Of a stretch of DNA of 58,697 nt, positions 1 through 58,697 are shown one piece after another. The position numbers were made by a program, and so were the translations under genes. Numbering within the stretch: position 1 is the stretch's first letter; each line of letters opens with the position of its first letter. This stretch comes from Desulfatirhabdium butyrativorans DSM 18734 (GTDB lineage: Bacteria > Desulfobacterota > Desulfobacteria > Desulfobacterales > Desulfatirhabdiaceae): the NCBI RefSeq assembly GCF_000429925.1, contig NZ_AUCU01000033.1, forward strand, positions 1 through 58,697, written 5' to 3'. Under the pieces are notes generated by a model. It was not told where the DNA came from. It searched no databases and worked only from the letters and a program-made list of their open reading frames with translations.

Positions 1-1
1 C

Positions 2-157
2 GGTCGATTCTACCATGAATGCAAGAAACTGCTCGTCAAATGGTTGGATCGTCGAGGGAGAAGAGGGAGTATGTCCTGGGAAGGTTTTGAGAAACTGCTT
101 GAGAGGTTTCCGCTTCCATCCCCCCGAATTATGGTAAACTTGTTCGCATCTCGGTGA
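2..157 (+). CDS. ltrA: Group II intron maturase/reverse transcriptase, C-terminal end (partial)
   Basis: This reading frame is open from the left edge and ends at a TGA at 155-157, giving 51 residues. The sequence GRFYHECKKLLVKWLDRR followed by FEKLLERFPLPSPRI matches the conserved end of group II intron-encoded proteins, which splice and mobilise their intron RNA. A domain V-like hairpin follows immediately, as expected for an intron 3' end. The catalytic reverse transcriptase domain, if intact, lies outside the window, so whether the intron is functional cannot be judged. Base: motif recognition only. Confidence 0.75.
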   Translation, partial: GRFYHECKKLLVKWLDRRGRRGSMSWEGFEKLLERFPLPSPRIMVNLFASR

Positions 158-165
158 AAATACAG

Positions 166-235
166 ATGAGGAGCCGTGTGCGTAAATAGCGCCAGCACGG
201 TTCTGAGAGGGGCCGGCGACAATGGCGGAAGAAGG
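166..235 (+). ncRNA. Group II intron domain V/VI region (3' end of intron)
   Basis: GAGCCGTGTGCG at 171-182 pairs imperfectly with GCCAGCACGGTTC just downstream, with AGCCGTG opposite CACGGTT. This is the pattern of the catalytic domain V hairpin of bacterial group II introns and it directly follows the maturase stop. The exact intron 3' boundary is not determined; it should lie a few tens of bases further on. Confidence 0.6.
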
Positions 236-414
236 GTGATTCGGCATCGATTCGTAGTAGCCGCGTGCGGCAAGGCGTCTCGTGCTCAAGTTCATGTGAA
301 TCGTACCCATCGACCAATAGAGAAAACCGGTCTACTCGACAATGGGTCTCAAACCCATACCGATCCCTTTAAATGATTCATTCATGCGTCAGCACTGGAT
401 CTTCAGGATCGCTA

Positions 415-443
415 TTGACACCATGCTTTTTGGGGTGATAAAA
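415..443 (+). promoter_or_regulatory. Putative sigma-70 promoter for the metal-uptake cluster
   Basis: TTGACA at 415-420 is a perfect -35 box. GATAAA at 437-442 is an acceptable -10 at 16-bp spacing. It would start a leader of roughly 190 nt before the first transporter gene. The stretch from about 240 to 414 shows no convincing gene. Confidence 0.45.
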
Positions 444-449
444 GGAGAG

Positions 450-593
450 CAAATGATCGGCTGAAGCCGATCGCATCATGCCGAAAACACATCAAACCCC
501 TGTTTGGAACCGGTTGCAGCCGGCCATGCAGGAAAAATTCCATCAATCAGGCCACGAAGGCTTCCATAGGAGAAGCTTTCGTGGCCTTTTTTA
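450..593 (+). promoter_or_regulatory. Structured leader with mini-ORF, small hairpin and intrinsic terminator
   Basis: After AAAGGAGAGC (a good ribosome binding site) comes a three-codon ORF, ATG ATC GGC TGA, at 453-464. Its 3' part lies in a perfect hairpin (GATCGGC, loop TGAA, GCCGATC, 455-472). At 550-593 a long stem (GGCCACGAAGGCTT paired with AAGCTTTCGTGGCC) is followed by a T run, an intrinsic terminator 48 bp before the permease start. Promoter, leader and terminator together suggest attenuation or a riboswitch-like control. No known riboswitch consensus (cobalamin, Moco) was recognised. The terminator could instead serve an upstream unit. Confidence 0.55.
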
Positions 594-640
594 TTGGGCG
601 ATCAACAACCACTTCCAGGATTCGGATTTTGCAACGATAA

Positions 641-1687
641 ATGATCGGCTTATCCACCATAACCCAACGGCAGGCAACCGGTTCGATCTCGGTCCGTTAT
701 CGGGCGGGCGTCCGCAAGAAATGGCTGCTCTTTGGCGCCTTCGTCCTGGCCATTGTCCTGCTGGCGGGCTTTGCCGTGAGCCGGGGCGCCTACGCCGTCA
801 GCCTGAGGACGCTCCTGGATGTCCTGCTCGGCGAGGCCGATGGCCCCGCCCGGACCGTGCTGCTGTCCATCCGGCTGCCCCGGGTGTGCGCGGCGCTTTC
901 CTGCGGCTGGGCTCTGGCCATTTCGGGCCTGGTGATTCAGTCCCTGCTCAAAAACCCGCTGGGTTCGGCATCGACGCTGGGGATCAGCCAGGGTGCCGCC
1001 TTCGGCGCAGCGCTTTCCATCGTCCTGTTCCATGCGGGCATGCAAACCGTGACCCTGGCCGCCTTTCTCGGCGCCATCGTCACCACCGTCATCATCCTGT
1101 TTCTGGCCCGCATCAAGAAACTCTCCGCAGAAGCCGTCATCCTGGCGGGTGTGGCGCTCTCCGCCCTTTTCTCATCGGCCACCATCCTGGTCCAGTATCT
1201 GGCCACAGAAATCCAGCTTGCCATCGTCGTGTTCTGGACCTTCGGGGATGTGGGCCGGCCCAACTGGCCGCAGATTCTGATCATGGCCATCGCCGCTGCG
1301 GGCTCGACGCTCTATTTCGCGTTTCTGCGCTGGGCCCTCAACGCCATCGCATCCGGTGAAGACACGGCCCGGGGGCTTGGGGTCGGGGTGGAGCGGGTGC
1401 GGCTTTTCGGCATGATGGCCGTTGCCCTGGTGGCAGCCTTTGCGACCGCGTTTCACGGGGTGATCGCCTTTGTCGGATTGATTGCCCCGCATATCGCCCG
1501 CAGGCTGGTTGGCGACGATCACGGCCTTCTCATTGCCTTCTCCGGTGTGATCGGCGCCCTGCTGCTTCTGGCGGCGGATACCTTCGGCCGGGTGGTGGTC
1601 GGCAGCGCTTCCATCCCGGTCGGTGTCATCACCTCCTTTCTGGGCGCGCCCATGTTTCTGTATCTGTTGATACGAGGCTATCGATGA
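641..1687 (+). CDS. FecCD/BtuC-family ABC transporter permease
   Basis: This 348-residue protein is an integral membrane permease for uptake of iron chelates, haem or cobalamin. It shows about ten hydrophobic segments and the family stretch LLSIRLPRVCAAL followed by QSLLKNPLGSASTLGIS, then GVIAFVGLIAPHIARRLVG near residues 280-300, which contacts the ATPase. Its stop overlaps the ATPase start (ATGA). There is no clear ribosome binding site at the ATG used. The 12 bases AAATGATCGGCT around the start also occur in the leader at 451-462. Substrate specificity cannot be read from the sequence. Confidence 0.88.
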   Translation: MIGLSTITQRQATGSISVRYRAGVRKKWLLFGAFVLAIVLLAGFAVSRGAYAVSLRTLLDVLLGEADGPARTVLLSIRLPRVCAALSCGWALAISGLVIQSLLKNPLGSASTLGISQGAAFGAALSIVLFHAGMQTVTLAAFLGAIVTTVIILFLARIKKLSAEAVILAGVALSALFSSATILVQYLATEIQLAIVVFWTFGDVGRPNWPQILIMAIAAAGSTLYFAFLRWALNAIASGEDTARGLGVGVERVRLFGMMAVALVAAFATAFHGVIAFVGLIAPHIARRLVGDDHGLLIAFSGVIGALLLLAADTFGRVVVGSASIPVGVITSFLGAPMFLYLLIRGYR

Positions 1688-2436
1688 ACATCGCGGTGGA
1701 TCAGATCGGATTTTCCTACAACGGCAAGCCCATCCTGCAGCAGATTGCCTTCGGTCTGGAGCCGGGTACGTTCTGCTGCATCCTCGGGGTCAACGGCGCC
1801 GGAAAATCGACCCTGCTCAAATGCCTCAACCGCATTCTCTCACCGCAAAGCGGCACGGTGCTTCTGGACGAGCGATCCATCCAGGATCTGCGGCGAAACG
1901 AGATTGCGAAGCTGGTGGGGTATGTGCCGCAGCGCAATCCGGAAGTGCGGCTGACGGTTTTCGAGGCCGTGCTGCTCGGCAGAAAACCGCACATTCAATT
2001 TTCGGTGCGTGCTGAAGATCACCGGATCGTCGAGCGGGTGATCGAGCAGACCGGGCTCCAGGAAATGGCCCTGCGGCCGGTGAGCGAGCTGAGCGGCGGT
2101 GAGGCCCAGAAAGTGGTGATTGCCCGGGCCCTGGCCCAGGAACCCCGGCTCTTGCTGCTGGATGAGCCGACCAGCAATCTCGATCTGCGCAACCAGCTCG
2201 ACGTGCTGCAGCTTGTCCGCCACATCGTGGATTCCCGGGGGCTGTCGGCCATCGTGGCTATCCATGACCTGAATCTGGCCCTGCGTTGCGCCGATCGTCT
2301 GATTTTCCTCAAGGACCATCGTGTCTTTTCCATTGTCGGCAAAGACGAGATCGACGAAGGCATTCTGGAGGCCGTCTATGGGGTGCGGGTGGCCATCCGG
2401 GAAGTGGAAGGGCACCGGGTGGTGGTACCGCTGTAG
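1684..2436 (+). CDS. FecE/BtuD-type ABC transporter ATP-binding protein
   Basis: This 250-residue cytoplasmic ATPase energises the preceding permease. It has Walker A GVNGAGKST near residue 36, signature LSGGEAQKVVIARALA, Walker B LLLLDEPTSNLD and the H-loop IVAIHDLNLAL. Length and motif spacing are normal for iron-chelate/cobalamin importers. The start overlaps the permease stop by four bases, implying translational coupling. Confidence 0.93.
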   Translation: MNIAVDQIGFSYNGKPILQQIAFGLEPGTFCCILGVNGAGKSTLLKCLNRILSPQSGTVLLDERSIQDLRRNEIAKLVGYVPQRNPEVRLTVFEAVLLGRKPHIQFSVRAEDHRIVERVIEQTGLQEMALRPVSELSGGEAQKVVIARALAQEPRLLLLDEPTSNLDLRNQLDVLQLVRHIVDSRGLSAIVAIHDLNLALRCADRLIFLKDHRVFSIVGKDEIDEGILEAVYGVRVAIREVEGHRVVVPL

Positions 2437-2437
2437 A

Positions 2438-2479
2438 GTGATGAGTGATGAGGGATGAGTGATGAGGGATGAGGGAGTC
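2438..2479. repeat. Heptamer array A (GTGATGA/GGGATGA units)
   Basis: Six consecutive 7-bp units (GTGATGA, GTGATGA, GGGATGA, GTGATGA, GGGATGA, GGGAGTC) begin two bases after the ATPase stop. The rest of the gap to the binding-protein gene holds a perfect inverted repeat, CATGGAAGG ... CCTTCCATG, at about 2510-2535. Confidence 0.85.
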
Positions 2480-2608
2480 GCAAAAAGAACCGAAGTCTCC
2501 TCCGAGCCGCATGGAAGGCGAATCCCCTTCCATGCTCAGTCCCGTCAGGAACCATAGCTGTAGATGACGCGCCTTTTTGCGAGCCCATCGACATGTGAAA
2601 GAACGAAC

Positions 2609-3694
2609 ATGAAACGAATTTGGCTGGTTTTGACAGTAGTGCTGATGCTGGTTTGCCCGCTGGGCAGGATGGCTTCCCTCCAGGCGATGGATGTCACCGA
2701 TATGGCGGGCCGGACGGTGACGTTCCGGGAAACGCCCAGGCGCATCCTGTGCCTGGGGCCGGGCGCCCTGCGCCTGATCGTCTATCTGGATGCCGCATCG
2801 CTGGTCTGCGGCATCGAGGAGATGGAAAAAACGATGGGCGCCGTATCCCGCCCCTATGCCATCGCCCATCCGGAGCTGCTGAAGCTGCCGAACTGCGGCC
2901 CCGGCGGCCCGGCGTCCATCAACAAGAAACCCGATCTGGAAGTGATTCTCGCAACGAATCCCGATGCCCTGTTCGTAACCTACATGGATGCGGCTTTGGC
3001 GGATGCCACCCAGCAGACGCTGGGGCTGCCGGTCTTTGTCCTCAATTACGGCGCGTTCGCCACCTTCGATACGGTTGTCTTCGATACGCTCCGGGTGGCC
3101 GGCAAAGTGCTCGATCGCTCGGCGCGGGCCGAGAAGGTGATTGCCGGCATCGAGGCGCTGCGGGCCGATCTGGATCGCAGGACTGCAAACAGGACCGACC
3201 GACCCGGCGTCTATGTGGGCGGCATCGGGTATCGCGGCGCTTTCGGCATCGAGAGCACGGAAAAGCATTACATTCCGTTTGACTGGGTCCATGCCCGCAA
3301 CTTGGCTGAAGGGCTCCAGGCCAAAATCGGCACCCATGTCTTCATCGACAAGGAAATCCTGCTCAATCTCGATCCGGATTGCATTTTTCTCGATGGCGGC
3401 GGCGCTGCCCTGATCCGGGAGGATTTCGACAAGCATCCGGATTTCTATGGAACTCTCGGGGCCTTCCGGAAAGGGCAGGTGTACTGGCTGCTGCCGTTCA
3501 ACTCCTATGCCACCAATGTGGATACGGCGCTGGCCGATGCCTATGCCATCGGCAAAATCCTGTATCCGCAGGCCTTCGCAGATATCGAACCCGAGAAGAA
3601 GGCCGATGAGATCTACACGCTTCTGGTGGGAAAGCCGGTGTATGCGGAAATGAAAAAAACATACGGGGCGATTGGCCGCAAATGGCATCCATGA
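2609..3694 (+). CDS. Periplasmic iron-chelate/cobalamin-type substrate-binding protein
   Basis: This protein has 361 residues when started at the ATG that opens a clear signal peptide (MKRIWLVLTVVLMLV...LQAMD); a longer in-frame start at 2564 would bury it. The mature protein begins VTDMAGRTVTF, the usual opening of FecB/BtuF-like cluster proteins, and the body has the two-lobe binding-protein pattern (GPGALRLIVYL; DALFVTYMD; DCIFLDGGG). It would deliver ligand to the permease/ATPase pair just upstream and acts in the periplasm. The ligand is unknown. The neighbouring FmdE and TonB-dependent receptor point to a metal complex. Confidence 0.82.
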   Translation: MKRIWLVLTVVLMLVCPLGRMASLQAMDVTDMAGRTVTFRETPRRILCLGPGALRLIVYLDAASLVCGIEEMEKTMGAVSRPYAIAHPELLKLPNCGPGGPASINKKPDLEVILATNPDALFVTYMDAALADATQQTLGLPVFVLNYGAFATFDTVVFDTLRVAGKVLDRSARAEKVIAGIEALRADLDRRTANRTDRPGVYVGGIGYRGAFGIESTEKHYIPFDWVHARNLAEGLQAKIGTHVFIDKEILLNLDPDCIFLDGGGAALIREDFDKHPDFYGTLGAFRKGQVYWLLPFNSYATNVDTALADAYAIGKILYPQAFADIEPEKKADEIYTLLVGKPVYAEMKKTYGAIGRKWHP

Positions 3695-3743
3695 GCAGGC
3701 ACCAGCCTATCACCCGATCCACGCGAACAAGGAGGAAAAACCG

Positions 3744-4361
3744 ATGCATGCAGAAACCGTCATGAACCAATCCGATTTCAAGCAGTGTGCTTCCTTTCAC
3801 GGCCACGTCTGCCCGGGCCTGTCGATGGGGTACCGGGCAGCCAAGCTGGCGATGGAGAAACTCGGGCTGACCCGCTCGGAAGACGAGGAAATCGTTGCCA
3901 TCGTCGAAACCGATGCCTGCTCCGCCGATGCCGTCCAGGTGCTGACCGGATGTACCTTCGGAAAGGGCAACCTGATTTATCGGGACTACGGGAAAAATGT
4001 CCTGACCATTCTGGATCGCACCAGCGGGAAGGCCGTCCGTGTCTCGACGAAACCGGCCGCCTACCAGCCCGATCCGGTCCACATGGCGCTGATCCAGAAG
4101 GCGATTGCGGGAACGGCGACGCCGGAGGAGATGAAGCAGTTTGAGGAAAAGCACGCCGAGCGCACCCGGCAGGTGCTCGAAGCGCCTGCAGAAACGCTCT
4201 TTGACGCCCGCTTTGTCGAGATCGATTTGCCCAGCAAGGCGCGGATCGAGCCGAGCAAACCCTGCGAGCGGTGCCAGGAACCGGTGATGCAGAGCAAACT
4301 GGTCGAGGTCGGCGGGAAACGCCTCTGCCGGGAATGCGCCGGAAAGGAGGGCGGCAGATGA
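3744..4361 (+). CDS. FmdE family protein with C-terminal zinc ribbon
   Basis: This 205-residue protein starts at the ATG after AAGGAGG (3729-3735). It has the FmdE signature near the N-terminus, CASFHGHVCPGLSMGYRAA, and ETDACSADAVQVLTGCTFGKGN, both rich in Cys and His suited to metal binding. The C-terminal zinc ribbon is CERCQEP...LCRECAG. FmdE is named for its co-occurrence with formylmethanofuran dehydrogenase genes, but its role is not settled. Bacterial copies often sit beside metal ABC transporters, as here. Its stop overlaps the receptor start (ATGA). A role in handling the imported metal or cofactor is inference. Confidence 0.85.
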   Translation: MHAETVMNQSDFKQCASFHGHVCPGLSMGYRAAKLAMEKLGLTRSEDEEIVAIVETDACSADAVQVLTGCTFGKGNLIYRDYGKNVLTILDRTSGKAVRVSTKPAAYQPDPVHMALIQKAIAGTATPEEMKQFEEKHAERTRQVLEAPAETLFDARFVEIDLPSKARIEPSKPCERCQEPVMQSKLVEVGGKRLCRECAGKEGGR

Positions 4362-6553
4362 GCAAACCGGCCATCCTTATCCTGATTCTCCTGCTGTTTG
4401 CCATCCCGGCTGGCGCGGCCGATGCGCCCGCCACACTGGATACAATTGTTGTCACCGGTGATAAAATCATCGCGCCGACCAAGCAGACGAACGAGACGGT
4501 CTATACCGGGGACGAGGTCACCCGGAAAGGCATCGAGATGCAGGGCGCAAAGGCCAAAACCAGCATCTATCAGGCCATCGACGCCATTCCGGGGATCAGC
4601 CTGGAGGGCACCGATCCCTATGGCCTTGCGGCCGAGCAGGAAAGCATCCGGGTCCGCGGGGTGCGCGGATTTCTGGGGGCGATGACGGTGGAGGGGATTC
4701 CAAATTACGGCGGGAATCCCATGGGCCCGCGGGAATACATCTACGATACCGAGGGGCTCGAAAGCATCGCCGTTTACAAGGGCGCGGTCCCGGCTGATCT
4801 GGGCACGGGTGTAGGCGCACGCGCCGGCGCCATCGAGCTCCGGCCCAAATGGCCAAAGGACCGGTTCGGCGCTGAAATCAGCCAGGCCCTTGGCTCGGAT
4901 GCCTATACCCGCACCTTTCTGCGCATGGATTCCGGTGCCGTTCCGAACCTGGATACCCGGCTTTCCCTGTCCTATTCCTATACCGAGGCGGACAAATGGA
5001 AGGGTGAAGGCACCCTCGGGCCCCGGAACAATTTCAATGCCATGCTCAGCCAGCCGGTGTGGCAGGGCCAGCAGGTGAAGCTGTGGATGAATGTCAACAG
5101 CTTCAAACAGAATCTCTACAATTCCCTGAGCTATGCCCAGACGCAGGATCTGGATCGCTATTTCTACCGGGACTACAACCCCCGCCTGACCGGGAACAAG
5201 GCCCAGGATATCTATTATTACGACTACAACCGCGGGGATTACCAGAACCGGGACGTCTTTTCCATCGTTCCCTTTACCCTTGCCGACAGCTTCGATGTCA
5301 GCCTCAAGCCCTATTACAGCAAGGAGAATTCCGAAATCTGGCAGGGCGTGACCTCATCGGGCGGCCTCATTCAGAAACGCATCCGCGATATCGAACGCTA
5401 CGGCCTGATCTCCCAGATCGATCGTAATTTCGGGCCGGTGAGGGCTGCGCTGGGGTACTGGGTGGAGTCCGGCGACATGAAAATCCTCACCCAGAACTAC
5501 GATCCGCTGAGCCTGCTCTACAAGGGGTATGGCATTTATACGGTAAGTGACGGGGATGGCATCGTGAACAGCCCCTTCATGAAGCTCTCCGGCACGATCG
5601 ATCGTTTCGACTGGCAGGCGGGCATGAAGTATTTCCGATACGATGAGCCGTCGAGCATCGGTTTCGTTACGGACAGCAAGACAACGGCGCTGGTGCGGGC
5701 GGGCGATCTGGACCGGGATTCCCGGACGTATGACGCGTGGCTGCCGTCCCTGGGCCTGGGCTACAACCTGACCGATGCGCTACAGATCTATTCAAGCTAC
5801 GGCAGAAACCAGATCCGGCCCTACAGCTATGTCCCCCTGATCAATCTCTACAACGCCAACCGGGCCACGTTCCAGAAGGCAGGTGTTACGCTTGCGGACA
5901 TGTTCAGCGGCTACGATATGGAGATCACGGACAATGTCGAGCTCGGGGTTCGCTGGCGGGAGGAGATGTTCGAGATCATGCCAGCCCTGTTCTACGCAAA
6001 GCACGACAAGCTCCTGACAACGGTTTATGACCCCAGGGTGAACCAGAGCTACCAGCAGAACATCGGCAAGGCGACCGGCTACGGGCTGGATGTGGAGACG
6101 AACGTCTTTCTGGGGAAATCCTGGACCATTTTCTTCAACCCCTGCTACAGCGTGCTGAGCTACGACGACGATCTCACCTACCAGGGCAAGACCCTGTATG
6201 TGAAGGACAACCAGGTGGTGGACACACCCAGATGGCTCATCAAATCGGGGATCATCTACCGCTGGGAGCAGCTTGAAATCGTTCCGATGCTGCGCTACAT
6301 CGGCGAGCGGTACGGGGATGCCGAGCACAAGGAGGAGATCGGCGGCTACACCGTTGCGGACCTCAAGATGGGCTATACGATGAAGGACATCCTCTGGTCC
6401 CGGCAGGTGAAATTTTCGCTGCAGTTTCTGAATCTCTTCGATCGGCGTTACATTTCCATGATCAATGCATCCGATGATTCCCGCTCCGGCTCCACAAGCT
6501 ATTCCGCCGGCGCTCCGTTTACCACGCTGGCCATGGCATCGATCGAATTTTAG
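4358..6553 (+). CDS. TonB-dependent outer-membrane receptor
   Basis: This 731-residue protein starts at the ATG overlapping the fmdE stop and preceded by GGAAAGGAGG. It has a signal peptide (ILILILLLFAIPAGAADA), a TonB-box-like LDTIVVTGDK, a plug domain (IDAIPGISLEG ... IRVRGVRGF ... IAVYKGAVPADLG) and a long aromatic-rich beta-barrel region ending in a terminal Phe (LAMASIEF), the usual outer-membrane assembly signal. It probably imports the same ligand as the ABC system. No tonB/exbBD genes lie in the window. Confidence 0.9.
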   Translation: MSKPAILILILLLFAIPAGAADAPATLDTIVVTGDKIIAPTKQTNETVYTGDEVTRKGIEMQGAKAKTSIYQAIDAIPGISLEGTDPYGLAAEQESIRVRGVRGFLGAMTVEGIPNYGGNPMGPREYIYDTEGLESIAVYKGAVPADLGTGVGARAGAIELRPKWPKDRFGAEISQALGSDAYTRTFLRMDSGAVPNLDTRLSLSYSYTEADKWKGEGTLGPRNNFNAMLSQPVWQGQQVKLWMNVNSFKQNLYNSLSYAQTQDLDRYFYRDYNPRLTGNKAQDIYYYDYNRGDYQNRDVFSIVPFTLADSFDVSLKPYYSKENSEIWQGVTSSGGLIQKRIRDIERYGLISQIDRNFGPVRAALGYWVESGDMKILTQNYDPLSLLYKGYGIYTVSDGDGIVNSPFMKLSGTIDRFDWQAGMKYFRYDEPSSIGFVTDSKTTALVRAGDLDRDSRTYDAWLPSLGLGYNLTDALQIYSSYGRNQIRPYSYVPLINLYNANRATFQKAGVTLADMFSGYDMEITDNVELGVRWREEMFEIMPALFYAKHDKLLTTVYDPRVNQSYQQNIGKATGYGLDVETNVFLGKSWTIFFNPCYSVLSYDDDLTYQGKTLYVKDNQVVDTPRWLIKSGIIYRWEQLEIVPMLRYIGERYGDAEHKEEIGGYTVADLKMGYTMKDILWSRQVKFSLQFLNLFDRRYISMINASDDSRSGSTSYSAGAPFTTLAMASIEF

Positions 6554-6749
6554 CGGATGCTCATCATGCTGGAATATTCGTATAACCTGGTGTGGGTCAA
6601 ATCTGTGGTTCAGAAGGCGATACATGAATGCCGCCAGAATGCAGAGATTTTCCCGCATCCGCTCTCCCTCTGACTTCTGGGGAGCATATGGGGCCTGGGA
6701 CATGGGGAATCGCTTTCCAGCGGAAAGCCACTGAGCAGTAATAGTAATG

Positions 6750-6794
6750 CCAATGACCGGATAGACGGACAATACGTGTTTGTCCGGTCATTGG
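6750..6794. terminator. Perfect 12-bp inverted repeat between convergent genes
   Basis: CCAATGACCGGA at 6750-6761 is matched exactly by TCCGGTCATTGG at 6783-6794, lying between the receptor stop and the convergent MoaD-like gene. No T run follows directly, so it may be a bidirectional terminator or a repeat. The rest of 6554-6851 shows no gene. Confidence 0.45.
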
Positions 6795-6851
6795 TTGGAG
6801 AGATTCCATTTTGCTTTTAAAATGATATTCCAGTTTGAATGTCTGCTGGAA

Positions 6852-7073
6852 TCAGCCCCCCATCATCAGCGAAACCACTCGAATGGTATCTCCATCCTGA
6901 ACGAATGCATCCGGTTTCAACCGTGTGCCGTTTACAAAGCCGCAGACCTTGAGTTCCGTCGGGAGGTCGAGTCCTTCGATGATTCGGCGAACTGTCATTC
7001 CGGGTTCATACGGAAGTGACATTTCCTGGATGAGCAGACGAACGATACCGATTGGCACAATGGTGATGGGCAT
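6852..7073 (-). CDS. MoaD/ThiS-like sulfur-carrier protein
   Basis: This 73-residue ubiquitin-fold protein ends in MMGG, the C-terminal di-glycine that is adenylated and thiocarboxylated in MoaD and ThiS. The core PYEPGMTVRRIIEGL and VQDGDTIRVVSLMMGG fit the family. The start chosen is the ATG giving MPITIVPIGIVRLL. A longer frame beginning at a TTG at 7130 would run into a repeat element (7118-7252) and has no ribosome site. Its position next to an aldehyde:ferredoxin oxidoreductase suggests a carrier for tungsto/molybdopterin synthesis serving that enzyme (inference). Confidence 0.75.
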   Translation of the reverse strand: MPITIVPIGIVRLLIQEMSLPYEPGMTVRRIIEGLDLPTELKVCGFVNGTRLKPDAFVQDGDTIRVVSLMMGG

Positions 7074-7117
7074 CCGGATCAGGCCATGATTCTGCAATTC
7101 AATTTCGTTTTCAAAAT

Positions 7118-7252
7118 GAGCCAATTGCAAAACCCCTATTTTTCGTCATCCTGGCGAAACCCCGCCTTTGGCGGGAGGGGTCCATAACGCTTTAAAATGA
7201 ATGGATTCAGGCTGTTACCGGAATGACGCAGAAAAACTTCTGCAATTGGCTC
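7118..7252. mobile_element. MITE-like element with GAGCCAATTGCA inverted ends
   Basis: GAGCCAATTGCA at 7118-7129 and its exact reverse complement TGCAATTGGCTC at 7241-7252 bound 135 bp with no gene. The interior holds a hairpin CCCCGCCTTTGGCGGGAGGGG and the stretches CGTCATCCTGG and CCGGAATGACG in opposite directions. A second element with related ends lies at 9284-9416. Non-autonomous inverted-repeat element is the simplest reading. Confidence 0.6.
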
Positions 7253-7314
7253 AAAATGCTTGCTGGCATAAGATGCAAGTTCCCCGGCTTGCTTGCTGCT
7301 GGATTGCCGTTTGT

Positions 7315-9186
7315 TCAAGCCCAAACCGCCGATGCTTCCTCTCCCATGTCGAGTGCCTTCAGGGCATCGGGTACGGGAATGCCTTTTTCGGTGTCCATCT
7401 GCATCAGTTCGTAGAACCGGCTTTTCATTCCCTCGAAATCGATTTCGATGCCTTCTGGCTCACCATCCCGTGCAGGCTCCAGGATGCGGGGTGTCAGGAC
7501 ATCGTCCCGGGCGGTTTTCCCCAGGCGGTAATTGATGAGCCGCTTGAGGTAGAAAATGCGCTTTCCCGCATTCATCATGTCTTCGATTTCCCAACCGTAT
7601 CCAGGCACCGTATTGAACAGGGCCACCCATTCGGGGATGGTGATCTCCCTGTCCGCAAACTGGCAATAACAGGCGCTGTTTTCAATCGATCCGAGAGCCA
7701 CGGCGATTGCGGCCGCTTCGGGTTTGTTTTCGGCGCTTTTGGGTTCCAGTTCGAATTCGAATCCGATTTCGGGATAATAGCAGGCCCCCATTTCCATGAA
7801 GAGCATCGGGAAAGCCACATGGCAGGCACCTCTGGGGCTGATGGCATAGGTCAGGGCAAGTCCGTGCCCGCCGCCTCTCGGATCGTGGGCAGGCACCTCC
7901 AGGCCCTTGGCATGTGCCGTGTAGGATGCGCCTTTTCCGATGAAACGGGCGGCAGCCGCGCTGCCCAGTGAAAGCAGTTTGCCCAGCGCCCCTTTTCGGC
8001 TGGCGATATCCGGGATCAGCCGGTGGACGACCGTTTCCATATCCCCCCAGTGCAGCTCAACACCTTCCGTATCTGCGGGCAACAGATCGTGTTTTTCGAA
8101 AGCCTCCATGGCCCAGGCGATGGTGGCCCCCGTCGTGATGGTGTCCAGGCCCAGATCGTTGCACAGCCGGCCTGCCTTGCACACCGCCGCCAAATCCATC
8201 GATCCGATGAGGGACCCCAGGGAGACGATGGTTTCGTACTCTGGCCCCGGTCCTTTTTCGATTGCCCACGGCCCATCGGGAATTTCGACATTGCGCTTGC
8301 AGGCGATGGCGCAGTAGGCACAGGCGCTTTGATGCGTGAGGTATGTTTCCGTCAGCATGCTTCCGGTCAGCGCTTCCCCCATTTCCTGCCAGAAATTGGA
8401 TGTGAAATTGCGAATCGGCACATCTCCGGTATATACGCCGCCTTCGAGATTGGCTGCCGTTCCGTTGACACGCAGGACATCGGAGGCCAGGGCATCCTTG
8501 ATCCGGGGGTTGAGTTCGCCGCGCAGGGTCTCGAAGCCTTCCGGATCGGCCAGTGCCATCTGTTTTTTCGATGCATGAATCAGGATCGCCTTGAGATGTT
8601 TGGATCCCATCACGGCGCCCATGCCCGTCCTGCCAAAAGCATGATGGGCTTCGTTCAGGATACAGGCGTAGGGTACCAGATTTTCACCCGCAGGCCCGAT
8701 CACGAGGGTCCGCCAATTCTTGCCGAAGTCCTGCTTCAGGGCCCGGGTACTCTCCGTGATTCCTTTGCCCCAGTATTTCCCTGCCGGCTCCAGGCGGATG
8801 GCATCGTCATCGATGATCAGCATGACGGGCTCTGCGGCCTTTCCGGTCAGCACAATCCCGTCATATCCGGCATAACGCAACTCCGGGGCCGCGTAACCGC
8901 CGCAGGAAGAATCCGCCCAGGCGCCTGTAAGCGGTGAGCGGGCTGCAGCCGAAAACCGGCTGGCGCCCGAGAGTTTCAAACCGGCAAACGGGCCGTTCAG
9001 AAACATCAGCATGGCCTGAGGGGAGAGGGGATCTGTGTCCCAGCAGGCCCGGTCCCAGAAGAGCTTCGCGGCAAGACCGCTTCCGCCGACATACGTGCGG
9101 TAGATATGTTCGGGTAAGGTTTCGATTTCGATCCGTTGCTTCGATAAATCCACGGTAATGATTTTTCCGGTATTGCCATGCATCAT
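7315..9186 (-). CDS. aor: Tungsten-dependent aldehyde:ferredoxin oxidoreductase family enzyme
   Basis: This 623-residue enzyme starts at ATGATGCATGG after GGAAAGGA. Family enzymes oxidise aldehydes to acids with a bis-tungstopterin and one 4Fe-4S cluster, reducing ferredoxin. The N-terminus GKIITVDLSKQRIEIETLPE is typical. The cluster-ligand region SACAYCAIACKRNVEI near residue 290 carries the CxxCxxxC triplet, and GLDTITTGATIAWAMEAFE and HDPRGGGHGLALTYA are conserved AOR segments. It sits with a MoaD-like carrier, an SCP2 protein and an alcohol dehydrogenase on the same strand. The specific substrate is not determinable. Confidence 0.9.
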   Translation of the reverse strand: MMHGNTGKIITVDLSKQRIEIETLPEHIYRTYVGGSGLAAKLFWDRACWDTDPLSPQAMLMFLNGPFAGLKLSGASRFSAAARSPLTGAWADSSCGGYAAPELRYAGYDGIVLTGKAAEPVMLIIDDDAIRLEPAGKYWGKGITESTRALKQDFGKNWRTLVIGPAGENLVPYACILNEAHHAFGRTGMGAVMGSKHLKAILIHASKKQMALADPEGFETLRGELNPRIKDALASDVLRVNGTAANLEGGVYTGDVPIRNFTSNFWQEMGEALTGSMLTETYLTHQSACAYCAIACKRNVEIPDGPWAIEKGPGPEYETIVSLGSLIGSMDLAAVCKAGRLCNDLGLDTITTGATIAWAMEAFEKHDLLPADTEGVELHWGDMETVVHRLIPDIASRKGALGKLLSLGSAAAARFIGKGASYTAHAKGLEVPAHDPRGGGHGLALTYAISPRGACHVAFPMLFMEMGACYYPEIGFEFELEPKSAENKPEAAAIAVALGSIENSACYCQFADREITIPEWVALFNTVPGYGWEIEDMMNAGKRIFYLKRLINYRLGKTARDDVLTPRILEPARDGEPEGIEIDFEGMKSRFYELMQMDTEKGIPVPDALKALDMGEEASAVWA

Positions 9187-9283
9187 CGTTGTCCTTTCCC
9201 AACCCGCCGGTAAAACGATCATTTGCTCGCTGTTTCCATCCGGAATGGCTTCGCGCGCCCGCGGTCAAGGCTCGCGGAAGATC

Positions 9284-9416
<133 letters not shown>

Positions 9417-9425
9417 CGAAGGCCG

Positions 9426-9845
9426 TCATTTGAGAATCTTGTCTTCCCAGCCCAACTCCCGAAGCGCGCCTTCATAAATCTGGGCGACTTTTTTCAATTT
9501 CGGGGCCAGTTTCAGCAGCCCCGTTGCGGAGCCCTTGACCCGGATTTTTCTGCGGGTGATGGCCATGACCGGATTCAGTTTGTTTGACCAGGAGCGATGG
9601 GCGTCGTCCGCTGAGAGACTCATCGTCATATCGGGCTCTTCGGCCGGTTTTCCGGGGCCGACAGCGAGCTTGCCGTTTCGGCAGTCCACCCAGAAGGAGC
9701 AGTTGGGCCCGTTTTCCGTGTAATCGAACCAGATGAGTTGGTTGACTTTCTTCAATCCCGTTGCCAACTCTTCGTCGTTGGCGGCTGATTCGAACAGTTT
9801 CAGAAATGCCCGAATCGGTTCTTCTTCATTTTTCCAGTATTCCAT
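9426..9845 (-). CDS. SCP2 sterol-binding domain protein
   Basis: This is a 139-residue single-domain protein preceded by AGGAGGAAACACC. The pattern (WFDYTENGPNCSFWVDCRNGK, then DMTMSLSADDAHR and a C-terminal KIRVKGSATGLLKLAPKL) matches SCP2 lipid-carrier domains. These bind fatty acyl chains or other hydrophobic ligands in the cytoplasm. Lying between aor and an iron-type alcohol dehydrogenase, it may present a hydrophobic aldehyde/alcohol substrate (inference). Confidence 0.8.
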   Translation of the reverse strand: MEYWKNEEEPIRAFLKLFESAANDEELATGLKKVNQLIWFDYTENGPNCSFWVDCRNGKLAVGPGKPAEEPDMTMSLSADDAHRSWSNKLNPVMAITRRKIRVKGSATGLLKLAPKLKKVAQIYEGALRELGWEDKILK

Positions 9846-9918
9846 GGTGTTTCCTCCTGAAGCAGGTTTCCTGTGGGATTGGCTCCGGTTTTCGCCGAGT
9901 GTTGATGGCCAAATGGGA

Positions 9919-11112
9919 TCAGATCGCTTTCCTCAACAAGTCGAGAATTTCGGCATCTTCCAGGTATCGTGGGTTGTATCCGATCTGGGAATCCGATGCG
10001 GCCAATTCGACCGTTGGCTGCAGTTTTACGGGGTCGTCCGGCACCTGAAAATCCTTCAGGGTTTCGAGCAGCCCGATCGTTTTCTTGAGCGCCTTGACCG
10101 CCTCAACCGCCGCAAGTCCTGCCGCAACCGGATCCGCATCGCTGAGGCGCAGCCCCATGGCATCCGCGATCAGCATGTAACGCTCCGGGGCAAATGTCAC
10201 ATTGGCTTCCATGACAACCGGCAACATGATGGCGTTGGCCAGGCCATGGGGGATCCCGTAGTGGGCCCCCAGGGCATGGGCGGTTGCGTGAACCGCTCCG
10301 GTCATGACATTGCCGAAGCAAAAACCGGCGAGGGTGCTGGCGATCATCATGTTGCCGCGAGCCGTGATATTGTCGGGATCGGAGACGGCGATGGGAAGAT
10401 ATTTGAAAATCAGGCGGATGGCATGAAGGCCCGCAGCGTCTGCGATGGGCTCGGCTGCCGTAGAGCTCACGCCTTCAATGGCGTGGGTCAGGGCATCCAT
10501 CCCGGTGAATGCGGTGATGCGGGGCGGAAGCTTGACGGTGAGCTCCGGATCGAGCATCGCGATATCGGCGTTGTACGGGTGGGTGATCTGCATCTTGATC
10601 CGGGCCTGGGGATCGAGCACGACGATGGCTGTAGTCACTTCGCTTGCCGTCCCGGCAGTCGTCGGGAAAACGATGTGCGGCGGAAGAGGCTTGGCGCTGT
10701 CCCACAATGCCGCCTGCTCGGCAAGCGGCATGAAATCGTCGGCATCTTCACCGATGAGGATGTTGATGGCCTTGGCGGAGTCCATCACGCTTCCCCCACC
10801 GATCACGACCATGCAATCGGCCCCGGATTCCCGGTATCGGGCCGCGCCCTGGTTGATCGAATCGATTCGGGCATCCTGAACGATTTCATCGAAAATGCCA
10901 GCGCAATCCAGACCGGAGCTTTTCATCGCATCCAGAACCATCTGGCAAACCCCTGCCTGAACCACGCCGCGATCGGTGATCACCAGAGCGCGTTTGCCGC
11001 CGAGCTGCCCCATTTCAAAAGCGATTTCGGATCGGACACCGGGACCGTAGAGGATACGCGGTCGATTCGACCAGGTGAAAAACGGATTCAACTCCAAGTC
11101 TGGATATTGCAT
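9919..11112 (-). CDS. Iron-containing (group III) alcohol dehydrogenase
   Basis: This protein has 397 residues, the normal family length. The Rossmann-like N-terminal half has GGGSVMDSAKAINIL near residue 105 and FPTTAGTASEVTTAIVV. The metal-binding half has DALTHAIEGVSS and HATAHALGAHYGIPHGLANAIMLP, which supply the Asp and His ligands. It interconverts alcohols and aldehydes with NAD(P). Together with aor it would take an alcohol to the acid, or the reverse. The same-strand arrangement with SCP2 and aor suggests one functional unit, although gaps are 70-240 bp. Confidence 0.92.
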   Translation of the reverse strand: MQYPDLELNPFFTWSNRPRILYGPGVRSEIAFEMGQLGGKRALVITDRGVVQAGVCQMVLDAMKSSGLDCAGIFDEIVQDARIDSINQGAARYRESGADCMVVIGGGSVMDSAKAINILIGEDADDFMPLAEQAALWDSAKPLPPHIVFPTTAGTASEVTTAIVVLDPQARIKMQITHPYNADIAMLDPELTVKLPPRITAFTGMDALTHAIEGVSSTAAEPIADAAGLHAIRLIFKYLPIAVSDPDNITARGNMMIASTLAGFCFGNVMTGAVHATAHALGAHYGIPHGLANAIMLPVVMEANVTFAPERYMLIADAMGLRLSDADPVAAGLAAVEAVKALKKTIGLLETLKDFQVPDDPVKLQPTVELAASDSQIGYNPRYLEDAEILDLLRKAI

Positions 11113-11239
11113 GGGCCCCTCCGGATTTCAGGTTGAATTGTAAGACATCAGCGCTTATTGAACTTCATTCTAATGCTGAATGTTTTTATAGTTCGTAGCA
11201 TCCGGGGATGGAAAAGTCAATGATCCGTTTCATGGTCTC

Positions 11240-11405
11240 GTGTCTGAACGAAAACCCCCTATTGGGAAAAGCGCTACGCCTACGGCATGGACTTTTACGA
11301 TACGCTGTGAAACAACCGACCCTCCGACTGAGGCCGGGTAAAAAGGGTTTAGTGCCTGCCCGCAGGCGGCGCACTGCTCCAAACAGGGGTTTTTCGTTCA
11401 GGCAC
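11240..11405. mobile_element. Inverted-repeat element, TGNCTGAACGAAAA ends (copy 1)
   Basis: The left end reads GTGTCTGAACGAAAACCCCC and the right end reads GGGGTTTTTCGTTCAGGCAC. These near-perfect inverted termini bound 166 bp of non-coding DNA. A shorter copy with the same termini is at 22068-22153. The remainder of 11113-11441 shows nothing else. Confidence 0.7.
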
Positions 11406-11441
11406 GGTTTACGTTCAGACGCTGGTCTTCTCCGAAGATTC

Positions 11442-11468
11442 TTGACCGGCTGCAGCTTGTGCTATAAT
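11442..11468 (+). promoter_or_regulatory. Extended -10 promoter upstream of small membrane protein and selB
   Basis: TTGACC at 11442-11447 and a perfect TATAAT at 11463-11468 are separated by 15 bp. TGC directly before the -10 makes it an extended -10 (TGnTATAAT), which compensates for the short spacer. It lies just outside the repeat element and reads toward the 54-residue ORF and selB. Confidence 0.6.
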
Positions 11469-11485
11469 ATCGGAGGGCATTTGGA

Positions 11486-11557
11486 ATGCAACGACGGGAA
11501 AGCTCCGGGCCGGCCCGGGGGCGATTCCCATTCAACCGGACAACGGATACCCCATGA
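11486..11557 (+). CDS. Possible 23-residue leader peptide
   Basis: An ATG follows GGAGG (11472-11476) and opens MQRRESSGPARGRF..., an Arg-rich peptide ending in a TGA that overlaps the next ATG (ATGA). The overlap suggests translational coupling to the small membrane protein. No family is recognised. It could equally be untranslated. Confidence 0.25.
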   Translation: MQRRESSGPARGRFPFNRTTDTP

Positions 11558-11718
11558 AATTTTCCCGGATTTTTCTGTTGCGGGCAGCTCTTGGTGCTGC
11601 CATCGCATGGATCCTGATGCGCGGCTTCTATCCATCGGCCCACTGGGGATACACCTTCATCCTTTGGACCGTTCTGGTCGCTTGCGCCTATGTGTTTGAA
11701 CGGTTTCGAAATCCCTGA
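11554..11718 (+). CDS. Small membrane protein, 54 residues, unknown function
   Basis: The protein begins MKFSRIFLLRAALGAAIAWIL and continues WGYTFILWTVLVACAYVF, giving two predicted transmembrane helices with a short loop and a basic C-terminus (ERFRNP). It lies between a strong promoter and selB, with 63 bp to the selB start, so it may be cotranscribed. Nothing in the sequence indicates its job. Confidence 0.5.
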   Translation: MKFSRIFLLRAALGAAIAWILMRGFYPSAHWGYTFILWTVLVACAYVFERFRNP

Positions 11719-11781
11719 ATTGTTAGGCAATGCCCGGAAAATCCGATATTTTTCCTAGCACGGCAGGAGAATGGATCTATC

Positions 11782-13695
11782 TTGAAACAGCTTGTTCTGG
11801 GTACGGCAGGTCATATCGATCACGGAAAGACAAGCCTCATTCGCGCCTTGACCGGCATCAACACCGATCGGCTCAAGGAAGAGCAGGTGCGGGGAATCAC
11901 CATCGAGCTGGGCTTTGCGTCTCTGGTGCTTCCGGGAGGCGAGCTGGTCGGCATCGTGGATGTGCCGGGCCACGAAAAATTCGTCAAGACCATGGTTGCA
12001 GGCGCAACCGGCATCGATCTCGTCGCCATGATCATTGCGGCCGACGAAGGCGTCATGCCACAGACCCGGGAGCATCTGGAGATCTGCTCGCTTCTTGGCA
12101 TCCGTCACGGCATCATCGTGCTGACCAAAATCGACATGGTGGATGCCGAGTGGAAAGAACTGGTCCAGGAAGACATCCGGAACTTTGTGAAAGGCACTTT
12201 CCTGGAATCCGCTCCGATGATTCCGGTATCTTCGGTAACCGGCGAGGGCATTGCAGAAGTCATCACCGTCCTGGACAAGGTTTGCGCATCGATCGAGGAG
12301 AAGCCGCCAAGCAGCATTTTCCGGCTGCCCGTAGATCGGGTGTTCACCATGAAGGGTTTTGGCACCGTCATTACGGGCACCCTCATTTCCGGTCAGGTGC
12401 GGGTCGGCGAGCTGGTCATGCTCTATCCCAGCCTGATCAGCTCCAGGGTGCGCGGCCTTCAGGTGCACAACAAGGGTGTGGATGTGGCCCATTCGGGCAT
12501 GCGCACGGCTGTGAATTTTCAGGGACTGGAGAAAACGGCGGTCAACCGGGGAGATGTGCTCTCCAATCCGGATGCCCTCTTTCCGAGCTACATGCTCGAT
12601 GTCTCCTTTCATCTGCTTCCCGGCATTAAAAAACCGGTCAAGAACCGCACGCGGATCCGGTTTCATACCGGCACCAGTGAAATCCTGGGAAACCTGATTC
12701 TGCTCGACCGGGAGGAAATCCAGCCCGGTGAAACGGTCTACGCCCAGCTCCGGCTCGATGCGCCTGTCGTCACGGTCAAGGATGACCGCTACGTCATCCG
12801 GAGCTATTCTCCCGTGCGAACCATCGGCGGTGGCGCCATCCTGAACCCGATCGCCCGCAAGCACAAGCGATTCAGGGAGGAAATCCTGCAGCATCTGGCC
12901 GGTACGGCCGGCGGGTCCCCCGAGGAATTGATTGCCCTGCAGATCCAGGATGGCGGATATGATGGATTGAGTTTTTCGGCACTCCGGGTGGTGACCAACA
13001 TCGCCGACAAGCTGCTTGAAAACGGCCTGCAACAATTGTTGAACCGGAAAACCATCGTTCTGGCGGAGCGTGACAAACGAATCTATGTCCACGCTGACCA
13101 TGTCGATGGCTTGCGCAAAAGGCTGCTGGAAAGTCTCGATGCCTTCCATCGCCAATACCCGCTCAAACCGGGCATGTCCAAGGAGGAGCTCAAAAGCAAG
13201 CTTCCTGCGGATATCGGCCAGCGTCTCTATCACGTGCTGCTTGCGGAAATGGTCAAGCACAAGGAGATCACCGAAGAGAGCAACCTGGTCCGCAAGGCCG
13301 ACCATGCCGTTTCCCTGGCTGCGGATCAAACCGAAGTCCGCAACCGGATCGAGCAGACCTATCGCACCGCCGGGCTGACGCCGCCGTATTTCAAGGAATT
13401 CTGCAAATCGGAAAATCTCGACCCTCCCAAGGCGCGGGATGTGCTGCAGTTGCTGATCGATGAGGGCAGAATCGTCAAAGTGAAGGAAGATTTGTTCTTT
13501 CACGGGGACGCCCTGATGGTGCTCCGGCAGAAGCTGGTTGCCTTCCTTACGGCTCACGGCGAAATCGCTGCCCCACAATTCAAAGACTTGACCGGGGGAG
13601 CCAGCCGGAAGTATCTCATTCCCCTGCTGGAATACTTCGATTCCAAAAATGTGACGATTCGGGTCGGCGATACCCGGAAACTGCGCAACGGATAG
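11782..13695 (+). CDS. selB: Selenocysteine-specific elongation factor SelB
   Basis: This 637-residue GTPase delivers Sec-tRNA to UGA codons marked by a SECIS hairpin. The N-terminal EF-Tu-like domain has [10 protein letters not shown] (residues 10-19), the switch [19 protein letters not shown] and TKID. Two beta-barrel domains follow ([18 protein letters not shown]), then a long C-terminal region of winged helices (about 380-637) that binds the SECIS RNA. The start is a TTG; the nearby ATG at 11771 is out of frame. No selA, selC or selenoprotein gene is in the window. SelB implies that in-frame UGA codons in this genome deserve care. Confidence 0.95.
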
Positions 13696-13750
13696 CACCC
13701 TCGGACCGGAAAGAAGCCATATCCTGAATTTTCAGGAAAAAGGAGAACGC

Positions 13751-14926
13751 ATGGATAGCTTTAAACATTTCATGACGCAACGGGTGGTCGTCGGAACGAT
13801 CCTCGCAATTGCCTTGCTCTGGATGTTCCAGACGATGATTGGACTGTTTCTGAAATCGGATGCCGTCAAGGTGGGCGATTCGACGGAAACAATCGTGCTG
13901 CAGCAGCCTGTAGCCAAGCATTCGGCGCAAGGCAAAACAGGCACGGATTCATCCCATTCTACGCCGGATCATCCGGCAGTTGTCCAGCCTGGCGCATCGA
14001 ATGAAAGCAGCCCTGCTGCGCCACCTGCCGCTCACGGTTCCTCATCTGAGCCCACCCATGCCGCCCCGTCATCTGCCCAGCCGGCGCAATCCGCCACAGA
14101 GCATGGCGCTTCCGCCTCCAAAACGGTGGCTGCCTCCGGCGCTCACGGGGCAAAACCATCCGGGGAAGCCAAGCATGTTCCCGGGGTGGCCTTTGTCCAT
14201 TCGGTTCAGAAACCGCTCCGCTACGAGCTGGAAAGCCGTTTCTGGGGATGGCGGCCCAACGATATCCTGAATTTTACGGACAACGTGAACAATTTTCAGT
14301 TGGGCGTACTGGAGGCCACCCGGAGGACCGTGGTCATACTGGCCGAGAAACTTTCCCGGACCGGCAGCGTGGAAGCCTTCGACAAGAATGTGGAACACGC
14401 CATGGACTGGATTATGACCAAGCCGGATCGCTACTGGTTTCCTTCCCCGGAAGATCGATACACCGATGCACTGAACGATTTGGGAATCTATGCCGACAGG
14501 CTATCGAGAGGCGGGGCGCAATTCTATAACCGGGCCGACAATCTCGTTCCGCTGCTGCAGACCTATGTGAATTTGATCGGCAGTTGCGAGGAAAATCTCG
14601 TCAAGGAAATGGAGCCCTGGGGGGAGCCGGTCAGTTGGTTCCGTGTCGATGATTATTTTTATTATGCCAAAGGGGTGGCCGCTGCACTCTATAGCATGCT
14701 CGAGGGAGTGGAAGAGGATTTTCGGCAGGTCATCGAAACCCGCCGCGGCACGGGCCTGCTCCACCATGCCATCGCATCCATGAAAAGGGCATCCGAAATC
14801 GAACCATGGGTCGTTACCGATGCCGATCTGGGCGGGATACTGGCCAATCATCGGGCCAACATGGCAGCACCCATCGGACATGGACGGTTTTATCTGGAAA
14901 TGCTGATCTCGGCATTGACCACCTGA
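13751..14926 (+). CDS. DUF2333 family membrane-anchored protein
   Basis: This 391-residue protein follows AAAGGAG. One N-terminal transmembrane helix (VVVGTILAIALLWMFQTMIGL) is followed by a long low-complexity linker rich in Ala, Pro, Ser and His (about residues 55-145). A conserved globular part then begins around RYELESRFWGWRPNDILNFTDN, which I recognise as DUF2333, found mainly in proteobacteria. Its function is unknown. A palindrome, TCCTGAATTTTCAGGA, sits between selB and this gene. It probably faces the periplasm. Confidence 0.75.
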   Translation: MDSFKHFMTQRVVVGTILAIALLWMFQTMIGLFLKSDAVKVGDSTETIVLQQPVAKHSAQGKTGTDSSHSTPDHPAVVQPGASNESSPAAPPAAHGSSSEPTHAAPSSAQPAQSATEHGASASKTVAASGAHGAKPSGEAKHVPGVAFVHSVQKPLRYELESRFWGWRPNDILNFTDNVNNFQLGVLEATRRTVVILAEKLSRTGSVEAFDKNVEHAMDWIMTKPDRYWFPSPEDRYTDALNDLGIYADRLSRGGAQFYNRADNLVPLLQTYVNLIGSCEENLVKEMEPWGEPVSWFRVDDYFYYAKGVAAALYSMLEGVEEDFRQVIETRRGTGLLHHAIASMKRASEIEPWVVTDADLGGILANHRANMAAPIGHGRFYLEMLISALTT

Positions 14927-14945
14927 TGATGGAGTGTGAAACGCC

Positions 14946-15854
14946 ATGAAATTCGGTTTGACCGAAAAAGCGGTCGAAAAAATTGGCCGCAACGATCCTT
15001 GCCCTTGCGGCAGCGGTTTGAAATACAAGAAATGCTGTCTGGGGAAACCTCCTGTCGAGATGACGGACGGATTAAATCTGAGAGCCGTTTACGAAAGGCA
15101 GCACCACATTCGTTTCAAAACCGAAAAAGACATTGAGGGCATCAAAAAGGCGGGGGAGCTGGCCATTGCGACACTCGAAATGGTCGAACCCCTGATTTGC
15201 CCGGGGATGCGGACCGAGGAGATCGATCAACTGGTTCACGATTTTACGATCCGCCATCACGCAAAGCCTGCGCCGCTGAACTACAGGGGTTTCCCGAAAA
15301 GTGTCTGCGTGTCGGTCAATGAAGTCATCTGCCACGGCATTCCCGGTAAACGGGTCCTGCAGGATGGCGATATCGTCAACGTGGACGTGACCCCGATTCT
15401 GGACGGCTATTATGCCGACATGAACAAAACGTTTTTTGTGGGAACGCCGGGCAAGGATGCAGTCAAAATCGTGGCTGTGGCCAAACAGTGCCTGTTCGAG
15501 GGAATGCGGATGGTCCGGCCCGGCAATACCATAGGTGACATTGGCTGGGCCATCCAGGAATATGCCGAATCGCAGGGGTGCTCCGTCGTCCGGGAATATG
15601 TCGGCCACGGTGTGGGCCTCCAGTTTCACGAACCACCCCAGATCCCTCATTTCGGAAAGCGCGGGGATGGCCTTGCCCTGCTGCCCGGAATGGTCTTTAC
15701 CATCGAGCCCATGATCAACCTGGGGAGAGCGGAGCTGAACATCCTTTCGGATCGATGGACAGCCGTTACCCGGGATGGAATGCTGTCTGCCCAGTTCGAG
15801 CAAACGATTCTGGTAACGGAAGGTGGATACGAAAGCCTGACTCCTTTTGAATGA
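14946..15854 (+). CDS. map: Type I methionine aminopeptidase with N-terminal SEC-C zinc motif
   Basis: This 302-residue protein removes the initiator methionine from nascent proteins. Residues 13-31 form the SEC-C motif [19 protein letters not shown], a zinc-binding, ribosome-associated tag also seen on SecA. The catalytic domain carries the metal ligands in [19 protein letters not shown] (two Asp), [12 protein letters not shown] (His), FTIEPMI (Glu) and QFEQTILVT (Glu). The gene is close behind DUF2333 and convergent with the next gene. Confidence 0.95.
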
Positions 15855-15921
15855 GGCCTTCTGGATCGGGATCTGCAGCGCATCGGATGGCGGATGATTT
15901 CGCGATTTTTGCCAAGGGCCC

Positions 15922-17208
15922 TTACCAAACCTGAACCAGAAACAGCTTCCAGATGATGATGGTCGCGACTGTCAACCCAAAAACCTGCTTGTTCCAGACC
16001 CCTCTTTCGACAAGATAGACGGACAATTCTTCGATTCCTTCTTCCCGGGCTTCCTGTGTCATCAATCTGCCGAGAATTCCTGTCAGCGAAACCATGACCA
16101 TAAAGATCGCGTCATAGATTCGGGTGGAAAAAATCGATCCGACTGCATACGAGGCGAGAAAACTCCCCAGGGAGGAATGGTAGAGCCGCCATTTCTGGTG
16201 CAGGGCTTCGCTGGGTGCATGGCGAAGGGAAACGAAGGAAAAAAAGAGGATGCCGATGAAGGCGTACAGTCCGGGGATACCAAGCTCTGCGCCTGCCCGA
16301 ACATAGGAATTGTGCGCGTCTCGTTGAAAATATTCCAGAAACTGGCCCTTGCCCACACCGAGGATGGGGTGGGACTGCATCATGGCGAAACCGGCGACCC
16401 AGGCTTCGATGCGGCCCATGGCCGATTCGTCATCCCGGTAGCCGCCCGTCTGTACCGAAAAAATGATGATGATCCCCACGATGACGACGACCCGGATGCG
16501 TTTTTTCCATACCGGATCGGTCAACCAGAGATACGTCCAGGTCAGCAGCGTGACGCCGAGTGCAAGTTGACCGCCGCGGGAATGGGTCAAATACACGCAG
16601 TACAGGATCAGATACAGGACAGAAAATGCACCGGCACGGACCGCGAAACTTTCCGTGGAAAAAAACAGCCCCAGCATGAAGGGAACAACCAGAATGACGG
16701 AATAGGCCAGATCGTTCGGATTGTCGAAGAAACCGATGCCGCGGATCTGCCAGACTTCTTTGTCATCCGCCCACATCATGCCTGCGCCGGTCCAGTCTGT
16801 TCCATAATACTGGAGCACGCCCATCAGGGCGACCCATGAGACCATGACCACCATCGTCCACGTCGCCACCTTGAACCGCCTCTCCGAATCGACGATCGTA
16901 ACCGTGAAGAAATAGATGAGGGCCAGTTTCAGGGTTTCGGTAAAGGTGTCGATGGTATAGGAAATCCAGAAAAGGGTCAGCGTGGACAACACAAACCAGA
17001 TATAATACATCAGAACGAAACGGTCCTGGGGAGATTGGAAGAATTTCTTTTCAAATGGGGCGAGGAACCACGCCGGAATCAGGATTCCCATGGTGTAGAA
17101 AACGAGACGGGTATCCTTGACTCCGGCGACAAAATCCTGAGGGCGGATGACGATGAGAAAAATGAAGAACAGAAGGCCGAAAAAAAGCATGATGAATCCG
17201 GAATCCAT
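15922..17208 (-). CDS. O-antigen ligase/polymerase (Wzy/WaaL-like) membrane protein
   Basis: This 428-residue protein has roughly ten to twelve hydrophobic segments and the signature periplasmic-loop ending GVGKGQFLEYFQRDAHNSY followed by RAGAELGIPGLYAFI, characteristic of the O-antigen ligase (Wzy_C) family. Such proteins polymerise surface polysaccharide or attach it to lipid A. The gene stands alone, without other glycan genes nearby, so ligase versus polymerase cannot be decided. Confidence 0.82.
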   Translation of the reverse strand: MDSGFIMLFFGLLFFIFLIVIRPQDFVAGVKDTRLVFYTMGILIPAWFLAPFEKKFFQSPQDRFVLMYYIWFVLSTLTLFWISYTIDTFTETLKLALIYFFTVTIVDSERRFKVATWTMVVMVSWVALMGVLQYYGTDWTGAGMMWADDKEVWQIRGIGFFDNPNDLAYSVILVVPFMLGLFFSTESFAVRAGAFSVLYLILYCVYLTHSRGGQLALGVTLLTWTYLWLTDPVWKKRIRVVVIVGIIIIFSVQTGGYRDDESAMGRIEAWVAGFAMMQSHPILGVGKGQFLEYFQRDAHNSYVRAGAELGIPGLYAFIGILFFSFVSLRHAPSEALHQKWRLYHSSLGSFLASYAVGSIFSTRIYDAIFMVMVSLTGILGRLMTQEAREEGIEELSVYLVERGVWNKQVFGLTVATIIIWKLFLVQVW

Positions 17209-17386
17209 CCAAGGGAGGCTAGCCGAAGTTCTTATGGCCGATGCAAGCCCGGTGCAGTGACTGCACCGTGAAAAAGCGCCCTATTTCGATATGGCTTTTT
17301 CTTATCCAATAGGCCGGTTATTGTCAAAGAAATATTGGAGAAATATTCGTGGACTCGTAAAAACGATTTTATCGAGGCAACCATTC

Positions 17387-18298
17387 ATGATGATCACGCA
17401 TGTCAAACTGTTGTTTACCGCCATCTTCTGGGGAGGCACATTTATCGCGGGACGAATTGTCAGCAGAGATATGGAACCCTTTTCCGCAGCATTCTTCCGG
17501 TTCCTGATCGCCAATGTTTTCATGGTCGTTCTGCTGCTCAGAAAGGAACCCCGCCTGCCGCGGCTGAGCTTTTTCCAGGTGCTTCTGACCATCTGTCTCG
17601 GAGCGACCGGCATTTTTCTCTATAATGTATTCTTCTTTGAGGGCCTGAAGACCATCGAAGCCAGCAGGGCGTCCCTGATCATTGCTTTGAATCCGGTGCT
17701 GATCAGCGCCGGGGCCGCGGTCTTCTACAAGGACAAATGGGGCGTTGTGAAGGTTCTCGGTATGATCCTTTCCCTGGCAGGAGCGGCTACGGTCATCACC
17801 CGGGGCGAATTTTCATCCGTATGGCACGGGGGGGTAGGTCAGGGAGAATTCTTCATGCTCGGGTGTGTGCTCAGTTGGGTCTCTTTTTCCCTGCTTGGCA
17901 AGAAAAGCCTTACGGCGCTCTCACCGCTTGCATCCATCTGTTACGCATCCATCGCAGGGAATGTGCTGTTGCTGTTCCCGGCATTTTCTGAGGGCCTGTG
18001 GACATCGATTCCTGCCGTCAAGGTCGTCGATTGGATTGCGCTGTTCTATCTCGGATTCTTCGGAACAGTCCTCGGGTTTGTCTGGTATTATGACGGGATC
18101 GGAAAGATCGGCCCGGCCAGGGCGGGGCTCTACATCAATCTTGTACCGGTTACTGCCGTCATCATGGGGTGGATGTTCCTGGGAGAGCGGATCGGGGTTG
18201 CGGTAGCCATCGGTGCGTTGCTGGTGGTCTCCGGCATTTGCCTCACCCAGCAATCGGGGTCTGTCGAAGTTTTGCTGGATCGGGTGATCAAGCGATGA
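17387..18298 (+). CDS. EamA/DMT-superfamily transporter
   Basis: This protein has 303 residues from the ATG giving MMITHVKLLFTAIFWGGTFIAG, preceded by GAGG; an upstream ATG at 17291 would add an unlikely basic extension. It has ten predicted transmembrane helices in two EamA repeats (first GGTFIAGRIVSRDM..., second LSWVSFSLLGKK ... GTVLGFVWYYDGIGKIGPARAG). Family members export metabolites, often amino acids or nucleosides. It is divergent from the O-antigen gene across about 180 bp. Confidence 0.88.
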   Translation: MMITHVKLLFTAIFWGGTFIAGRIVSRDMEPFSAAFFRFLIANVFMVVLLLRKEPRLPRLSFFQVLLTICLGATGIFLYNVFFFEGLKTIEASRASLIIALNPVLISAGAAVFYKDKWGVVKVLGMILSLAGAATVITRGEFSSVWHGGVGQGEFFMLGCVLSWVSFSLLGKKSLTALSPLASICYASIAGNVLLLFPAFSEGLWTSIPAVKVVDWIALFYLGFFGTVLGFVWYYDGIGKIGPARAGLYINLVPVTAVIMGWMFLGERIGVAVAIGALLVVSGICLTQQSGSVEVLLDRVIKR

Positions 18299-18383
18299 TG
18301 GCTGGCGAATCACAGGCGTTGAGCCGACACTTGTTCAGAAAGCCACCCCAAGCCCGATCAGAATGGTTGCCGCTACAGGAACG

Positions 18384-19439
18384 CTACGATGCATGTGAAT
18401 CTTCCTTTCCGTTTGGTGGGGGGATGATGTCCTTGCGCAGCGCTTTCCGATAGGCTTCCTGCGCCTCGTTTTCGATCTCCTTGCTCCTCCCCGCGTACCG
18501 GGGCGAAAAATGAAACAGGCGAAACTCCCGCACCCCGGCATGGCCGGCCAGCTCTCCTGCCTGCCGTGCCGTCAGATGATGCTTCCGGAAAGCCAGCCCT
18601 GCGTCGGCTTCGAGGAAGGCTGCTTCGATGAAAAGAAGATCCGCCCGCTCGATGATCCGCCTGATTTTTTCCGCATTCTCCGGATGGTAGACGGCATCGG
18701 TGACGTAGCCGATCCGCATTCCTTCGGAGATTTTCGCGATGCAACGGCTCAATTCGTCCATCCGGAATGTAAGGCTTTTCGAAAGATTTTCCGGATCGGG
18801 AATGGCGATCGTTTCCCGGGATGCCGGATCTCGATACAGCGCATTCTTAAAATCCACAAGCCACGGACCGGGTTTGAGCCGCAACCGCTCCAATGCCTCG
18901 GGAAGAATATGAATGTGAAACCGCTCCTGAAGTGCGAAACCCAGGCACGGAATCCCGTGGTCGAGCATGGCGCAGGTGATGTCGAATCGGGGCTCGCTCC
19001 ACAGGAGCGACCCATTCCATGGCGCATGCGTTTCCTGATGTGGTTGGAAAGCATCCGCACAGCGATAGGTCCTGGTCCGCAGTGTTCCGGGTCCGACTTC
19101 CGTCGCAACGAGAATGAAGGGCAGGGGGTAATTGCCTACGAGATCCCACGAATATGCCTGGAGTTTGCCTTCGATATGATGCAGAAAGCCTTCGGGTCCA
19201 AAAAAGCGGATCGTCTTGTTGCGACCGAGGCATACCCGCAGCAGCCGGTCGAATCCGTAAAAATGGTCCATGTGGGTATGCGAAACGAAAACATCCGAAA
19301 TTTTCAGGATATCCCGGGTGGAAAGCATCTCGATGCTGCCGATATCGAACAGCAGTCCGCGGTTCTGAAACAGGAAATGCACGAAAACCGCTGGGTCTTG
19401 TGTGGGGGGATTGACGAGTCGGCAATGCAGATGTCTCAT
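18384..19439 (-). CDS. Metallo-beta-lactamase fold hydrolase, RNase Z-like
   Basis: This 351-residue protein has the zinc motif SHTHMDHFYGFDRLL at about residues 53-67. Later ligand regions are MLDHGIPCLGFAL and, near the C-terminus, HHLTARQAGELA, the pattern of RNase Z/ElaC-type hydrolases. The flexible-arm region typical of true tRNase Z is not obvious, so activity on tRNA 3' ends is uncertain. It is convergent with the EamA gene. A hairpin (GGCGCA...TGCGCC, 19440-19468) lies just upstream. Confidence 0.8.
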   Translation of the reverse strand: MRHLHCRLVNPPTQDPAVFVHFLFQNRGLLFDIGSIEMLSTRDILKISDVFVSHTHMDHFYGFDRLLRVCLGRNKTIRFFGPEGFLHHIEGKLQAYSWDLVGNYPLPFILVATEVGPGTLRTRTYRCADAFQPHQETHAPWNGSLLWSEPRFDITCAMLDHGIPCLGFALQERFHIHILPEALERLRLKPGPWLVDFKNALYRDPASRETIAIPDPENLSKSLTFRMDELSRCIAKISEGMRIGYVTDAVYHPENAEKIRRIIERADLLFIEAAFLEADAGLAFRKHHLTARQAGELAGHAGVREFRLFHFSPRYAGRSKEIENEAQEAYRKALRKDIIPPPNGKEDSHAS

Positions 19440-19559
19440 CGGCGCACACCGCGAAAAAGCGTATGCGCCGGCCGATGCCGGAAAAGGGGTATCTTGCGCA
19501 TACGTTGGGAAAGGGCCGGGGGAATCGAAGGGCCGATGGATTTTGGCAGGAATCGGGGC

Positions 19560-19982
19560 TCAGGCGGGAAGGAACCGATTCACCTGCTGGTGAACGCACT
19601 GGTAAATGTCTTCGTCGGAACCGAAAATGTCAATCACATCCTTGTGCTGAATCAATTGTTCAATGATGAAGGCCGTCACATACAGACTGACGATGTTGGG
19701 ATGAGCGGCAACCCCTCGCACGGAAGCGCACTGATAATCGATTTGAAAGTCATCGGCCTGGGTCATCCGGTCCAGACACTGATAGATCTGCTCTTGCAGG
19801 CTGTTTTTGCTCAGGGTTTCGACAAATCGGTTTTCAATCAATTTCATGGAAATTGCGTTCGCCAACTCTTCGATATGCTCCTTGACGGCGCTGATGGCGA
19901 TTTTTCGGGCATGTTCCTTGCCGGATTCGATTTTCGACAGGATGCTGCTTTCCCTCGTGCTGGGTCTGAACACTTTTGCCAT
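19560..19982 (-). CDS. Conserved-looking hypothetical protein, 140 residues
   Basis: No family was recognised. The protein is soluble and mostly helical by composition, beginning MAKVFRPSTRESSILSKIE with a basic N-terminus, then ISAVKEHIEELANAI and a C-terminal part with Asp, Gln and His (DIFGSDEDIYQCVHQQVNRF). The frame is clean, codon use resembles the neighbours and the gene lies between MBL and recJ on the same strand. Function unknown. Confidence 0.55.
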   Translation of the reverse strand: MAKVFRPSTRESSILSKIESGKEHARKIAISAVKEHIEELANAISMKLIENRFVETLSKNSLQEQIYQCLDRMTQADDFQIDYQCASVRGVAAHPNIVSLYVTAFIIEQLIQHKDVIDIFGSDEDIYQCVHQQVNRFLPA

Positions 19983-20121
19983 GGAACATTACCCTTTCCT
20001 TCAGGTCTGCTTTACGATGAACAGAAAAGACCGGGGCTGTTGCTCCCAGTTGTTTGGTTATCATAATGTTGCACTGTGGCAGATGCAAGGAATTTCTGTG
20101 AAAAAATGCAGAAAATCCGCA

Positions 20122-21909
20122 TCACCGGTGATGTTTCGATTGTTGCTCCAGGCGGAAAGATTCCACCAGCATTTGAGGCGATTTCTTGCCGTTCCAGTAA
20201 TTCCACCGAAGTCGAAACAAAATGTGGTCCAGTTCCTTCGGGATTCCTTCCGGATCGGGCACATTGAAGGCAACGGCCTGAAAAATGCGATTGTCTGTTC
20301 CCTGTTGTTGGCGCAGTGCCATGCCCAGGTGGCATTCGCCCATTGTCCTGCGGTTCAGGATTTCGACATTGCGGGCCAGAAAGATCGGCTCCGGATTGCC
20401 GATGCCGAAGGGCTCCAGGGCTTCGAGCTCATCGAGCAGCCGATCTTCGATCCCGTGGAAGAAGAGCTCCGAATCGATATATTGCACGGGCACTGCCTCG
20501 TTCCGGGCCGTCATGGCCGAAACAACCGTATCGAAACGCCGGCAAAACGTTTCGATGTGTTCTTCAGCCAGTGTCAGGCCCGCAGCCATGGGATGCCCGC
20601 CAAATCCCATCAGCAAATCACTGCAGCAATTCAGCGCGCCATACAGATCGACACCGGGAATGCTTCGGCCCGAGCCTTTGCCGATGCCATCGGCTACATG
20701 GATCAGAACCGTCGGCCGACGATAGCGTTGCACCAGCTTGGCCGCAACGATCCCCAAAACCCCAGGGTGCCATTCGGTATCGCTGGCAACGATGCTGTCC
20801 GCACCCATCGCCTGCGATCCATCCTCGATGCGCAGGATCACATCCGCCAGAATCGATCTCTCGACATCCTGGCGTTGGCCGTTGAGGCGGTTCAGGCGGG
20901 TTGCCAGGGGGCTGGCAGTTGCTTCATCCGGAGAGAGCAGAAGGTTTACGGCATCCTCTGCATGCTGCATGCGGCCTGCGGCATTGAGACGGGGCGAGAG
21001 CCGAAACGCGATATCTTCCGTACGGATACAGCCGTTCATCTTCAGGCCGCTGGCCAGGGCCAGGGAACGAATCCCCGGGTTCGCTCCGGCGGCGATCGAT
21101 TCCAGGCCGGTCTTGACCATCAGGCGGTTGAAATGGGTCAAGGGCACCATGTCGGCGATCGTGCCCAGGGCAACCAGTTCGCACAGGGGCTTGAGCCGAG
21201 GCTCCGGGCGATTGCGCCACAGCTCTCTGGCGCGAAAGGCCTTGCGCAGATGCATGACCAGCAGAAAGCTGACCCCGACCCCTGCCAGATCGGCAAATCC
21301 GTTGCAGTCGCTTTCGCGATCGGGATTGATGATGGCATAGGCTTCCGGGTAGGGAGGGCTTAGCCGGTGATGGTCGGTGACAATGACATCGATACCTTGG
21401 GCTTTGGCTTCGAGAACGGCTTCATGGGAGCTCGATCCGCAGTCTACCGTTACGACCAGGGTGGCGTTGCGGGGCCGTATGACCGAATCGATATGAAACG
21501 GTTTCAGGCCGTAGCCTTCCTGGATGCGATGGGGAATGTAGTGGGAGACGGTGGCGCCGGCCTGCCGCAGAAATTCCGTCAGTACCACGGTTGCCGTTAC
21601 ACCGTCGGCGTCATAGTCGCCGAAAACCAGGATGTGTTCGCCGCGCAGAATAGCCCTGTAAATTCGTTCGACGGCCTTGTCCATATCCTGGAGTCCCGGA
21701 TGAAAGGATATCTGCCGGAAATCGGGATGTAAGAATGTCCTGGCTGCCTCCGCGGTGGTGATGCCGCGATTGACCAGGACCGTTGCCGTGATGGGATGGC
21801 AGCATAGCTGCCTGGCGATGCGATCGACCGATTGCCGATCGGGGGATTGGATTTGCCATTGGGATGGGCGGGGGAAGCTTGGATCGTCTGAACCTGTTTG
21901 GGATTTCAT
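20122..21909 (-). CDS. recJ: Single-stranded-DNA-specific exonuclease RecJ
   Basis: This protein has 595 residues from the start MKSQTGSDD; the upstream extension to 22059 lacks family similarity. RecJ degrades single-stranded DNA 5' to 3' in recombination and repair. DHH phosphoesterase motifs are visible: ILVFGDYDADGVTAT (Asp cluster), VTVDCGSSS, VIVTDHHRLS (the DHH motif) and the DHHA1 signature GFGGHPMAAGLTL. An OB-like C-terminal part follows (LFFHGIEDRLLDEL). No clear ribosome site precedes the start. Confidence 0.93.
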   Translation of the reverse strand: MKSQTGSDDPSFPRPSQWQIQSPDRQSVDRIARQLCCHPITATVLVNRGITTAEAARTFLHPDFRQISFHPGLQDMDKAVERIYRAILRGEHILVFGDYDADGVTATVVLTEFLRQAGATVSHYIPHRIQEGYGLKPFHIDSVIRPRNATLVVTVDCGSSSHEAVLEAKAQGIDVIVTDHHRLSPPYPEAYAIINPDRESDCNGFADLAGVGVSFLLVMHLRKAFRARELWRNRPEPRLKPLCELVALGTIADMVPLTHFNRLMVKTGLESIAAGANPGIRSLALASGLKMNGCIRTEDIAFRLSPRLNAAGRMQHAEDAVNLLLSPDEATASPLATRLNRLNGQRQDVERSILADVILRIEDGSQAMGADSIVASDTEWHPGVLGIVAAKLVQRYRRPTVLIHVADGIGKGSGRSIPGVDLYGALNCCSDLLMGFGGHPMAAGLTLAEEHIETFCRRFDTVVSAMTARNEAVPVQYIDSELFFHGIEDRLLDELEALEPFGIGNPEPIFLARNVEILNRRTMGECHLGMALRQQQGTDNRIFQAVAFNVPDPEGIPKELDHILFRLRWNYWNGKKSPQMLVESFRLEQQSKHHR

Positions 21910-22067
21910 GGCGAAACTATATCGGAATTTGAAAGGGGAAACAACCCCGACCCACGCCGCATTTTTCGGATGACAGGCTATCTGCAATGCAATCGGCTGA
22001 AGCGATTCCTCCGGAAAATGGGGAGTGGACCCTCGGTCAGGCGCCATTGCCGGAAGCATTCCGTATG

Positions 22068-22153
22068 TAGTGCCTGAACGAAAAATCCCTATTTGGATCA
22101 GCCTGCCCTCCGGCTCAGGTTGTATCCAAAACGGGTTTTTCGTTCAGTCACTA
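22068..22153. mobile_element. Inverted-repeat element, TAGTGCCTGAACGAAAAA ends (copy 2)
   Basis: TAGTGCCTGAACGAAAAA at 22068-22085 is mirrored by TTTTTCGTTCAGTCACTA at 22136-22153, with TTTGGA/TCCAAA also paired inside. The 86-bp element shares its termini with 11240-11405 but has a shorter, different interior. Confidence 0.7.
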
Positions 22154-22301
22154 AGTAAGCCGATGCTGACGGATTTCGATTGATCGATTCTTTTCGTGCA
22201 TGATAGACTTGCACCCGAAAAATCGCTTCGTCCAAAGGAATTCCCCATGCAGCCGGGGCTGCACCCCGGTTAATGAAAGTCGATGGAGCAAGCTACAAAA
22301 A

Positions 22302-22375
22302 ATGGGAGCCATCCGCTTTCTTCTGGCTTCTGACTTCTGACTTCTGACTTCTGATATTCGACTTCCGCAGGAATG
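22302..22375. repeat. Dispersed repeat with heptamer array C (TTCTGAC units)
   Basis: Units TTCTGGC, TTCTGAC x3, TTCTGAT occupy 22321-22355. The array is the reverse complement of array B at 9333-9367, and the flanks match too (GGGAGCCATCC on the left, TTCGACTTCCGCAGG on the right). This makes about 70 bp of homology between two loci 13 kb apart in opposite orientation. Confidence 0.75.
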
Positions 22376-22445
22376 CACGGCAGGCTTGCGCGGGCCGGTT
22401 TTCAGCGAAGCGACCATTTTTTTCGAGACCATTGCGGGCAATCCC

Positions 22446-22685
22446 ATGGGTGATGTTCCGAACCAGACCATCGAGAAGCGCTACCGTGTCCATCGCAAAG
22501 CCATCAGTCTGATCAAGTTTATTCTGGAAGGCTACGATGGATTGGCTGTCGTAACCACCCGAAACGCCGCAAGAGGTGAAATTTCGGTTTTTGTCGCTCC
22601 AGGCTGTGAAGCCCAGTGGCACGCGATTCGTGCCGATCTCAGCAAACAGGTGTTTATTCAACATGTCGAAACGCGTTTTTCTTAA
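22446..22685 (+). CDS. DUF4911 family small protein
   Basis: This protein has 79 residues from ATGGGTGATGTTCC. RYRVHRKAISLIKFILEGYDGLAVVTT followed by GEISVFVAPGCEAQW fits DUF4911, a short family of unknown function found in deltaproteobacteria. The end overlaps the miaB start by 23 bases, indicating translational coupling. A longer TTG start at 22386 is possible. Confidence 0.6.
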   Translation: MGDVPNQTIEKRYRVHRKAISLIKFILEGYDGLAVVTTRNAARGEISVFVAPGCEAQWHAIRADLSKQVFIQHVETRFS

Positions 22686-24024
22686 AACGATTGGCTGCCA
22701 GATGAATGTCTATGACTCGGAAAGGATGCTGAGCACGCTTCAGGACCTTGGTTACGAGTCTGTTTCTTCTGCGGAAGCGGCCGATCTCATCATCATCAAC
22801 ACCTGCGCGATCCGGGCCAAAGCCGAGCAAAAACTGTACAGTTTTATCGGCAGGCTGGCAGACCTGAAGCAGAAAAAGCCTGCCATCCGGATCGGCATTG
22901 CCGGGTGTGTCGCACAGCAGGAAGGAAAGGCCCTCCTTCAAAAAGCTCCGTGCGTGGATTTTGTGTTTGGAACCCATGCCATCGGCAGGCTGGATGAAAT
23001 CGTCCGAAGCGTGGAAACAGGAGCGGAACGTATCCTCGATACAGCCATGAACGGGATACCGAACGATGATTTTCGCTATGTGCACCGCTTGAATGCCGAT
23101 TCCCTCGTCACCCGGTTTGTCACCATCATGACCGGATGTGACAATTACTGCGCCTATTGTGTCGTCCCCTATGTTCGCGGCCGGGAAACGAGCCGCGAGC
23201 CGGGGCGCATCATTGAGGAGATCCGGTTGCTCGTCGAGCATGGCGTCCGGGAAATCACCTTGTTGGGGCAAAACGTCAACAGCTATGGCAACAAGGAGCG
23301 GTATTGCTCGTTTGCGGAATTGTTGCGACGGATTGCGTCCATCGAGGGCCTGAGCCGGATGCGTTTTACGACGTCCCATCCCAAGGATTTGTCGGAAGAG
23401 CTGATCGAAGCCTTTTCGGAGCTGCCGAAACTCGCCCATCACATTCACCTGCCGGTTCAGGCAGGCTCGGATGTTGTGCTCAAACGGATGAACCGGAAGT
23501 ATTCCCGAAGCGCTTATCTGGACAAGGTGGGAAGGCTCAGGAAGCTGTGTCCGGATATCGCCATTACGACGGATATCATTGTCGGATTTCCCGGAGAAAC
23601 CGAATCTCAATTTCAGGAAACGCTCAGCCTGATGCAGGAAGTCGGCTACGATGCCGTTTTCGCCTTTCAATATTCGGATCGACCCGACACACCGTCTTCC
23701 GTATTCCCGAACAAGATCGATGGAGCGGTCAAGGCCGAAAGACTTTCCCGGGTGCTCGAACTGCAAAAGTCCATGACAATGAAAAAACACCAGGCCCTGA
23801 TCGGTTCGCTTCAGGAAGTGCTTGTGGAAGGATTGAGCCGGAGAACGGTATTGGCCGATCCTTCGGTGACCCAGTGGACGGGAAGGAGCTCCGGAAATCA
23901 TATCGTTCATTTTTCCGTACCGAACAGCGAGGCTCCCAAGGACTTGACCGGAACGTTGCGACCAGTCCGGATTACGCGATCATTTTCCCATTCTCTTTGG
24001 GGGGAACCCGAAGAGGGTGCTTAA
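22663..24024 (+). CDS. miaB: tRNA-2-methylthio-N6-isopentenyladenosine synthase MiaB
   Basis: This 453-residue radical-SAM methylthiotransferase modifies A37 of tRNAs that read UNN codons. The N-terminal domain holds the three auxiliary-cluster cysteines (TIGCQMNVYDSER, INTCAIRAKAEQK, AGCVAQQEG). The radical SAM motif CDNYCAYCVVPYVRGRE follows near residue 155. A TRAM domain closes the protein. YVRGRETSREP is typical of MiaB rather than MtaB or RimO. It is coupled to DUF4911 and followed closely by a nuclease-domain gene. Confidence 0.94.
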   Translation: MSKRVFLKTIGCQMNVYDSERMLSTLQDLGYESVSSAEAADLIIINTCAIRAKAEQKLYSFIGRLADLKQKKPAIRIGIAGCVAQQEGKALLQKAPCVDFVFGTHAIGRLDEIVRSVETGAERILDTAMNGIPNDDFRYVHRLNADSLVTRFVTIMTGCDNYCAYCVVPYVRGRETSREPGRIIEEIRLLVEHGVREITLLGQNVNSYGNKERYCSFAELLRRIASIEGLSRMRFTTSHPKDLSEELIEAFSELPKLAHHIHLPVQAGSDVVLKRMNRKYSRSAYLDKVGRLRKLCPDIAITTDIIVGFPGETESQFQETLSLMQEVGYDAVFAFQYSDRPDTPSSVFPNKIDGAVKAERLSRVLELQKSMTMKKHQALIGSLQEVLVEGLSRRTVLADPSVTQWTGRSSGNHIVHFSVPNSEAPKDLTGTLRPVRITRSFSHSLWGEPEEGA

Positions 24025-24071
24025 CCGAAACATCGCCAACGATAGGCGAAAAATCCAGAAGGGAGGATATC

Positions 24072-24566
24072 TTGCAGCACAAGGCGAAGATTTCCGGATT
24101 GACGATGGATCCGGATTCCAATACCCCGATTGTGATCCTCAACTGCGATGACGATCGCACGCTGCCCATCTGGATTGGTTTGCTGGAGGCTACGGCCATT
24201 GCGACGGAGCTGCGGGGCATCCGGTTCGAGAGGCCGATGACCCACGATTTGTTCAAGAATTTCGCCGAAATGGTGGGGGCCGAGATCGTGTACGTCGAAA
24301 TATGTGACTTGCGGAACAACACCTATTTTGCACGAATTCACTTTCGGCTTGCCGAAAGTGAATTCGCCATCGACGCCAGACCCAGCGATGCCATGGCCAT
24401 CGCCTTGCGTACGGGAGCCCCTATCCTGATCGACGATGCGGTTTTCGACAGCTCGAAACCCTTCGAAGAACCGGGACAGGTGTTGGACGAGAGCGAAGAA
24501 GGCAGGAAATGGGCGGAATATCTGAAAAATCTTTCTCCGGACGATTTTGGCAAATACAAGGTTTAG
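24072..24566 (+). CDS. Bifunctional nuclease (BFN/DUF151) domain protein
   Basis: This 164-residue protein is read from a TTG after GGGAGG (24061-24066). It shows the BFN core: VILNCDDDRTLPIWIGLLEA, AIATELRGIRFERPMTHDL, and the C-terminal IDARPSDAMAIALRTGAPI. The domain has been linked to RNase/DNase activity in plants and has no settled bacterial role. It follows miaB by 47 bp and is probably in the same transcript. It has an acidic tail (DESEEGRKW). Confidence 0.85.
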   Translation: MQHKAKISGLTMDPDSNTPIVILNCDDDRTLPIWIGLLEATAIATELRGIRFERPMTHDLFKNFAEMVGAEIVYVEICDLRNNTYFARIHFRLAESEFAIDARPSDAMAIALRTGAPILIDDAVFDSSKPFEEPGQVLDESEEGRKWAEYLKNLSPDDFGKYKV

Positions 24567-24569
24567 GGA

Positions 24570-24623
24570 TAATCGTACTCGTACTCGTTGTCGTAATCGT
24601 TGTCCCAATCGTAATCGTAATCG
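24570..24623. repeat. Hexamer array (TAATCG/TACTCG units)
   Basis: Nine consecutive 6-bp units of pattern NNNTCG (TAATCG, TACTCG x2, TTGTCG, TAATCG, TTGTCC, CAATCG, TAATCG x2) fill the gap between the nuclease-domain gene and the 3-hydroxyacyl-CoA dehydrogenase. Translated on the minus strand they give alternating Asp/Tyr residues, which explains a spurious ORF there. Confidence 0.85.
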
Positions 24624-24683
24624 AACCTCCCTCGGCTCGTCATCCGGGCAAAATATCTCGAAAACCAAGAACAAGGACATGAC

Positions 24684-25613
24684 ATGGTAAACGAACAACC
24701 CATCGAAAACATTCTGATCGTCGGCTCAGGCACCATGGGCCGGCAAATCGGCCTGCACTTCGCCATCCATGGGTGCCGGGTCGTATTCTACGATTTGAAC
24801 GACACGATTCTCGAAAAAGCCATCTCCGGAATCCGAACCATTGCGGATTCGCTCGTCAAGATGGGGCTGTGCACTGCGGAGCAGGCAACTGCGGGGCTTG
24901 GCCGGATCAGAACCTCGAGCGATCCGGCCGATGCGGCAAAGGATATCGATCTCATCAGTGAATCCGTGCCCGAAGATCCGAAACTCAAAGCCGATGTCCT
25001 GTCGACGTTTCACGCGCTTTGTCCGGAACACGCCATTTTCACGACGAACACCTCCACCCTGTGCCCTTCCCAGTTCGCCCGGGAATGCGGCAGGCCTGAA
25101 AAACTTTTGGCCTTTCATTTTCATGATCTGCGGGTCAGTCCCGTCGTCGATATCATGCCCCATCCCCAGACCGATCCGGTTGTCGTTCAGCGCGTTGAGG
25201 CCTTCGCCAAGCGAATGGGCCTGATCGCCATCGTCCTGCTTCGGGAAAACCCGGGCTATGTATTCAACGCCATGTTCAGCGCCCTGCTGCTTTCCGCCCA
25301 AACCCTTGCAGCCAACGAAGTCGCTTCCATCGAGGACATCGATCGTTCCTGGATGGGGGTGACCAACATGCCTATCGGTCCGTTTGGCCTGATGGACAGC
25401 GTCGGGGTCGATACGGTTTGGAAAATCACGGATTACTGGGCCAAACGTACCGGTGAGCCGCAACGGGTCAAAAATGCCGCCTACCTCAAGCGGTATGTGG
25501 ATGAGGGAGCACTTGGTGTGAAAACGGGCCGGGGGTTTTACGCCTATCCGAACCCGGCCTATCGGCGGGCGGGATTTCTGCAGGGGATGGAACCCGAAGG
25601 AGAGCGCTCATGA
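24684..25613 (+). CDS. 3-hydroxyacyl-CoA dehydrogenase
   Basis: This 309-residue protein catalyses NAD-dependent oxidation of 3-hydroxyacyl-CoA in beta-oxidation or butyrate-type metabolism. It has a Rossmann fingerprint, ILIVGSGTMGRQIGLHFA, then DLISESVPEDPKLKADV and FTTNTSTLCPSQFA. The catalytic His lies in AFHFHDLR. The C-terminal domain has NPGYVFNAMFSALLLSA and GPFGLMDSVGVDTVW. The length is normal for the short single-function form. Its stop overlaps the next start (ATGA). Confidence 0.9.
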   Translation: MVNEQPIENILIVGSGTMGRQIGLHFAIHGCRVVFYDLNDTILEKAISGIRTIADSLVKMGLCTAEQATAGLGRIRTSSDPADAAKDIDLISESVPEDPKLKADVLSTFHALCPEHAIFTTNTSTLCPSQFARECGRPEKLLAFHFHDLRVSPVVDIMPHPQTDPVVVQRVEAFAKRMGLIAIVLLRENPGYVFNAMFSALLLSAQTLAANEVASIEDIDRSWMGVTNMPIGPFGLMDSVGVDTVWKITDYWAKRTGEPQRVKNAAYLKRYVDEGALGVKTGRGFYAYPNPAYRRAGFLQGMEPEGERS

Positions 25614-26698
25614 AGGAATCGCTCATCTGGCACGCGGGAGATCGGGCCCTTTCGCGAATCCGGGACGGAGGGCTTTCGGCGCAGGATGTTTCGGTTGTCG
25701 CCGGGGCTGCAGGCGGGCCGAAATGGCTGATCCTGCGCCATCTGGATGCCGCCCTGTGTGGAAACTGGTTTGCGGGCCGAACGGAAAAACTGTTCCTGCT
25801 GGGAGCCTCCATCGGCGCATGGCGTTTTGCGGCCTGGTGCAAGCCCGATCCCGTCTCGGCGCTGTCGGATTTCGAAGCGGCCTATCTGGATCAATACTAT
25901 GCAAAACCGCCGACTGCGGCGGAAGTGACCGACGAAAGCCTTCGGATCCAGCGGGCCTATCTCGGTGAAACGGGCCCCCGGGAAATTCTGGATCATCCCG
26001 TTTTCCGACTGAACTGTATGTCGGTTCGATGCCGGGCATTGTCCCGCCTCGATGCCAAGCCCGTTCTGGCGCCTGCCATTGTCTGCTCGGCCCTGGCCAA
26101 CGCGGTAAATCGAAAACTGCTCGGCTTTTTCTTCGAGCGGGTGCTCTTCTCCGATCCGAGAGAACTGCCGCCTTTCCATGCCATGAACGGGTTCCCCTTT
26201 CAGCGGGTGGCGCTCACCCCGCAGAATCTCTCTCAGGCATTGCTTGCATCCGGCTCCATTCCCCTGGTCATGTCCGGGGTGCGGAACATTCCTGGAGCAA
26301 AGCCCGGCACCTATCGGGATGGCGGGCTGATCGACTACCATCTCGATGTGCCGTTCAACCCGCCCGAGGGCAGGATCACCCTCTTTCCGCATTTCGGGGA
26401 ACGCGTCGTTCCGGGCTGGTTCGACAAGTGGCTTCCGAAGCGAACGCCGTCCAAGGAACATTTGGACTCGGTGCTGCTGGTGGCGCCGTCCCGGGAATTC
26501 ATCGCCCGTCTGCCGCTCGGAAAGATTTCGGATCGGACCGATTTCGAGCGGTTTGCCGGAAGGGACGATGAGCGGCTTGTTTACTGGAAAGCCGTTCTCG
26601 ACGCCGGCCGCATCCTGGCAGATGCGTTTATGGAGGCCGTCATGAGCGGATCCATCCGGAACAGGGTCCGTCCCTTCCCGCCCGATTCGGTTCATTGA
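25610..26698 (+). CDS. Patatin-like phospholipase domain protein
   Basis: This 362-residue protein has the patatin elements of an oxyanion-hole-like AGAAGGPKW (31-39), nucleophile elbow GASIGA with Ser67, and the catalytic Asp region YRDGGLIDYHLD (Asp237). These give the Ser-Asp dyad of lipid acyl hydrolases. Its four-base overlap with the 3-hydroxyacyl-CoA dehydrogenase suggests cotranscription and a lipid or acyl-ester substrate. The Gly-rich loop departs from the usual GGGxRG form, so activity is inferred. Confidence 0.75.
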   Translation: MKESLIWHAGDRALSRIRDGGLSAQDVSVVAGAAGGPKWLILRHLDAALCGNWFAGRTEKLFLLGASIGAWRFAAWCKPDPVSALSDFEAAYLDQYYAKPPTAAEVTDESLRIQRAYLGETGPREILDHPVFRLNCMSVRCRALSRLDAKPVLAPAIVCSALANAVNRKLLGFFFERVLFSDPRELPPFHAMNGFPFQRVALTPQNLSQALLASGSIPLVMSGVRNIPGAKPGTYRDGGLIDYHLDVPFNPPEGRITLFPHFGERVVPGWFDKWLPKRTPSKEHLDSVLLVAPSREFIARLPLGKISDRTDFERFAGRDDERLVYWKAVLDAGRILADAFMEAVMSGSIRNRVRPFPPDSVH

Positions 26699-26704
26699 TC
26701 CGGA

Positions 26705-28321
26705 TTACCCGCCGAACAAATCCTTCAGGTAGAACCGGTCATACGGATTGACATCCTCAAAAGCGTATTGCGGGTTCTCCTTTTTCCGAACCATGGCCTT
26801 GCGGATGGCGGAGGCCATGGTTTTTCCCAGCTCCACGCCGAACTGGTCAAAGGGATTGGTTCCCCAGATAAATGCCTGAAACACGGTGCGGGCTTCGTAG
26901 AAGGACAGCAGTTTCCCGACACTTTCCGGTGAAAGATCGGGCAGTACGAGCAGGGAGCTCGGCCGGTTCCCCGGGAAATACCGGAACGGGTCGTTTCCCT
27001 GTCGGCTGCCGACCGCGAGGGCCATCACCTGGGAGAGCAGGTTCGCCCACAATTCTTCGTGGTTTGTCACTCCTTTGGTCAGGACGGGTTCGACATCGTA
27101 CTGGGGCTTGAGCACACCGATGAAATCGATGGGGAAAGCCCTTCCCTGGTGCGCGAGCTGGAAAAAGGAGTGCTGAGCGTTGGTTCCGGGTTCTCCGAAG
27201 AGGATGGGGCCGGTGTCAAATCCGGTAAATGCGCCATCCAGGGTGACCATCTTGCCGTTGCTTTCCATGTCGAGCTGCTGGATATGCGCCGCGAGTTTCG
27301 CCAGCGGAGCGGCATAGGGAATGATTCCCTGGGCTGGATAGCCCAGAAAATTTGTGTTCCAGATGGCAAGCAGGGCCGCCGTCAGCGGAATGTTTCCGGC
27401 TTCGTCCGTATGGAGGGCATGTCGATCCATCGCTTCGGCCCCTTTCAGGAACCGCTCGAACACATCGTAGCCCAGCACGATGCTGAGGGGCACACCGCCT
27501 ACGGCGGAAGATACGCTGTAGCGGCCTCCGATGAAATCGAACATGTGAAAGCTTGCCAGAACGGGATTTGCCGGATCGTCGCCGGGGCTTCCCTGAGCCG
27601 TCACGGTAACGATATGTTTTGCGGGTTCCAGACCCCTTTCTTTCATGAAATGCCGGGCGAGGGATTCATTCGCCAAGGTTTCCGCAGTCGTGTAACTTTT
27701 TGAAACGACGATCCACAGGGTTGCTTCCGGATCGATCATCCGCGAAATCGATCCGAAATGATTGGGATCGACGTTTGAAAGGAAATGCAGCCGATAACCC
27801 GGCATGGCGTAGGCATCGAGTGCTTTGGCCACAAATTCGGTCCCCAGATAGGATCCGCCGATGCCGATGACCACGATGTCGCGGAACGGCTTGCCATTGG
27901 CCCCACCGATTTTCCCCGATCGGACGGCTTCGCTGAACTGCCTGATCTTCTCCCGAACCGCTGCGATCCGGGGCATTACATCTTCTCCGTCCACCACCAC
28001 GGAACCGCCCGAAAAATTCCGGCAAGCCAGGTGGAGCGCAGCCCGCTTTTCGGTGGTATTGACCTTTTCGCCGGAGGCCATCGCCCGAAACCGTTCGAGG
28101 ATGTTGCGCTCCCGGGCCAGGGCAACCAGCCGTTCGAGGATCGGTCGGGTCAGCCGCTGCCTCGAAAAATCGAAACGAATGGCTGCGGCCTCCAATGTTG
28201 TCCAGGACAGTCTGCCTTCATCGTCGAGAAGCCGATTCAGGTGGTTTCTGTCCGCATGCATTTCGGCTGCATCGTTCTGCAGCGCTTTCCACAGGGGAAG
28301 TTGATTGACGGCATCCATCAT
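26705..28321 (-). CDS. pgi: Glucose-6-phosphate isomerase
   Basis: This 538-residue protein interconverts glucose-6-phosphate and fructose-6-phosphate in glycolysis and gluconeogenesis. The family signatures are visible: VVIGIGGSYLGTEF, VVSKSYTTAETLAN, FDFIGGRYSVSSAVGG, GEPGTNAQHSFFQLAHQG and KGVTNHEELWANLL. The length is normal. The gene is convergent with the patatin gene, with stops only 6 bp apart. It is followed upstream on the same strand by the P1 peptidase. Confidence 0.95.
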   Translation of the reverse strand: MMDAVNQLPLWKALQNDAAEMHADRNHLNRLLDDEGRLSWTTLEAAAIRFDFSRQRLTRPILERLVALARERNILERFRAMASGEKVNTTEKRAALHLACRNFSGGSVVVDGEDVMPRIAAVREKIRQFSEAVRSGKIGGANGKPFRDIVVIGIGGSYLGTEFVAKALDAYAMPGYRLHFLSNVDPNHFGSISRMIDPEATLWIVVSKSYTTAETLANESLARHFMKERGLEPAKHIVTVTAQGSPGDDPANPVLASFHMFDFIGGRYSVSSAVGGVPLSIVLGYDVFERFLKGAEAMDRHALHTDEAGNIPLTAALLAIWNTNFLGYPAQGIIPYAAPLAKLAAHIQQLDMESNGKMVTLDGAFTGFDTGPILFGEPGTNAQHSFFQLAHQGRAFPIDFIGVLKPQYDVEPVLTKGVTNHEELWANLLSQVMALAVGSRQGNDPFRYFPGNRPSSLLVLPDLSPESVGKLLSFYEARTVFQAFIWGTNPFDQFGVELGKTMASAIRKAMVRKKENPQYAFEDVNPYDRFYLKDLFGG

Positions 28322-28342
28322 CGTTTTCTCCTTCTGTTTTCT

Positions 28343-29341
28343 TCAGATCGGTTGACAAGGATACTCGATTCGAATGGATCGATCGATATCCGCATGGCAT
28401 TTCAATCCCAGAAGCGATGTCGTCTCCGTGACTGCGCAAATGATGGCACGCTCCATGACACGAGCAGCCAGAAGCCCCAGAACGCTCAGATCGGCTTCGG
28501 CATGGCCGGTTGCCAGGGCAAAAATCGTATCTCCGTCGAACATGGAATGGGCAGGTCGAAGTGTTCTGGCATATCCGTTGTGGGCCATGGAGGCGAGTTT
28601 GGTGGCCTGTGATTTGGTCAGCTTGGCATTTGTTGCAATCACACCGATGGTCGTGTTGCCGGCAAAGCGGTTTTTCTTTTCGGCATAGTCTTCGATCATG
28701 ACGGCTTCTGTATCTGCTATTTCCGTTTTCGATTCATCGAGCAAACCGGCGATCCGCTTGCCGGTTTCAGGATCGATCACATCTCCCAGACAATTGACGG
28801 CGACAAGCGCACCGATCTGCAATTCCCCGATCTGAAGCGCATCGGATCCCAGTCCGCTCTTCATGGCCCGATCCATGCCGAGAATCTTGCCGACGGTTGC
28901 TCCTGTGCCTGCACCGACATTTCCATGAGGGCATTGCCCGTGCGCGGCATTCCGGCAGGCATGGTATCCCATTTCCCGATCCGGCCGGATGCGGTGATCC
29001 CCCAGGAACAAATCGAAGAGCACCGCAGCGCAAACGATGGGAACCCGGGTCACCTGAACATCGAAGCCGATGTTGTTCTCTTCCAGGTATTGCATCACAC
29101 CTGTTGCGGCATCCAGGCCGAAGGCGCTTCCCCCGGCCAGCACGATTGCATGGATCTGTTCGACCAGGTTGACGGGATCGAGCAGGTCTGTCTCCCGGGT
29201 TCCGGGTGCTCCCCCTCGGACATCGACCCCAGCCGTAGCGCCGTTTTCACACAGAATGACAGTGCACCCCGTTGCAGCCGTCAGGTTCTGGGCATGTCCG
29301 ATCTTGATACCCTCGATTTCGGAAAAGAGGATGCGCTGCAT
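28343..29341 (-). CDS. P1 family (DmpA/NylC-type) peptidase
   Basis: This 332-residue protein belongs to the self-processing Ntn-like P1/S58 family (aminopeptidases, amidases). It shows GVDVRGGAPGTRETDLLDP (39-57), LAGGSAFGLDAATGVMQYL (69-87), and NTTIGVIATNAKL at 229-241, where NylC-type enzymes cleave between Asn and Thr to free the nucleophile. The C-terminal FDGDTIFALATG is also typical. It lies 21 bp upstream of pgi on the same strand. The substrate is unknown. Confidence 0.85.
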   Translation of the reverse strand: MQRILFSEIEGIKIGHAQNLTAATGCTVILCENGATAGVDVRGGAPGTRETDLLDPVNLVEQIHAIVLAGGSAFGLDAATGVMQYLEENNIGFDVQVTRVPIVCAAVLFDLFLGDHRIRPDREMGYHACRNAAHGQCPHGNVGAGTGATVGKILGMDRAMKSGLGSDALQIGELQIGALVAVNCLGDVIDPETGKRIAGLLDESKTEIADTEAVMIEDYAEKKNRFAGNTTIGVIATNAKLTKSQATKLASMAHNGYARTLRPAHSMFDGDTIFALATGHAEADLSVLGLLAARVMERAIICAVTETTSLLGLKCHADIDRSIRIEYPCQPI

Positions 29342-29479
29342 AAAGAAATTCCTCTATAACATGGCGAAAAGATACAAACGGGCCGGGTGAAATCATCAAT
29401 ATGCCGGTTTTCGGTCAACCGAATGCAGTTGACAGCAGAATTTGTTGTCAGCCTGTTTGCTTCTGGAAAACAACAAGAC

Positions 29480-29683
29480 TCAGCGGTCGTCCTCGAATAT
29501 TTTCTGTACATCAACGAGAAAGACAACTCCCTTGTCGTTGATCCTACGGGCGGCTTTTTGGATGAAATCCGAGTTGATGCTGCCCATCACGATGGACATC
29601 TCTTCTGTTGCGTCTTGATCAAAAGTTGCAATGTATGGCATGCCTTCGCTTTTCCTTGATGCGGCGACATCAGTATTCAGCAT
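29480..29683 (-). CDS. Small hypothetical protein, 67 residues
   Basis: The residues MPYIATFDQDATEEMSIVMG and DFIQKAARRINDKGVVFLVD have the composition of a real protein, but no family or ribosome site is recognised. It could be a remnant. The remainder of 29342-30179 contains overlapping short frames on both strands (notably 29778-30078) with no recognisable product; I see no gene I can support there. Confidence 0.3.
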   Translation of the reverse strand: MLNTDVAASRKSEGMPYIATFDQDATEEMSIVMGSINSDFIQKAARRINDKGVVFLVDVQKIFEDDR

Positions 29684-30179
29684 TTGGGGGCGGCGGTCAA
29701 TAGTGTAAACTGAATCGGCCGGATGTTGAACGCAATCATTTCAAGAACGGTTGACTTTATGCAAGTGAATAGATTGTCTAAGGGGCAAGGCGTGAAAGAT
29801 TATGGTGTGGAGCAGTGTTGATCGCGAAAAACTTCGCCCGACAACGAAATACAATGACGTGTTCTTTCGCGATCCGCATGATCGTTATGGTGTTTATGAA
29901 TCGGCAGGCATTGTTGACAGGATCGTCCTTGATGTACTGGCTGCGAAAATCGACACGTTTTCTGGGGTAAGGCCTGGTTGGCTCTTTCGTTGCAAAGCCC
30001 TTCTCCTGGGTTGCCATTGGAGTGCCTTGCCCGTGCCATTGCCCGAATTGGCTCATTGAAGAAATCGTGAAATGGCACTATATACGGTCAATCCGGAATC
30101 AACCGGAGCGGACTGAACGACAAGAGATGAAATCCCCCATTCTGCAGGGGGAATGTCTGTTACTGGAGGAACCCAATCG

Positions 30180-31604
30180 ATGATGGATTTTACCGGTACC
30201 TACACCGATCAGTATCAGCTTGCCATGGCGCAGGTGTATTTTCTGAAGGGGCGCCACCATCAGACGGCGGTTTTCGATTATTTTTTCCGGAAATGCCCGT
30301 TCAATGGGGGGTATGCGATTTTTGCCGGGCTGGAAGATCTTCTGGAAATTCTGGAGGACCTCCATTTCGACGGGCGGGATATCCGGTTTCTGCGGGAAAG
30401 CGGGATGCACCCGGATTTTTGTGAATACCTTGCGAAGTTTCGATTCACCGGAACGATCCGCAGCTCCCGGGAGGGGGACGTGGTTTTTCCAACGCGGCCG
30501 GTACTTTCTGTGGAGGCCGATATTCTGCAGGCGCAACTGATCGAAACCCTGCTGCTGAACATGCTCAATTTTGAGACGTTGATCGCCACGAAAGCCAGCC
30601 GCATGCGTCTGGCCGCCGGCGGCCGGGCACTGATCGATTTTGGACTTCGCAGGGCGCAGGGTCCGGGAGGCTATTATGCCAGCCGGGCCGCGATCATCGG
30701 CGGTTTCAATGCCACCAGCAATGTCCGGGCTGGGCGGGATTACGGTATCGCCGTATCCGGCACCATGGCCCATTCCTTCGTCCAGAGCTACGATGACGAG
30801 CTGAGCGCCTTCCGGCATTTTGCCGAAGTGCGGCCTGACGATTGCGTGCTGCTGGTGGATACCTACGATACATTGAACAGCGGCATCCCGAATGCCATTG
30901 TTGTCGGCAGGGAAATGCAGGAACAGGGCCGGAGGCTGAAGGGCATCCGTCTGGACAGCGGGGATCTGGCCTATCTTTCCAAGAAGGCCAGACGCATGCT
31001 GGATGAGGCAGGTCTGCATGAAGTGAAAATTGCGGTCTCCAACCAGCTCGATGAATACCTGATCAAAAGCCTTCTCGATCAAAAGGCGCCGATCGATGTT
31101 TTCGGCGTGGGCACCAGTCTGGTGACCGGCCAGCCCGATGCAGCCCTGGACGGGGTTTACAAGTTGGCCAGCGCCGATCGGACGCCTCGTATCAAAATAT
31201 CGGAATGCATCGAAAAAATCACGATTCCGCATCCAAAGCAGGTGCTTCGGGTCCGCAAGGGTTCAGAACTTCTGGGCGCCGATGTGGTGGCGCTTTCAGA
31301 CGAGATCGGCGTCAAACGGATGTACCACCCGTTTTTTCCCATGAAATCGCTTGCCATCGGGTCCTACGATCAGGAACCCCTCCTGCGTACGGTCATGGAA
31401 AACGGCAGGCGCATCTATGAGCCGCAGGATGTTCATGAAATCGCCCGCTATGCCGGCATGCGGCTGGCCGAGCTTCCCGATGAATACAAACGGTTCGAGA
31501 ATCCGCACATCTACAAGATCGGTATCAGCGAAAGACTGAAGCAGGAGCGGGATCGGCTGATTGCAGCCCACAGAAAGGCGAAGGACGAAGAAGGGATGTT
31601 GTAA
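30180..31604 (+). CDS. pncB: Nicotinate phosphoribosyltransferase
   Basis: This protein has 474 residues from ATGATGGATTTTACC, preceded by GGAGG. It makes nicotinate mononucleotide from nicotinate and PRPP in NAD salvage. The N-terminus has DFTGTYTDQYQLAMAQVYF. Active-site segments are FDYFFRKCPFNGGYAI, GFNATSNVRAG, TMAHSFVQSYDDE, LVDTYDT, IRLDSGDLAYLS and FGVGTSLVTG. Length is normal for the bacterial form. Relevance to the nearby SIR2 (an NAD-using fold) is probably coincidental because it lies outside the island repeat. Confidence 0.93.
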   Translation: MMDFTGTYTDQYQLAMAQVYFLKGRHHQTAVFDYFFRKCPFNGGYAIFAGLEDLLEILEDLHFDGRDIRFLRESGMHPDFCEYLAKFRFTGTIRSSREGDVVFPTRPVLSVEADILQAQLIETLLLNMLNFETLIATKASRMRLAAGGRALIDFGLRRAQGPGGYYASRAAIIGGFNATSNVRAGRDYGIAVSGTMAHSFVQSYDDELSAFRHFAEVRPDDCVLLVDTYDTLNSGIPNAIVVGREMQEQGRRLKGIRLDSGDLAYLSKKARRMLDEAGLHEVKIAVSNQLDEYLIKSLLDQKAPIDVFGVGTSLVTGQPDAALDGVYKLASADRTPRIKISECIEKITIPHPKQVLRVRKGSELLGADVVALSDEIGVKRMYHPFFPMKSLAIGSYDQEPLLRTVMENGRRIYEPQDVHEIARYAGMRLAELPDEYKRFENPHIYKIGISERLKQERDRLIAAHRKAKDEEGML

Positions 31605-31628
31605 AAAAGGGGAGGCACATGAGGTCGT

Positions 31629-32051
31629 ATGATGGACCGCAGCAACACCAATCCGAAAAAGGTCTAATGCATCGATCACGCACTGGTCACTTCGGTGTCG
31701 TCCGGAATTCTGGTCAACTCAAGTCATCTTCTCGAGAACCTCGTGTTCACCGCGCTCCGGCGTCTTCATCCGGAAATCTACTACTACAAGACCAGGAACG
31801 GCCGGGAGGTCGATTTCATCGTCCCGATGCCCGGCCGGTCCAAGATGCTGGTCCAGGTGTGCGAGTCCCTGGCGGAACCGCAAACGCGTAAGCGGGAGAC
31901 TACGGCCTTTAGTGAGGCGATGGCCGAACTGGACCTGAAAACCGGAACCATAGTGACCCGGAACGAGGACGAGCGGATCGAGGCCGGCGGCGGGACCATC
32001 GAGGTGGTCCCGGCATGGCGGTTCCTCCTCGAACTGCCGGAGTCGATGTAA
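31629..32051 (+). pseudogene. DUF4143-type ATPase, C-terminal fragment with in-frame stop
   Basis: The frame reads MMDRSNTNPKKV, then TAA at 31665-31667, then CIDHALVTSVSSGILV and HLLENLVFTALRR, YYYKTRNGREVDFIVP, TIVTRNEDERIE and VVPAWRFLLELPE. This is the C-terminal domain of the archaeal-type AAA ATPase/DUF4143 family. The TAA replaces the Tyr expected after KKV. The N-terminal ATPase domain is missing. It lies just outside the left island repeat and marks a spot of repeated insertion and loss. Confidence 0.8.
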
Positions 32052-32198
32052 TAGGCTTTCGGCGGATACCGACCCGAGGGGAGTTCGAAATGTCGAAGCG
32101 GGTGTCCGGATGCGGTCGGGCTGTTAAATAAGGCGACTCGGAAAACGGAGAGCGGGGGAATTCGGAAGGGACATTTTCGGTGAGCGCCCGTAACCCCA

Positions 32199-32377
32199 GG
32201 GTTGCACCCGGCCCCCGGACTGCGGGCTTCGAAACTCAAGAATCAGGGTTAATGTGCGGGCGGGCGTAAGTCGGCGTGGGCACGCCGGAAACGACGAGAC
32301 CCCGAGGGGATCACCCCCCGGGGTCTTTTCGTTAAACAAGAACCGCTGAAGTTCAGCGGATTCAATTTGGCTCCCCG
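32199..32377. repeat. Left direct repeat of the island
   Basis: This segment is similar along its length to 58208-58377. Shared blocks include GGTTGCACCCGGCCC, AATGTGCGGGCGGGCGTAAG, GAAACGAC, CCCGAGGGGATCA, AAGAACCGCTGAA and TTGGCTCCCCG. The two copies bracket about 26 kb. The right copy continues into a tRNA-Asn-like 3' end, the left one diverges after CTCCCCG. The stretch 32378-32565 shows no gene. Confidence 0.85.
32297..32330 (+). terminator. Intrinsic terminator inside left repeat
   Basis: GACCCCGAGGGG, loop ATCA, CCCCCCGGGGTC forms a long stem followed by TTTT on the + strand. In the right repeat copy the stem is degraded and the T run is lost. A second palindrome, CCGCTGAA G TTCAGCGG, follows at 32343-32359. 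Confidence 0.7.
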
Positions 32378-32565
32378 TTTGCAACCCTCTTCATAATCCT
32401 TCTTGTTCTCCGGATGTTAACCAAAAACATTCAATATCAAGTGGTTATCAAGGAGCATGCGGCCCCCGGCAAGCCGGAAGCGGCGTTGATTTCGATTTCT
32501 CAAATACTCTACCCGATGCGGATGTCGCAAGTCGAGTCGTGAGTTTGTCGCAAGGACCTCGACCC

Positions 32566-33213
32566 TCAATCATCCGGACCCCGGTGGGCGGTGGCGTCTT
32601 CGTCGACCCAATCCTCCTCGGTGTAGGACATGCCTTTGCGCCCAGGGACTTTCCGAGCGGGTCCGGGGCGGTAAAAAGGGCAGCTTTTCGGGCCGTAACA
32701 GAAGGTTTCGAAGCGGTACTGTTTCTTTGACGGATTCCACTGGTCGATGATCATTTCCACCTGCATCCGGCATCCCCAGATGCAGGTCACACATTTGGTG
32801 TCGTAAGTCCTGGCGTCCAGGCGGCGATGTCCCCGTGCGCGGTAGGTTTCCAGGTCAGGAGGCACCCCAATGAAAGGCGGCCCGGCGAGAGTTTCACCCT
32901 CGGTATTCTTGACGACCTTGAGTCCGCTTGTCTTGTAGAGCGCCGCCGTCTCCTTGCGCGAATCTTCGACCGGCGCGGAGGAGCCGGCGAGTTCCATGCC
33001 CGTCTGAAACCGGTGCTTTGCGTGCGCACCCTCACCGACCGCGATCAGGAACTCGCCGGCCTCCCCGCCGCAAGTTCCGTCGATGCAAAGCACATACCCC
33101 AAGTAGTTGTGGGTCCGCTCATCGAAAGACCGCAGGAGCCGGATGCGGGGCTGGACGGCCGCGACGCGGCCGGACCATGTTACCTTGTCTGCGGTTCTTC
33201 TTGCAACGGACAT
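32566..33213 (-). CDS. Cysteine-motif hypothetical protein, 215 residues
   Basis: No named domain is recognised, but the layout looks conserved: VTWSGRVAAVQPRIRLLRSF at the N-terminus, RGHRRLDARTYDTKCVTC in the middle, then CIWGCRMQVEMIIDQWNP, FETFCYGPKSCPFYR and a C-terminal GMSYTEEDWVDE. CxxCxxGC plus a later C(x4)C suggest a zinc or iron site. I associate such proteins with serine-recombinase cassettes in Desulfobacterota, like the remnants at 56.3-58.2 kb, but this is recollection. If right, the defence genes were inserted into that cassette. Confidence 0.6.
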   Translation of the reverse strand: MSVARRTADKVTWSGRVAAVQPRIRLLRSFDERTHNYLGYVLCIDGTCGGEAGEFLIAVGEGAHAKHRFQTGMELAGSSAPVEDSRKETAALYKTSGLKVVKNTEGETLAGPPFIGVPPDLETYRARGHRRLDARTYDTKCVTCIWGCRMQVEMIIDQWNPSKKQYRFETFCYGPKSCPFYRPGPARKVPGRKGMSYTEEDWVDEDATAHRGPDD

Positions 33214-33334
33214 CAGTCTTTCCTTGATCCATCAAGTTTAAACAAGACTCGGTGGATACAGCCGTTGCCGTTGATCAGAGTCAGCCCGGCGGCGAGCCGG
33301 TTGGTGAGCATTAATTCGGAACGAAAACTCCTGC

Positions 33335-35572
33335 TCAATCCCCCTCACCTCCCATCTCGGGAGCACCATGAGGCTGATCAGCCGGAGCTGGGCAGCCAGG
33401 TTGCCTGCCCTCCCACCTTTCACATACGGCTTCAAAATCAGGGTGACTCTCCTTTTGGGTCCAGCTCCGATAGAACTTTGGGTTCTTGCTTTTTGGAACA
33501 GGACTGGCTTCTCGCATTTCCACCAATGCGGGAGCCTGAACACACTCTCCCAATACCAAGGCGCTTCGAGGGGCAAGAGCTGGAAGTTGGTCGAGAAGCT
33601 GGCCGTAGATGCCGGGCACGATTTCCCGGAAATAGCGCAAATCTTCAGGATTCTGCAGACGATGAACAACAAAGCTATTGCATTGCGAGAGAACCGTTTT
33701 TGATAGTTCGCTTGGACGTTGGGAAGCTACAACCAATCCCAACCCATACTTCCTGCCTTCTCGGGCGATGCGCTCAAAGACGAGTTTTGAAATGGAATCC
33801 TCCTCCGTCTTTCTTCCCTCACGGATATAGTTCTGTGCTTCCTCAAGAATAAGTACAACTGGGTACTCCCCACGGCCGATTCCACTCACCGGATCGCTCA
33901 ATCGCTGCAAAAATTCATGTATTAGGCGACCAATAAGCGCCGTCACATTCTCAAGAACTTCAGAGGCGAGGAGGCTCAGATCAATGATGACAACATTGGA
34001 TCGAGTCGAACCACGTCGTTGCCTGTCGTAGAAAGGCAGTTGGCCTTCCGGACACACATCAGTGTTTGTGAGTCCTGCTTCGCGTAAACATTCAGCACCC
34101 AGAATGTCCCGCATGAAGGTGGCGAGAGAGTGCGTGACCGATGGCCATTCAGAACAAGTGGGGCCGAACATGAATTCAAACCGGGAATCCTCCAGTAGCC
34201 GGTATATACGCATCAGCATTGTTGAGCAATTATCCCGAGCCCGCGAAGAGCTTGCTTCGTCACGAGTCATGGCGTGCTCAAGATACCGGTAGCGAAATTC
34301 GCTTTTGCTAAAGAACCTCGGGCAATCTGCCGACGCCGTGCTGAGAGCTGTGCTGTTCTCTGGAAGTCGCGATAAAGTCCCCAACAACGGTTTGATAGAC
34401 TCCTCAATGCGTCTTCGTTTGTTCACATCGATGGCTGCGTATGCCTCGTATTGTTGTCCCTCGTTGCGGATTCCATCCCGCACGACATCTCTTATTCCCT
34501 CAAAGATCGTTTTGATGTTTGTAGCTGTAATATTTGGGTATTGTTCAGATAGAAGACTAATTTGTTGATCGATGGCCTGCTCCGCAATGTAAGTGAGAAA
34601 TCCATCGCATAACTGCCGGATAGACTTTGCGTCTTTGGTCTCGGCACCAGAACAAAGCCCAAGTATCCGGTTGCATTCCTTAATAATGTTTTCGCGCACA
34701 AGGAACCAGTTCTCGGCACCTTCCGCAGAGTCACGAGCCGACGACAGTGCGTTAAGCAGTACCGGCCGCTGAACGCCAGGTGACGCCCTGAACAAACGGA
34801 CGAAGTCCTCTGAATCCATGAACCAGTAAGGGATAGCGAGCTTCTCTTTCTCCGCGGGATCGGTCGGTATATAGAGCGCTTTGAACGACGCATCCGCGTC
34901 AGTCCACGCCTTGTCCTCATTTTGCCTTTGGAAAGCTGTGCGGTACTCTCCATTGGTGTCGAGGATTATGAACCGCGTTTGCTTTACCGATGCCTGATTG
35001 ATAATCGACTGAATGATAGTGGCAATGGTACAGGACTTGCCAGAACCGGTGCTTCCGATGATAGCGGCATGTTTTCCGAAGAACGCGTCGGGATCGATTT
35101 TGATGTCGTAATCCTGGAATACGGCTGATCGGCCAATTGGAATGCAGAAACCTGGATCATCTGATGACCCTCCGGCATACTCGAAAGATTTTCCGAATAT
35201 TGCATCGAGATCCTTTCTTGTTGTGATGAGAACCGGCGAATCGAGGACCGGGAACAGATTGATCCCCTGCCGGAATCTACCCTCGTCAATAGTGCCGATC
35301 ATCGTTGCCTTCATCAATCTTCGGGAGGAAGGCAGCGTCACCATGGTCTTGTCGGCCTTCAGTTCGCTTTCCTCTGTCAATAGAACACGTGTGACCATAG
35401 CCACGATTCGGCGGGCACCGACGGGAATTATGACGTATGAGTTGATTCGCCCGACCTCCAGCGTTCCCTCATAGGTGGATCGGGTCAGGGCTTTCAGGTC
35501 CCGGTTCAATTCAACCGTCACCTGGGCGGTGTCAACTGCGACGACCCGGCCAATTTCATGGTCACTTGCCAT
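33335..35572 (-). CDS. herA: HerA-type ATPase (copy 1, partner of SIR2)
   Basis: This protein has 745 residues from MASDHEIG, whose ATG overlaps the SIR2 stop by 11 bp. A HAS-barrel-like N-terminus (EIGRVVAVDTAQVTVEL) is followed by Walker A GSTGSGKS at 173-180, FIILDTNGEYRTAF, Walker B VVLILEEAQNYI and the sensor region LGLVVASQRPSELSKTVL. HerA proteins are hexameric DNA translocases of the FtsK-HerA superfamily. Pairs with a SIR2 protein are known anti-phage systems, and this is that pair. It is the last gene of a six-gene operon. Confidence 0.9.
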   Translation of the reverse strand: MASDHEIGRVVAVDTAQVTVELNRDLKALTRSTYEGTLEVGRINSYVIIPVGARRIVAMVTRVLLTEESELKADKTMVTLPSSRRLMKATMIGTIDEGRFRQGINLFPVLDSPVLITTRKDLDAIFGKSFEYAGGSSDDPGFCIPIGRSAVFQDYDIKIDPDAFFGKHAAIIGSTGSGKSCTIATIIQSIINQASVKQTRFIILDTNGEYRTAFQRQNEDKAWTDADASFKALYIPTDPAEKEKLAIPYWFMDSEDFVRLFRASPGVQRPVLLNALSSARDSAEGAENWFLVRENIIKECNRILGLCSGAETKDAKSIRQLCDGFLTYIAEQAIDQQISLLSEQYPNITATNIKTIFEGIRDVVRDGIRNEGQQYEAYAAIDVNKRRRIEESIKPLLGTLSRLPENSTALSTASADCPRFFSKSEFRYRYLEHAMTRDEASSSRARDNCSTMLMRIYRLLEDSRFEFMFGPTCSEWPSVTHSLATFMRDILGAECLREAGLTNTDVCPEGQLPFYDRQRRGSTRSNVVIIDLSLLASEVLENVTALIGRLIHEFLQRLSDPVSGIGRGEYPVVLILEEAQNYIREGRKTEEDSISKLVFERIAREGRKYGLGLVVASQRPSELSKTVLSQCNSFVVHRLQNPEDLRYFREIVPGIYGQLLDQLPALAPRSALVLGECVQAPALVEMREASPVPKSKNPKFYRSWTQKESHPDFEAVCERWEGRQPGCPAPADQPHGAPEMGGEGD

Positions 35573-36977
35573 CGTTGTCCTCTTCTGCACCTTCCGCTTT
35601 TCGCCCGGAAGGTGATGATAGCCCCTTGAAGGTTTTCATTACTTTGGCATCGATTTCCTCTTCTCTCAGGTCAGGCAAAAGCTTCGCAACAAAACCTTCA
35701 AATGTCCCTAACCCCCAGCCCTTGACAATCCACACGCGTTCATCTTCGAGTTTCTCAAGTGCCGCAACGAAATCGCTTTTCGGATTGGGGTCCACCACCA
35801 CGAGAGTAAAGCTCGGAATGGCAAGCGCCTGCCGGATGAGAACATTGACATGGTCATCTCCGAAACCGTAACCAATCACAAACAGTGCCGATTGGGGTTG
35901 CGCAATCGCGTTTCCAAATCTACGAAATAGCTCGGAATACGGCATACCTAGCGCTTGTCCGTATTTCAGTGGAGACGGATAGATCAGAACGTCGTCTGTA
36001 CAGCAGTCCTGGTTATAGAATGTTGCGTACAATCCGAAGGGATTTCCCCAATCCGGCTCGCAGCGATGCCATGTGATCGAGCCATGCAGCTTGTAGAGGT
36101 GGAGTGCCCGATCAAATCGATGAACCCGCCCTTCGGTGGTCTGTGCGGGGAAATAGAAATCAATATCATAGGACTCTGGCCTGAAAACACGACGCAGTGT
36201 TCCCACAAACCCATCGACAAGCACCGCTCCTTCAGCATCTCCGGCTTGTTCAATCAGGGTGTCATAGTTGAGTGTAAAGAGATTCGCCCGTCGCAGGTTG
36301 AGCGGTCGAGTGAGGACCTTCTTGATGAATTTCCTATGACTCCGAAGAGGCTCATCCAAGCCAGACTTTGGCAGGTTAAGGAGAATCGTTAAGGAGCCAG
36401 TGATCTCTTTGATCAGATGAGCCAAATCGCTCTTGACGATTGACAGTTCGGAGCCGCCCGTCAGTTTCAATGTATCAGTCACATCGAGCATTCCGGCATG
36501 CCATGTATGCAATTGACTGAGATAGGCTTCAAGGTTCACACTAATCGCGGGAATGTCTTTCTCTTCGGTAGACAAAAGTTCGGAACGGATGTCGAACGAG
36601 AAGTTTTCTCGGGAAAGGGCTGAAGCAACCATATAGAAGAGTTCTATCCAGGCGGGAGCTTTTTTCCCTTTTTGCTCGGCCTTAGCTTTATCGATAAGTA
36701 CCTTCTCGAGCGGTTTCGGTATGTTGGCAAGCGATATGCTTCCAGCAGCCAGGGAAGAACCGGCCCCGAGCAGGAATGAGACGTTGTCGGTTTTGATGAT
36801 TGTGCCAAACCGGACGCGCATCTCCTTAAGGAGTTCATCGAGTGCCTTTTGAGCCTTCTCTTGGTTCTCGGGGTTCTCAGGGCCAGCGCTCAAGATGCCA
36901 TGCAGGTGTCGCTCTATGATATCCTCGTTGCCGATGCGTATCTGATAATCAGACAAGCGGAAAGTCTCGCTCATCAA
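35562..36977 (-). CDS. SIR2 domain protein (defence-type)
   Basis: This 471-residue protein carries the SIR2 NAD-binding motif VSFLLGAGSSLAAGS at 66-80, then TLNYDTLIEQAG, the catalytic-His region LYKLHGSITWH and FVIGYGFGDDHVN. In defence systems such domains usually deplete NAD when infection is sensed. Here the partner is the following HerA, with overlapping genes. RBS AAAGGAGG precedes the start, 19 bp after the second HerA gene. A helical N-terminal extension of about 60 residues precedes the domain. Confidence 0.9.
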   Translation of the reverse strand: MMSETFRLSDYQIRIGNEDIIERHLHGILSAGPENPENQEKAQKALDELLKEMRVRFGTIIKTDNVSFLLGAGSSLAAGSISLANIPKPLEKVLIDKAKAEQKGKKAPAWIELFYMVASALSRENFSFDIRSELLSTEEKDIPAISVNLEAYLSQLHTWHAGMLDVTDTLKLTGGSELSIVKSDLAHLIKEITGSLTILLNLPKSGLDEPLRSHRKFIKKVLTRPLNLRRANLFTLNYDTLIEQAGDAEGAVLVDGFVGTLRRVFRPESYDIDFYFPAQTTEGRVHRFDRALHLYKLHGSITWHRCEPDWGNPFGLYATFYNQDCCTDDVLIYPSPLKYGQALGMPYSELFRRFGNAIAQPQSALFVIGYGFGDDHVNVLIRQALAIPSFTLVVVDPNPKSDFVAALEKLEDERVWIVKGWGLGTFEGFVAKLLPDLREEEIDAKVMKTFKGLSSPSGRKAEGAEEDNDGK

Positions 36978-36996
36978 ACATCCTCCTTTCCGTTGA

Positions 36997-39138
36997 TCAT
37001 CGGCTTTCTTCCTGAGTCACCACAACCCAAGTTGTGGGTTTTGATCCGCTTTTTGAAGGCCGCTTCTCTGTTGTCCAGCCAATATCCTGCTCTCCGAACA
37101 AAGCGGTCATCGCTTTGGGGACCAGTTGGTATGCAATCGTGTCCCGGTCCGACAATACATCAGGAAGGAGTTCTTTTAACCGTTCTTTGACACCCCTCCA
37201 CGGTACGCCATATTGTGTCAGTCTGCTAAGAAAGTCCTTGTCGTTCTTGAATGCTTCAATCGTCGCTGCCTCGTATGTTGCCAAAGTATCTTGTTCTTCA
37301 TCCGCCTCCGGCTCATCGTGAGAAGCCGTACCCACCATGGCCTTTGGGGTATGCGGCGAATCAACGACAGACACTGAACGACGCGCAGACGCCAGCGCAT
37401 TGCTAAACCGCTGACGAAGTCCCACGGCAGCGGTGTCAGCGGCCGGTTGATCATATTTCGGATCTCGCGCTTGGTATTGGCCTTCAAAAGACAAGACTCG
37501 AATGGGAATTGGGTAGCTTTTGCCTCCCACACTACTCCAGAACACGCCGTGTCCGGGGATCGGCTCGTTCAAAAGGGATGACAGAATATCATCACTGAAA
37601 TGCGCATTGGCGCTCTTTACCGCTCTCAGATCACCGGCCGACAGAAGATGGAACGCAAACCAATTATCCCCTTGGCTTAGGATTTCTCCCGATATTGATC
37701 CTGGTTGCTGCGTGATCAAGACAGCCCCCAGGTCATATTTGCGTCCCTCTTTGACCCAGGATACGTAAGGCCCTTCACCAGAGCTTCCTGTGCTGCCAAG
37801 GACCGCTTGCGCCTCTTCGACAACTGCAATGACGGGAATGGTCTCAGGCTGCGCTTTTGTGAACTCTTCCTGGTTGTGATCGAATATCCGTCGCAGAATC
37901 AGTCCGGATAGAACAAGCGCTGGCGTACCCCGCATTTGAGATACGTCAATAACGCATATTCGACCCTCCCGTAGGGCCGCAAGCAGCATATCCATCATTT
38001 GGCTGCTCGGATCGTGCAGCATCCGAACAATTGATGTCATGTTGGCCCGTGCCGCGACCATTTCAGCGTCTTGACCGTCCTCAAGCCTTAGCAGTCGCCT
38101 GACTGTCTGCCCATCGGCACCATTCCCGTCTCGGTGGATCAGATCGACAAGCTGATGCCAATCGGCATCATTCATGCCCTTCAATTTTCGTACGTTCTGC
38201 TGATCTTGCTTCTCCGGTGGCAGAGCAATTGAAATTACATCACTTGGTCGTAACCTACGGATGTCCAAACGAATATCTCCAGCAACGAAAGATTGATAAA
38301 ATTGGCTGGGGCCGGCCTTCGGCGTGAAGACAACCACCTTGTCCTGCAATTCCGGCACGTCACAGAGCCCGGGGCGGTTTTTATCATCTGGCCAGAAATA
38401 TTCACCATCGGGATCGAAAATCACAGTTCCGACTGGTACCTGCTTTCCTCCGCGCTTCTCCACCGTAGGCGTGTTTCGATAAAGATTGGCGAATAGAAGT
38501 TTCACAAGATTTGACTTACCAAAGCCCGCTCTTGCGAAAACAAGCGTTCGTCTTGCCACGAGGTCAAGAACGTGGAACTTTGGAATTACCAGCGGACTCT
38601 TTATCTGCATCCAAGGAGCATGGACTAGCCGTGAGTCGCCAGACGCATAGATGAACTCGCCCAGTGCGAAATATCCTATCTCAGCAGCATCAGCTATATT
38701 GTGACCGGCTACTTCCCGTAAAACCTCATCCGTCAGGAAAGCTACCTTGCTCCCAACGTGCGGCAGGCGGCGGTGGGACGCCGCAAATACGAGATCGCCA
38801 TTGACGACTCGCACCACACCCAGAACTCGCATGTTCACTCGATACTTAAGGTACTGTTCACGGAGGTCTTCGGGTATCGGTCGCTCTTCCGAAACGGCTC
38901 GAATGCCATAGTCCTCGCCTGCTGAGGAAGCGAGACGTCCTTGCGATGAGATTGACGTTATGCGACCGAGAACTGCTTCATTCTCGTCCTCAAGCTGAAC
39001 AACGAGGAACTGACCATGCATAGGAGCGCGCTGAAACTCGTTCTTGTAGGGCAGTACGAGATCGGCGTGAAACTCTAACCCGCCTTCACTGAAGCCCCTG
39101 AATATGCCAACCGTTGTTTCGCGTGAGAAGAGTTTCAT
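36997..39138 (-). CDS. herA: HerA-type ATPase (copy 2, partner of NurA)
   Basis: This 713-residue DNA translocase has Walker A ARAGFGKS at 202-209, VIFDPDGEYFWPD, Walker B VIAVVEEAQAVLGSTG and the Gln-rich sensor AVLITQQPGSISGEIL. The N-terminus has the HAS-barrel pattern FLVVQLEDENEAVLGRI. It is clearly different in sequence from the HerA at 33335-35572. Its start overlaps the NurA stop by four bases, so its natural partner is NurA. The C-terminal tail (about 560-713) is specific and includes an acidic EADEEQD stretch. Confidence 0.9.
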   Translation of the reverse strand: MKLFSRETTVGIFRGFSEGGLEFHADLVLPYKNEFQRAPMHGQFLVVQLEDENEAVLGRITSISSQGRLASSAGEDYGIRAVSEERPIPEDLREQYLKYRVNMRVLGVVRVVNGDLVFAASHRRLPHVGSKVAFLTDEVLREVAGHNIADAAEIGYFALGEFIYASGDSRLVHAPWMQIKSPLVIPKFHVLDLVARRTLVFARAGFGKSNLVKLLFANLYRNTPTVEKRGGKQVPVGTVIFDPDGEYFWPDDKNRPGLCDVPELQDKVVVFTPKAGPSQFYQSFVAGDIRLDIRRLRPSDVISIALPPEKQDQQNVRKLKGMNDADWHQLVDLIHRDGNGADGQTVRRLLRLEDGQDAEMVAARANMTSIVRMLHDPSSQMMDMLLAALREGRICVIDVSQMRGTPALVLSGLILRRIFDHNQEEFTKAQPETIPVIAVVEEAQAVLGSTGSSGEGPYVSWVKEGRKYDLGAVLITQQPGSISGEILSQGDNWFAFHLLSAGDLRAVKSANAHFSDDILSSLLNEPIPGHGVFWSSVGGKSYPIPIRVLSFEGQYQARDPKYDQPAADTAAVGLRQRFSNALASARRSVSVVDSPHTPKAMVGTASHDEPEADEEQDTLATYEAATIEAFKNDKDFLSRLTQYGVPWRGVKERLKELLPDVLSDRDTIAYQLVPKAMTALFGEQDIGWTTEKRPSKSGSKPTTWVVVTQEESR

Positions 39139-40298
39139 TCATACCTCCGTGCCGAAACATCACCTTGAAGACGCAAGGCTTCCAATGTGGGGATTTCTTT
39201 TTCGTTGAGTAAGCCACGAACCGCTACGATCACCTCATCCTGAAGAATGTCGAGATCAAAATCTACAATTTCGGCGTATTCATGTGCCTTCTGAAGACAT
39301 CGCGGATAAAAGGGAACAGGAAATCCGTGGATGGCGTCAGCAAGCAGATATCCAAATACCTCGGCTGCCTGTTGGGCTTGGCTGCTCAATATATCGACGG
39401 TCCAGAGGGGATCGCCGCCTCGCTCTCCGAACCGCACAAAGTACATGTCTCCAGCAACGAACTTGGGGGCCTCTCCTGCACCCTCTTCCGCTTCAGCCCC
39501 ACGGGCATACTCTGGCCAGACATAAGCTTTCGCTTCCAATTTTCGCGGTACACTCACATAACGAGGCGAGCCATGCGGAAATATCCCTTCGAGGGCCATT
39601 GCCAAACAATAACGCGCCAGAACCTTGCTGTGTTTCGCGAGGCCGACTAGAAACACCTTCCGTCGAGTCTCTTGCCGAATTCTCTCTATGGATTCTTCTA
39701 TTCGTTTTCTGAACTCGATGAAGAATTCCCCGCGAAAGAGCTTGCTACGCAATAGACCGTCCCGGACCAACAGCGTATCAGTGGCAAATGTACGGTAACA
39801 GATGCGCTCATAAAGTGCGGCCCACTCGCAGATGTCGCGATAGACAAGCACCCATGATGGCGACACCTCGTCGGGAGACTCTCGAACTTTCTTTCCATCT
39901 GGAATCATGTGACTGAGACTATTCAATGTGGGCGGCGTCACGTTTAAATCTGCCATTACGCGACCCAATGCCGTTTTCGGAGATCCGTCGTTGTTGAACT
40001 GCGCGCGGCTCAGAACATCGGTGTCAGTTGTTGGTGTTACAGCATCGAGGCAAAGTTGCTCACCGTAAGAATCCACCACCCGCACAAGTTGAACATGAAA
40101 TGGATCGAAAACAAGCTTGTTGTTTCCGCCATCGCTCGCCACCAAGGATACCGAGGTTGTCGACCTTGGTTTGATCGCCCTGACTTCAGCGGCAAGGGTG
40201 CGAATTTCCGAACGCAGGTCATCGAGTAACCTTCGATCCCGAATGGTTGCTTCACGGATCGCAGCTTTTAGATTCGGGATTTCATTCGGATCAAACAT
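39135..40298 (-). CDS. nurA: NurA-like nuclease
   Basis: This 387-residue protein has the NurA domain pattern: first catalytic Asp in LVASDGGNNK (Asp56), second in LLVRDGLLRSK (Asp180), and a C-terminal FPVPFYPRCLQKAHEYAEI with the conserved Pro and His. NurA is a 5'-3' nuclease that works inside the HerA ring in archaeal end resection; bacterial HerA-NurA pairs occur in defence islands. It is coupled to HerA (ATGA) and lies 2 bp after the methylase. Confidence 0.8.
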   Translation of the reverse strand: MFDPNEIPNLKAAIREATIRDRRLLDDLRSEIRTLAAEVRAIKPRSTTSVSLVASDGGNNKLVFDPFHVQLVRVVDSYGEQLCLDAVTPTTDTDVLSRAQFNNDGSPKTALGRVMADLNVTPPTLNSLSHMIPDGKKVRESPDEVSPSWVLVYRDICEWAALYERICYRTFATDTLLVRDGLLRSKLFRGEFFIEFRKRIEESIERIRQETRRKVFLVGLAKHSKVLARYCLAMALEGIFPHGSPRYVSVPRKLEAKAYVWPEYARGAEAEEGAGEAPKFVAGDMYFVRFGERGGDPLWTVDILSSQAQQAAEVFGYLLADAIHGFPVPFYPRCLQKAHEYAEIVDFDLDILQDEVIVAVRGLLNEKEIPTLEALRLQGDVSARRYE

Positions 40299-40300
40299 AA

Positions 40301-41542
40301 TTATCCCTCGAGCCTGGCATATACATCGACCTCGCTTGCCGCAGTCTTCATCACGCGGCCAAACTGTTTAGACTGTCTCTTGCCGTTATTCGCTGATCCC
40401 GCATCAACCCACCGCCGAATGCGCCAGCCCGAATCTGCGAGATTCAAAGACATTCGCAAAATCTCCCGGGCGTCCACCGGAACGCTGGGCAGATAGCCAA
40501 AGCGGATGATAAGCCGGGCACCTGGAGAGCACCGCTTTGCAACCGATTTCCATACTTCAGACAATTCCTTGGCAAATTTTTCAGCGGAATGAGAGATCTG
40601 CCCTTCTTGTGAATAATCCACAGCATCAGCACCCCCCAGAAACCAGTTGCGAAGCCACTGATCAGGACGGTAGGTGCGCATACCGAAATAAGGCGGAGAG
40701 GTCACGACCCAGTTAAATCTGCGGGATGGAGGAACCACCTCATCGGTACGCTGGGAATCGCCGAAGTAGACTGCTCCTTCCGAAGGCGGTGGAATACTCC
40801 TGAGAGAGTATTCTGCCCTGCGCTTTACCGCATCCAGGACATCGACACGTGGCGGTTCTGTTTTATTTGTGCGCCGCCAGTAGCGAACGGCAGCATTTGG
40901 CTTTGTTGCATAGGTACGGGGCATCTGATTCGAAAGATAGGTGGGCAGCCCGCGATGGCGCGGCCCATGAAGAATGCCCAACAAAAGTGCACGCAAAACA
41001 ACCTCTTCTGCTGTCTCGCAAGACTTCATCAACCGCTCTCGTAAAATGCAAATCTCTTTCAATGTATCGGGGTGATAGCAAAGGTCCCAGAAGCCCCCTG
41101 CGGGAATGAAAAGCGGCGTGTATGCGCCAGTAAGAATTGACCGCGCCTTTCCAACAACCGCATCCGAAGTGGTGTACGCCAATTTCGCTGCTGCTATCGC
41201 TGCCGCGATGGGGTTGCTATCAATGCCCACACAACCGAGACCGAGAAGACGAGCGGCGAATAAGGTTGTCCCACGGCCGCAGAAGGGATCAAGAACCCAC
41301 TCATTCGTATTGGCCTTGGCAAGACGCCGGAGCGGAAATTCCAGCGGGAACATAGTGTAATATGGACATACGGTGTTGAGACTGAGAATTGGCGATTGGG
41401 AATCTGTTGGCAAAAATCGCCTAACGATTTTGGGCGCACGGTCCTGGGAAAAGACAAGACGCCCAAGCACGCTGTCGGGAATCCGCAGCGCCCCTTTAGC
41501 CTCGTCTTGCGTGTGACTCTGTATGTGACGCTTATCGGCCAT
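40301..41542 (-). CDS. DNA methyltransferase, N4-cytosine/N6-adenine type
   Basis: This protein has 413 residues from MADKRHIQSHTQ; its start overlaps the HNH stop by 11 bp. Motif I, VLDPFCGRGTTLFAARLLG (about 83-101), binds AdoMet, and motif IV VVTSPPYFGMRTYRPDQWL (about 279-297) is catalytic. The SPPY form is common in N4mC and some N6mA enzymes. In this operon it could mark self DNA for the NurA/HNH nucleases. The target site cannot be read. Confidence 0.88.
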   Translation of the reverse strand: MADKRHIQSHTQDEAKGALRIPDSVLGRLVFSQDRAPKIVRRFLPTDSQSPILSLNTVCPYYTMFPLEFPLRRLAKANTNEWVLDPFCGRGTTLFAARLLGLGCVGIDSNPIAAAIAAAKLAYTTSDAVVGKARSILTGAYTPLFIPAGGFWDLCYHPDTLKEICILRERLMKSCETAEEVVLRALLLGILHGPRHRGLPTYLSNQMPRTYATKPNAAVRYWRRTNKTEPPRVDVLDAVKRRAEYSLRSIPPPSEGAVYFGDSQRTDEVVPPSRRFNWVVTSPPYFGMRTYRPDQWLRNWFLGGADAVDYSQEGQISHSAEKFAKELSEVWKSVAKRCSPGARLIIRFGYLPSVPVDAREILRMSLNLADSGWRIRRWVDAGSANNGKRQSKQFGRVMKTAASEVDVYARLEG

Positions 41543-42281
41543 ATTGCAGTTGCTCCGTCTCGTATTCTTCAAATGAGTCATAATTTGGAACGCTTCGCGA
41601 GCGGTTGCGCCTGCCTTGAATAGTCTGATCCACCCGGCCTTTGATGTAGTCGCAGAGTTCCTCAAAGCGCGCAACATGGATAAAGAACGTCTTCGCCTTG
41701 AACTTGCGCTGAATGGTGGTGTGAAGTTCGGCATGGCTGAAGGGGCGGAGACTGCCGTAGCTGGCGTCGGTCTGGCGATAATCGAAGTAGCGTTTGATCA
41801 GATAATCGACGTATCCTTTCTTGATGGTGTCCGCGCCGATGGAATCCGCCGGGTATTGCATCCGGGGCGAACGTTTGCGGCCGATGTTCACGGTGTTGGC
41901 GATAATGCTGTCGCTGACACTCGCGGCATTCACGTTCACCGACTGCACAGAGCTCTTTTCGGCCCGTCGGAGTGACGTCTTGTGCGTCCAGAACAGCTCC
42001 ATCTTCTTCGCGTGGACATCCGCCGGTGAAATCTCCCCACGCGTGATCTTGGAGTGGCAGTTCCCGCACACGACGATCAGGTTTTCGATTATGTTGTTCG
42101 AGGGATTTTCATCAATATGATGAATCTCCAGCGCGGCCACGTCCGCGACGCCGCAGAACGGGCAGCGGTTGTCGGCTTCCTGAAAGAGCTTCTTGCTCGT
42201 CAAGGCTGAAACCGACTTGCGCTGTTTCGGATGCTTGCGCGCCTTACCATCGGGTTGGGATATATTTCCGCTTCCTTTCAT
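41532..42281 (-). CDS. HNH endonuclease domain protein
   Basis: This 249-residue protein has an N-terminal HNH nuclease core: CPFC at 40-43, LEIHHIDENPSNN at 51-63, NLIVVCGNCH at 67-76, with zinc-knuckle cysteines and the His-His catalytic pair. The C-terminal half (about 130-249) is unfamiliar and basic (QGRRNRSRS), perhaps for DNA or partner binding. It is the first gene of the HNH-methylase-NurA-HerA-SIR2-HerA operon and begins inside the remains of an upstream helicase gene. Confidence 0.85.
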   Translation of the reverse strand: MKGSGNISQPDGKARKHPKQRKSVSALTSKKLFQEADNRCPFCGVADVAALEIHHIDENPSNNIIENLIVVCGNCHSKITRGEISPADVHAKKMELFWTHKTSLRRAEKSSVQSVNVNAASVSDSIIANTVNIGRKRSPRMQYPADSIGADTIKKGYVDYLIKRYFDYRQTDASYGSLRPFSHAELHTTIQRKFKAKTFFIHVARFEELCDYIKGRVDQTIQGRRNRSRSVPNYDSFEEYETEQLQYGR

Positions 42282-42538
42282 AAACTCCCCCAGCTAGGAC
42301 GATGAAAGCAGGCATGATATTTTTCACCTCGTCGGCCACGTGGTCTTGGAGCTAACGGGCTGCCGTGGCATTCCGGCAATGCTCCGAGAGCTTTTTCCGG
42401 TCGCGTGATCGCCGAGGAGGCCAGGAAATGCTGGCGCGTGCGGAACCATCCCTCGATCTGGGGATCGAGCAAGTTCGGGTTGCCCTGAATGTGGGGCCGC
42501 GTTGTGTTGAAGAATCTGGCTATCTCCTCGTTCGTCAT
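42278..42538 (-). pseudogene. Truncated helicase N-terminus (remnant)
   Basis: The ATG overlaps the SNF2 helicase stop (TAATG), so this is the next gene of Module A. MTNEEIARFFNTTRPHIQGN and PQIEGWFRTRQHF resemble the N-terminus of DEAD/DEAH-type restriction-associated helicases. After about 38 residues the expected Walker A region is absent and the frame runs on with no family resemblance, ending at the HNH start. I read it as a helicase gene cut by insertion or deletion when the HNH-HerA module arrived. Confidence 0.5.
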
Positions 42539-45390
42539 TATCTGCTTACCCCTATGCACGCCAGCAATCGGCTTGAGTAGGACGCTTCTTCCTGCAGGAA
42601 TCCCGAATAGACCAGTTCGCGATGGAGGAGTTCGGATGCCGTGCCGTTGATTAGGGAACCGATTTGTCCTTTGTCCTGAAAGCTGTGTGTCTGAGAGGGG
42701 CGTGTGCGAAGCAGCTCTTGTGACAGTCGTTCCAGATATGGCGAACGCTCGCCTCCTTCAGAAATTCCCAACCTTACGACCTTCTGTTGGACCTGGCCGC
42801 CCTTGCCGTGGATCACCACAAGCCAAATCGTGATCAAGCCCGTCTCGTCTCCATTGCCCTCGATGTTGCCGATAAGCGCCCGATCTTCTGGTTTGACTGA
42901 GGTATAGGCATCGAGCCACTGTCTGACCACCGGATGCTCGAGGCCCAGGAGGTTCAACTCCTCCTCCTGAAGTGCCTTGTCACGATCCGTCGTGAATCGG
43001 ATCGGCTCGAAATTTGGGCGGTTCAGCAAAAAGACATCCTTACCACTGGGGCGTAACTCAGCACCATCGAGGCGGGCTGCCCGCTGGGCGAAGGACAGAA
43101 GCCGCTGCATGCCCCGGCCCTCGTCGTCGAACTGTTTGTAGTCGCCCAAATTGAATCTGTCGAGGTCCTGGAAAAGTTCGAAGACCACCTCGCGAGCAAG
43201 GTTGGCATTGGTCATCGCAACTTCGAGCTCTTGCCGCGTGCGTTTTAGGGTCGGATCGACGATCGCCTCCTGGTACAAACGGTCGTAACTGAGGCGGCTG
43301 CTAAGCTGACCCAGAACCTGGCCTCTGAGGTCTTCCGCAATCTGGCCATTGTCGTCCAGCTTACCCAGGGTCTGAGCTATTCCGTGTAACTTTTCTTCGA
43401 GCAGCAGAAATATCTTACCCTCGATGGTGTCCGATGCGACCAGGTTGTAGACCTGTGCGGTGTCCTTCTGCCCGTAACGATGGATACGTCCAATGCGCTG
43501 CTCCAAATCCATGGGGTTCCATGGGAGATCGTAATTGAATAGCACTCGTGAGAACTGAAGGTTTATTCCCTCGCGTCCTGCTGCCGTGCTGAGCAGCACC
43601 TTGGGTCCATCGGAACGGCGGAATCGCCGCTGGGCCGCCACCTTGGCCCCGTGGTCGCCACCCTTCAAGACCTCGACACGTTTTCCGGGGAAGACGGTGT
43701 CGATTGCTGCGCGCAGACTCTCGATGCTCCCGAGATAGGTAGTGAAGATCACGACTTTCTCGTCGGGGCTGATTCGCCAGAGTTGCCGCAGGGCCTCCAG
43801 AAGGACGCCTGTCTTAGTTTCCATCCCTTCGGGGAACTGATCGAGGAGTTCTCGAATCCTCCTTCGCTCCTCGGGAAGGGCCACGGAGACAAGGCTCGCC
43901 ACAGCATCTTCACCTGTGACCGCTGCAAGCTCGGTGTCGTCGTAACTCTCCACGGTCTGGACGAAGGCGGCAGTCTCTTTCCGCTTCTTCAGGAGCTGGA
44001 CCTTGACGTCAGCGAGCAACTGCTCCGCCTGGGCCTTGCCGAAGATGTCGTCAGGCAACTTGTGTATCTCCCGGATCAATTCCCTCGCATCTTCGATAGC
44101 GCGGTCCCGACCGTCCACATCCAACAGTTCGTCTCTCTCGATGGCTTCCTCGACGGTCAGCATCAAGAGCCGCTTGCGCAAGGTCGCCCGGACTGCGGCG
44201 AAACTGCTTGCAGCGATCTTTTGGAAGATGGTCATGACGAATCCGAGCGCACGTCCCTGTTTCCCTTGGGTGGCCGCGAGGTTGTACCCGTCACGCAGGT
44301 AGTCGAGCAGGGCCTGATAAAACGTCATCTCTTTTTCGGAAAGCATAAATCCTTGGGTATGAACCACGCGCCGAGCAAAAAGAGGACTCCCATCTGAGGC
44401 GCAGGCATCCGCCTTGGTCCGTCGTATGACCACGGCGTTCAGGCGGTGCCGGTTCTCAACCATGTCGCGTTCGTCTTCGAAGAGGGATGGATCGAGCAAC
44501 CGCACGAGCATCCAGAACCGGAAATGGTCCCCCTGGTGCGGCGTGGCGGAGAGGAGAAGCAGGTCCCGGCAATGGGGACGAAGGGATTCTGCCAGCTTGA
44601 AGTTTTCGGTCTTGCGCGTCTTCTTGCCGGTCTTGTAAACACTCAGATGATGGGCCTCGTCGAACACCACAAGGTCCCACGGAGGCGCTTCCAGAAGTCT
44701 TTTTACCCGAACCCGTCTTTTAAGTGTATCCACGGAGACGATCAACCGGTTGTGCTTGGCGAAGGCATTTGACTTCCGGTCCGTTACGTCTCCCTCCGAC
44801 CCGAATACCTCGAAATCGAGATTGAAGACTTCGTTGAGTTCGCGCCGCCAGTTGTCCACCAACCCTGCCGGCACGACCATCATCGCCCGGCGCATTTCGC
44901 CGCGAGAGGCCAGCTCGCGAAGGATCAGGGCCGTCTCGATGGTCTTGCCAAGACCGACTTCATCAGCGATGAGGAATCTCCTGGGCCTTGCGTTGGCGAC
45001 ACGATGTACAAGCACCACCTGGTGGGGTAGCAGGTCCACCTTGGCGGAGGTCAGGGTTGCCGCGCTTTCCATGAGCGGCAGCTCGGCGGCTTCAACAGCC
45101 AGCCACAGGCGCTCGATGGCCTCCGGGGTGACCGGTTTCAGCCCGGCGATGACTCGGTCGGACCAGCTCTCCGCTTCCTGAAGCGCTTGCAGCGGTACTT
45201 GTCGTTCACCCAGCGACCGAAAGAAGACGTGGACGAATCCCGTCGGCTCGAAGCCGATGACCACACCTTCTCCCAGCTCGGCATGTGTTACCTTGTTTCC
45301 AGGTTTGAGGTTTCGAGTTTCAGAAAAAGGGGTTCGAGTTCCGGATTTCGGGTTTGTGGTTGAGGGTTGAGGATGGAGAAGCGGGTTCAT
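42538..45390 (-). CDS. SNF2/RapA-type helicase (DrmD-like)
   Basis: This 950-residue protein is a superfamily-2 SNF2 ATPase: Walker A ADEVGLGKTIE (142-152), DEAH box VVFDEAHHLS, motif III LLLSATPHQG, and C-terminal lobe STAAGREGINLQ and QRIGRIHRYGQ. The fold and length resemble DrmD of class 1 DISARM and RapA-like helicases. Residues 1 to about 30 are encoded by the inverted heptamer array flanking the bIVP gene; the natural start was probably near PGNKVTHAELGEG. It is coupled to bIVP (ATGA) and to the truncated helicase. Confidence 0.9.
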   Translation of the reverse strand: MNPLLHPQPSTTNPKSGTRTPFSETRNLKPGNKVTHAELGEGVVIGFEPTGFVHVFFRSLGERQVPLQALQEAESWSDRVIAGLKPVTPEAIERLWLAVEAAELPLMESAATLTSAKVDLLPHQVVLVHRVANARPRRFLIADEVGLGKTIETALILRELASRGEMRRAMMVVPAGLVDNWRRELNEVFNLDFEVFGSEGDVTDRKSNAFAKHNRLIVSVDTLKRRVRVKRLLEAPPWDLVVFDEAHHLSVYKTGKKTRKTENFKLAESLRPHCRDLLLLSATPHQGDHFRFWMLVRLLDPSLFEDERDMVENRHRLNAVVIRRTKADACASDGSPLFARRVVHTQGFMLSEKEMTFYQALLDYLRDGYNLAATQGKQGRALGFVMTIFQKIAASSFAAVRATLRKRLLMLTVEEAIERDELLDVDGRDRAIEDARELIREIHKLPDDIFGKAQAEQLLADVKVQLLKKRKETAAFVQTVESYDDTELAAVTGEDAVASLVSVALPEERRRIRELLDQFPEGMETKTGVLLEALRQLWRISPDEKVVIFTTYLGSIESLRAAIDTVFPGKRVEVLKGGDHGAKVAAQRRFRRSDGPKVLLSTAAGREGINLQFSRVLFNYDLPWNPMDLEQRIGRIHRYGQKDTAQVYNLVASDTIEGKIFLLLEEKLHGIAQTLGKLDDNGQIAEDLRGQVLGQLSSRLSYDRLYQEAIVDPTLKRTRQELEVAMTNANLAREVVFELFQDLDRFNLGDYKQFDDEGRGMQRLLSFAQRAARLDGAELRPSGKDVFLLNRPNFEPIRFTTDRDKALQEEELNLLGLEHPVVRQWLDAYTSVKPEDRALIGNIEGNGDETGLITIWLVVIHGKGGQVQQKVVRLGISEGGERSPYLERLSQELLRTRPSQTHSFQDKGQIGSLINGTASELLHRELVYSGFLQEEASYSSRLLACIGVSR
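45301..45373. repeat. Left heptamer array of bIVP element (encodes helicase N-terminus)
   Basis: Degenerate 7-bp units related to GGGTTTC/GAGTTTC fill this stretch (GGTTTCGAGTTTC, GGTTCGAGTTCCGG, GATTTCGGGTTTGTGG, TTGAGGGTTGAGG). GGATTTCGGGTTTGTGGTTG at 45343-45362 is the inverted counterpart of 45786-45805 on the other side of the bIVP gene. The helicase ATG at 45388-45390 reads straight into it. Confidence 0.85.
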
Positions 45391-45776
45391 TTGAATTTGC
45401 CTCCCTTGATGCCGGTGCCTTTGAGATATCGCATGAAGCCGCCGAGGAGCTTTTTTACTGTTTGCACCTGTTCAACAAACTCCTGAAAAGATCCTTCAGA
45501 CAGATAACCCTGGTCCAGCGCCACATATAACTGCGCTTCTATCTCGGCAGCAGAACCTTTTGCGACCGATAGAAAATGTATGAACTCCTGGGTTCCTTCC
45601 CTTTCAAAACCCTCAGCGATGTTGGAAACAATGGAAATAGCCGCCCGACGCATCTGATCTCGAAGCGCAAAATCCCTTGCAAAAGCACCTTCACCGGATA
45701 TGCTGTAAACGCGATTTACCAATTCCCTGGCCTTTTGCCACGCTTCAATATCCTGAAACCGTCTTATTGTCGCCAT
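45387..45776 (-). CDS. Four-helix bundle protein (bIVP/S23 family)
   Basis: This protein has 129 residues from MATIRRFQDIEAW; an in-frame upstream extension is repeat-coded (FRVSGFGFRVSG). It shows the family core DIEAWQKARELVNRVYSI, LRDQMRRAAISIVSNIAEGF, GTQEFIHFLSVAKGSAAEIE and QLYVALDQGYL. The fold is that of bacterial intervening-sequence proteins and of Avd, the RT accessory protein of diversity-generating retroelements. Its function outside those is unknown. The gene is bracketed by inverted heptamer arrays and sits between two defence genes that lack it in function. Its stop overlaps the helicase start. Confidence 0.88.
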   Translation of the reverse strand: MATIRRFQDIEAWQKARELVNRVYSISGEGAFARDFALRDQMRRAAISIVSNIAEGFEREGTQEFIHFLSVAKGSAAEIEAQLYVALDQGYLSEGSFQEFVEQVQTVKKLLGGFMRYLKGTGIKGGKFK

Positions 45777-45782
45777 GCTCGT

Positions 45783-45870
45783 TCCCAACCACAAACCCGA
45801 AACCCGAAACCCGAAACCCGAAACCCGAAACCACAAACCCGAAACTATGAAACTATAAAACTATGAAACC
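45783..45870. repeat. Right heptamer array of bIVP element
   Basis: Units run CCACAAA, CCCGAAA x5, CCACAAA, CCCGAAA, then CTATGAA/ACTATAA variants. CAACCACAAACCCGAAACCC at 45786-45805 is the inverted mate of 45343-45362. The upstream gene's last codons (LRVS and TAG at 45861) fall inside the array, so its C-terminus is repeat-coded. Confidence 0.9.
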
Positions 45871-46358
45871 CTTAACACATAGTATCCAATCGTTATACTC
45901 TTTCCCTGTTCGTCACGAATCAGGCGCGCCACGTTCATGGTGGCGCTCCCATCCCAGAGTGAGTACGACAGCCGTACCCGCTCGCCGTCCCGGCGGATGA
46001 ACAGCACCTCTTCGTCGGACGCTGTCAGCTCAAAAGATCTCTCATGGGTGCCGAAGCCGAACACCAGCCCACGCTGATCCCAACGAGCCTGGAATTCCTG
46101 AACGAAAGGCTTAACCCGGCTTTTCAGGAAATTCTGGGCCTCGGCCGGTTCCATGACATCGAGGAAGGTCTCGATGCCGCACACGAGCACCGTCTGACCG
46201 TTACCCGGCGCCTCAGCCGGCCAGGCGTTCATCCACCTGAGAGCTTCCCGCATGGACACAAGGGCACCCCCGCCGATGAGCGGGCCAAGGGTGAGCCGGT
46301 CAAACACGATGCTTGATCCACGGCGAAGCCAAGCGCTTGAGGACATATCCCGCATCAT
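45861..46358 (-). CDS. Module A accessory protein, DUF3780-like
   Basis: This protein has 165 residues when started at the ATG overlapping the DUF1156 stop (ATGATG). Visible features: LTLGPLIGGGALVSMREAL, TVLVCGIETFLDVMEP, RWDQRGLVFGFGTHERSF, EVLFIRRDGERVRLSYSLWD and GSATMNVARLI. Its position between a DUF1156 methylase and a helicase is that of DUF3780 proteins annotated as anti-phage associated; the family assignment is tentative. The final residues RVS and the stop come from the adjacent heptamer array, so the native tail may have been altered. Confidence 0.55.
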   Translation of the reverse strand: MMRDMSSSAWLRRGSSIVFDRLTLGPLIGGGALVSMREALRWMNAWPAEAPGNGQTVLVCGIETFLDVMEPAEAQNFLKSRVKPFVQEFQARWDQRGLVFGFGTHERSFELTASDEEVLFIRRDGERVRLSYSLWDGSATMNVARLIRDEQGKSITIGYYVLRVS

Positions 46359-49300
46359 TCGACCTCCGCCTCCAATTGTTCGAACAGTGTCATCTGCCTG
46401 AATGCCGGGCCCTTCTCCGGTTTGGCCCGCCAATGGCTGACAAGGTCAAGAGCGAGCTTGGCAGCCCGCCTGATTCCCGTGTCCGGGTCGGTCTGGGCGT
46501 ACCAGTCCAGAATCGGGTCGACCGATCTCTTGATCTGGAAGGTGGCCCGGTTGAGTTCGTCGGACACATTTACGCCGCTATTGGGCAGGCTCGCGCCGAT
46601 CAGGAAATGGGCCTGGTCCAGGTCGGTCTTGAGGATCTTGCGGTTTCGTCCCGGGGCCGTGAAATACTGGAAACGCTCCTCGATGGAGATCACGTTCACC
46701 TGCGTTCCGACCACCCGAATCCAGCCTCGCGCCTCGATGTCCCCCTGGGAAACGCCCGTGCCGCGTAGCATCTTGTGCAGCTCGTCCCGGGCCATGGAGC
46801 GGCGGCTTTGGAAGATGCGCAAAAAGAGACGCGATGCCGGTTCCGCCGCGTCGGGCGGACGGCGCTTTCCGTTCTCATCCTTGCCCGCCAGCAAATCGTC
46901 CAGGAGCAGGTTGATCCCAAGGAGCGCGTCCCGCACTCCCAACACCTGCCCGTCCCCCGTAAAGACCTGGCCGTAATGGCGGCTGTAGAACTCGAGGGCC
47001 TTTCCCCGCAGGATGACCAGAAGGTCCGATTCGGGAAGCTCCTTTCCGTGGGAATGCTCCAGAAGCTCCTTGAGACGGGCCGCCTCATCCTTGACCCACC
47101 GGCGCATCCGCGCCCAGCTCACGGCCTTTGGTTCTTCCAACCGTTTCCGGCAGACATGGACGATGTCGTATTCGATCTTCCGGGAACCGAACGCGCCGGT
47201 CGCGCCCTTGGTCTCGTCGCTGCGGATCGGGTAGGTGGCGACGAGAAGGTATCCGGCGTTGAACAAGGCCTCGAGCACATCCACCCACGGCGCATCGGCG
47301 CTATGGTGGAAGGTGAAAGCCATGAGACCGCCCTGCTTCAGGAGTCGTCCCGCCTCGGCCCAGCAGGCGGTGAGCGTCTGCTGATAGAAATCGGAGGCTG
47401 GTTCGGGCCTGTAGAGCGGGTTCGGGTCTTTTTCACCGAGTTCCTTGTTGCCGGTCAGTTCGCGCACCGTGGCGAGGATGCCGTTCGTGAGGAACCGCTC
47501 CCGCTCGTAGTCCTCCCGGTCATCGGGATGCTCGACGGTGTTGTCCACGGCCTCCACCGCGTGGGGAGTCCGTTCCGGCTCGAAGTACTTGCGCTCCGGC
47601 ATGCCGCGATACCACTTGAGCAGAGGCAGACGCATCCAGACGTAGAAGAAATCGGCCAGGTCAGCGTAGAACAGATTGTTCCCGAAGGGAGGGTCAGTTA
47701 TGACGAGATCGAAGATCGGTTGCGAGTTTCGGGTCCCTGGTTTCGGGTTGAAGAGGATGGAGAGGTCGGTGGATGAACCACAGAACATCTCTGTTCCAGG
47801 AACCACTGGATCAGCAGGGCCGACTTTGATGCTTTTTGATTTGCTGCCTTCTGGCAACATTGCGGCTTCCCATGGCTCCTTACACCATCCAAGTCCATCC
47901 AAAATGGTGGAGCAGCAGGAAGACCATCTGCCATACCCAAGAGGACCATAGGCATTTGTCTCAACGACAAGTTGCTTAGGATGGTAGTTTGCATTTGAAA
48001 GTGAAGGAGCAAGCTTGTCATAAGTCTGGTGCCAGAAGGAGAACATGTTCATCATGCGTATGTACTGCTGAAGCGCTCCCAGAGCCTGCTCGCGCACATC
48101 CAGCGGCCACTTGTCTTCCGGCGCTTCGGTGATGGCGCGCAGAAGCTGGGCGTGTACCAGGAGCTGGCGCGGGTTGAACATCTTCCACCAGTGGGTGTAT
48201 CCCCAACCAACGTTGACCCCGCCGTTGGCCCGCATCATGTAGGCGTCCCAGCACTCCTGACGCGGCCAGTATTCGTTCAGGTCGGTCTCATTCCGGTCGG
48301 CCCATTCACGCTCGGCCAGGATCAGTCGTTTCACATCGCCCGGCTCAATTGGTTTGAAGTAGCGGCCGTTGTAGCTGTACCCCTCGGAGTCACACTGCGG
48401 GCAGTGACATTGCAGGGCATAGGCCGCCACGGGCGCGGTGTGCTTCGTAGGCTTGACCGATTCGAGGATGTCCTGTTTCTTGCCGCATTTCTGGCAGGTG
48501 AAATAGGATTGCTGCGGCACCGTTCCCGTCCGCGTCTGGATGCGCGTTCCGTCGCTGAGAACGATCTCTCGGGGTAACCCGAACTTCTTGCGGTCCGCCG
48601 TGGACTCGGCGTCTTCCTCCTCTGCCATCTCTTCGTTTTCGCTGGCCTCTTCTCCGTCCTCTTCGGAAATCTCTTCATCCGCCAGACGCATGCGCCCGCG
48701 GACCTCGATGAAGCGCATGCCCTCAAGCCGCCTCTCGAACCACCGGGCGGTCATCTCCGGATCGGCCCCGGCGTAGCCACCTAATTCAGTTTCGAGTTTC
48801 GGGTTTAAAGTTTCGGGTTGTTTTTCGGAACCAGAAACCAGAAACTCGAAACCCGAAATCCCTTTCATCCAATCCGGATGAATCAGGAGATACATATAGA
48901 CATGGCGGCTCTCGATGCCGAGGTCCTTCTTTTTTACGTTTCCCACCTTGAACTCATAGGCGACCAGGCTCCCCATCTGCAGTCTTCTGCCCCGGTGATC
49001 CTCAAGAACCTTCTTGACCTTTCCCCCGGCGAATGAACCGCATTTCGGGCAATGCAAACCGGCCTCAGCGTTTAGCTTCTCCAAGGCTTGATTGATTCGG
49101 TCCTGCTTTTCCTCTTTGTTCCCCTTGCTGTAGTCCTTGAGGAGTTGTGCGAATTCCTGGCTCGTCTCTGTGAAGCTTGGCTCGTTATCGAGCACGACGC
49201 GTTCGACTCCCGGAGCCATGCGCGTCTCACCCAGCTCGATATGGAACTCATGACCGCAGGAGGGGCATGTCGAGGGGATGAAGTAGGCGGTCAGCCGCTT

Positions 49301-50170
49301 TTCGGCGATGACGGGCAAGCGGAAGATCGGTGTGCGATGATGGCAACCTCGCGCATTACAGGGTCCGTGCTTGGCCCAGAAGGTGTAGATGATTTCCGGC
49401 CCTTCCCACCGGTAATACTTCCTATGCTCGATTGGCAATTCGAAAATCTCATCTTGCTCTAGACTTTCTTTTAATCCTTCAACCCGAAACCCGGAACCAG
49501 AAACCCTAAACCATTTTCCCGTGTGTCCCCGCGCACATGTCGTCGTGTAGAAAGGCTGAACGAGGGGCTTGACCTTGGCCTCGATATCGTCGAAGAGCGC
49601 TTTGACTTGGCCGGGATCGCTGCATGCAAGCTCGTTCTTCGTCACGAACCAGGCGACGGGGTTGAGGTCGACACCTGTCATCTGGAAGCCAAGCCGAGCG
49701 CCTTCGACCAGGGTGGTCCCGCCGCCCATGAAGATGTCGAGTACCCGGAGCTTGCGAAAATGCCCCGCCTTCTGGTGGTTGCAGTAGTAATGGTCCCAGA
49801 CGCGTTTAGCCGCCTGGGATGGGTCATCAGGTGCAACGGTCGCGGCCGCGATCAGCAGGCTCCGAAAGACGCTGGAGCGGCGACGGGCCCACCACTTGGA
49901 CATCTGATAGATGGGCTTACCCGCGTTGCCTTCGAGGTTGGAGAGCGCGTTGACGGGCGCGATTGGAAAATCCACTTCCAGGCAGACAGGAGGTCTATTC
50001 GGATCGCTGAAATCAGCTACCGGAAGACGGATGGCCTTACCGAGGTTGGGCGGCTCGTAACCATTCGCTTTTTTCCGAGCCTTCTTCACAACCGCAGTTT
50101 CATTCTCCTGATTAAATTCTTCCATGCCGGGAATGGAATCTTGCTTCATTGACCGCTTTGCCATACTCAT
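46355..50170 (-). CDS. DUF1156 adenine-specific DNA methylase
   Basis: This large 1271-residue methylase opens with DUF1156 (DFPIAPVNALSNLEGNAGK, QMSKWWARRRSSVFRSLLIA). The AdoMet motif LDIFMGGGTTLVEGARLG is near 144-161, followed by VDLNPVAWFV. Several zinc knuckles (CPSCGHEF, CPKCGSF, CQKCGKKQ, CPQCDSEG) follow, and the catalytic VITDPPFGNNLFYADL near 823. Three in-frame heptamer-array insertions occur at about residues 220-233, 436-462 and 806-820. Its start overlaps the upstream nuclease-like stop (ATGA). It probably provides self-marking in Module A. Confidence 0.88.
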   Translation of the reverse strand: MSMAKRSMKQDSIPGMEEFNQENETAVVKKARKKANGYEPPNLGKAIRLPVADFSDPNRPPVCLEVDFPIAPVNALSNLEGNAGKPIYQMSKWWARRRSSVFRSLLIAAATVAPDDPSQAAKRVWDHYYCNHQKAGHFRKLRVLDIFMGGGTTLVEGARLGFQMTGVDLNPVAWFVTKNELACSDPGQVKALFDDIEAKVKPLVQPFYTTTCARGHTGKWFRVSGSGFRVEGLKESLEQDEIFELPIEHRKYYRWEGPEIIYTFWAKHGPCNARGCHHRTPIFRLPVIAEKRLTAYFIPSTCPSCGHEFHIELGETRMAPGVERVVLDNEPSFTETSQEFAQLLKDYSKGNKEEKQDRINQALEKLNAEAGLHCPKCGSFAGGKVKKVLEDHRGRRLQMGSLVAYEFKVGNVKKKDLGIESRHVYMYLLIHPDWMKGISGFEFLVSGSEKQPETLNPKLETELGGYAGADPEMTARWFERRLEGMRFIEVRGRMRLADEEISEEDGEEASENEEMAEEEDAESTADRKKFGLPREIVLSDGTRIQTRTGTVPQQSYFTCQKCGKKQDILESVKPTKHTAPVAAYALQCHCPQCDSEGYSYNGRYFKPIEPGDVKRLILAEREWADRNETDLNEYWPRQECWDAYMMRANGGVNVGWGYTHWWKMFNPRQLLVHAQLLRAITEAPEDKWPLDVREQALGALQQYIRMMNMFSFWHQTYDKLAPSLSNANYHPKQLVVETNAYGPLGYGRWSSCCSTILDGLGWCKEPWEAAMLPEGSKSKSIKVGPADPVVPGTEMFCGSSTDLSILFNPKPGTRNSQPIFDLVITDPPFGNNLFYADLADFFYVWMRLPLLKWYRGMPERKYFEPERTPHAVEAVDNTVEHPDDREDYERERFLTNGILATVRELTGNKELGEKDPNPLYRPEPASDFYQQTLTACWAEAGRLLKQGGLMAFTFHHSADAPWVDVLEALFNAGYLLVATYPIRSDETKGATGAFGSRKIEYDIVHVCRKRLEEPKAVSWARMRRWVKDEAARLKELLEHSHGKELPESDLLVILRGKALEFYSRHYGQVFTGDGQVLGVRDALLGINLLLDDLLAGKDENGKRRPPDAAEPASRLFLRIFQSRRSMARDELHKMLRGTGVSQGDIEARGWIRVVGTQVNVISIEERFQYFTAPGRNRKILKTDLDQAHFLIGASLPNSGVNVSDELNRATFQIKRSVDPILDWYAQTDPDTGIRRAAKLALDLVSHWRAKPEKGPAFRQMTLFEQLEAEVE
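47712..47752. repeat. In-frame heptamer insertion 3 in DUF1156 methylase
   Basis: GCGAGTTTCGGGTCCCTGG and TTTCGGGTT units translate as NPKPGTRNSQP, directly before the catalytic stretch FDLVITDPPF. The flanking protein sequence continues in frame. Confidence 0.7.
48785..48862. repeat. In-frame palindromic heptamer insertion 2 in DUF1156 methylase
   Basis: GTTTCGAGTTTCGGG on one side and CCCGAAACTCGAAAC-type units on the other form an inverted pair around a short centre. Protein reading is FEFLVSGSEKQPETLNPKLE. Two opposed arrays here look like the bIVP element without its gene. Confidence 0.8.
49473..49513. repeat. In-frame heptamer insertion 1 in DUF1156 methylase
   Basis: AACCCGAAACCCGGAACCAG then AAACCCTAAACC; on the coding strand this reads FRVSGSGFRVEG, a seven-residue period mirroring the seven-base unit. 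Confidence 0.75.
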
Positions 50171-50718
50171 GCCCCTGCAAGTTGGTTGAACTGAAGATGG
50201 TGTGGCCAGTCGATTTTCAGCATTTTTTCGGGCCGATCGTGCTTTCCGCTTTCACGGGTGATCCGTGTCTTTCTTTTAGGAATGCTGGTATGGCCGATAC
50301 TAACGAAGCATTGCCGGTATTTTTTCAGGAAATCAGATTCATCCCAGAACGCTTTTCCGATTTCCTGGCAATAAGCAAGAAAACATTGTGCGCCTTTTAG
50401 TTGCTGGATAATTTCAGTCGTCTGTCCTTTTGTTGCTTTCATTTCGATGTAAACAATGACCTTCCTGCCACCTTCGTTGGACACGATAACATAATCTGCT
50501 CGCTTGCATTCGCCTTTCGATCCGACAAAGACGGCATCAGGTGATGAAAAGGCATCCACTTTGATGATGACAGCATTTTCCGGAATACCGTAAATGACAG
50601 TAGAAGAGCGCGGATGATCCGGTTCGGCAAGTTCTGCCTTCATCCTGTTGTAATGATTGGAAAGCTGAACCTTGGCGGCATCCTTAATCATCTGGTTGAG
50701 GATGTCGATATCAGGCAT
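50167..50718 (-). CDS. PD-(D/E)XK-like nuclease candidate, partner of ATPase
   Basis: This protein has 183 residues from MPDIDILNQ, best spaced from GGGGAGGAG. No named family was recognised. A candidate PD-(D/E)XK core is Asp75 in KRADYVIVSNEG and Glu92/Lys94 in VIVYIEMKATKG, with a helix after it (QLKGAQCFLAYC). It overlaps the ATPase gene upstream by 8 bp, which makes a two-gene unit lodged between PglZ and DUF1156. The pair is visibly more AT-rich than its neighbours, suggesting a separate arrival. Confidence 0.6.
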   Translation of the reverse strand: MPDIDILNQMIKDAAKVQLSNHYNRMKAELAEPDHPRSSTVIYGIPENAVIIKVDAFSSPDAVFVGSKGECKRADYVIVSNEGGRKVIVYIEMKATKGQTTEIIQQLKGAQCFLAYCQEIGKAFWDESDFLKKYRQCFVSIGHTSIPKRKTRITRESGKHDRPEKMLKIDWPHHLQFNQLAGA

Positions 50719-52108
50719 TTTCATCTCCTCCCCAGACAATTTCTTCCTGGATGCGGTTCATAGCCTCGATGGTTTTATCGAAGCTTCGAGCCTCTATGCC
50801 CAATTTCGGATCGATATCGGCTGGAGTGAGCGTGGGCCATCGTGTCTTCTTTTTCCCTCCATCCAACAAAATCAGCGCTTCTTCAGCTATATAGACCTTG
50901 ACCCTGTCCGACGAAAGCAGCTCTTCCGGCTCGTAACTCTCATGTTCCATTATCCGCTTTAAATGCGGCTTATCTTGCTTGAGCATAATTAGGGTATTTA
51001 GTTCTTTAATGATATAGTCACTATGGGTAGTCATGAAAATCTTAATCCCGAGATTCATAAGCCTAGCAAACAACCGTGCGATTCGTCTTTGATTTTCGGG
51101 GTGGAGATTCAATTCCGGTTCATCGATAACAAAAAGATCACCAGCCTGGGCAACATGGCGCAAATAAAAACCCACATCCAGAAGGGACCGTACGGCGCTG
51201 GAACTTTCGTCCATGGTGAGCTTTAGACGTTTGTTTGCTTTTGGGACAAAAAAAAGTTCATCGCTTCGGGTTACTGTATATTCCCCGCCGATAATGTCGC
51301 TGAAGTCAGCCAATAATTCGGGATTCTTTTTTGAGATAAAACTTTCCTTTTTTGCCGCAGATTCCAACTGGCGGGTGAAATCGACGTTCGCCCTTACGGG
51401 TAAGGCATAATCTGAATACACCTTGGAAAGCAGTTCAAACATATTGAGTTCTGTTTCTAAAGTGCCCATTTGCTCCAGGAGCCGATTTCGGGCAAAATTG
51501 AGCTCCTTTCTGAATATTGCAGCGCCGGTCCTTTCCGCGCTGGCGATAAAAGCGTTCGGGAAAAGGTGTCCGAACAGGATTTCCTTAATGGCATCGCCGA
51601 TAACCTTTGAAATCAGAGAAACCGGAACTTTGCGTTCATCTTTTTCAACAAGCAACGATATGTGGACTTTGGGATCAGGAGGCTGTTTTAAGATGCTAAT
51701 GAGTTTGGTTTTAGCGGTTCCCATCGTCAGCTCAAAAGATTCCTTGGGTCTAATGTCATTTTTCGAAACGTCTATGCAGAAGGATGCATCCATGAAATGC
51801 TTTTCGGATGACGCAAAAACCCTTGGAAGCTGTTTCGTATATTCCTCACACCCTTTCTTTAGAATGGTTTCTGCACTCTTTATGTAATCATTCAAATCAA
51901 GTTCCGTGGAACCTTCCACCATAAGTTTTTGCACCGAATGTTTTGAGACACCGATCGAAAAAGCCTCCTTCCAGAACGAGAGAAACCCAAAAAGCGCATA
52001 AGTTGCATAGGTCTTTCCGGTATTGTTGGGACCGCATATGATTGTCATATCGCCGAGTTCAAATTCAGCCTGTTTTAAGGGGCCTAAATTCTTTAGTTTT
52101 ATAATCAT
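50711..52108 (-). CDS. OLD/ABC-type AAA ATPase
   Basis: This protein has 465 residues from MIIKLKNLGPL, preceded by AGGAGGCAAGG. Walker A GPNNTGKT is at 26-33. There is a long central insert. The C-terminal part has DESSSAVRSLLDVGFYL, Walker B LFVIDEPELNLHPENQRR, and the switch His in IFMTTHSDYIIKELN. This is the SMC-like ATPase type used in Gabija, Septu and retron-linked systems, typically paired with a nuclease, as it is here. Regulation of the small partner by the ATPase is inference. Confidence 0.85.
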   Translation of the reverse strand: MIIKLKNLGPLKQAEFELGDMTIICGPNNTGKTYATYALFGFLSFWKEAFSIGVSKHSVQKLMVEGSTELDLNDYIKSAETILKKGCEEYTKQLPRVFASSEKHFMDASFCIDVSKNDIRPKESFELTMGTAKTKLISILKQPPDPKVHISLLVEKDERKVPVSLISKVIGDAIKEILFGHLFPNAFIASAERTGAAIFRKELNFARNRLLEQMGTLETELNMFELLSKVYSDYALPVRANVDFTRQLESAAKKESFISKKNPELLADFSDIIGGEYTVTRSDELFFVPKANKRLKLTMDESSSAVRSLLDVGFYLRHVAQAGDLFVIDEPELNLHPENQRRIARLFARLMNLGIKIFMTTHSDYIIKELNTLIMLKQDKPHLKRIMEHESYEPEELLSSDRVKVYIAEEALILLDGGKKKTRWPTLTPADIDPKLGIEARSFDKTIEAMNRIQEEIVWGGDENA

Positions 52109-52121
52109 CCTTGCCTCCTGA

Positions 52122-53090
52122 CTATATCGCCTCAAATTCAATCCACGGGACAGCTACTTCCAAAAGGCTCAGCCCTCCATGACATACATGGGGAAAGCCG
52201 CCCTGGACTTTCCATTTTCTCTGGCCCATGACGATGTGGTGTTCGTTGTGGCTTATCACAATCGGGGGCATGAACCGTTCCTGCCAAGGGCCATCTACCT
52301 TCTTGTACCGGGCTGCGCCGAAGGTCTCGCGCAGCTTCTCGATAACATCCGGATCGATCTCCTCGCTCGAAAACAGCTTGCTCACTGCATAACCGTGGTC
52401 GGACGTGATGACCAGCTTTCTTCCTTGCCGAAGCCTGTTAGCGAATTTCCAGAATCCGTCGTCCTGGAGCGTTGCAGCCGCAGTCTTGTAGATTTGATCC
52501 GGGAGTTTCTTGTGAACGTGGATGAGATCGTCGAGCCAGCTATGCCACACGAAGACGTTGGACTCGTGGGGAATGCCCCCGACAGCGTCCTCAAATGGGA
52601 CGCTGATCACATCCGTGTAAGCCTTTGAGGCAAAGAGATTGAAACTGCCCGGAACGCCATTTCCCGCCAGATGACTGCGGGAAGGTATCCCCAGCGCATG
52701 GGCAAACTGGTCCGTGTCGGATGGTGCTTCAGCGCCGGTCACACGCACATCGGTGGGCTGGATATGTCTTGTTTGAGCGCCTCCCAAGAGCCAAGGTATC
52801 TCGCGCAGGGAGAGGGCATCCAGCACAAGGACGGCGCGGCCGATGCTGGATGGCCCAGCACACCATTCCTTTAAATGGGTTGCGGTCCTGGGAGCGGCTT
52901 CCGGGTAAGACCCCCATAATTCCCAGGCGGTCTCGGCAAGAAGGCGGTCGGGGGCGACAGTCTGGTTATGGAGATCGATTGGGGAGCCGCAGGTTACGGC
53001 CAGATCCCTTAATCGCGCGAAGACGCCGCTCCATGCGTCTGTCGACGAGGGAGAGTCCAGGATGATGTCCAACCAGGCAGGCGTGCTCAT
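52122..53090 (-). CDS. PglZ domain protein, short form
   Basis: This 322-residue protein belongs to the alkaline-phosphatase superfamily PglZ domain of BREX and related systems. Metal-binding segments are VLVLDALSLREIPWL (Asp91), LVITSDHGYAVSKLF (Asp231, His232) and HGGLSLLEVAVPWIEF near the end. It is well below half the length of BREX PglZ, so it is essentially the catalytic domain alone. The start overlaps the DUF499 stop (ATGA). Its role in defence is unknown even where essential. Confidence 0.82.
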   Translation of the reverse strand: MSTPAWLDIILDSPSSTDAWSGVFARLRDLAVTCGSPIDLHNQTVAPDRLLAETAWELWGSYPEAAPRTATHLKEWCAGPSSIGRAVLVLDALSLREIPWLLGGAQTRHIQPTDVRVTGAEAPSDTDQFAHALGIPSRSHLAGNGVPGSFNLFASKAYTDVISVPFEDAVGGIPHESNVFVWHSWLDDLIHVHKKLPDQIYKTAAATLQDDGFWKFANRLRQGRKLVITSDHGYAVSKLFSSEEIDPDVIEKLRETFGAARYKKVDGPWQERFMPPIVISHNEHHIVMGQRKWKVQGGFPHVCHGGLSLLEVAVPWIEFEAI

Positions 53091-55852
53091 TCCTCGCCTC
53101 CCTCCTTGGTGAACGTCACTTCCATGGAGGCTTTGAGACTCGAAGGAAGGCGTGTGAGAATCTGCTTCACCTGCTGTACGGTGAGGTCGTTGAATTCGAT
53201 CTTGGTCGTATTCAGCACGGCGCTGGGATCAATGCCCCACTTTTCGAAGCACGCGGTCAGGTTGATGCCGCTGGTCGCTTCGTTCGTCCGATGAACCTCT
53301 GTAGTCGTGATCACCGGGGGCACGGAAACTACAGGTCCTGTTGGCGGCGTGATTGGAAGTATCACCGGGGGCTGCGGCTCTGCGACGGAGGGGGGTTTCG
53401 GTGGAAGCACGGGATGATGAATCCTTGGGCCCGTAACAGTCGTACCTCCAACCACTGACGGAAGGCCAAGTCGAATCTGTCGCATCTCCTGCCCGGAGCG
53501 GAAAGCCCTGGACCTTATAGAGCGGAGCGCTTCCTCATCGCTCGAATGCTCAGGCAGGCGGCCAACCCAGGTCCCGCCGACATTGACCACGATTTTGCCC
53601 CGCGAGACGATCTTCAGAATCTCTTCATAGATGGGGGTCTCACCAAGGAACGGTATGGCATCCTTGGTGTCCGGCGGCGGCGGTTCAGTGAGTTCGTCGA
53701 GCAGGTCCCCCACCAGGCATGATTCCTTGGCGCGCTCCAAAACCAGGGACTGAAACTCGGCGGGATCGAAGAGGTCCTCGACAAGAGATTTCTCGACTGC
53801 GGTCGGGATTTCCCCGCCTTGCGCGGTCACCCGTTCCACGTCGAATATGCATTGATCTGGTTGCTGGTAATTCCAGCGCCGCAGCACGGCAAACTTGTCG
53901 AATCGCTTCTTCAGCGAGTCCCGAAGCGGCTTGTCGAATTCCTCTTTCAAGCCGCGGTATTTGGAATCATCACGCCACGCAATCGAGGTAAGGTAGGAGC
54001 ACCTTGAGCAGAAAAGAAGTTCTGCGTCCTGATAAATGCTTTTCACGCCGTCCGAAGGCAACAGGAATCGGACGGTGTTCCGCTTCGCAGGGACATGACT
54101 TGCAAGCCATTTCCCGAGAGCATCAACCCGCTTCCCCTCGCTGGTCTGCAGCGGCTCGGGTATGACAATGAGAACCGGCCTGTCCCATTTCGAAGGCTTG
54201 TCCAAATCATCGACATCAGCCCATGGGTCATTCTGCCAGTTTGGGCCCAGAGCTATGACGCGAGAGGAGGATTGCCTGGTTTCCGGAACAAGGATGTGCC
54301 GCAGCGTATTGCGTACGTGCTCAATATCTTTCCCCGGATAGACCGTTTGACCCACCTCGGCAGCCGAAACGCCCTGTTGCCATAGCTTGTCGTTTTTGGC
54401 CAAAGCACGGACTTTCGAGCGTGGATTTTCTTCCAAACCAAACCGCAGGCGACCGTCCGGGCTTTCTTCGCCATGGATGTTTATGCTGGCCTCAATCAAC
54501 TGAACGAGTTCGCCCTGAAACGAATTGTCGTCAACGGGCTGCTCCCGAGTAATGTCGAGCTGAAGTTCCTGTCGCGTGCCTCCCGCGTTTCTTCCGGGCG
54601 ACATGGATCGCATCCAGAGTGCGCTGACCAGTTCGCGCGCATGGGGTACAGAAGCTCCGATTGTCTTGACTGTTTCGAGATTTCGTTGGGCCACTTGCCG
54701 GAGCCTCTCCTGCTCGCCTACTGTGGCAATCGAATCCAGCAGCGATTGAACGCCGCACGCATCATCATCTACGAAGAAATCTGCCGGTGTGATGATCGGG
54801 ACTTTTTCTCCTCTTTCTCGGTAAGAGGAGGCGAGGATGCGAATAAGGTCGCGTGTCTCCTGAGCGGCTTCAGCCATGAGGATGTGATCTTCCAGTAGCT
54901 CCATAAGCTCCGGCGAGAATGGCCAGCAGGCCATGACCTCCGATACGACGCGAGATCTTTCGGATTCCGGAAGATGAAAAAAACGAAGCCGGAAACGCTC
55001 CGACGCATAGGAATCAAGAAGACTCCGTATCTCGTCCGTCGGGATGTTCTGGCGGTTCTCAAAGAGACGATATAGAAGCAGATTCTTCCGGTCTTCCTTC
55101 GCAGTGGGCCCCCGGAAATCAACGATGACGGGACCGTCACGGTGGACTTGTCTAAAGGCTTCCGTGTTGTTATTGAGCACCGAGACGACAAGAATCAGAA
55201 GATCTGGTCGGTCCTTAGATAGTTCAGACAGATTCTGGATGAAATTTTCGGCCCAGGTCCGGTATTTGATTCCTTCCGGCCCAGGCTGATCGCTCAGACC
55301 GTCGAACCACTTCTGGAATTCATCGAGAATCAGCGCTACGGGCTGAGCCTCGAACATCTCCTCCAATAGGGATCGCGGAGGGTATGGCCGACCCATCTGG
55401 TTGAACTTGCCTCTGAAAAAGTCTCCCTTGGGGTGACGCTCGAATATGAGGTCCCACAACAGAGGGTACTCATGGTTGTGGACCGGTTCCGAAATGGCAA
55501 AGAATCCGCCATCGAGAACAAGTCCACTCAAGTGCGGCGCGCCAAGTCTGTTTCCCCATTCGTTGGCCCATTTCTGAACCTGAGAGGACGATTCGACTGC
55601 GTGGTGCATCACGGCCATGATGTGAGATTTACCACGGCCCCGGTCCCCCATCAGGACAATGGGGCGCTTCGAGCGATCTGTGCTGACCGCGCGCAAAGCA
55701 GTCTGAACGTCCGCTGTTGGATATGTAATTGAAAGGATGAAATCCGGTGTTTTCTGAGCGGCTCCGGTGTTGTCCTTCCTGCGCAGGGCAATGGCTGTGC
55801 CCGGCATCTGGGAACCGAGGAATTCGTCTCGTAACTTTAGGTTCAGCATCAT
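53087..55852 (-). CDS. DUF499 ATPase (Module A core)
   Basis: This 921-residue protein has Walker A MGDRGRGKSH at 68-77 and Walker B-like ALILDEFQKWFDGL, with the arginine-rich STDRSKRPIVLM before the P-loop, the layout of DUF499/BrxC-PglY-like ATPases. Pro-rich (about 790-830, LPPKPPSVAEPQPPV) and C-terminal sensor segments (DLTVQQVKQILTRLPS) follow. DUF499 with DUF1156, PglZ and a helicase marks a defence locus related in content to DISARM and BREX. It is the first large gene after the HTH regulator. Confidence 0.88.
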   Translation of the reverse strand: MMLNLKLRDEFLGSQMPGTAIALRRKDNTGAAQKTPDFILSITYPTADVQTALRAVSTDRSKRPIVLMGDRGRGKSHIMAVMHHAVESSSQVQKWANEWGNRLGAPHLSGLVLDGGFFAISEPVHNHEYPLLWDLIFERHPKGDFFRGKFNQMGRPYPPRSLLEEMFEAQPVALILDEFQKWFDGLSDQPGPEGIKYRTWAENFIQNLSELSKDRPDLLILVVSVLNNNTEAFRQVHRDGPVIVDFRGPTAKEDRKNLLLYRLFENRQNIPTDEIRSLLDSYASERFRLRFFHLPESERSRVVSEVMACWPFSPELMELLEDHILMAEAAQETRDLIRILASSYRERGEKVPIITPADFFVDDDACGVQSLLDSIATVGEQERLRQVAQRNLETVKTIGASVPHARELVSALWMRSMSPGRNAGGTRQELQLDITREQPVDDNSFQGELVQLIEASINIHGEESPDGRLRFGLEENPRSKVRALAKNDKLWQQGVSAAEVGQTVYPGKDIEHVRNTLRHILVPETRQSSSRVIALGPNWQNDPWADVDDLDKPSKWDRPVLIVIPEPLQTSEGKRVDALGKWLASHVPAKRNTVRFLLPSDGVKSIYQDAELLFCSRCSYLTSIAWRDDSKYRGLKEEFDKPLRDSLKKRFDKFAVLRRWNYQQPDQCIFDVERVTAQGGEIPTAVEKSLVEDLFDPAEFQSLVLERAKESCLVGDLLDELTEPPPPDTKDAIPFLGETPIYEEILKIVSRGKIVVNVGGTWVGRLPEHSSDEEALRSIRSRAFRSGQEMRQIRLGLPSVVGGTTVTGPRIHHPVLPPKPPSVAEPQPPVILPITPPTGPVVSVPPVITTTEVHRTNEATSGINLTACFEKWGIDPSAVLNTTKIEFNDLTVQQVKQILTRLPSSLKASMEVTFTKEGGEE

Positions 55853-55868
55853 CAGCCTCCGCGCTGGG

Positions 55869-56081
55869 TTATCTCTTCCTGCCGTCAGGTGTCTGGCCCT
55901 GCTCGTTGTCTCCGGCCCCGCCTGTCTTCACCCACTCGTCCACTTCGTCTTTGCGGAATTTCCACAGGCGGCCCATCCGGTGTGCTGGCATTTGTTTTTC
56001 AGAAATCCACTTGTAGACCGTATCACGCTTGATGCCGAGATAGGCCGCAATCTCATCTACAGAGAGCCATCGATCTTCCAT
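55869..56081 (-). CDS. Excisionase/MerR-type helix-turn-helix protein
   Basis: This protein has 70 residues from MEDRWLSVDEIAAYLG. SVDEIAAYLGIKRDTVYKWI followed by MPAHRMGRLWKFRKDEVDEW is the standard DNA-binding excisionase fold. It lies 16 bp before DUF499 and behind the island's main promoter region, so it may regulate Module A rather than excise DNA. An upstream in-frame extension to 56195 looks non-coding. Confidence 0.85.
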   Translation of the reverse strand: MEDRWLSVDEIAAYLGIKRDTVYKWISEKQMPAHRMGRLWKFRKDEVDEWVKTGGAGDNEQGQTPDGRKR

Positions 56082-56206
56082 CACTGACTCCAGTCGCACA
56101 GGGTCTCGTCCCATTCCTGAACGGCCGCAGACCTTCGGTTTAACGAATCGGCCCCGTCCTGGATAGCCCCATCGGCTTCCATTCGGTCCAATCAAAACAA
56201 ACTGGT

Positions 56207-56280
56207 ATAAACTAAGCTAAAGACGAAGTGATTGTCAAACGGTATTTCTGGGTATTTCTGGGTTTCTCCGGGTTTGACCG
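56207..56280 (-). promoter_or_regulatory. Promoter with decamer repeats driving Module A
   Basis: On the minus strand TTGACA (56233-56238) is a consensus -35 with an AT-rich, weak -10 around 56207-56215. Directly upstream, 56241-56280 is four decamers in a row (GGTATTTCTG twice, GGTTTCTCCG, GGTTTGACCG on the + strand). The position fits an operator or activator site. Confidence 0.5.
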
Positions 56281-56288
56281 AACGGAAG

Positions 56289-57362
56289 TTACCGTGGCCA
56301 GCAAGGCTCACCGAGAGGTGCAAACCTCTTCGAGATCGGGTCCTCCCCCACAAAGAGCCAAGCGGGGAGGACGTTTCTATTTATCCGGACAGGGATCAGG
56401 ACGCGGCGGTAGAGGCAGGGACCGCCGGGGCGGAACCCCTCCAGCCGGTCGATGGCCGGAAGGCGGGTCTCGGGGGCGTCGAAGGCAAGAAGCTCCCCGT
56501 ACACGGGGCCCCAGGGCACGCCTGTGCCCTTCTTCGAGAGCCGGTCGGGGGTTGGCTCGGGATTGGACATGCGGGCCGTCACGTGCGCTTGTGTGGCCAC
56601 GTCGGCGAGCGGAGTGGTGGTCCCGACGGCGAGGATGTCCTCTTCCGGGACCTGCAGGACCGGGATTCCGGAGGATGTCTCGAAGAGGCGGCCGCGGACC
56701 ACGGCGTCCTCCGCCAGGACGGCGTCGAGGTATGCGGGGTCCGAGGCGTAAAGGACGGCCTTGCGGCGGGGATGCCAGCGCAGTTCCAGCGGTCGGTTGC
56801 CCTTGAGCACGATGACGGTTTGCGGATCGGTCCGGCAGGCGATGACGGCGGTGATCTGCCCGCGGCAGCGCCTGAGCCGCGCCTTGAACCGCCCGATATC
56901 CATGGCACCGTCCCGCGCGGCGTTCGCGGCCAGGCGGAACAGAATCTCGCTGTCCACCTCGGCGAAGCGCCGCACCTTCTAGCGCCGGAACAGGTAGTCG
57001 GCGTTGTAAATGGTGCCGTTGTGGGTGCCGATCACCTCCCCGGCGCGGATCGGGTGGTTGTTGCTGTTGACCCGATCGTCCCCTCGGGTGCGCCACCGGG
57101 TATGGCCGAGCAGAAGCGTGACGCGGTTGTTTATGCCGGCCAGGAGATCGGCGTAGGCCTTGTCCGTGACGAACCGCTCGGCCGTCCCCGGGCGCTTGAA
57201 CAGCCGGTGGCCGCCGTCGGTGTCGAGCCATGCCGCGCCCGTGGCATGGGGACCGCGCTCCTCGCTCAATACAAGCAGGCGGGTGAAGAGCCAGGCGAAA
57301 TGCTCCTGCTCCTCGGCGCGCCGCCGTTTTTTTCCAAAGATGACGCCTGCGAGCCCGCACAT
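56289..57362 (-). pseudogene. Class II glutamine amidotransferase fused to GGCT/AIG2 domain, interrupted by TAG
   Basis: A single frame of 358 codons carries one internal TAG at 56976-56978. Before it lies a class II amidotransferase domain: catalytic Cys2 in MCGLAGVIFG, ERGPHATGAAW, LLLGHTRWRT and IGTHNGTIYNADYLF. After it, FAEVDSEILFRLA continues the same domain, and a gamma-glutamylcyclotransferase-like domain follows (WGPVYGELLAFD, LEGFRPGGPCLYRR). The start overlaps the recombinase stop (ATGA). A nonsense mutation is the simplest reading. Confidence 0.7.
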
Positions 57363-58048
57363 CAGGGTTTCCCTCCCTGCGGATCGACGACAAAACCGCG
57401 GAAGACGCCCTCGGCGTACCCCTTCGGGTGCTCCTCGATCCAGCGCGCGGCGTCGGACCAGCCGAGCTCACCGGCCAGCCGGGCGACGACCGGTCGGTCG
57501 AGCATGTTGGTCTGCCCGGAGAGTCGGACCGCGTCGATGCCCTGCCAAACAATGGCAGGAATCGGTATCCGCGTAGGTTTGTCGTCCTGTACCTGGGCAA
57601 GGCCGTTTTTGATCAGGGCATCGAGGAAGGATGCGGCCTTTTCCTCCGGCGTATCGCCCCGGACCTGTGCAGCTTCGTCTTCGTTGACGATCAGCTTTCC
57701 GCCCTTCGGGTCCACGTCATACCCGAGAACCGGCATCCCGCCGACCCACTTGCCCGTGCGCCGCGTGGCGGACATCTTGTCGCGGGTGCGCTTCGAGATA
57801 ATCTCCCGCTCGAACTGGGCAAAGGACAAAAGGATACTCAAGATGAGCCGCCCCATGGAGCTGACCGTATTGAACTGCTGGGTGACCGCGACGTAGCTCA
57901 CGGCGTGCTTGTCGAAAAGTTCCATCATGCGGGCCAAGTCCAGGAGGGACCGGCTCCGCCGGTCGACCTTATAAGCCACCACGCAGTCGATGTCGCCCGA
58001 CTCGATGCCGGCGAAGAGCCGCTTGAGGGCGGGCTTCTCCCCGGCCAC
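57362..58048 (-). pseudogene. Serine recombinase, N-terminally deleted, with DUF5049-like tail
   Basis: AYKVDRRSRSLLDLARMMEL, VSSMGRLILSILLSFAQFER, IISKRTRDKMSATRRTGKWV and GGMPVLGYDVDPKGGKLIVN belong to the large serine recombinase family. The segment with the catalytic Ser is missing: an ATG after GGAGG at 58065-58067 opens MSGNNN in another frame and then joins this sequence. After EDEAAQVR the recombinase middle is also gone and a DUF5049-like tail follows (IPIPAIVWQGIDAVRL, LDRPVVARLAGELG). It is probably inactive. Confidence 0.75.
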
Positions 58049-58063
58049 GGTTATTGTTTCCGC

Positions 58064-58207
58064 TCATTCGTTCCTCCTTTCGGGTTTGAGGCTCCTGCCC
58101 TTGGCTGCGGCATCGGCGATACCGAACAAGAGGAACCCGTTCAACTTGCTCGCGGTGACCTCCTGGGCGATGGCTGAGAGGGACTTGTACCGTCGCACTC
58201 GAAGCCG
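58064..58207 (-). pseudogene. DUF2924 C-terminal remnant
   Basis: The minus frame ending in the TGA at 58064-58066 reads RRYKSLSAIAQEVTASKLNG then FLLFGIADAA. This matches the end of DUF2924 proteins, which usually precede this kind of recombinase. Its upstream part is replaced by the island repeat. Stop and next ATG overlap. Confidence 0.45.
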
Positions 58208-58377
58208 GGGTTGCACCCGGCCCTCGGACTTCGAAACGGAGGATCAGGGTAAATGTGCGGGCGGGCGTAAGTCAGCGTGGACACGCCTGAAACGACAAGA
58301 TCCCGAGGGGATCAGCCCACGGGGTCTTGCGTTCAAGAAGAACCGCTGAAATCAGCAGATGAATTTTTGGCTCCCCG
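58208..58377. repeat. Right direct repeat of the island
   Basis: This is the counterpart of 32199-32377 in the same orientation, about 170 bp with scattered substitutions and small gaps. It ends within TTGGCTCCCCG, the reverse complement of a tRNA acceptor end (CGGGGAGCCA). Confidence 0.85.
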
Positions 58378-58395
58378 AGTAGGACTCGAACCTAC
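58369..58395 (-). tRNA. tRNA-Asn-like 3' fragment (T arm and acceptor)
   Basis: On the minus strand GTAGGTTCGAGTCCTAC forms a T arm and TCGGGGAGCCA follows as acceptor with CCA, as in tRNA-Asn. CTGTTAATCC, like the Asn anticodon arm, lies just 5', but a hairpin (AATCCCGCC, loop, GGCGGGATT at 58397-58416) intervenes and no D arm is present. Not a complete tRNA; probably an attachment-site remnant. Confidence 0.6.
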
Positions 58396-58414
58396 AATCC
58401 CGCCGAAGGCGGGA

Positions 58415-58672
58415 TTAACAGCCACAGAGATCTTTTAGATAACGTGAAATACCCCTGTTTTTGATTTTACGTTCGAGCCGGATCGATTCAGAACGGTTTT
58501 CCACTTGGGTGGACCATATCAATCGCCATGGACCTTCAAAGCGTTTGGTGGTTTGAGCCAAATGGTTATTTGGGTCATTGTGTTGAGCCAAACGTCTTTC
58601 AAGGTCGCCTGTTTGTCCGCAATAATAGCGTCCACTCGATTGGCTTTGCAGCACATATACCCAAAAAGCCAT
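58415..58672 (-). CDS. Small GIY-YIG nuclease domain protein
   Basis: This 85-residue single-domain protein has WVYVLQSQSSGRYYCGQTGD (the GIY-YIG pair appears as VYV and YYCGQT), then LERRLAQHN and the C-terminal RLERKIKNRGISRYLKDL. It belongs to the UvrC/Slx1-like small nuclease group. Its stop codon and last codons lie in the anticodon-arm-like sequence next to the tRNA fragment, just outside the island repeat. Role unknown. Confidence 0.85.
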   Translation of the reverse strand: MAFWVYVLQSQSSGRYYCGQTGDLERRLAQHNDPNNHLAQTTKRFEGPWRLIWSTQVENRSESIRLERKIKNRGISRYLKDLCGC

Positions 58673-58697
58673 AAAAAAAGCCCTGCCAGTTGATTTC

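Follow-up and report, generated by a model that had tools for sequence, protein, structure and literature searches.

A small, stand-alone GIY-YIG nuclease gene of Desulfatirhabdium butyrativorans probably stands behind the only intact tRNA-Asn gene found in this genome and ends inside a second, broken copy of it. Dozens of related genomes carry the same layout, which looks like an undescribed mobile gene living at tRNA genes without destroying them. We favour, with moderate confidence, the reading that the element is a chromosomal, free-standing, homing-type mobile GIY-YIG gene specific for one tRNA gene. No description of the bacterial arrangement of tRNA, nuclease and broken copy was found in the open-licence PMC literature, a body of text outside which most subscription papers and preprints lie.

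A nuclease gene that ends in a broken tRNA-Asn copy

The analysed stretch of 58,697 nucleotides (the window) is contig C19 of the 73-contig, 4.48-Mb genome of strain DSM 18734, and position 58697 is the end of that contig. An 85-codon ORF on its minus strand (Table 1) encodes a GIY-YIG protein (PF01541, 56.9 bits against a cut-off of 22.6 in a Pfam profile search), and the stop codon TAA (58415-58417), at the end of GTTAA, falls within tRNA-derived sequence. Read on the same strand, positions 58425 to 58368 are GTGGCTGTTAA - TCCCGCCTTCGGCGGGA - TTGTAGGTTCGAGTCCTACTCGGGGAGCCA, corresponding to nucleotides 28-38 of tRNA-Asn, a 17-nt hairpin and nucleotides 47-76 (numbered after the 76-nt intact gene at L002). 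The intact tRNA has CCACTAGG where the copy carries the hairpin, the arms of which reach 9 bp once the flanking AA/TT are counted; the hairpin pattern has a single match in the window, compared with 0.03 expected. Allowing up to 3 mismatches, the 29-nt stretch 58368-58396 occurs once more in the genome, with full identity, at C41:14916-14944, inside the intact tRNA-Asn(GTT) at L002.

Table 1. Features at the end of the window.
Feature	Position	Strand	Basis
Small stand-alone GIY-YIG gene, SLX1/UPF0213-like, 85 aa	58415..58672	-	Pfam PF01541
nt 28-38 of the tRNA-Asn copy, covering the anticodon loop and part of its stem (GTGGCTGTTAA) and shared with the end of the ORF	58415..58425	-	chain alignment to tRNA-Asn and sequence
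Perfect hairpin TCCCGCC-TTC-GGCGGGA (minus strand), 17 nt, in place of tRNA nt 39-46	58398..58414	.	pattern search and chain alignment
nt 47-76 of the tRNA-Asn copy: last part of the variable loop, T arm, 3' acceptor strand and CCA	58368..58397	-	no mismatch to the intact C41 gene
Probable 3' half of the terminator of the intact tRNA-Asn (GGCAGGGC-T7)	58673..58697	-	C41 counterpart and uninterrupted equivalent in L046

The initial annotation had described the last nuclease codons as leading through Asn anticodon-arm sequence and a perfect hairpin to a T arm and acceptor, and the sequence agrees; within its Asn-like segment, CTGTTAATCC, CTGTTAA is tRNA, whereas TCC already belongs to the hairpin. 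What it called half a tRNA is indeed tRNA-derived: it copies the host's own tRNA, by displacement or duplication, and a hairpin interrupts it. The intact overlapping tRNA that it named as a possible objection was not found: ARAGORN detects no tRNA in the window, and a permissive Rfam scan of 56000-58697 returned neither a tRNA nor a group I intron, with sub-threshold chance matches only. A tRNA group I intron carrying a GIY-YIG ORF was therefore rejected, the tRNA being intact in relatives as well. Immediately after the broken copy, approximately 130 nt (58231-58367) are shared with 2 other carriers (L048 543-676, 84% identity; L020 1165-1291, 77%).

The annotation had also proposed looking for an intact tRNA-Asn elsewhere in the genome, and the only one found sits 18 nt before the end of contig C41. 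The last bases of C41, GCCCTGCC, would be one half of a terminator and the end of the window the other, suggesting that the 2 contigs probably adjoin; since no overlap of at least 5 nt between C41 and C19 was found, we infer this adjacency. At L046, which encodes a protein 72% identical, the order of tRNA, terminator and gene is unbroken. Thus, C41 is the probable neighbour of C19, with tRNA, terminator, nuclease gene and broken copy in a row, and what had been taken for an island edge is a contig end.

The nuclease is a single minimal domain akin to the UPF0213 proteins and falls within the Slx1-like/UPF0213 group; its closest PDB sequences, 1zg2 (E 1.7e-5) and 1ywl (E 3.1e-4), are both UPF0213 proteins, and no NCBIfam family matched at 1e-5. 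Near-invariant residues among the 61 strong relatives (defined below) are Y6 (59 of the 59 rows with a letter), Y17 (57/58), G19 (59/59), R27 (60/60), H31 (61/61) and E67 (58/59), so that the 2 tyrosines, glycine, arginine and glutamate that we take to be the catalytic residues of the GIY-YIG superfamily are kept in this protein group. Sequence comparison indicates that the enzyme is under purifying selection, with dN/dS of 0.05-0.38 in the 6 of 17 close pairs for which dS is defined; a stop codon interrupts 6 of the 61 strong units. Prokaryotic stand-alone Slx1-like/UPF0213 proteins (PMC1564403; PDB 1zg2, 1ywl) have the same minimal domain, the solved members carry no assigned role, and the available part of that source describes no tie to tRNA copies.

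At E 1e-5, the window protein matches nothing in a phage collection of 50,697 records, nor anything in a plasmid collection at 1e-5; thus, no vehicle for the gene was found among phage or plasmid records. Elsewhere in the window, a resolvase-family recombinase gene with a DUF5049 match (57362-58048) adjoins the element, and a defence-like cluster (42538-55852) contains a helicase with HmaA as its best PADLOC match (E 7e-100), a methylase matching HmaB (4e-28) and a gene pair matching PDC-M47A (2e-231) and PDC-M47B (2e-80).

The layout recurs behind intact tRNA genes, with the isotype following the protein lineage

Protein searches for further members of the group covered 38 relatives, named genome contigs in one scan (35 loci), the 395 phylum genomes (27 of them with a match at E 1e-10 or below) and, with an Asp-type query, 194 genomes of the order (31). 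Removal of duplicates left 114 units, 106 of which have at least 200 nt of upstream sequence; units scoring at least 74 bits against the window, L005, L006 or L007 protein are called strong. Hosts in the named-contig scan include Desulfobacterota-type bacteria, Nitrospirota, Acidobacteria, Methylomirabilota and Sumerlaeota.

Of the 55 strong units with at least 200 nt upstream, 40 are preceded within 350 nt by an intact same-strand tRNA gene called by ARAGORN (25 Asn, 13 Asp, 1 Ile and 1 Ala); below 74 bits the figure is 8 of 48 units, several of these being fragments of such genes. Members of the AWF subfamily scoring at least 74 bits are likewise found behind tRNA-Asn (3 of 4 units). The upstream tRNA is on the opposite strand in 1 of the 106 units, no unit (0/106) has an intact tRNA within 350 nt downstream, and the median distance from tRNA to protein match is 53 nt (41 cases). 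In a quick protein tree based on few columns, the Asn group of 41 rows holds Asn labels only (27 rows, the other 14 being without an intact tRNA in the available sequence), and the 44 labelled rows, with 4 isotypes, require 4 changes. The tRNA isotype thus follows the protein lineage, as judged from the sequences.

The proposal to survey small GIY-YIG genes for adjacent tRNA halves was borne out: among 61 strong units, 36 have a same-strand tRNA copy of at least 30 bits that overlaps the ORF or comes after it, a feature seen in none of 48 weak units and, on the opposite strand, in none of 109. At 30 bits, no copy is seen downstream in the remaining 25 strong units, and an intact tRNA is missing from 15 of 55, some of them lying at contig ends or N runs. 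The start of the copy is often within the D arm or the anticodon arm, and the C-terminus of the protein consequently reads tRNA sequence. Where comparison is possible (16 of 41 labelled loci), the 3' block of the copy finds its best or equal match in the host's own tRNA in 16 of 16 detectable loci, strictly the best in 8, indicating that the copy is local and derives from the host's own tRNA rather than being brought from afar. Accordingly, the earlier hint that tRNA genes are targeted holds as an association, made up of isotype by lineage, an intact tRNA upstream and broken copies of the same tRNA.

Genomic islands integrate at the 3' ends of tRNA genes by means of integrases, and a repeated 3' part of the tRNA marks one of their sides. 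An ordinary remnant of such an island, with the GIY-YIG gene as a passenger, would explain the 3' tRNA repeat and the nearby resolvase-family gene (57362-58048), yet we disfavour it as highly improbable. In the loci read, a single small GIY-YIG ORF and no integrase lies between the tRNA and its 3' repeat, for which reason an integrase-type island was rejected; moreover, the copies contain hairpins and 5' tRNA parts, and the recombinase gene of the window is outside the tRNA-to-copy interval.

Perfect hairpins occupy recurrent positions in the copies

Among 93 distinct inserts between copy segments, in a collection that also lists chance segment pairs without hairpins, 55 are perfect hairpins with arms of at least 5 bp and 38 are not, compared with a mean of 1.6 and a maximum of 5 perfect hairpins in 200 shuffles. 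The most prominent position in Asn copies is 24|35, with 32 inserts, of which 28 have arms of at least 5 bp, spread over 20 loci, and further inserts recur at 38|47, 38|54, 10|16 and 55|66; in Asp and Ile copies, the whole anticodon arm is swapped (27|45, 29|47). The arm sequences vary among genomes. Hairpins of the TCCGC type predominate at 6 of the 7 loci of the L006 protein lineage and at 1 of the 28 remaining loci (p = 3e-5), a comparison in which the lineage was picked post hoc and phylogeny was left uncorrected. At L008 (approximately 1070-1330 in reverse orientation), pseudo-copies of tRNA-Val and tRNA-Asp, their anticodon arms swapped for a TCCCG..CGGGA hairpin, stand upstream of the intact genes; the only nuclease gene present there is of the Asp type, although the tRNA-Val pseudo-copy is also hairpinned.

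The window's own genome contains TCCCGCC-NNN-GGCGGGA at 49 places (e.g., L033-L042; control, 0), and the copies that were read belong to a larger palindromic repeat, ATTCCGGCGAAA...GGAATCCAG. Capture of dispersed repeats thus looks true in this genome, but it was rejected as a general source: all 4 copies of the G036 hairpin are at tRNA-Asp loci, and tRNA-copy hairpins are dispersed neither in the sampled 0.29 Mb of G326 nor in 0.40 Mb of G035, with 1 case in 0.35 Mb of G108. The idea that the number of hairpins tracks the presence of the gene was also discarded, as the same pattern occurs 50 times in G028, in which the protein search of the 38 relatives gave no strong match, and 0 times in most relatives.

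Sister-lineage GIY-YIG genes that are not associated with a tRNA (L065, L067, L072-L075, L132, L121, L031) lie amid short palindromic repeats, often on both sides, of either the GAGC-N-GTCGA type or the ATTCCCGC..GCGGGAAT type. In 53 units of the weaker or AWF groups, 2 palindrome motifs have 28 matches in the 31.0 kb within 300 nt of the gene and 11 in the 140.0 kb farther away, an approximately 11-fold higher density, with perfect palindromes counted on both strands and the motifs chosen after some loci had been seen. This enrichment beside sister genes suggests a palindrome-based mechanism.

Under such a mechanism, small GIY-YIG nucleases could be paired with short palindromes in the way that RAYT transposases are with REPs: the enzyme would cut structured DNA, hairpins would be inserted or copied at the cuts, and tRNA genes would be targeted because their arms are inverted repeats, with the nuclease gene carried along. 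We regard this as possible but unlikely. It would fit the fixed recurrent hairpin sites, the association of hairpin type with protein lineage, the approximately 11-fold density of known-looking motifs near weaker and AWF genes and the hairpinned copies found upstream of intact tRNAs, away from the gene; on the other hand, the tRNA-copy hairpins are mostly not dispersed (G036, G326 and G035, with 1 in G108), and both the L006 lineage and the motifs were selected post hoc. A wider proposal, which we put forward only tentatively, is that Slx1-like GIY-YIG genes form a large unrecognised mobile class working with short palindromes. Each lineage's enzyme would recognise one tRNA gene, and its repair or copying would write lineage-typical hairpins into the arms of that tRNA, so that the intact gene is spared but comes to be surrounded by arrays of copies with hairpins, with sister lineages using dispersed palindromes (GAGC-GTCGA, dRS3-like) instead.

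Upstream copies and turnover at an orthologous site

An exact pattern for the hairpinned Asn copy matches 17 places in 8 of the 395 phylum genomes (reversed control, 0), and such copies are found in 5 of 27 genomes with a strong gene compared with 3 of 368 without (p = 5e-5). One of the latter 3 has a GIY-YIG relic (judged by eye), one carries another GIY-YIG subfamily, and in one nothing was seen. The Asp-type pattern occurs in just 2 of 395 genomes, suggesting that exact patterns miss most Asp loci. Many hairpinned Asn copies lie upstream of the intact tRNA and consist of its 5' part with 1 or 2 hairpins; some are in tandem (L156, at 76-77 nt; L157; L162), and L158 has 4 3' copies between tRNA and gene and 1 after the gene.

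With the upstream flank of the G044 element, the orthologous tRNA-Asn was located in all 10 congeneric genomes; the other 9 are 75-79% identical to this flank. At this site, 2 congeners have a window-type gene, 1 has a hairpinned copy with a remnant of about 9 codons (by eye), 4 have a different GIY-YIG subfamily (one match being short and weak), and in 3 no GIY-YIG gene was seen, one of these having just 122 nt of downstream sequence. The turnover has, on sequence grounds, the pattern of repeated gain and loss.

Different GIY-YIG subfamilies behind the same tRNA-Asn in one genus, together with tandem arrays, which suit unequal exchange, would fit another account, in which the region after a tRNA is a permissive landing site used by ordinary recombination and the copies are decayed by-products of unequal exchange. 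We consider this rather improbable: it does not lead one to expect isotype fidelity along the protein tree, a gene always on the strand of the tRNA at a median distance of 53 nt (41 cases) or perfect hairpins at fixed positions. Less probable still, indeed very unlikely, is a toxin-like role, in which the enzyme would act on either the tRNA molecule or its gene, with the hairpinned copies serving as decoys or antitoxin RNAs. Known GIY-YIG enzymes cut DNA, the copies differ widely and many are decayed or absent, and the elements are often lost at the orthologous site. The isotype pairing would nevertheless suit such a role, and a part in RNA metabolism has been suggested for prokaryotic Slx1-like domains in the accessible portion of one report (PMC1564403).

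A proposed homing-type gene specific for one tRNA gene

The layout matches that of known mitochondrial mobile ORFs, and the enzyme class and tRNA link match those of SegB, for which reasons we take the element to be a homing-type gene specific for a tRNA gene. The small GIY-YIG enzyme would cut, in the region of the anticodon arm, a tRNA gene that belongs to a single isotype (Asn in this case) and is still unoccupied; repair from an occupied chromosome would place the nuclease gene behind a complete tRNA, leaving translation unharmed, and the remainder of the old tRNA would stay downstream as the broken copy. Palindromic hairpins would have replaced the anticodon-arm sequence of the copy, and sometimes its D- and T-arm sequence, removing the presumed cut site and shortening the direct repeats by which the element could be deleted. 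While the layout, its recurrence, the isotype fidelity, the host-tRNA origin of the copy, the recurrent hairpin sites, the turnover at one site and the purifying selection on the enzyme can be read from the sequences, we infer the DNA cleavage, where it falls, how the break is repaired and what the hairpins do. The hairpins may either remove the cut site and break direct repeats or have been left by a separate mechanism that works through palindromes.

The element varies in presence and absence at a fixed site among close relatives (the 10 congeners), the target appears to be left functional (ARAGORN calls an intact tRNA beside 40 of the 55 strong units with enough upstream sequence), and the copies are broken at the anticodon arm whereas the intact tRNA keeps that sequence, a point that bears on the immunity of the occupied allele. 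Several observations count against homing. The intact upstream tRNA retains the presumed target with no visible protection; homing from a distant donor should leave a hybrid intact tRNA, whereas the intact tRNA and the copy alike resemble those of the host; the 5' copies upstream and the tandem arrays at several loci go beyond what simple homing needs; no origin for the hairpins follows from it; copy or intact tRNA is missing from a part of the strong units; a different GIY-YIG subfamily stands at the same tRNA flank in 4 of 10 congeners, so that the flank may simply be permissive; and in the window's own genome the tRNA and the nuclease gene are neighbours only by the probable joining of 2 contigs.

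SegB of T-even phages is a free-standing GIY-YIG homing endonuclease that is encoded beside tRNA genes, cuts inside them and drives segmental amplification through microhomology or recombination that links the 5' portion of a tRNA gene with the 3' portion of segB (PMC13096335). The present element shares with it the enzyme class and the tRNA link, cleavage being presumed here. SegB is phage-borne, with no tRNA isotype preference reported in the accessible part of that source, whereas the present element is chromosomal, isotype-faithful and accompanied by hairpin-scarred tRNA copies (PMC13096335). As the window protein has no phage match at E 1e-5, close kinship with SegB is unsupported, and the 2 would be distant kin through their shared superfamily only.

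The anatomy is that of the fungal mitochondrial mobile ORFs (mORFs) with carboxy-terminal duplication, such as those in Allomyces atp6 and Glomus atp6, atp9, cox2 and nad3: a working gene, an endonuclease ORF (GIY-YIG in Glomus atp9) and the displaced native 3' end (PMC3630166). The mORFs differ in having protein-coding mitochondrial targets and an intact gene that is a host-donor hybrid, and the part of that account available to us describes no hairpins in the displaced part (PMC3630166). As far as these sources could be seen, neither SegB nor the mORFs combine a bacterial chromosomal setting with fidelity to one tRNA isotype, and neither has hairpinned copies.

If the homing reading is correct, a common bacterial mobile gene uses essential tRNA genes as an unbroken home, like integrases but with one small nuclease, and is the bacterial chromosomal counterpart of phage SegB and the fungal mitochondrial mobile ORFs. 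It would account for the odd C-termini of many annotated GIY-YIG proteins and for some contig breaks at tRNA genes, and would provide a natural set of enzymes, each specific for a single tRNA gene. The hairpins raise a direct question, namely which reaction places perfect palindromes at fixed positions of tRNA arms.

REP/RAYT systems likewise associate a small nuclease-like gene with short palindromes, but RAYTs are tyrosine (Y1) transposases and REPs are dispersed, whereas the present protein is a GIY-YIG enzyme and its hairpins are mostly bound to their loci, as far as the parts of the reports at hand go (PMC3116915, PMC2817692). Membership in RAYT/REP was rejected on these grounds, the hairpins not being dispersed in G036, G326 and G035. 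As a separate observation, a frame resembling a Y1 (RAYT-type) transposase begins directly past a GIY-YIG remnant (by eye) after the tRNA-Asn at L170.
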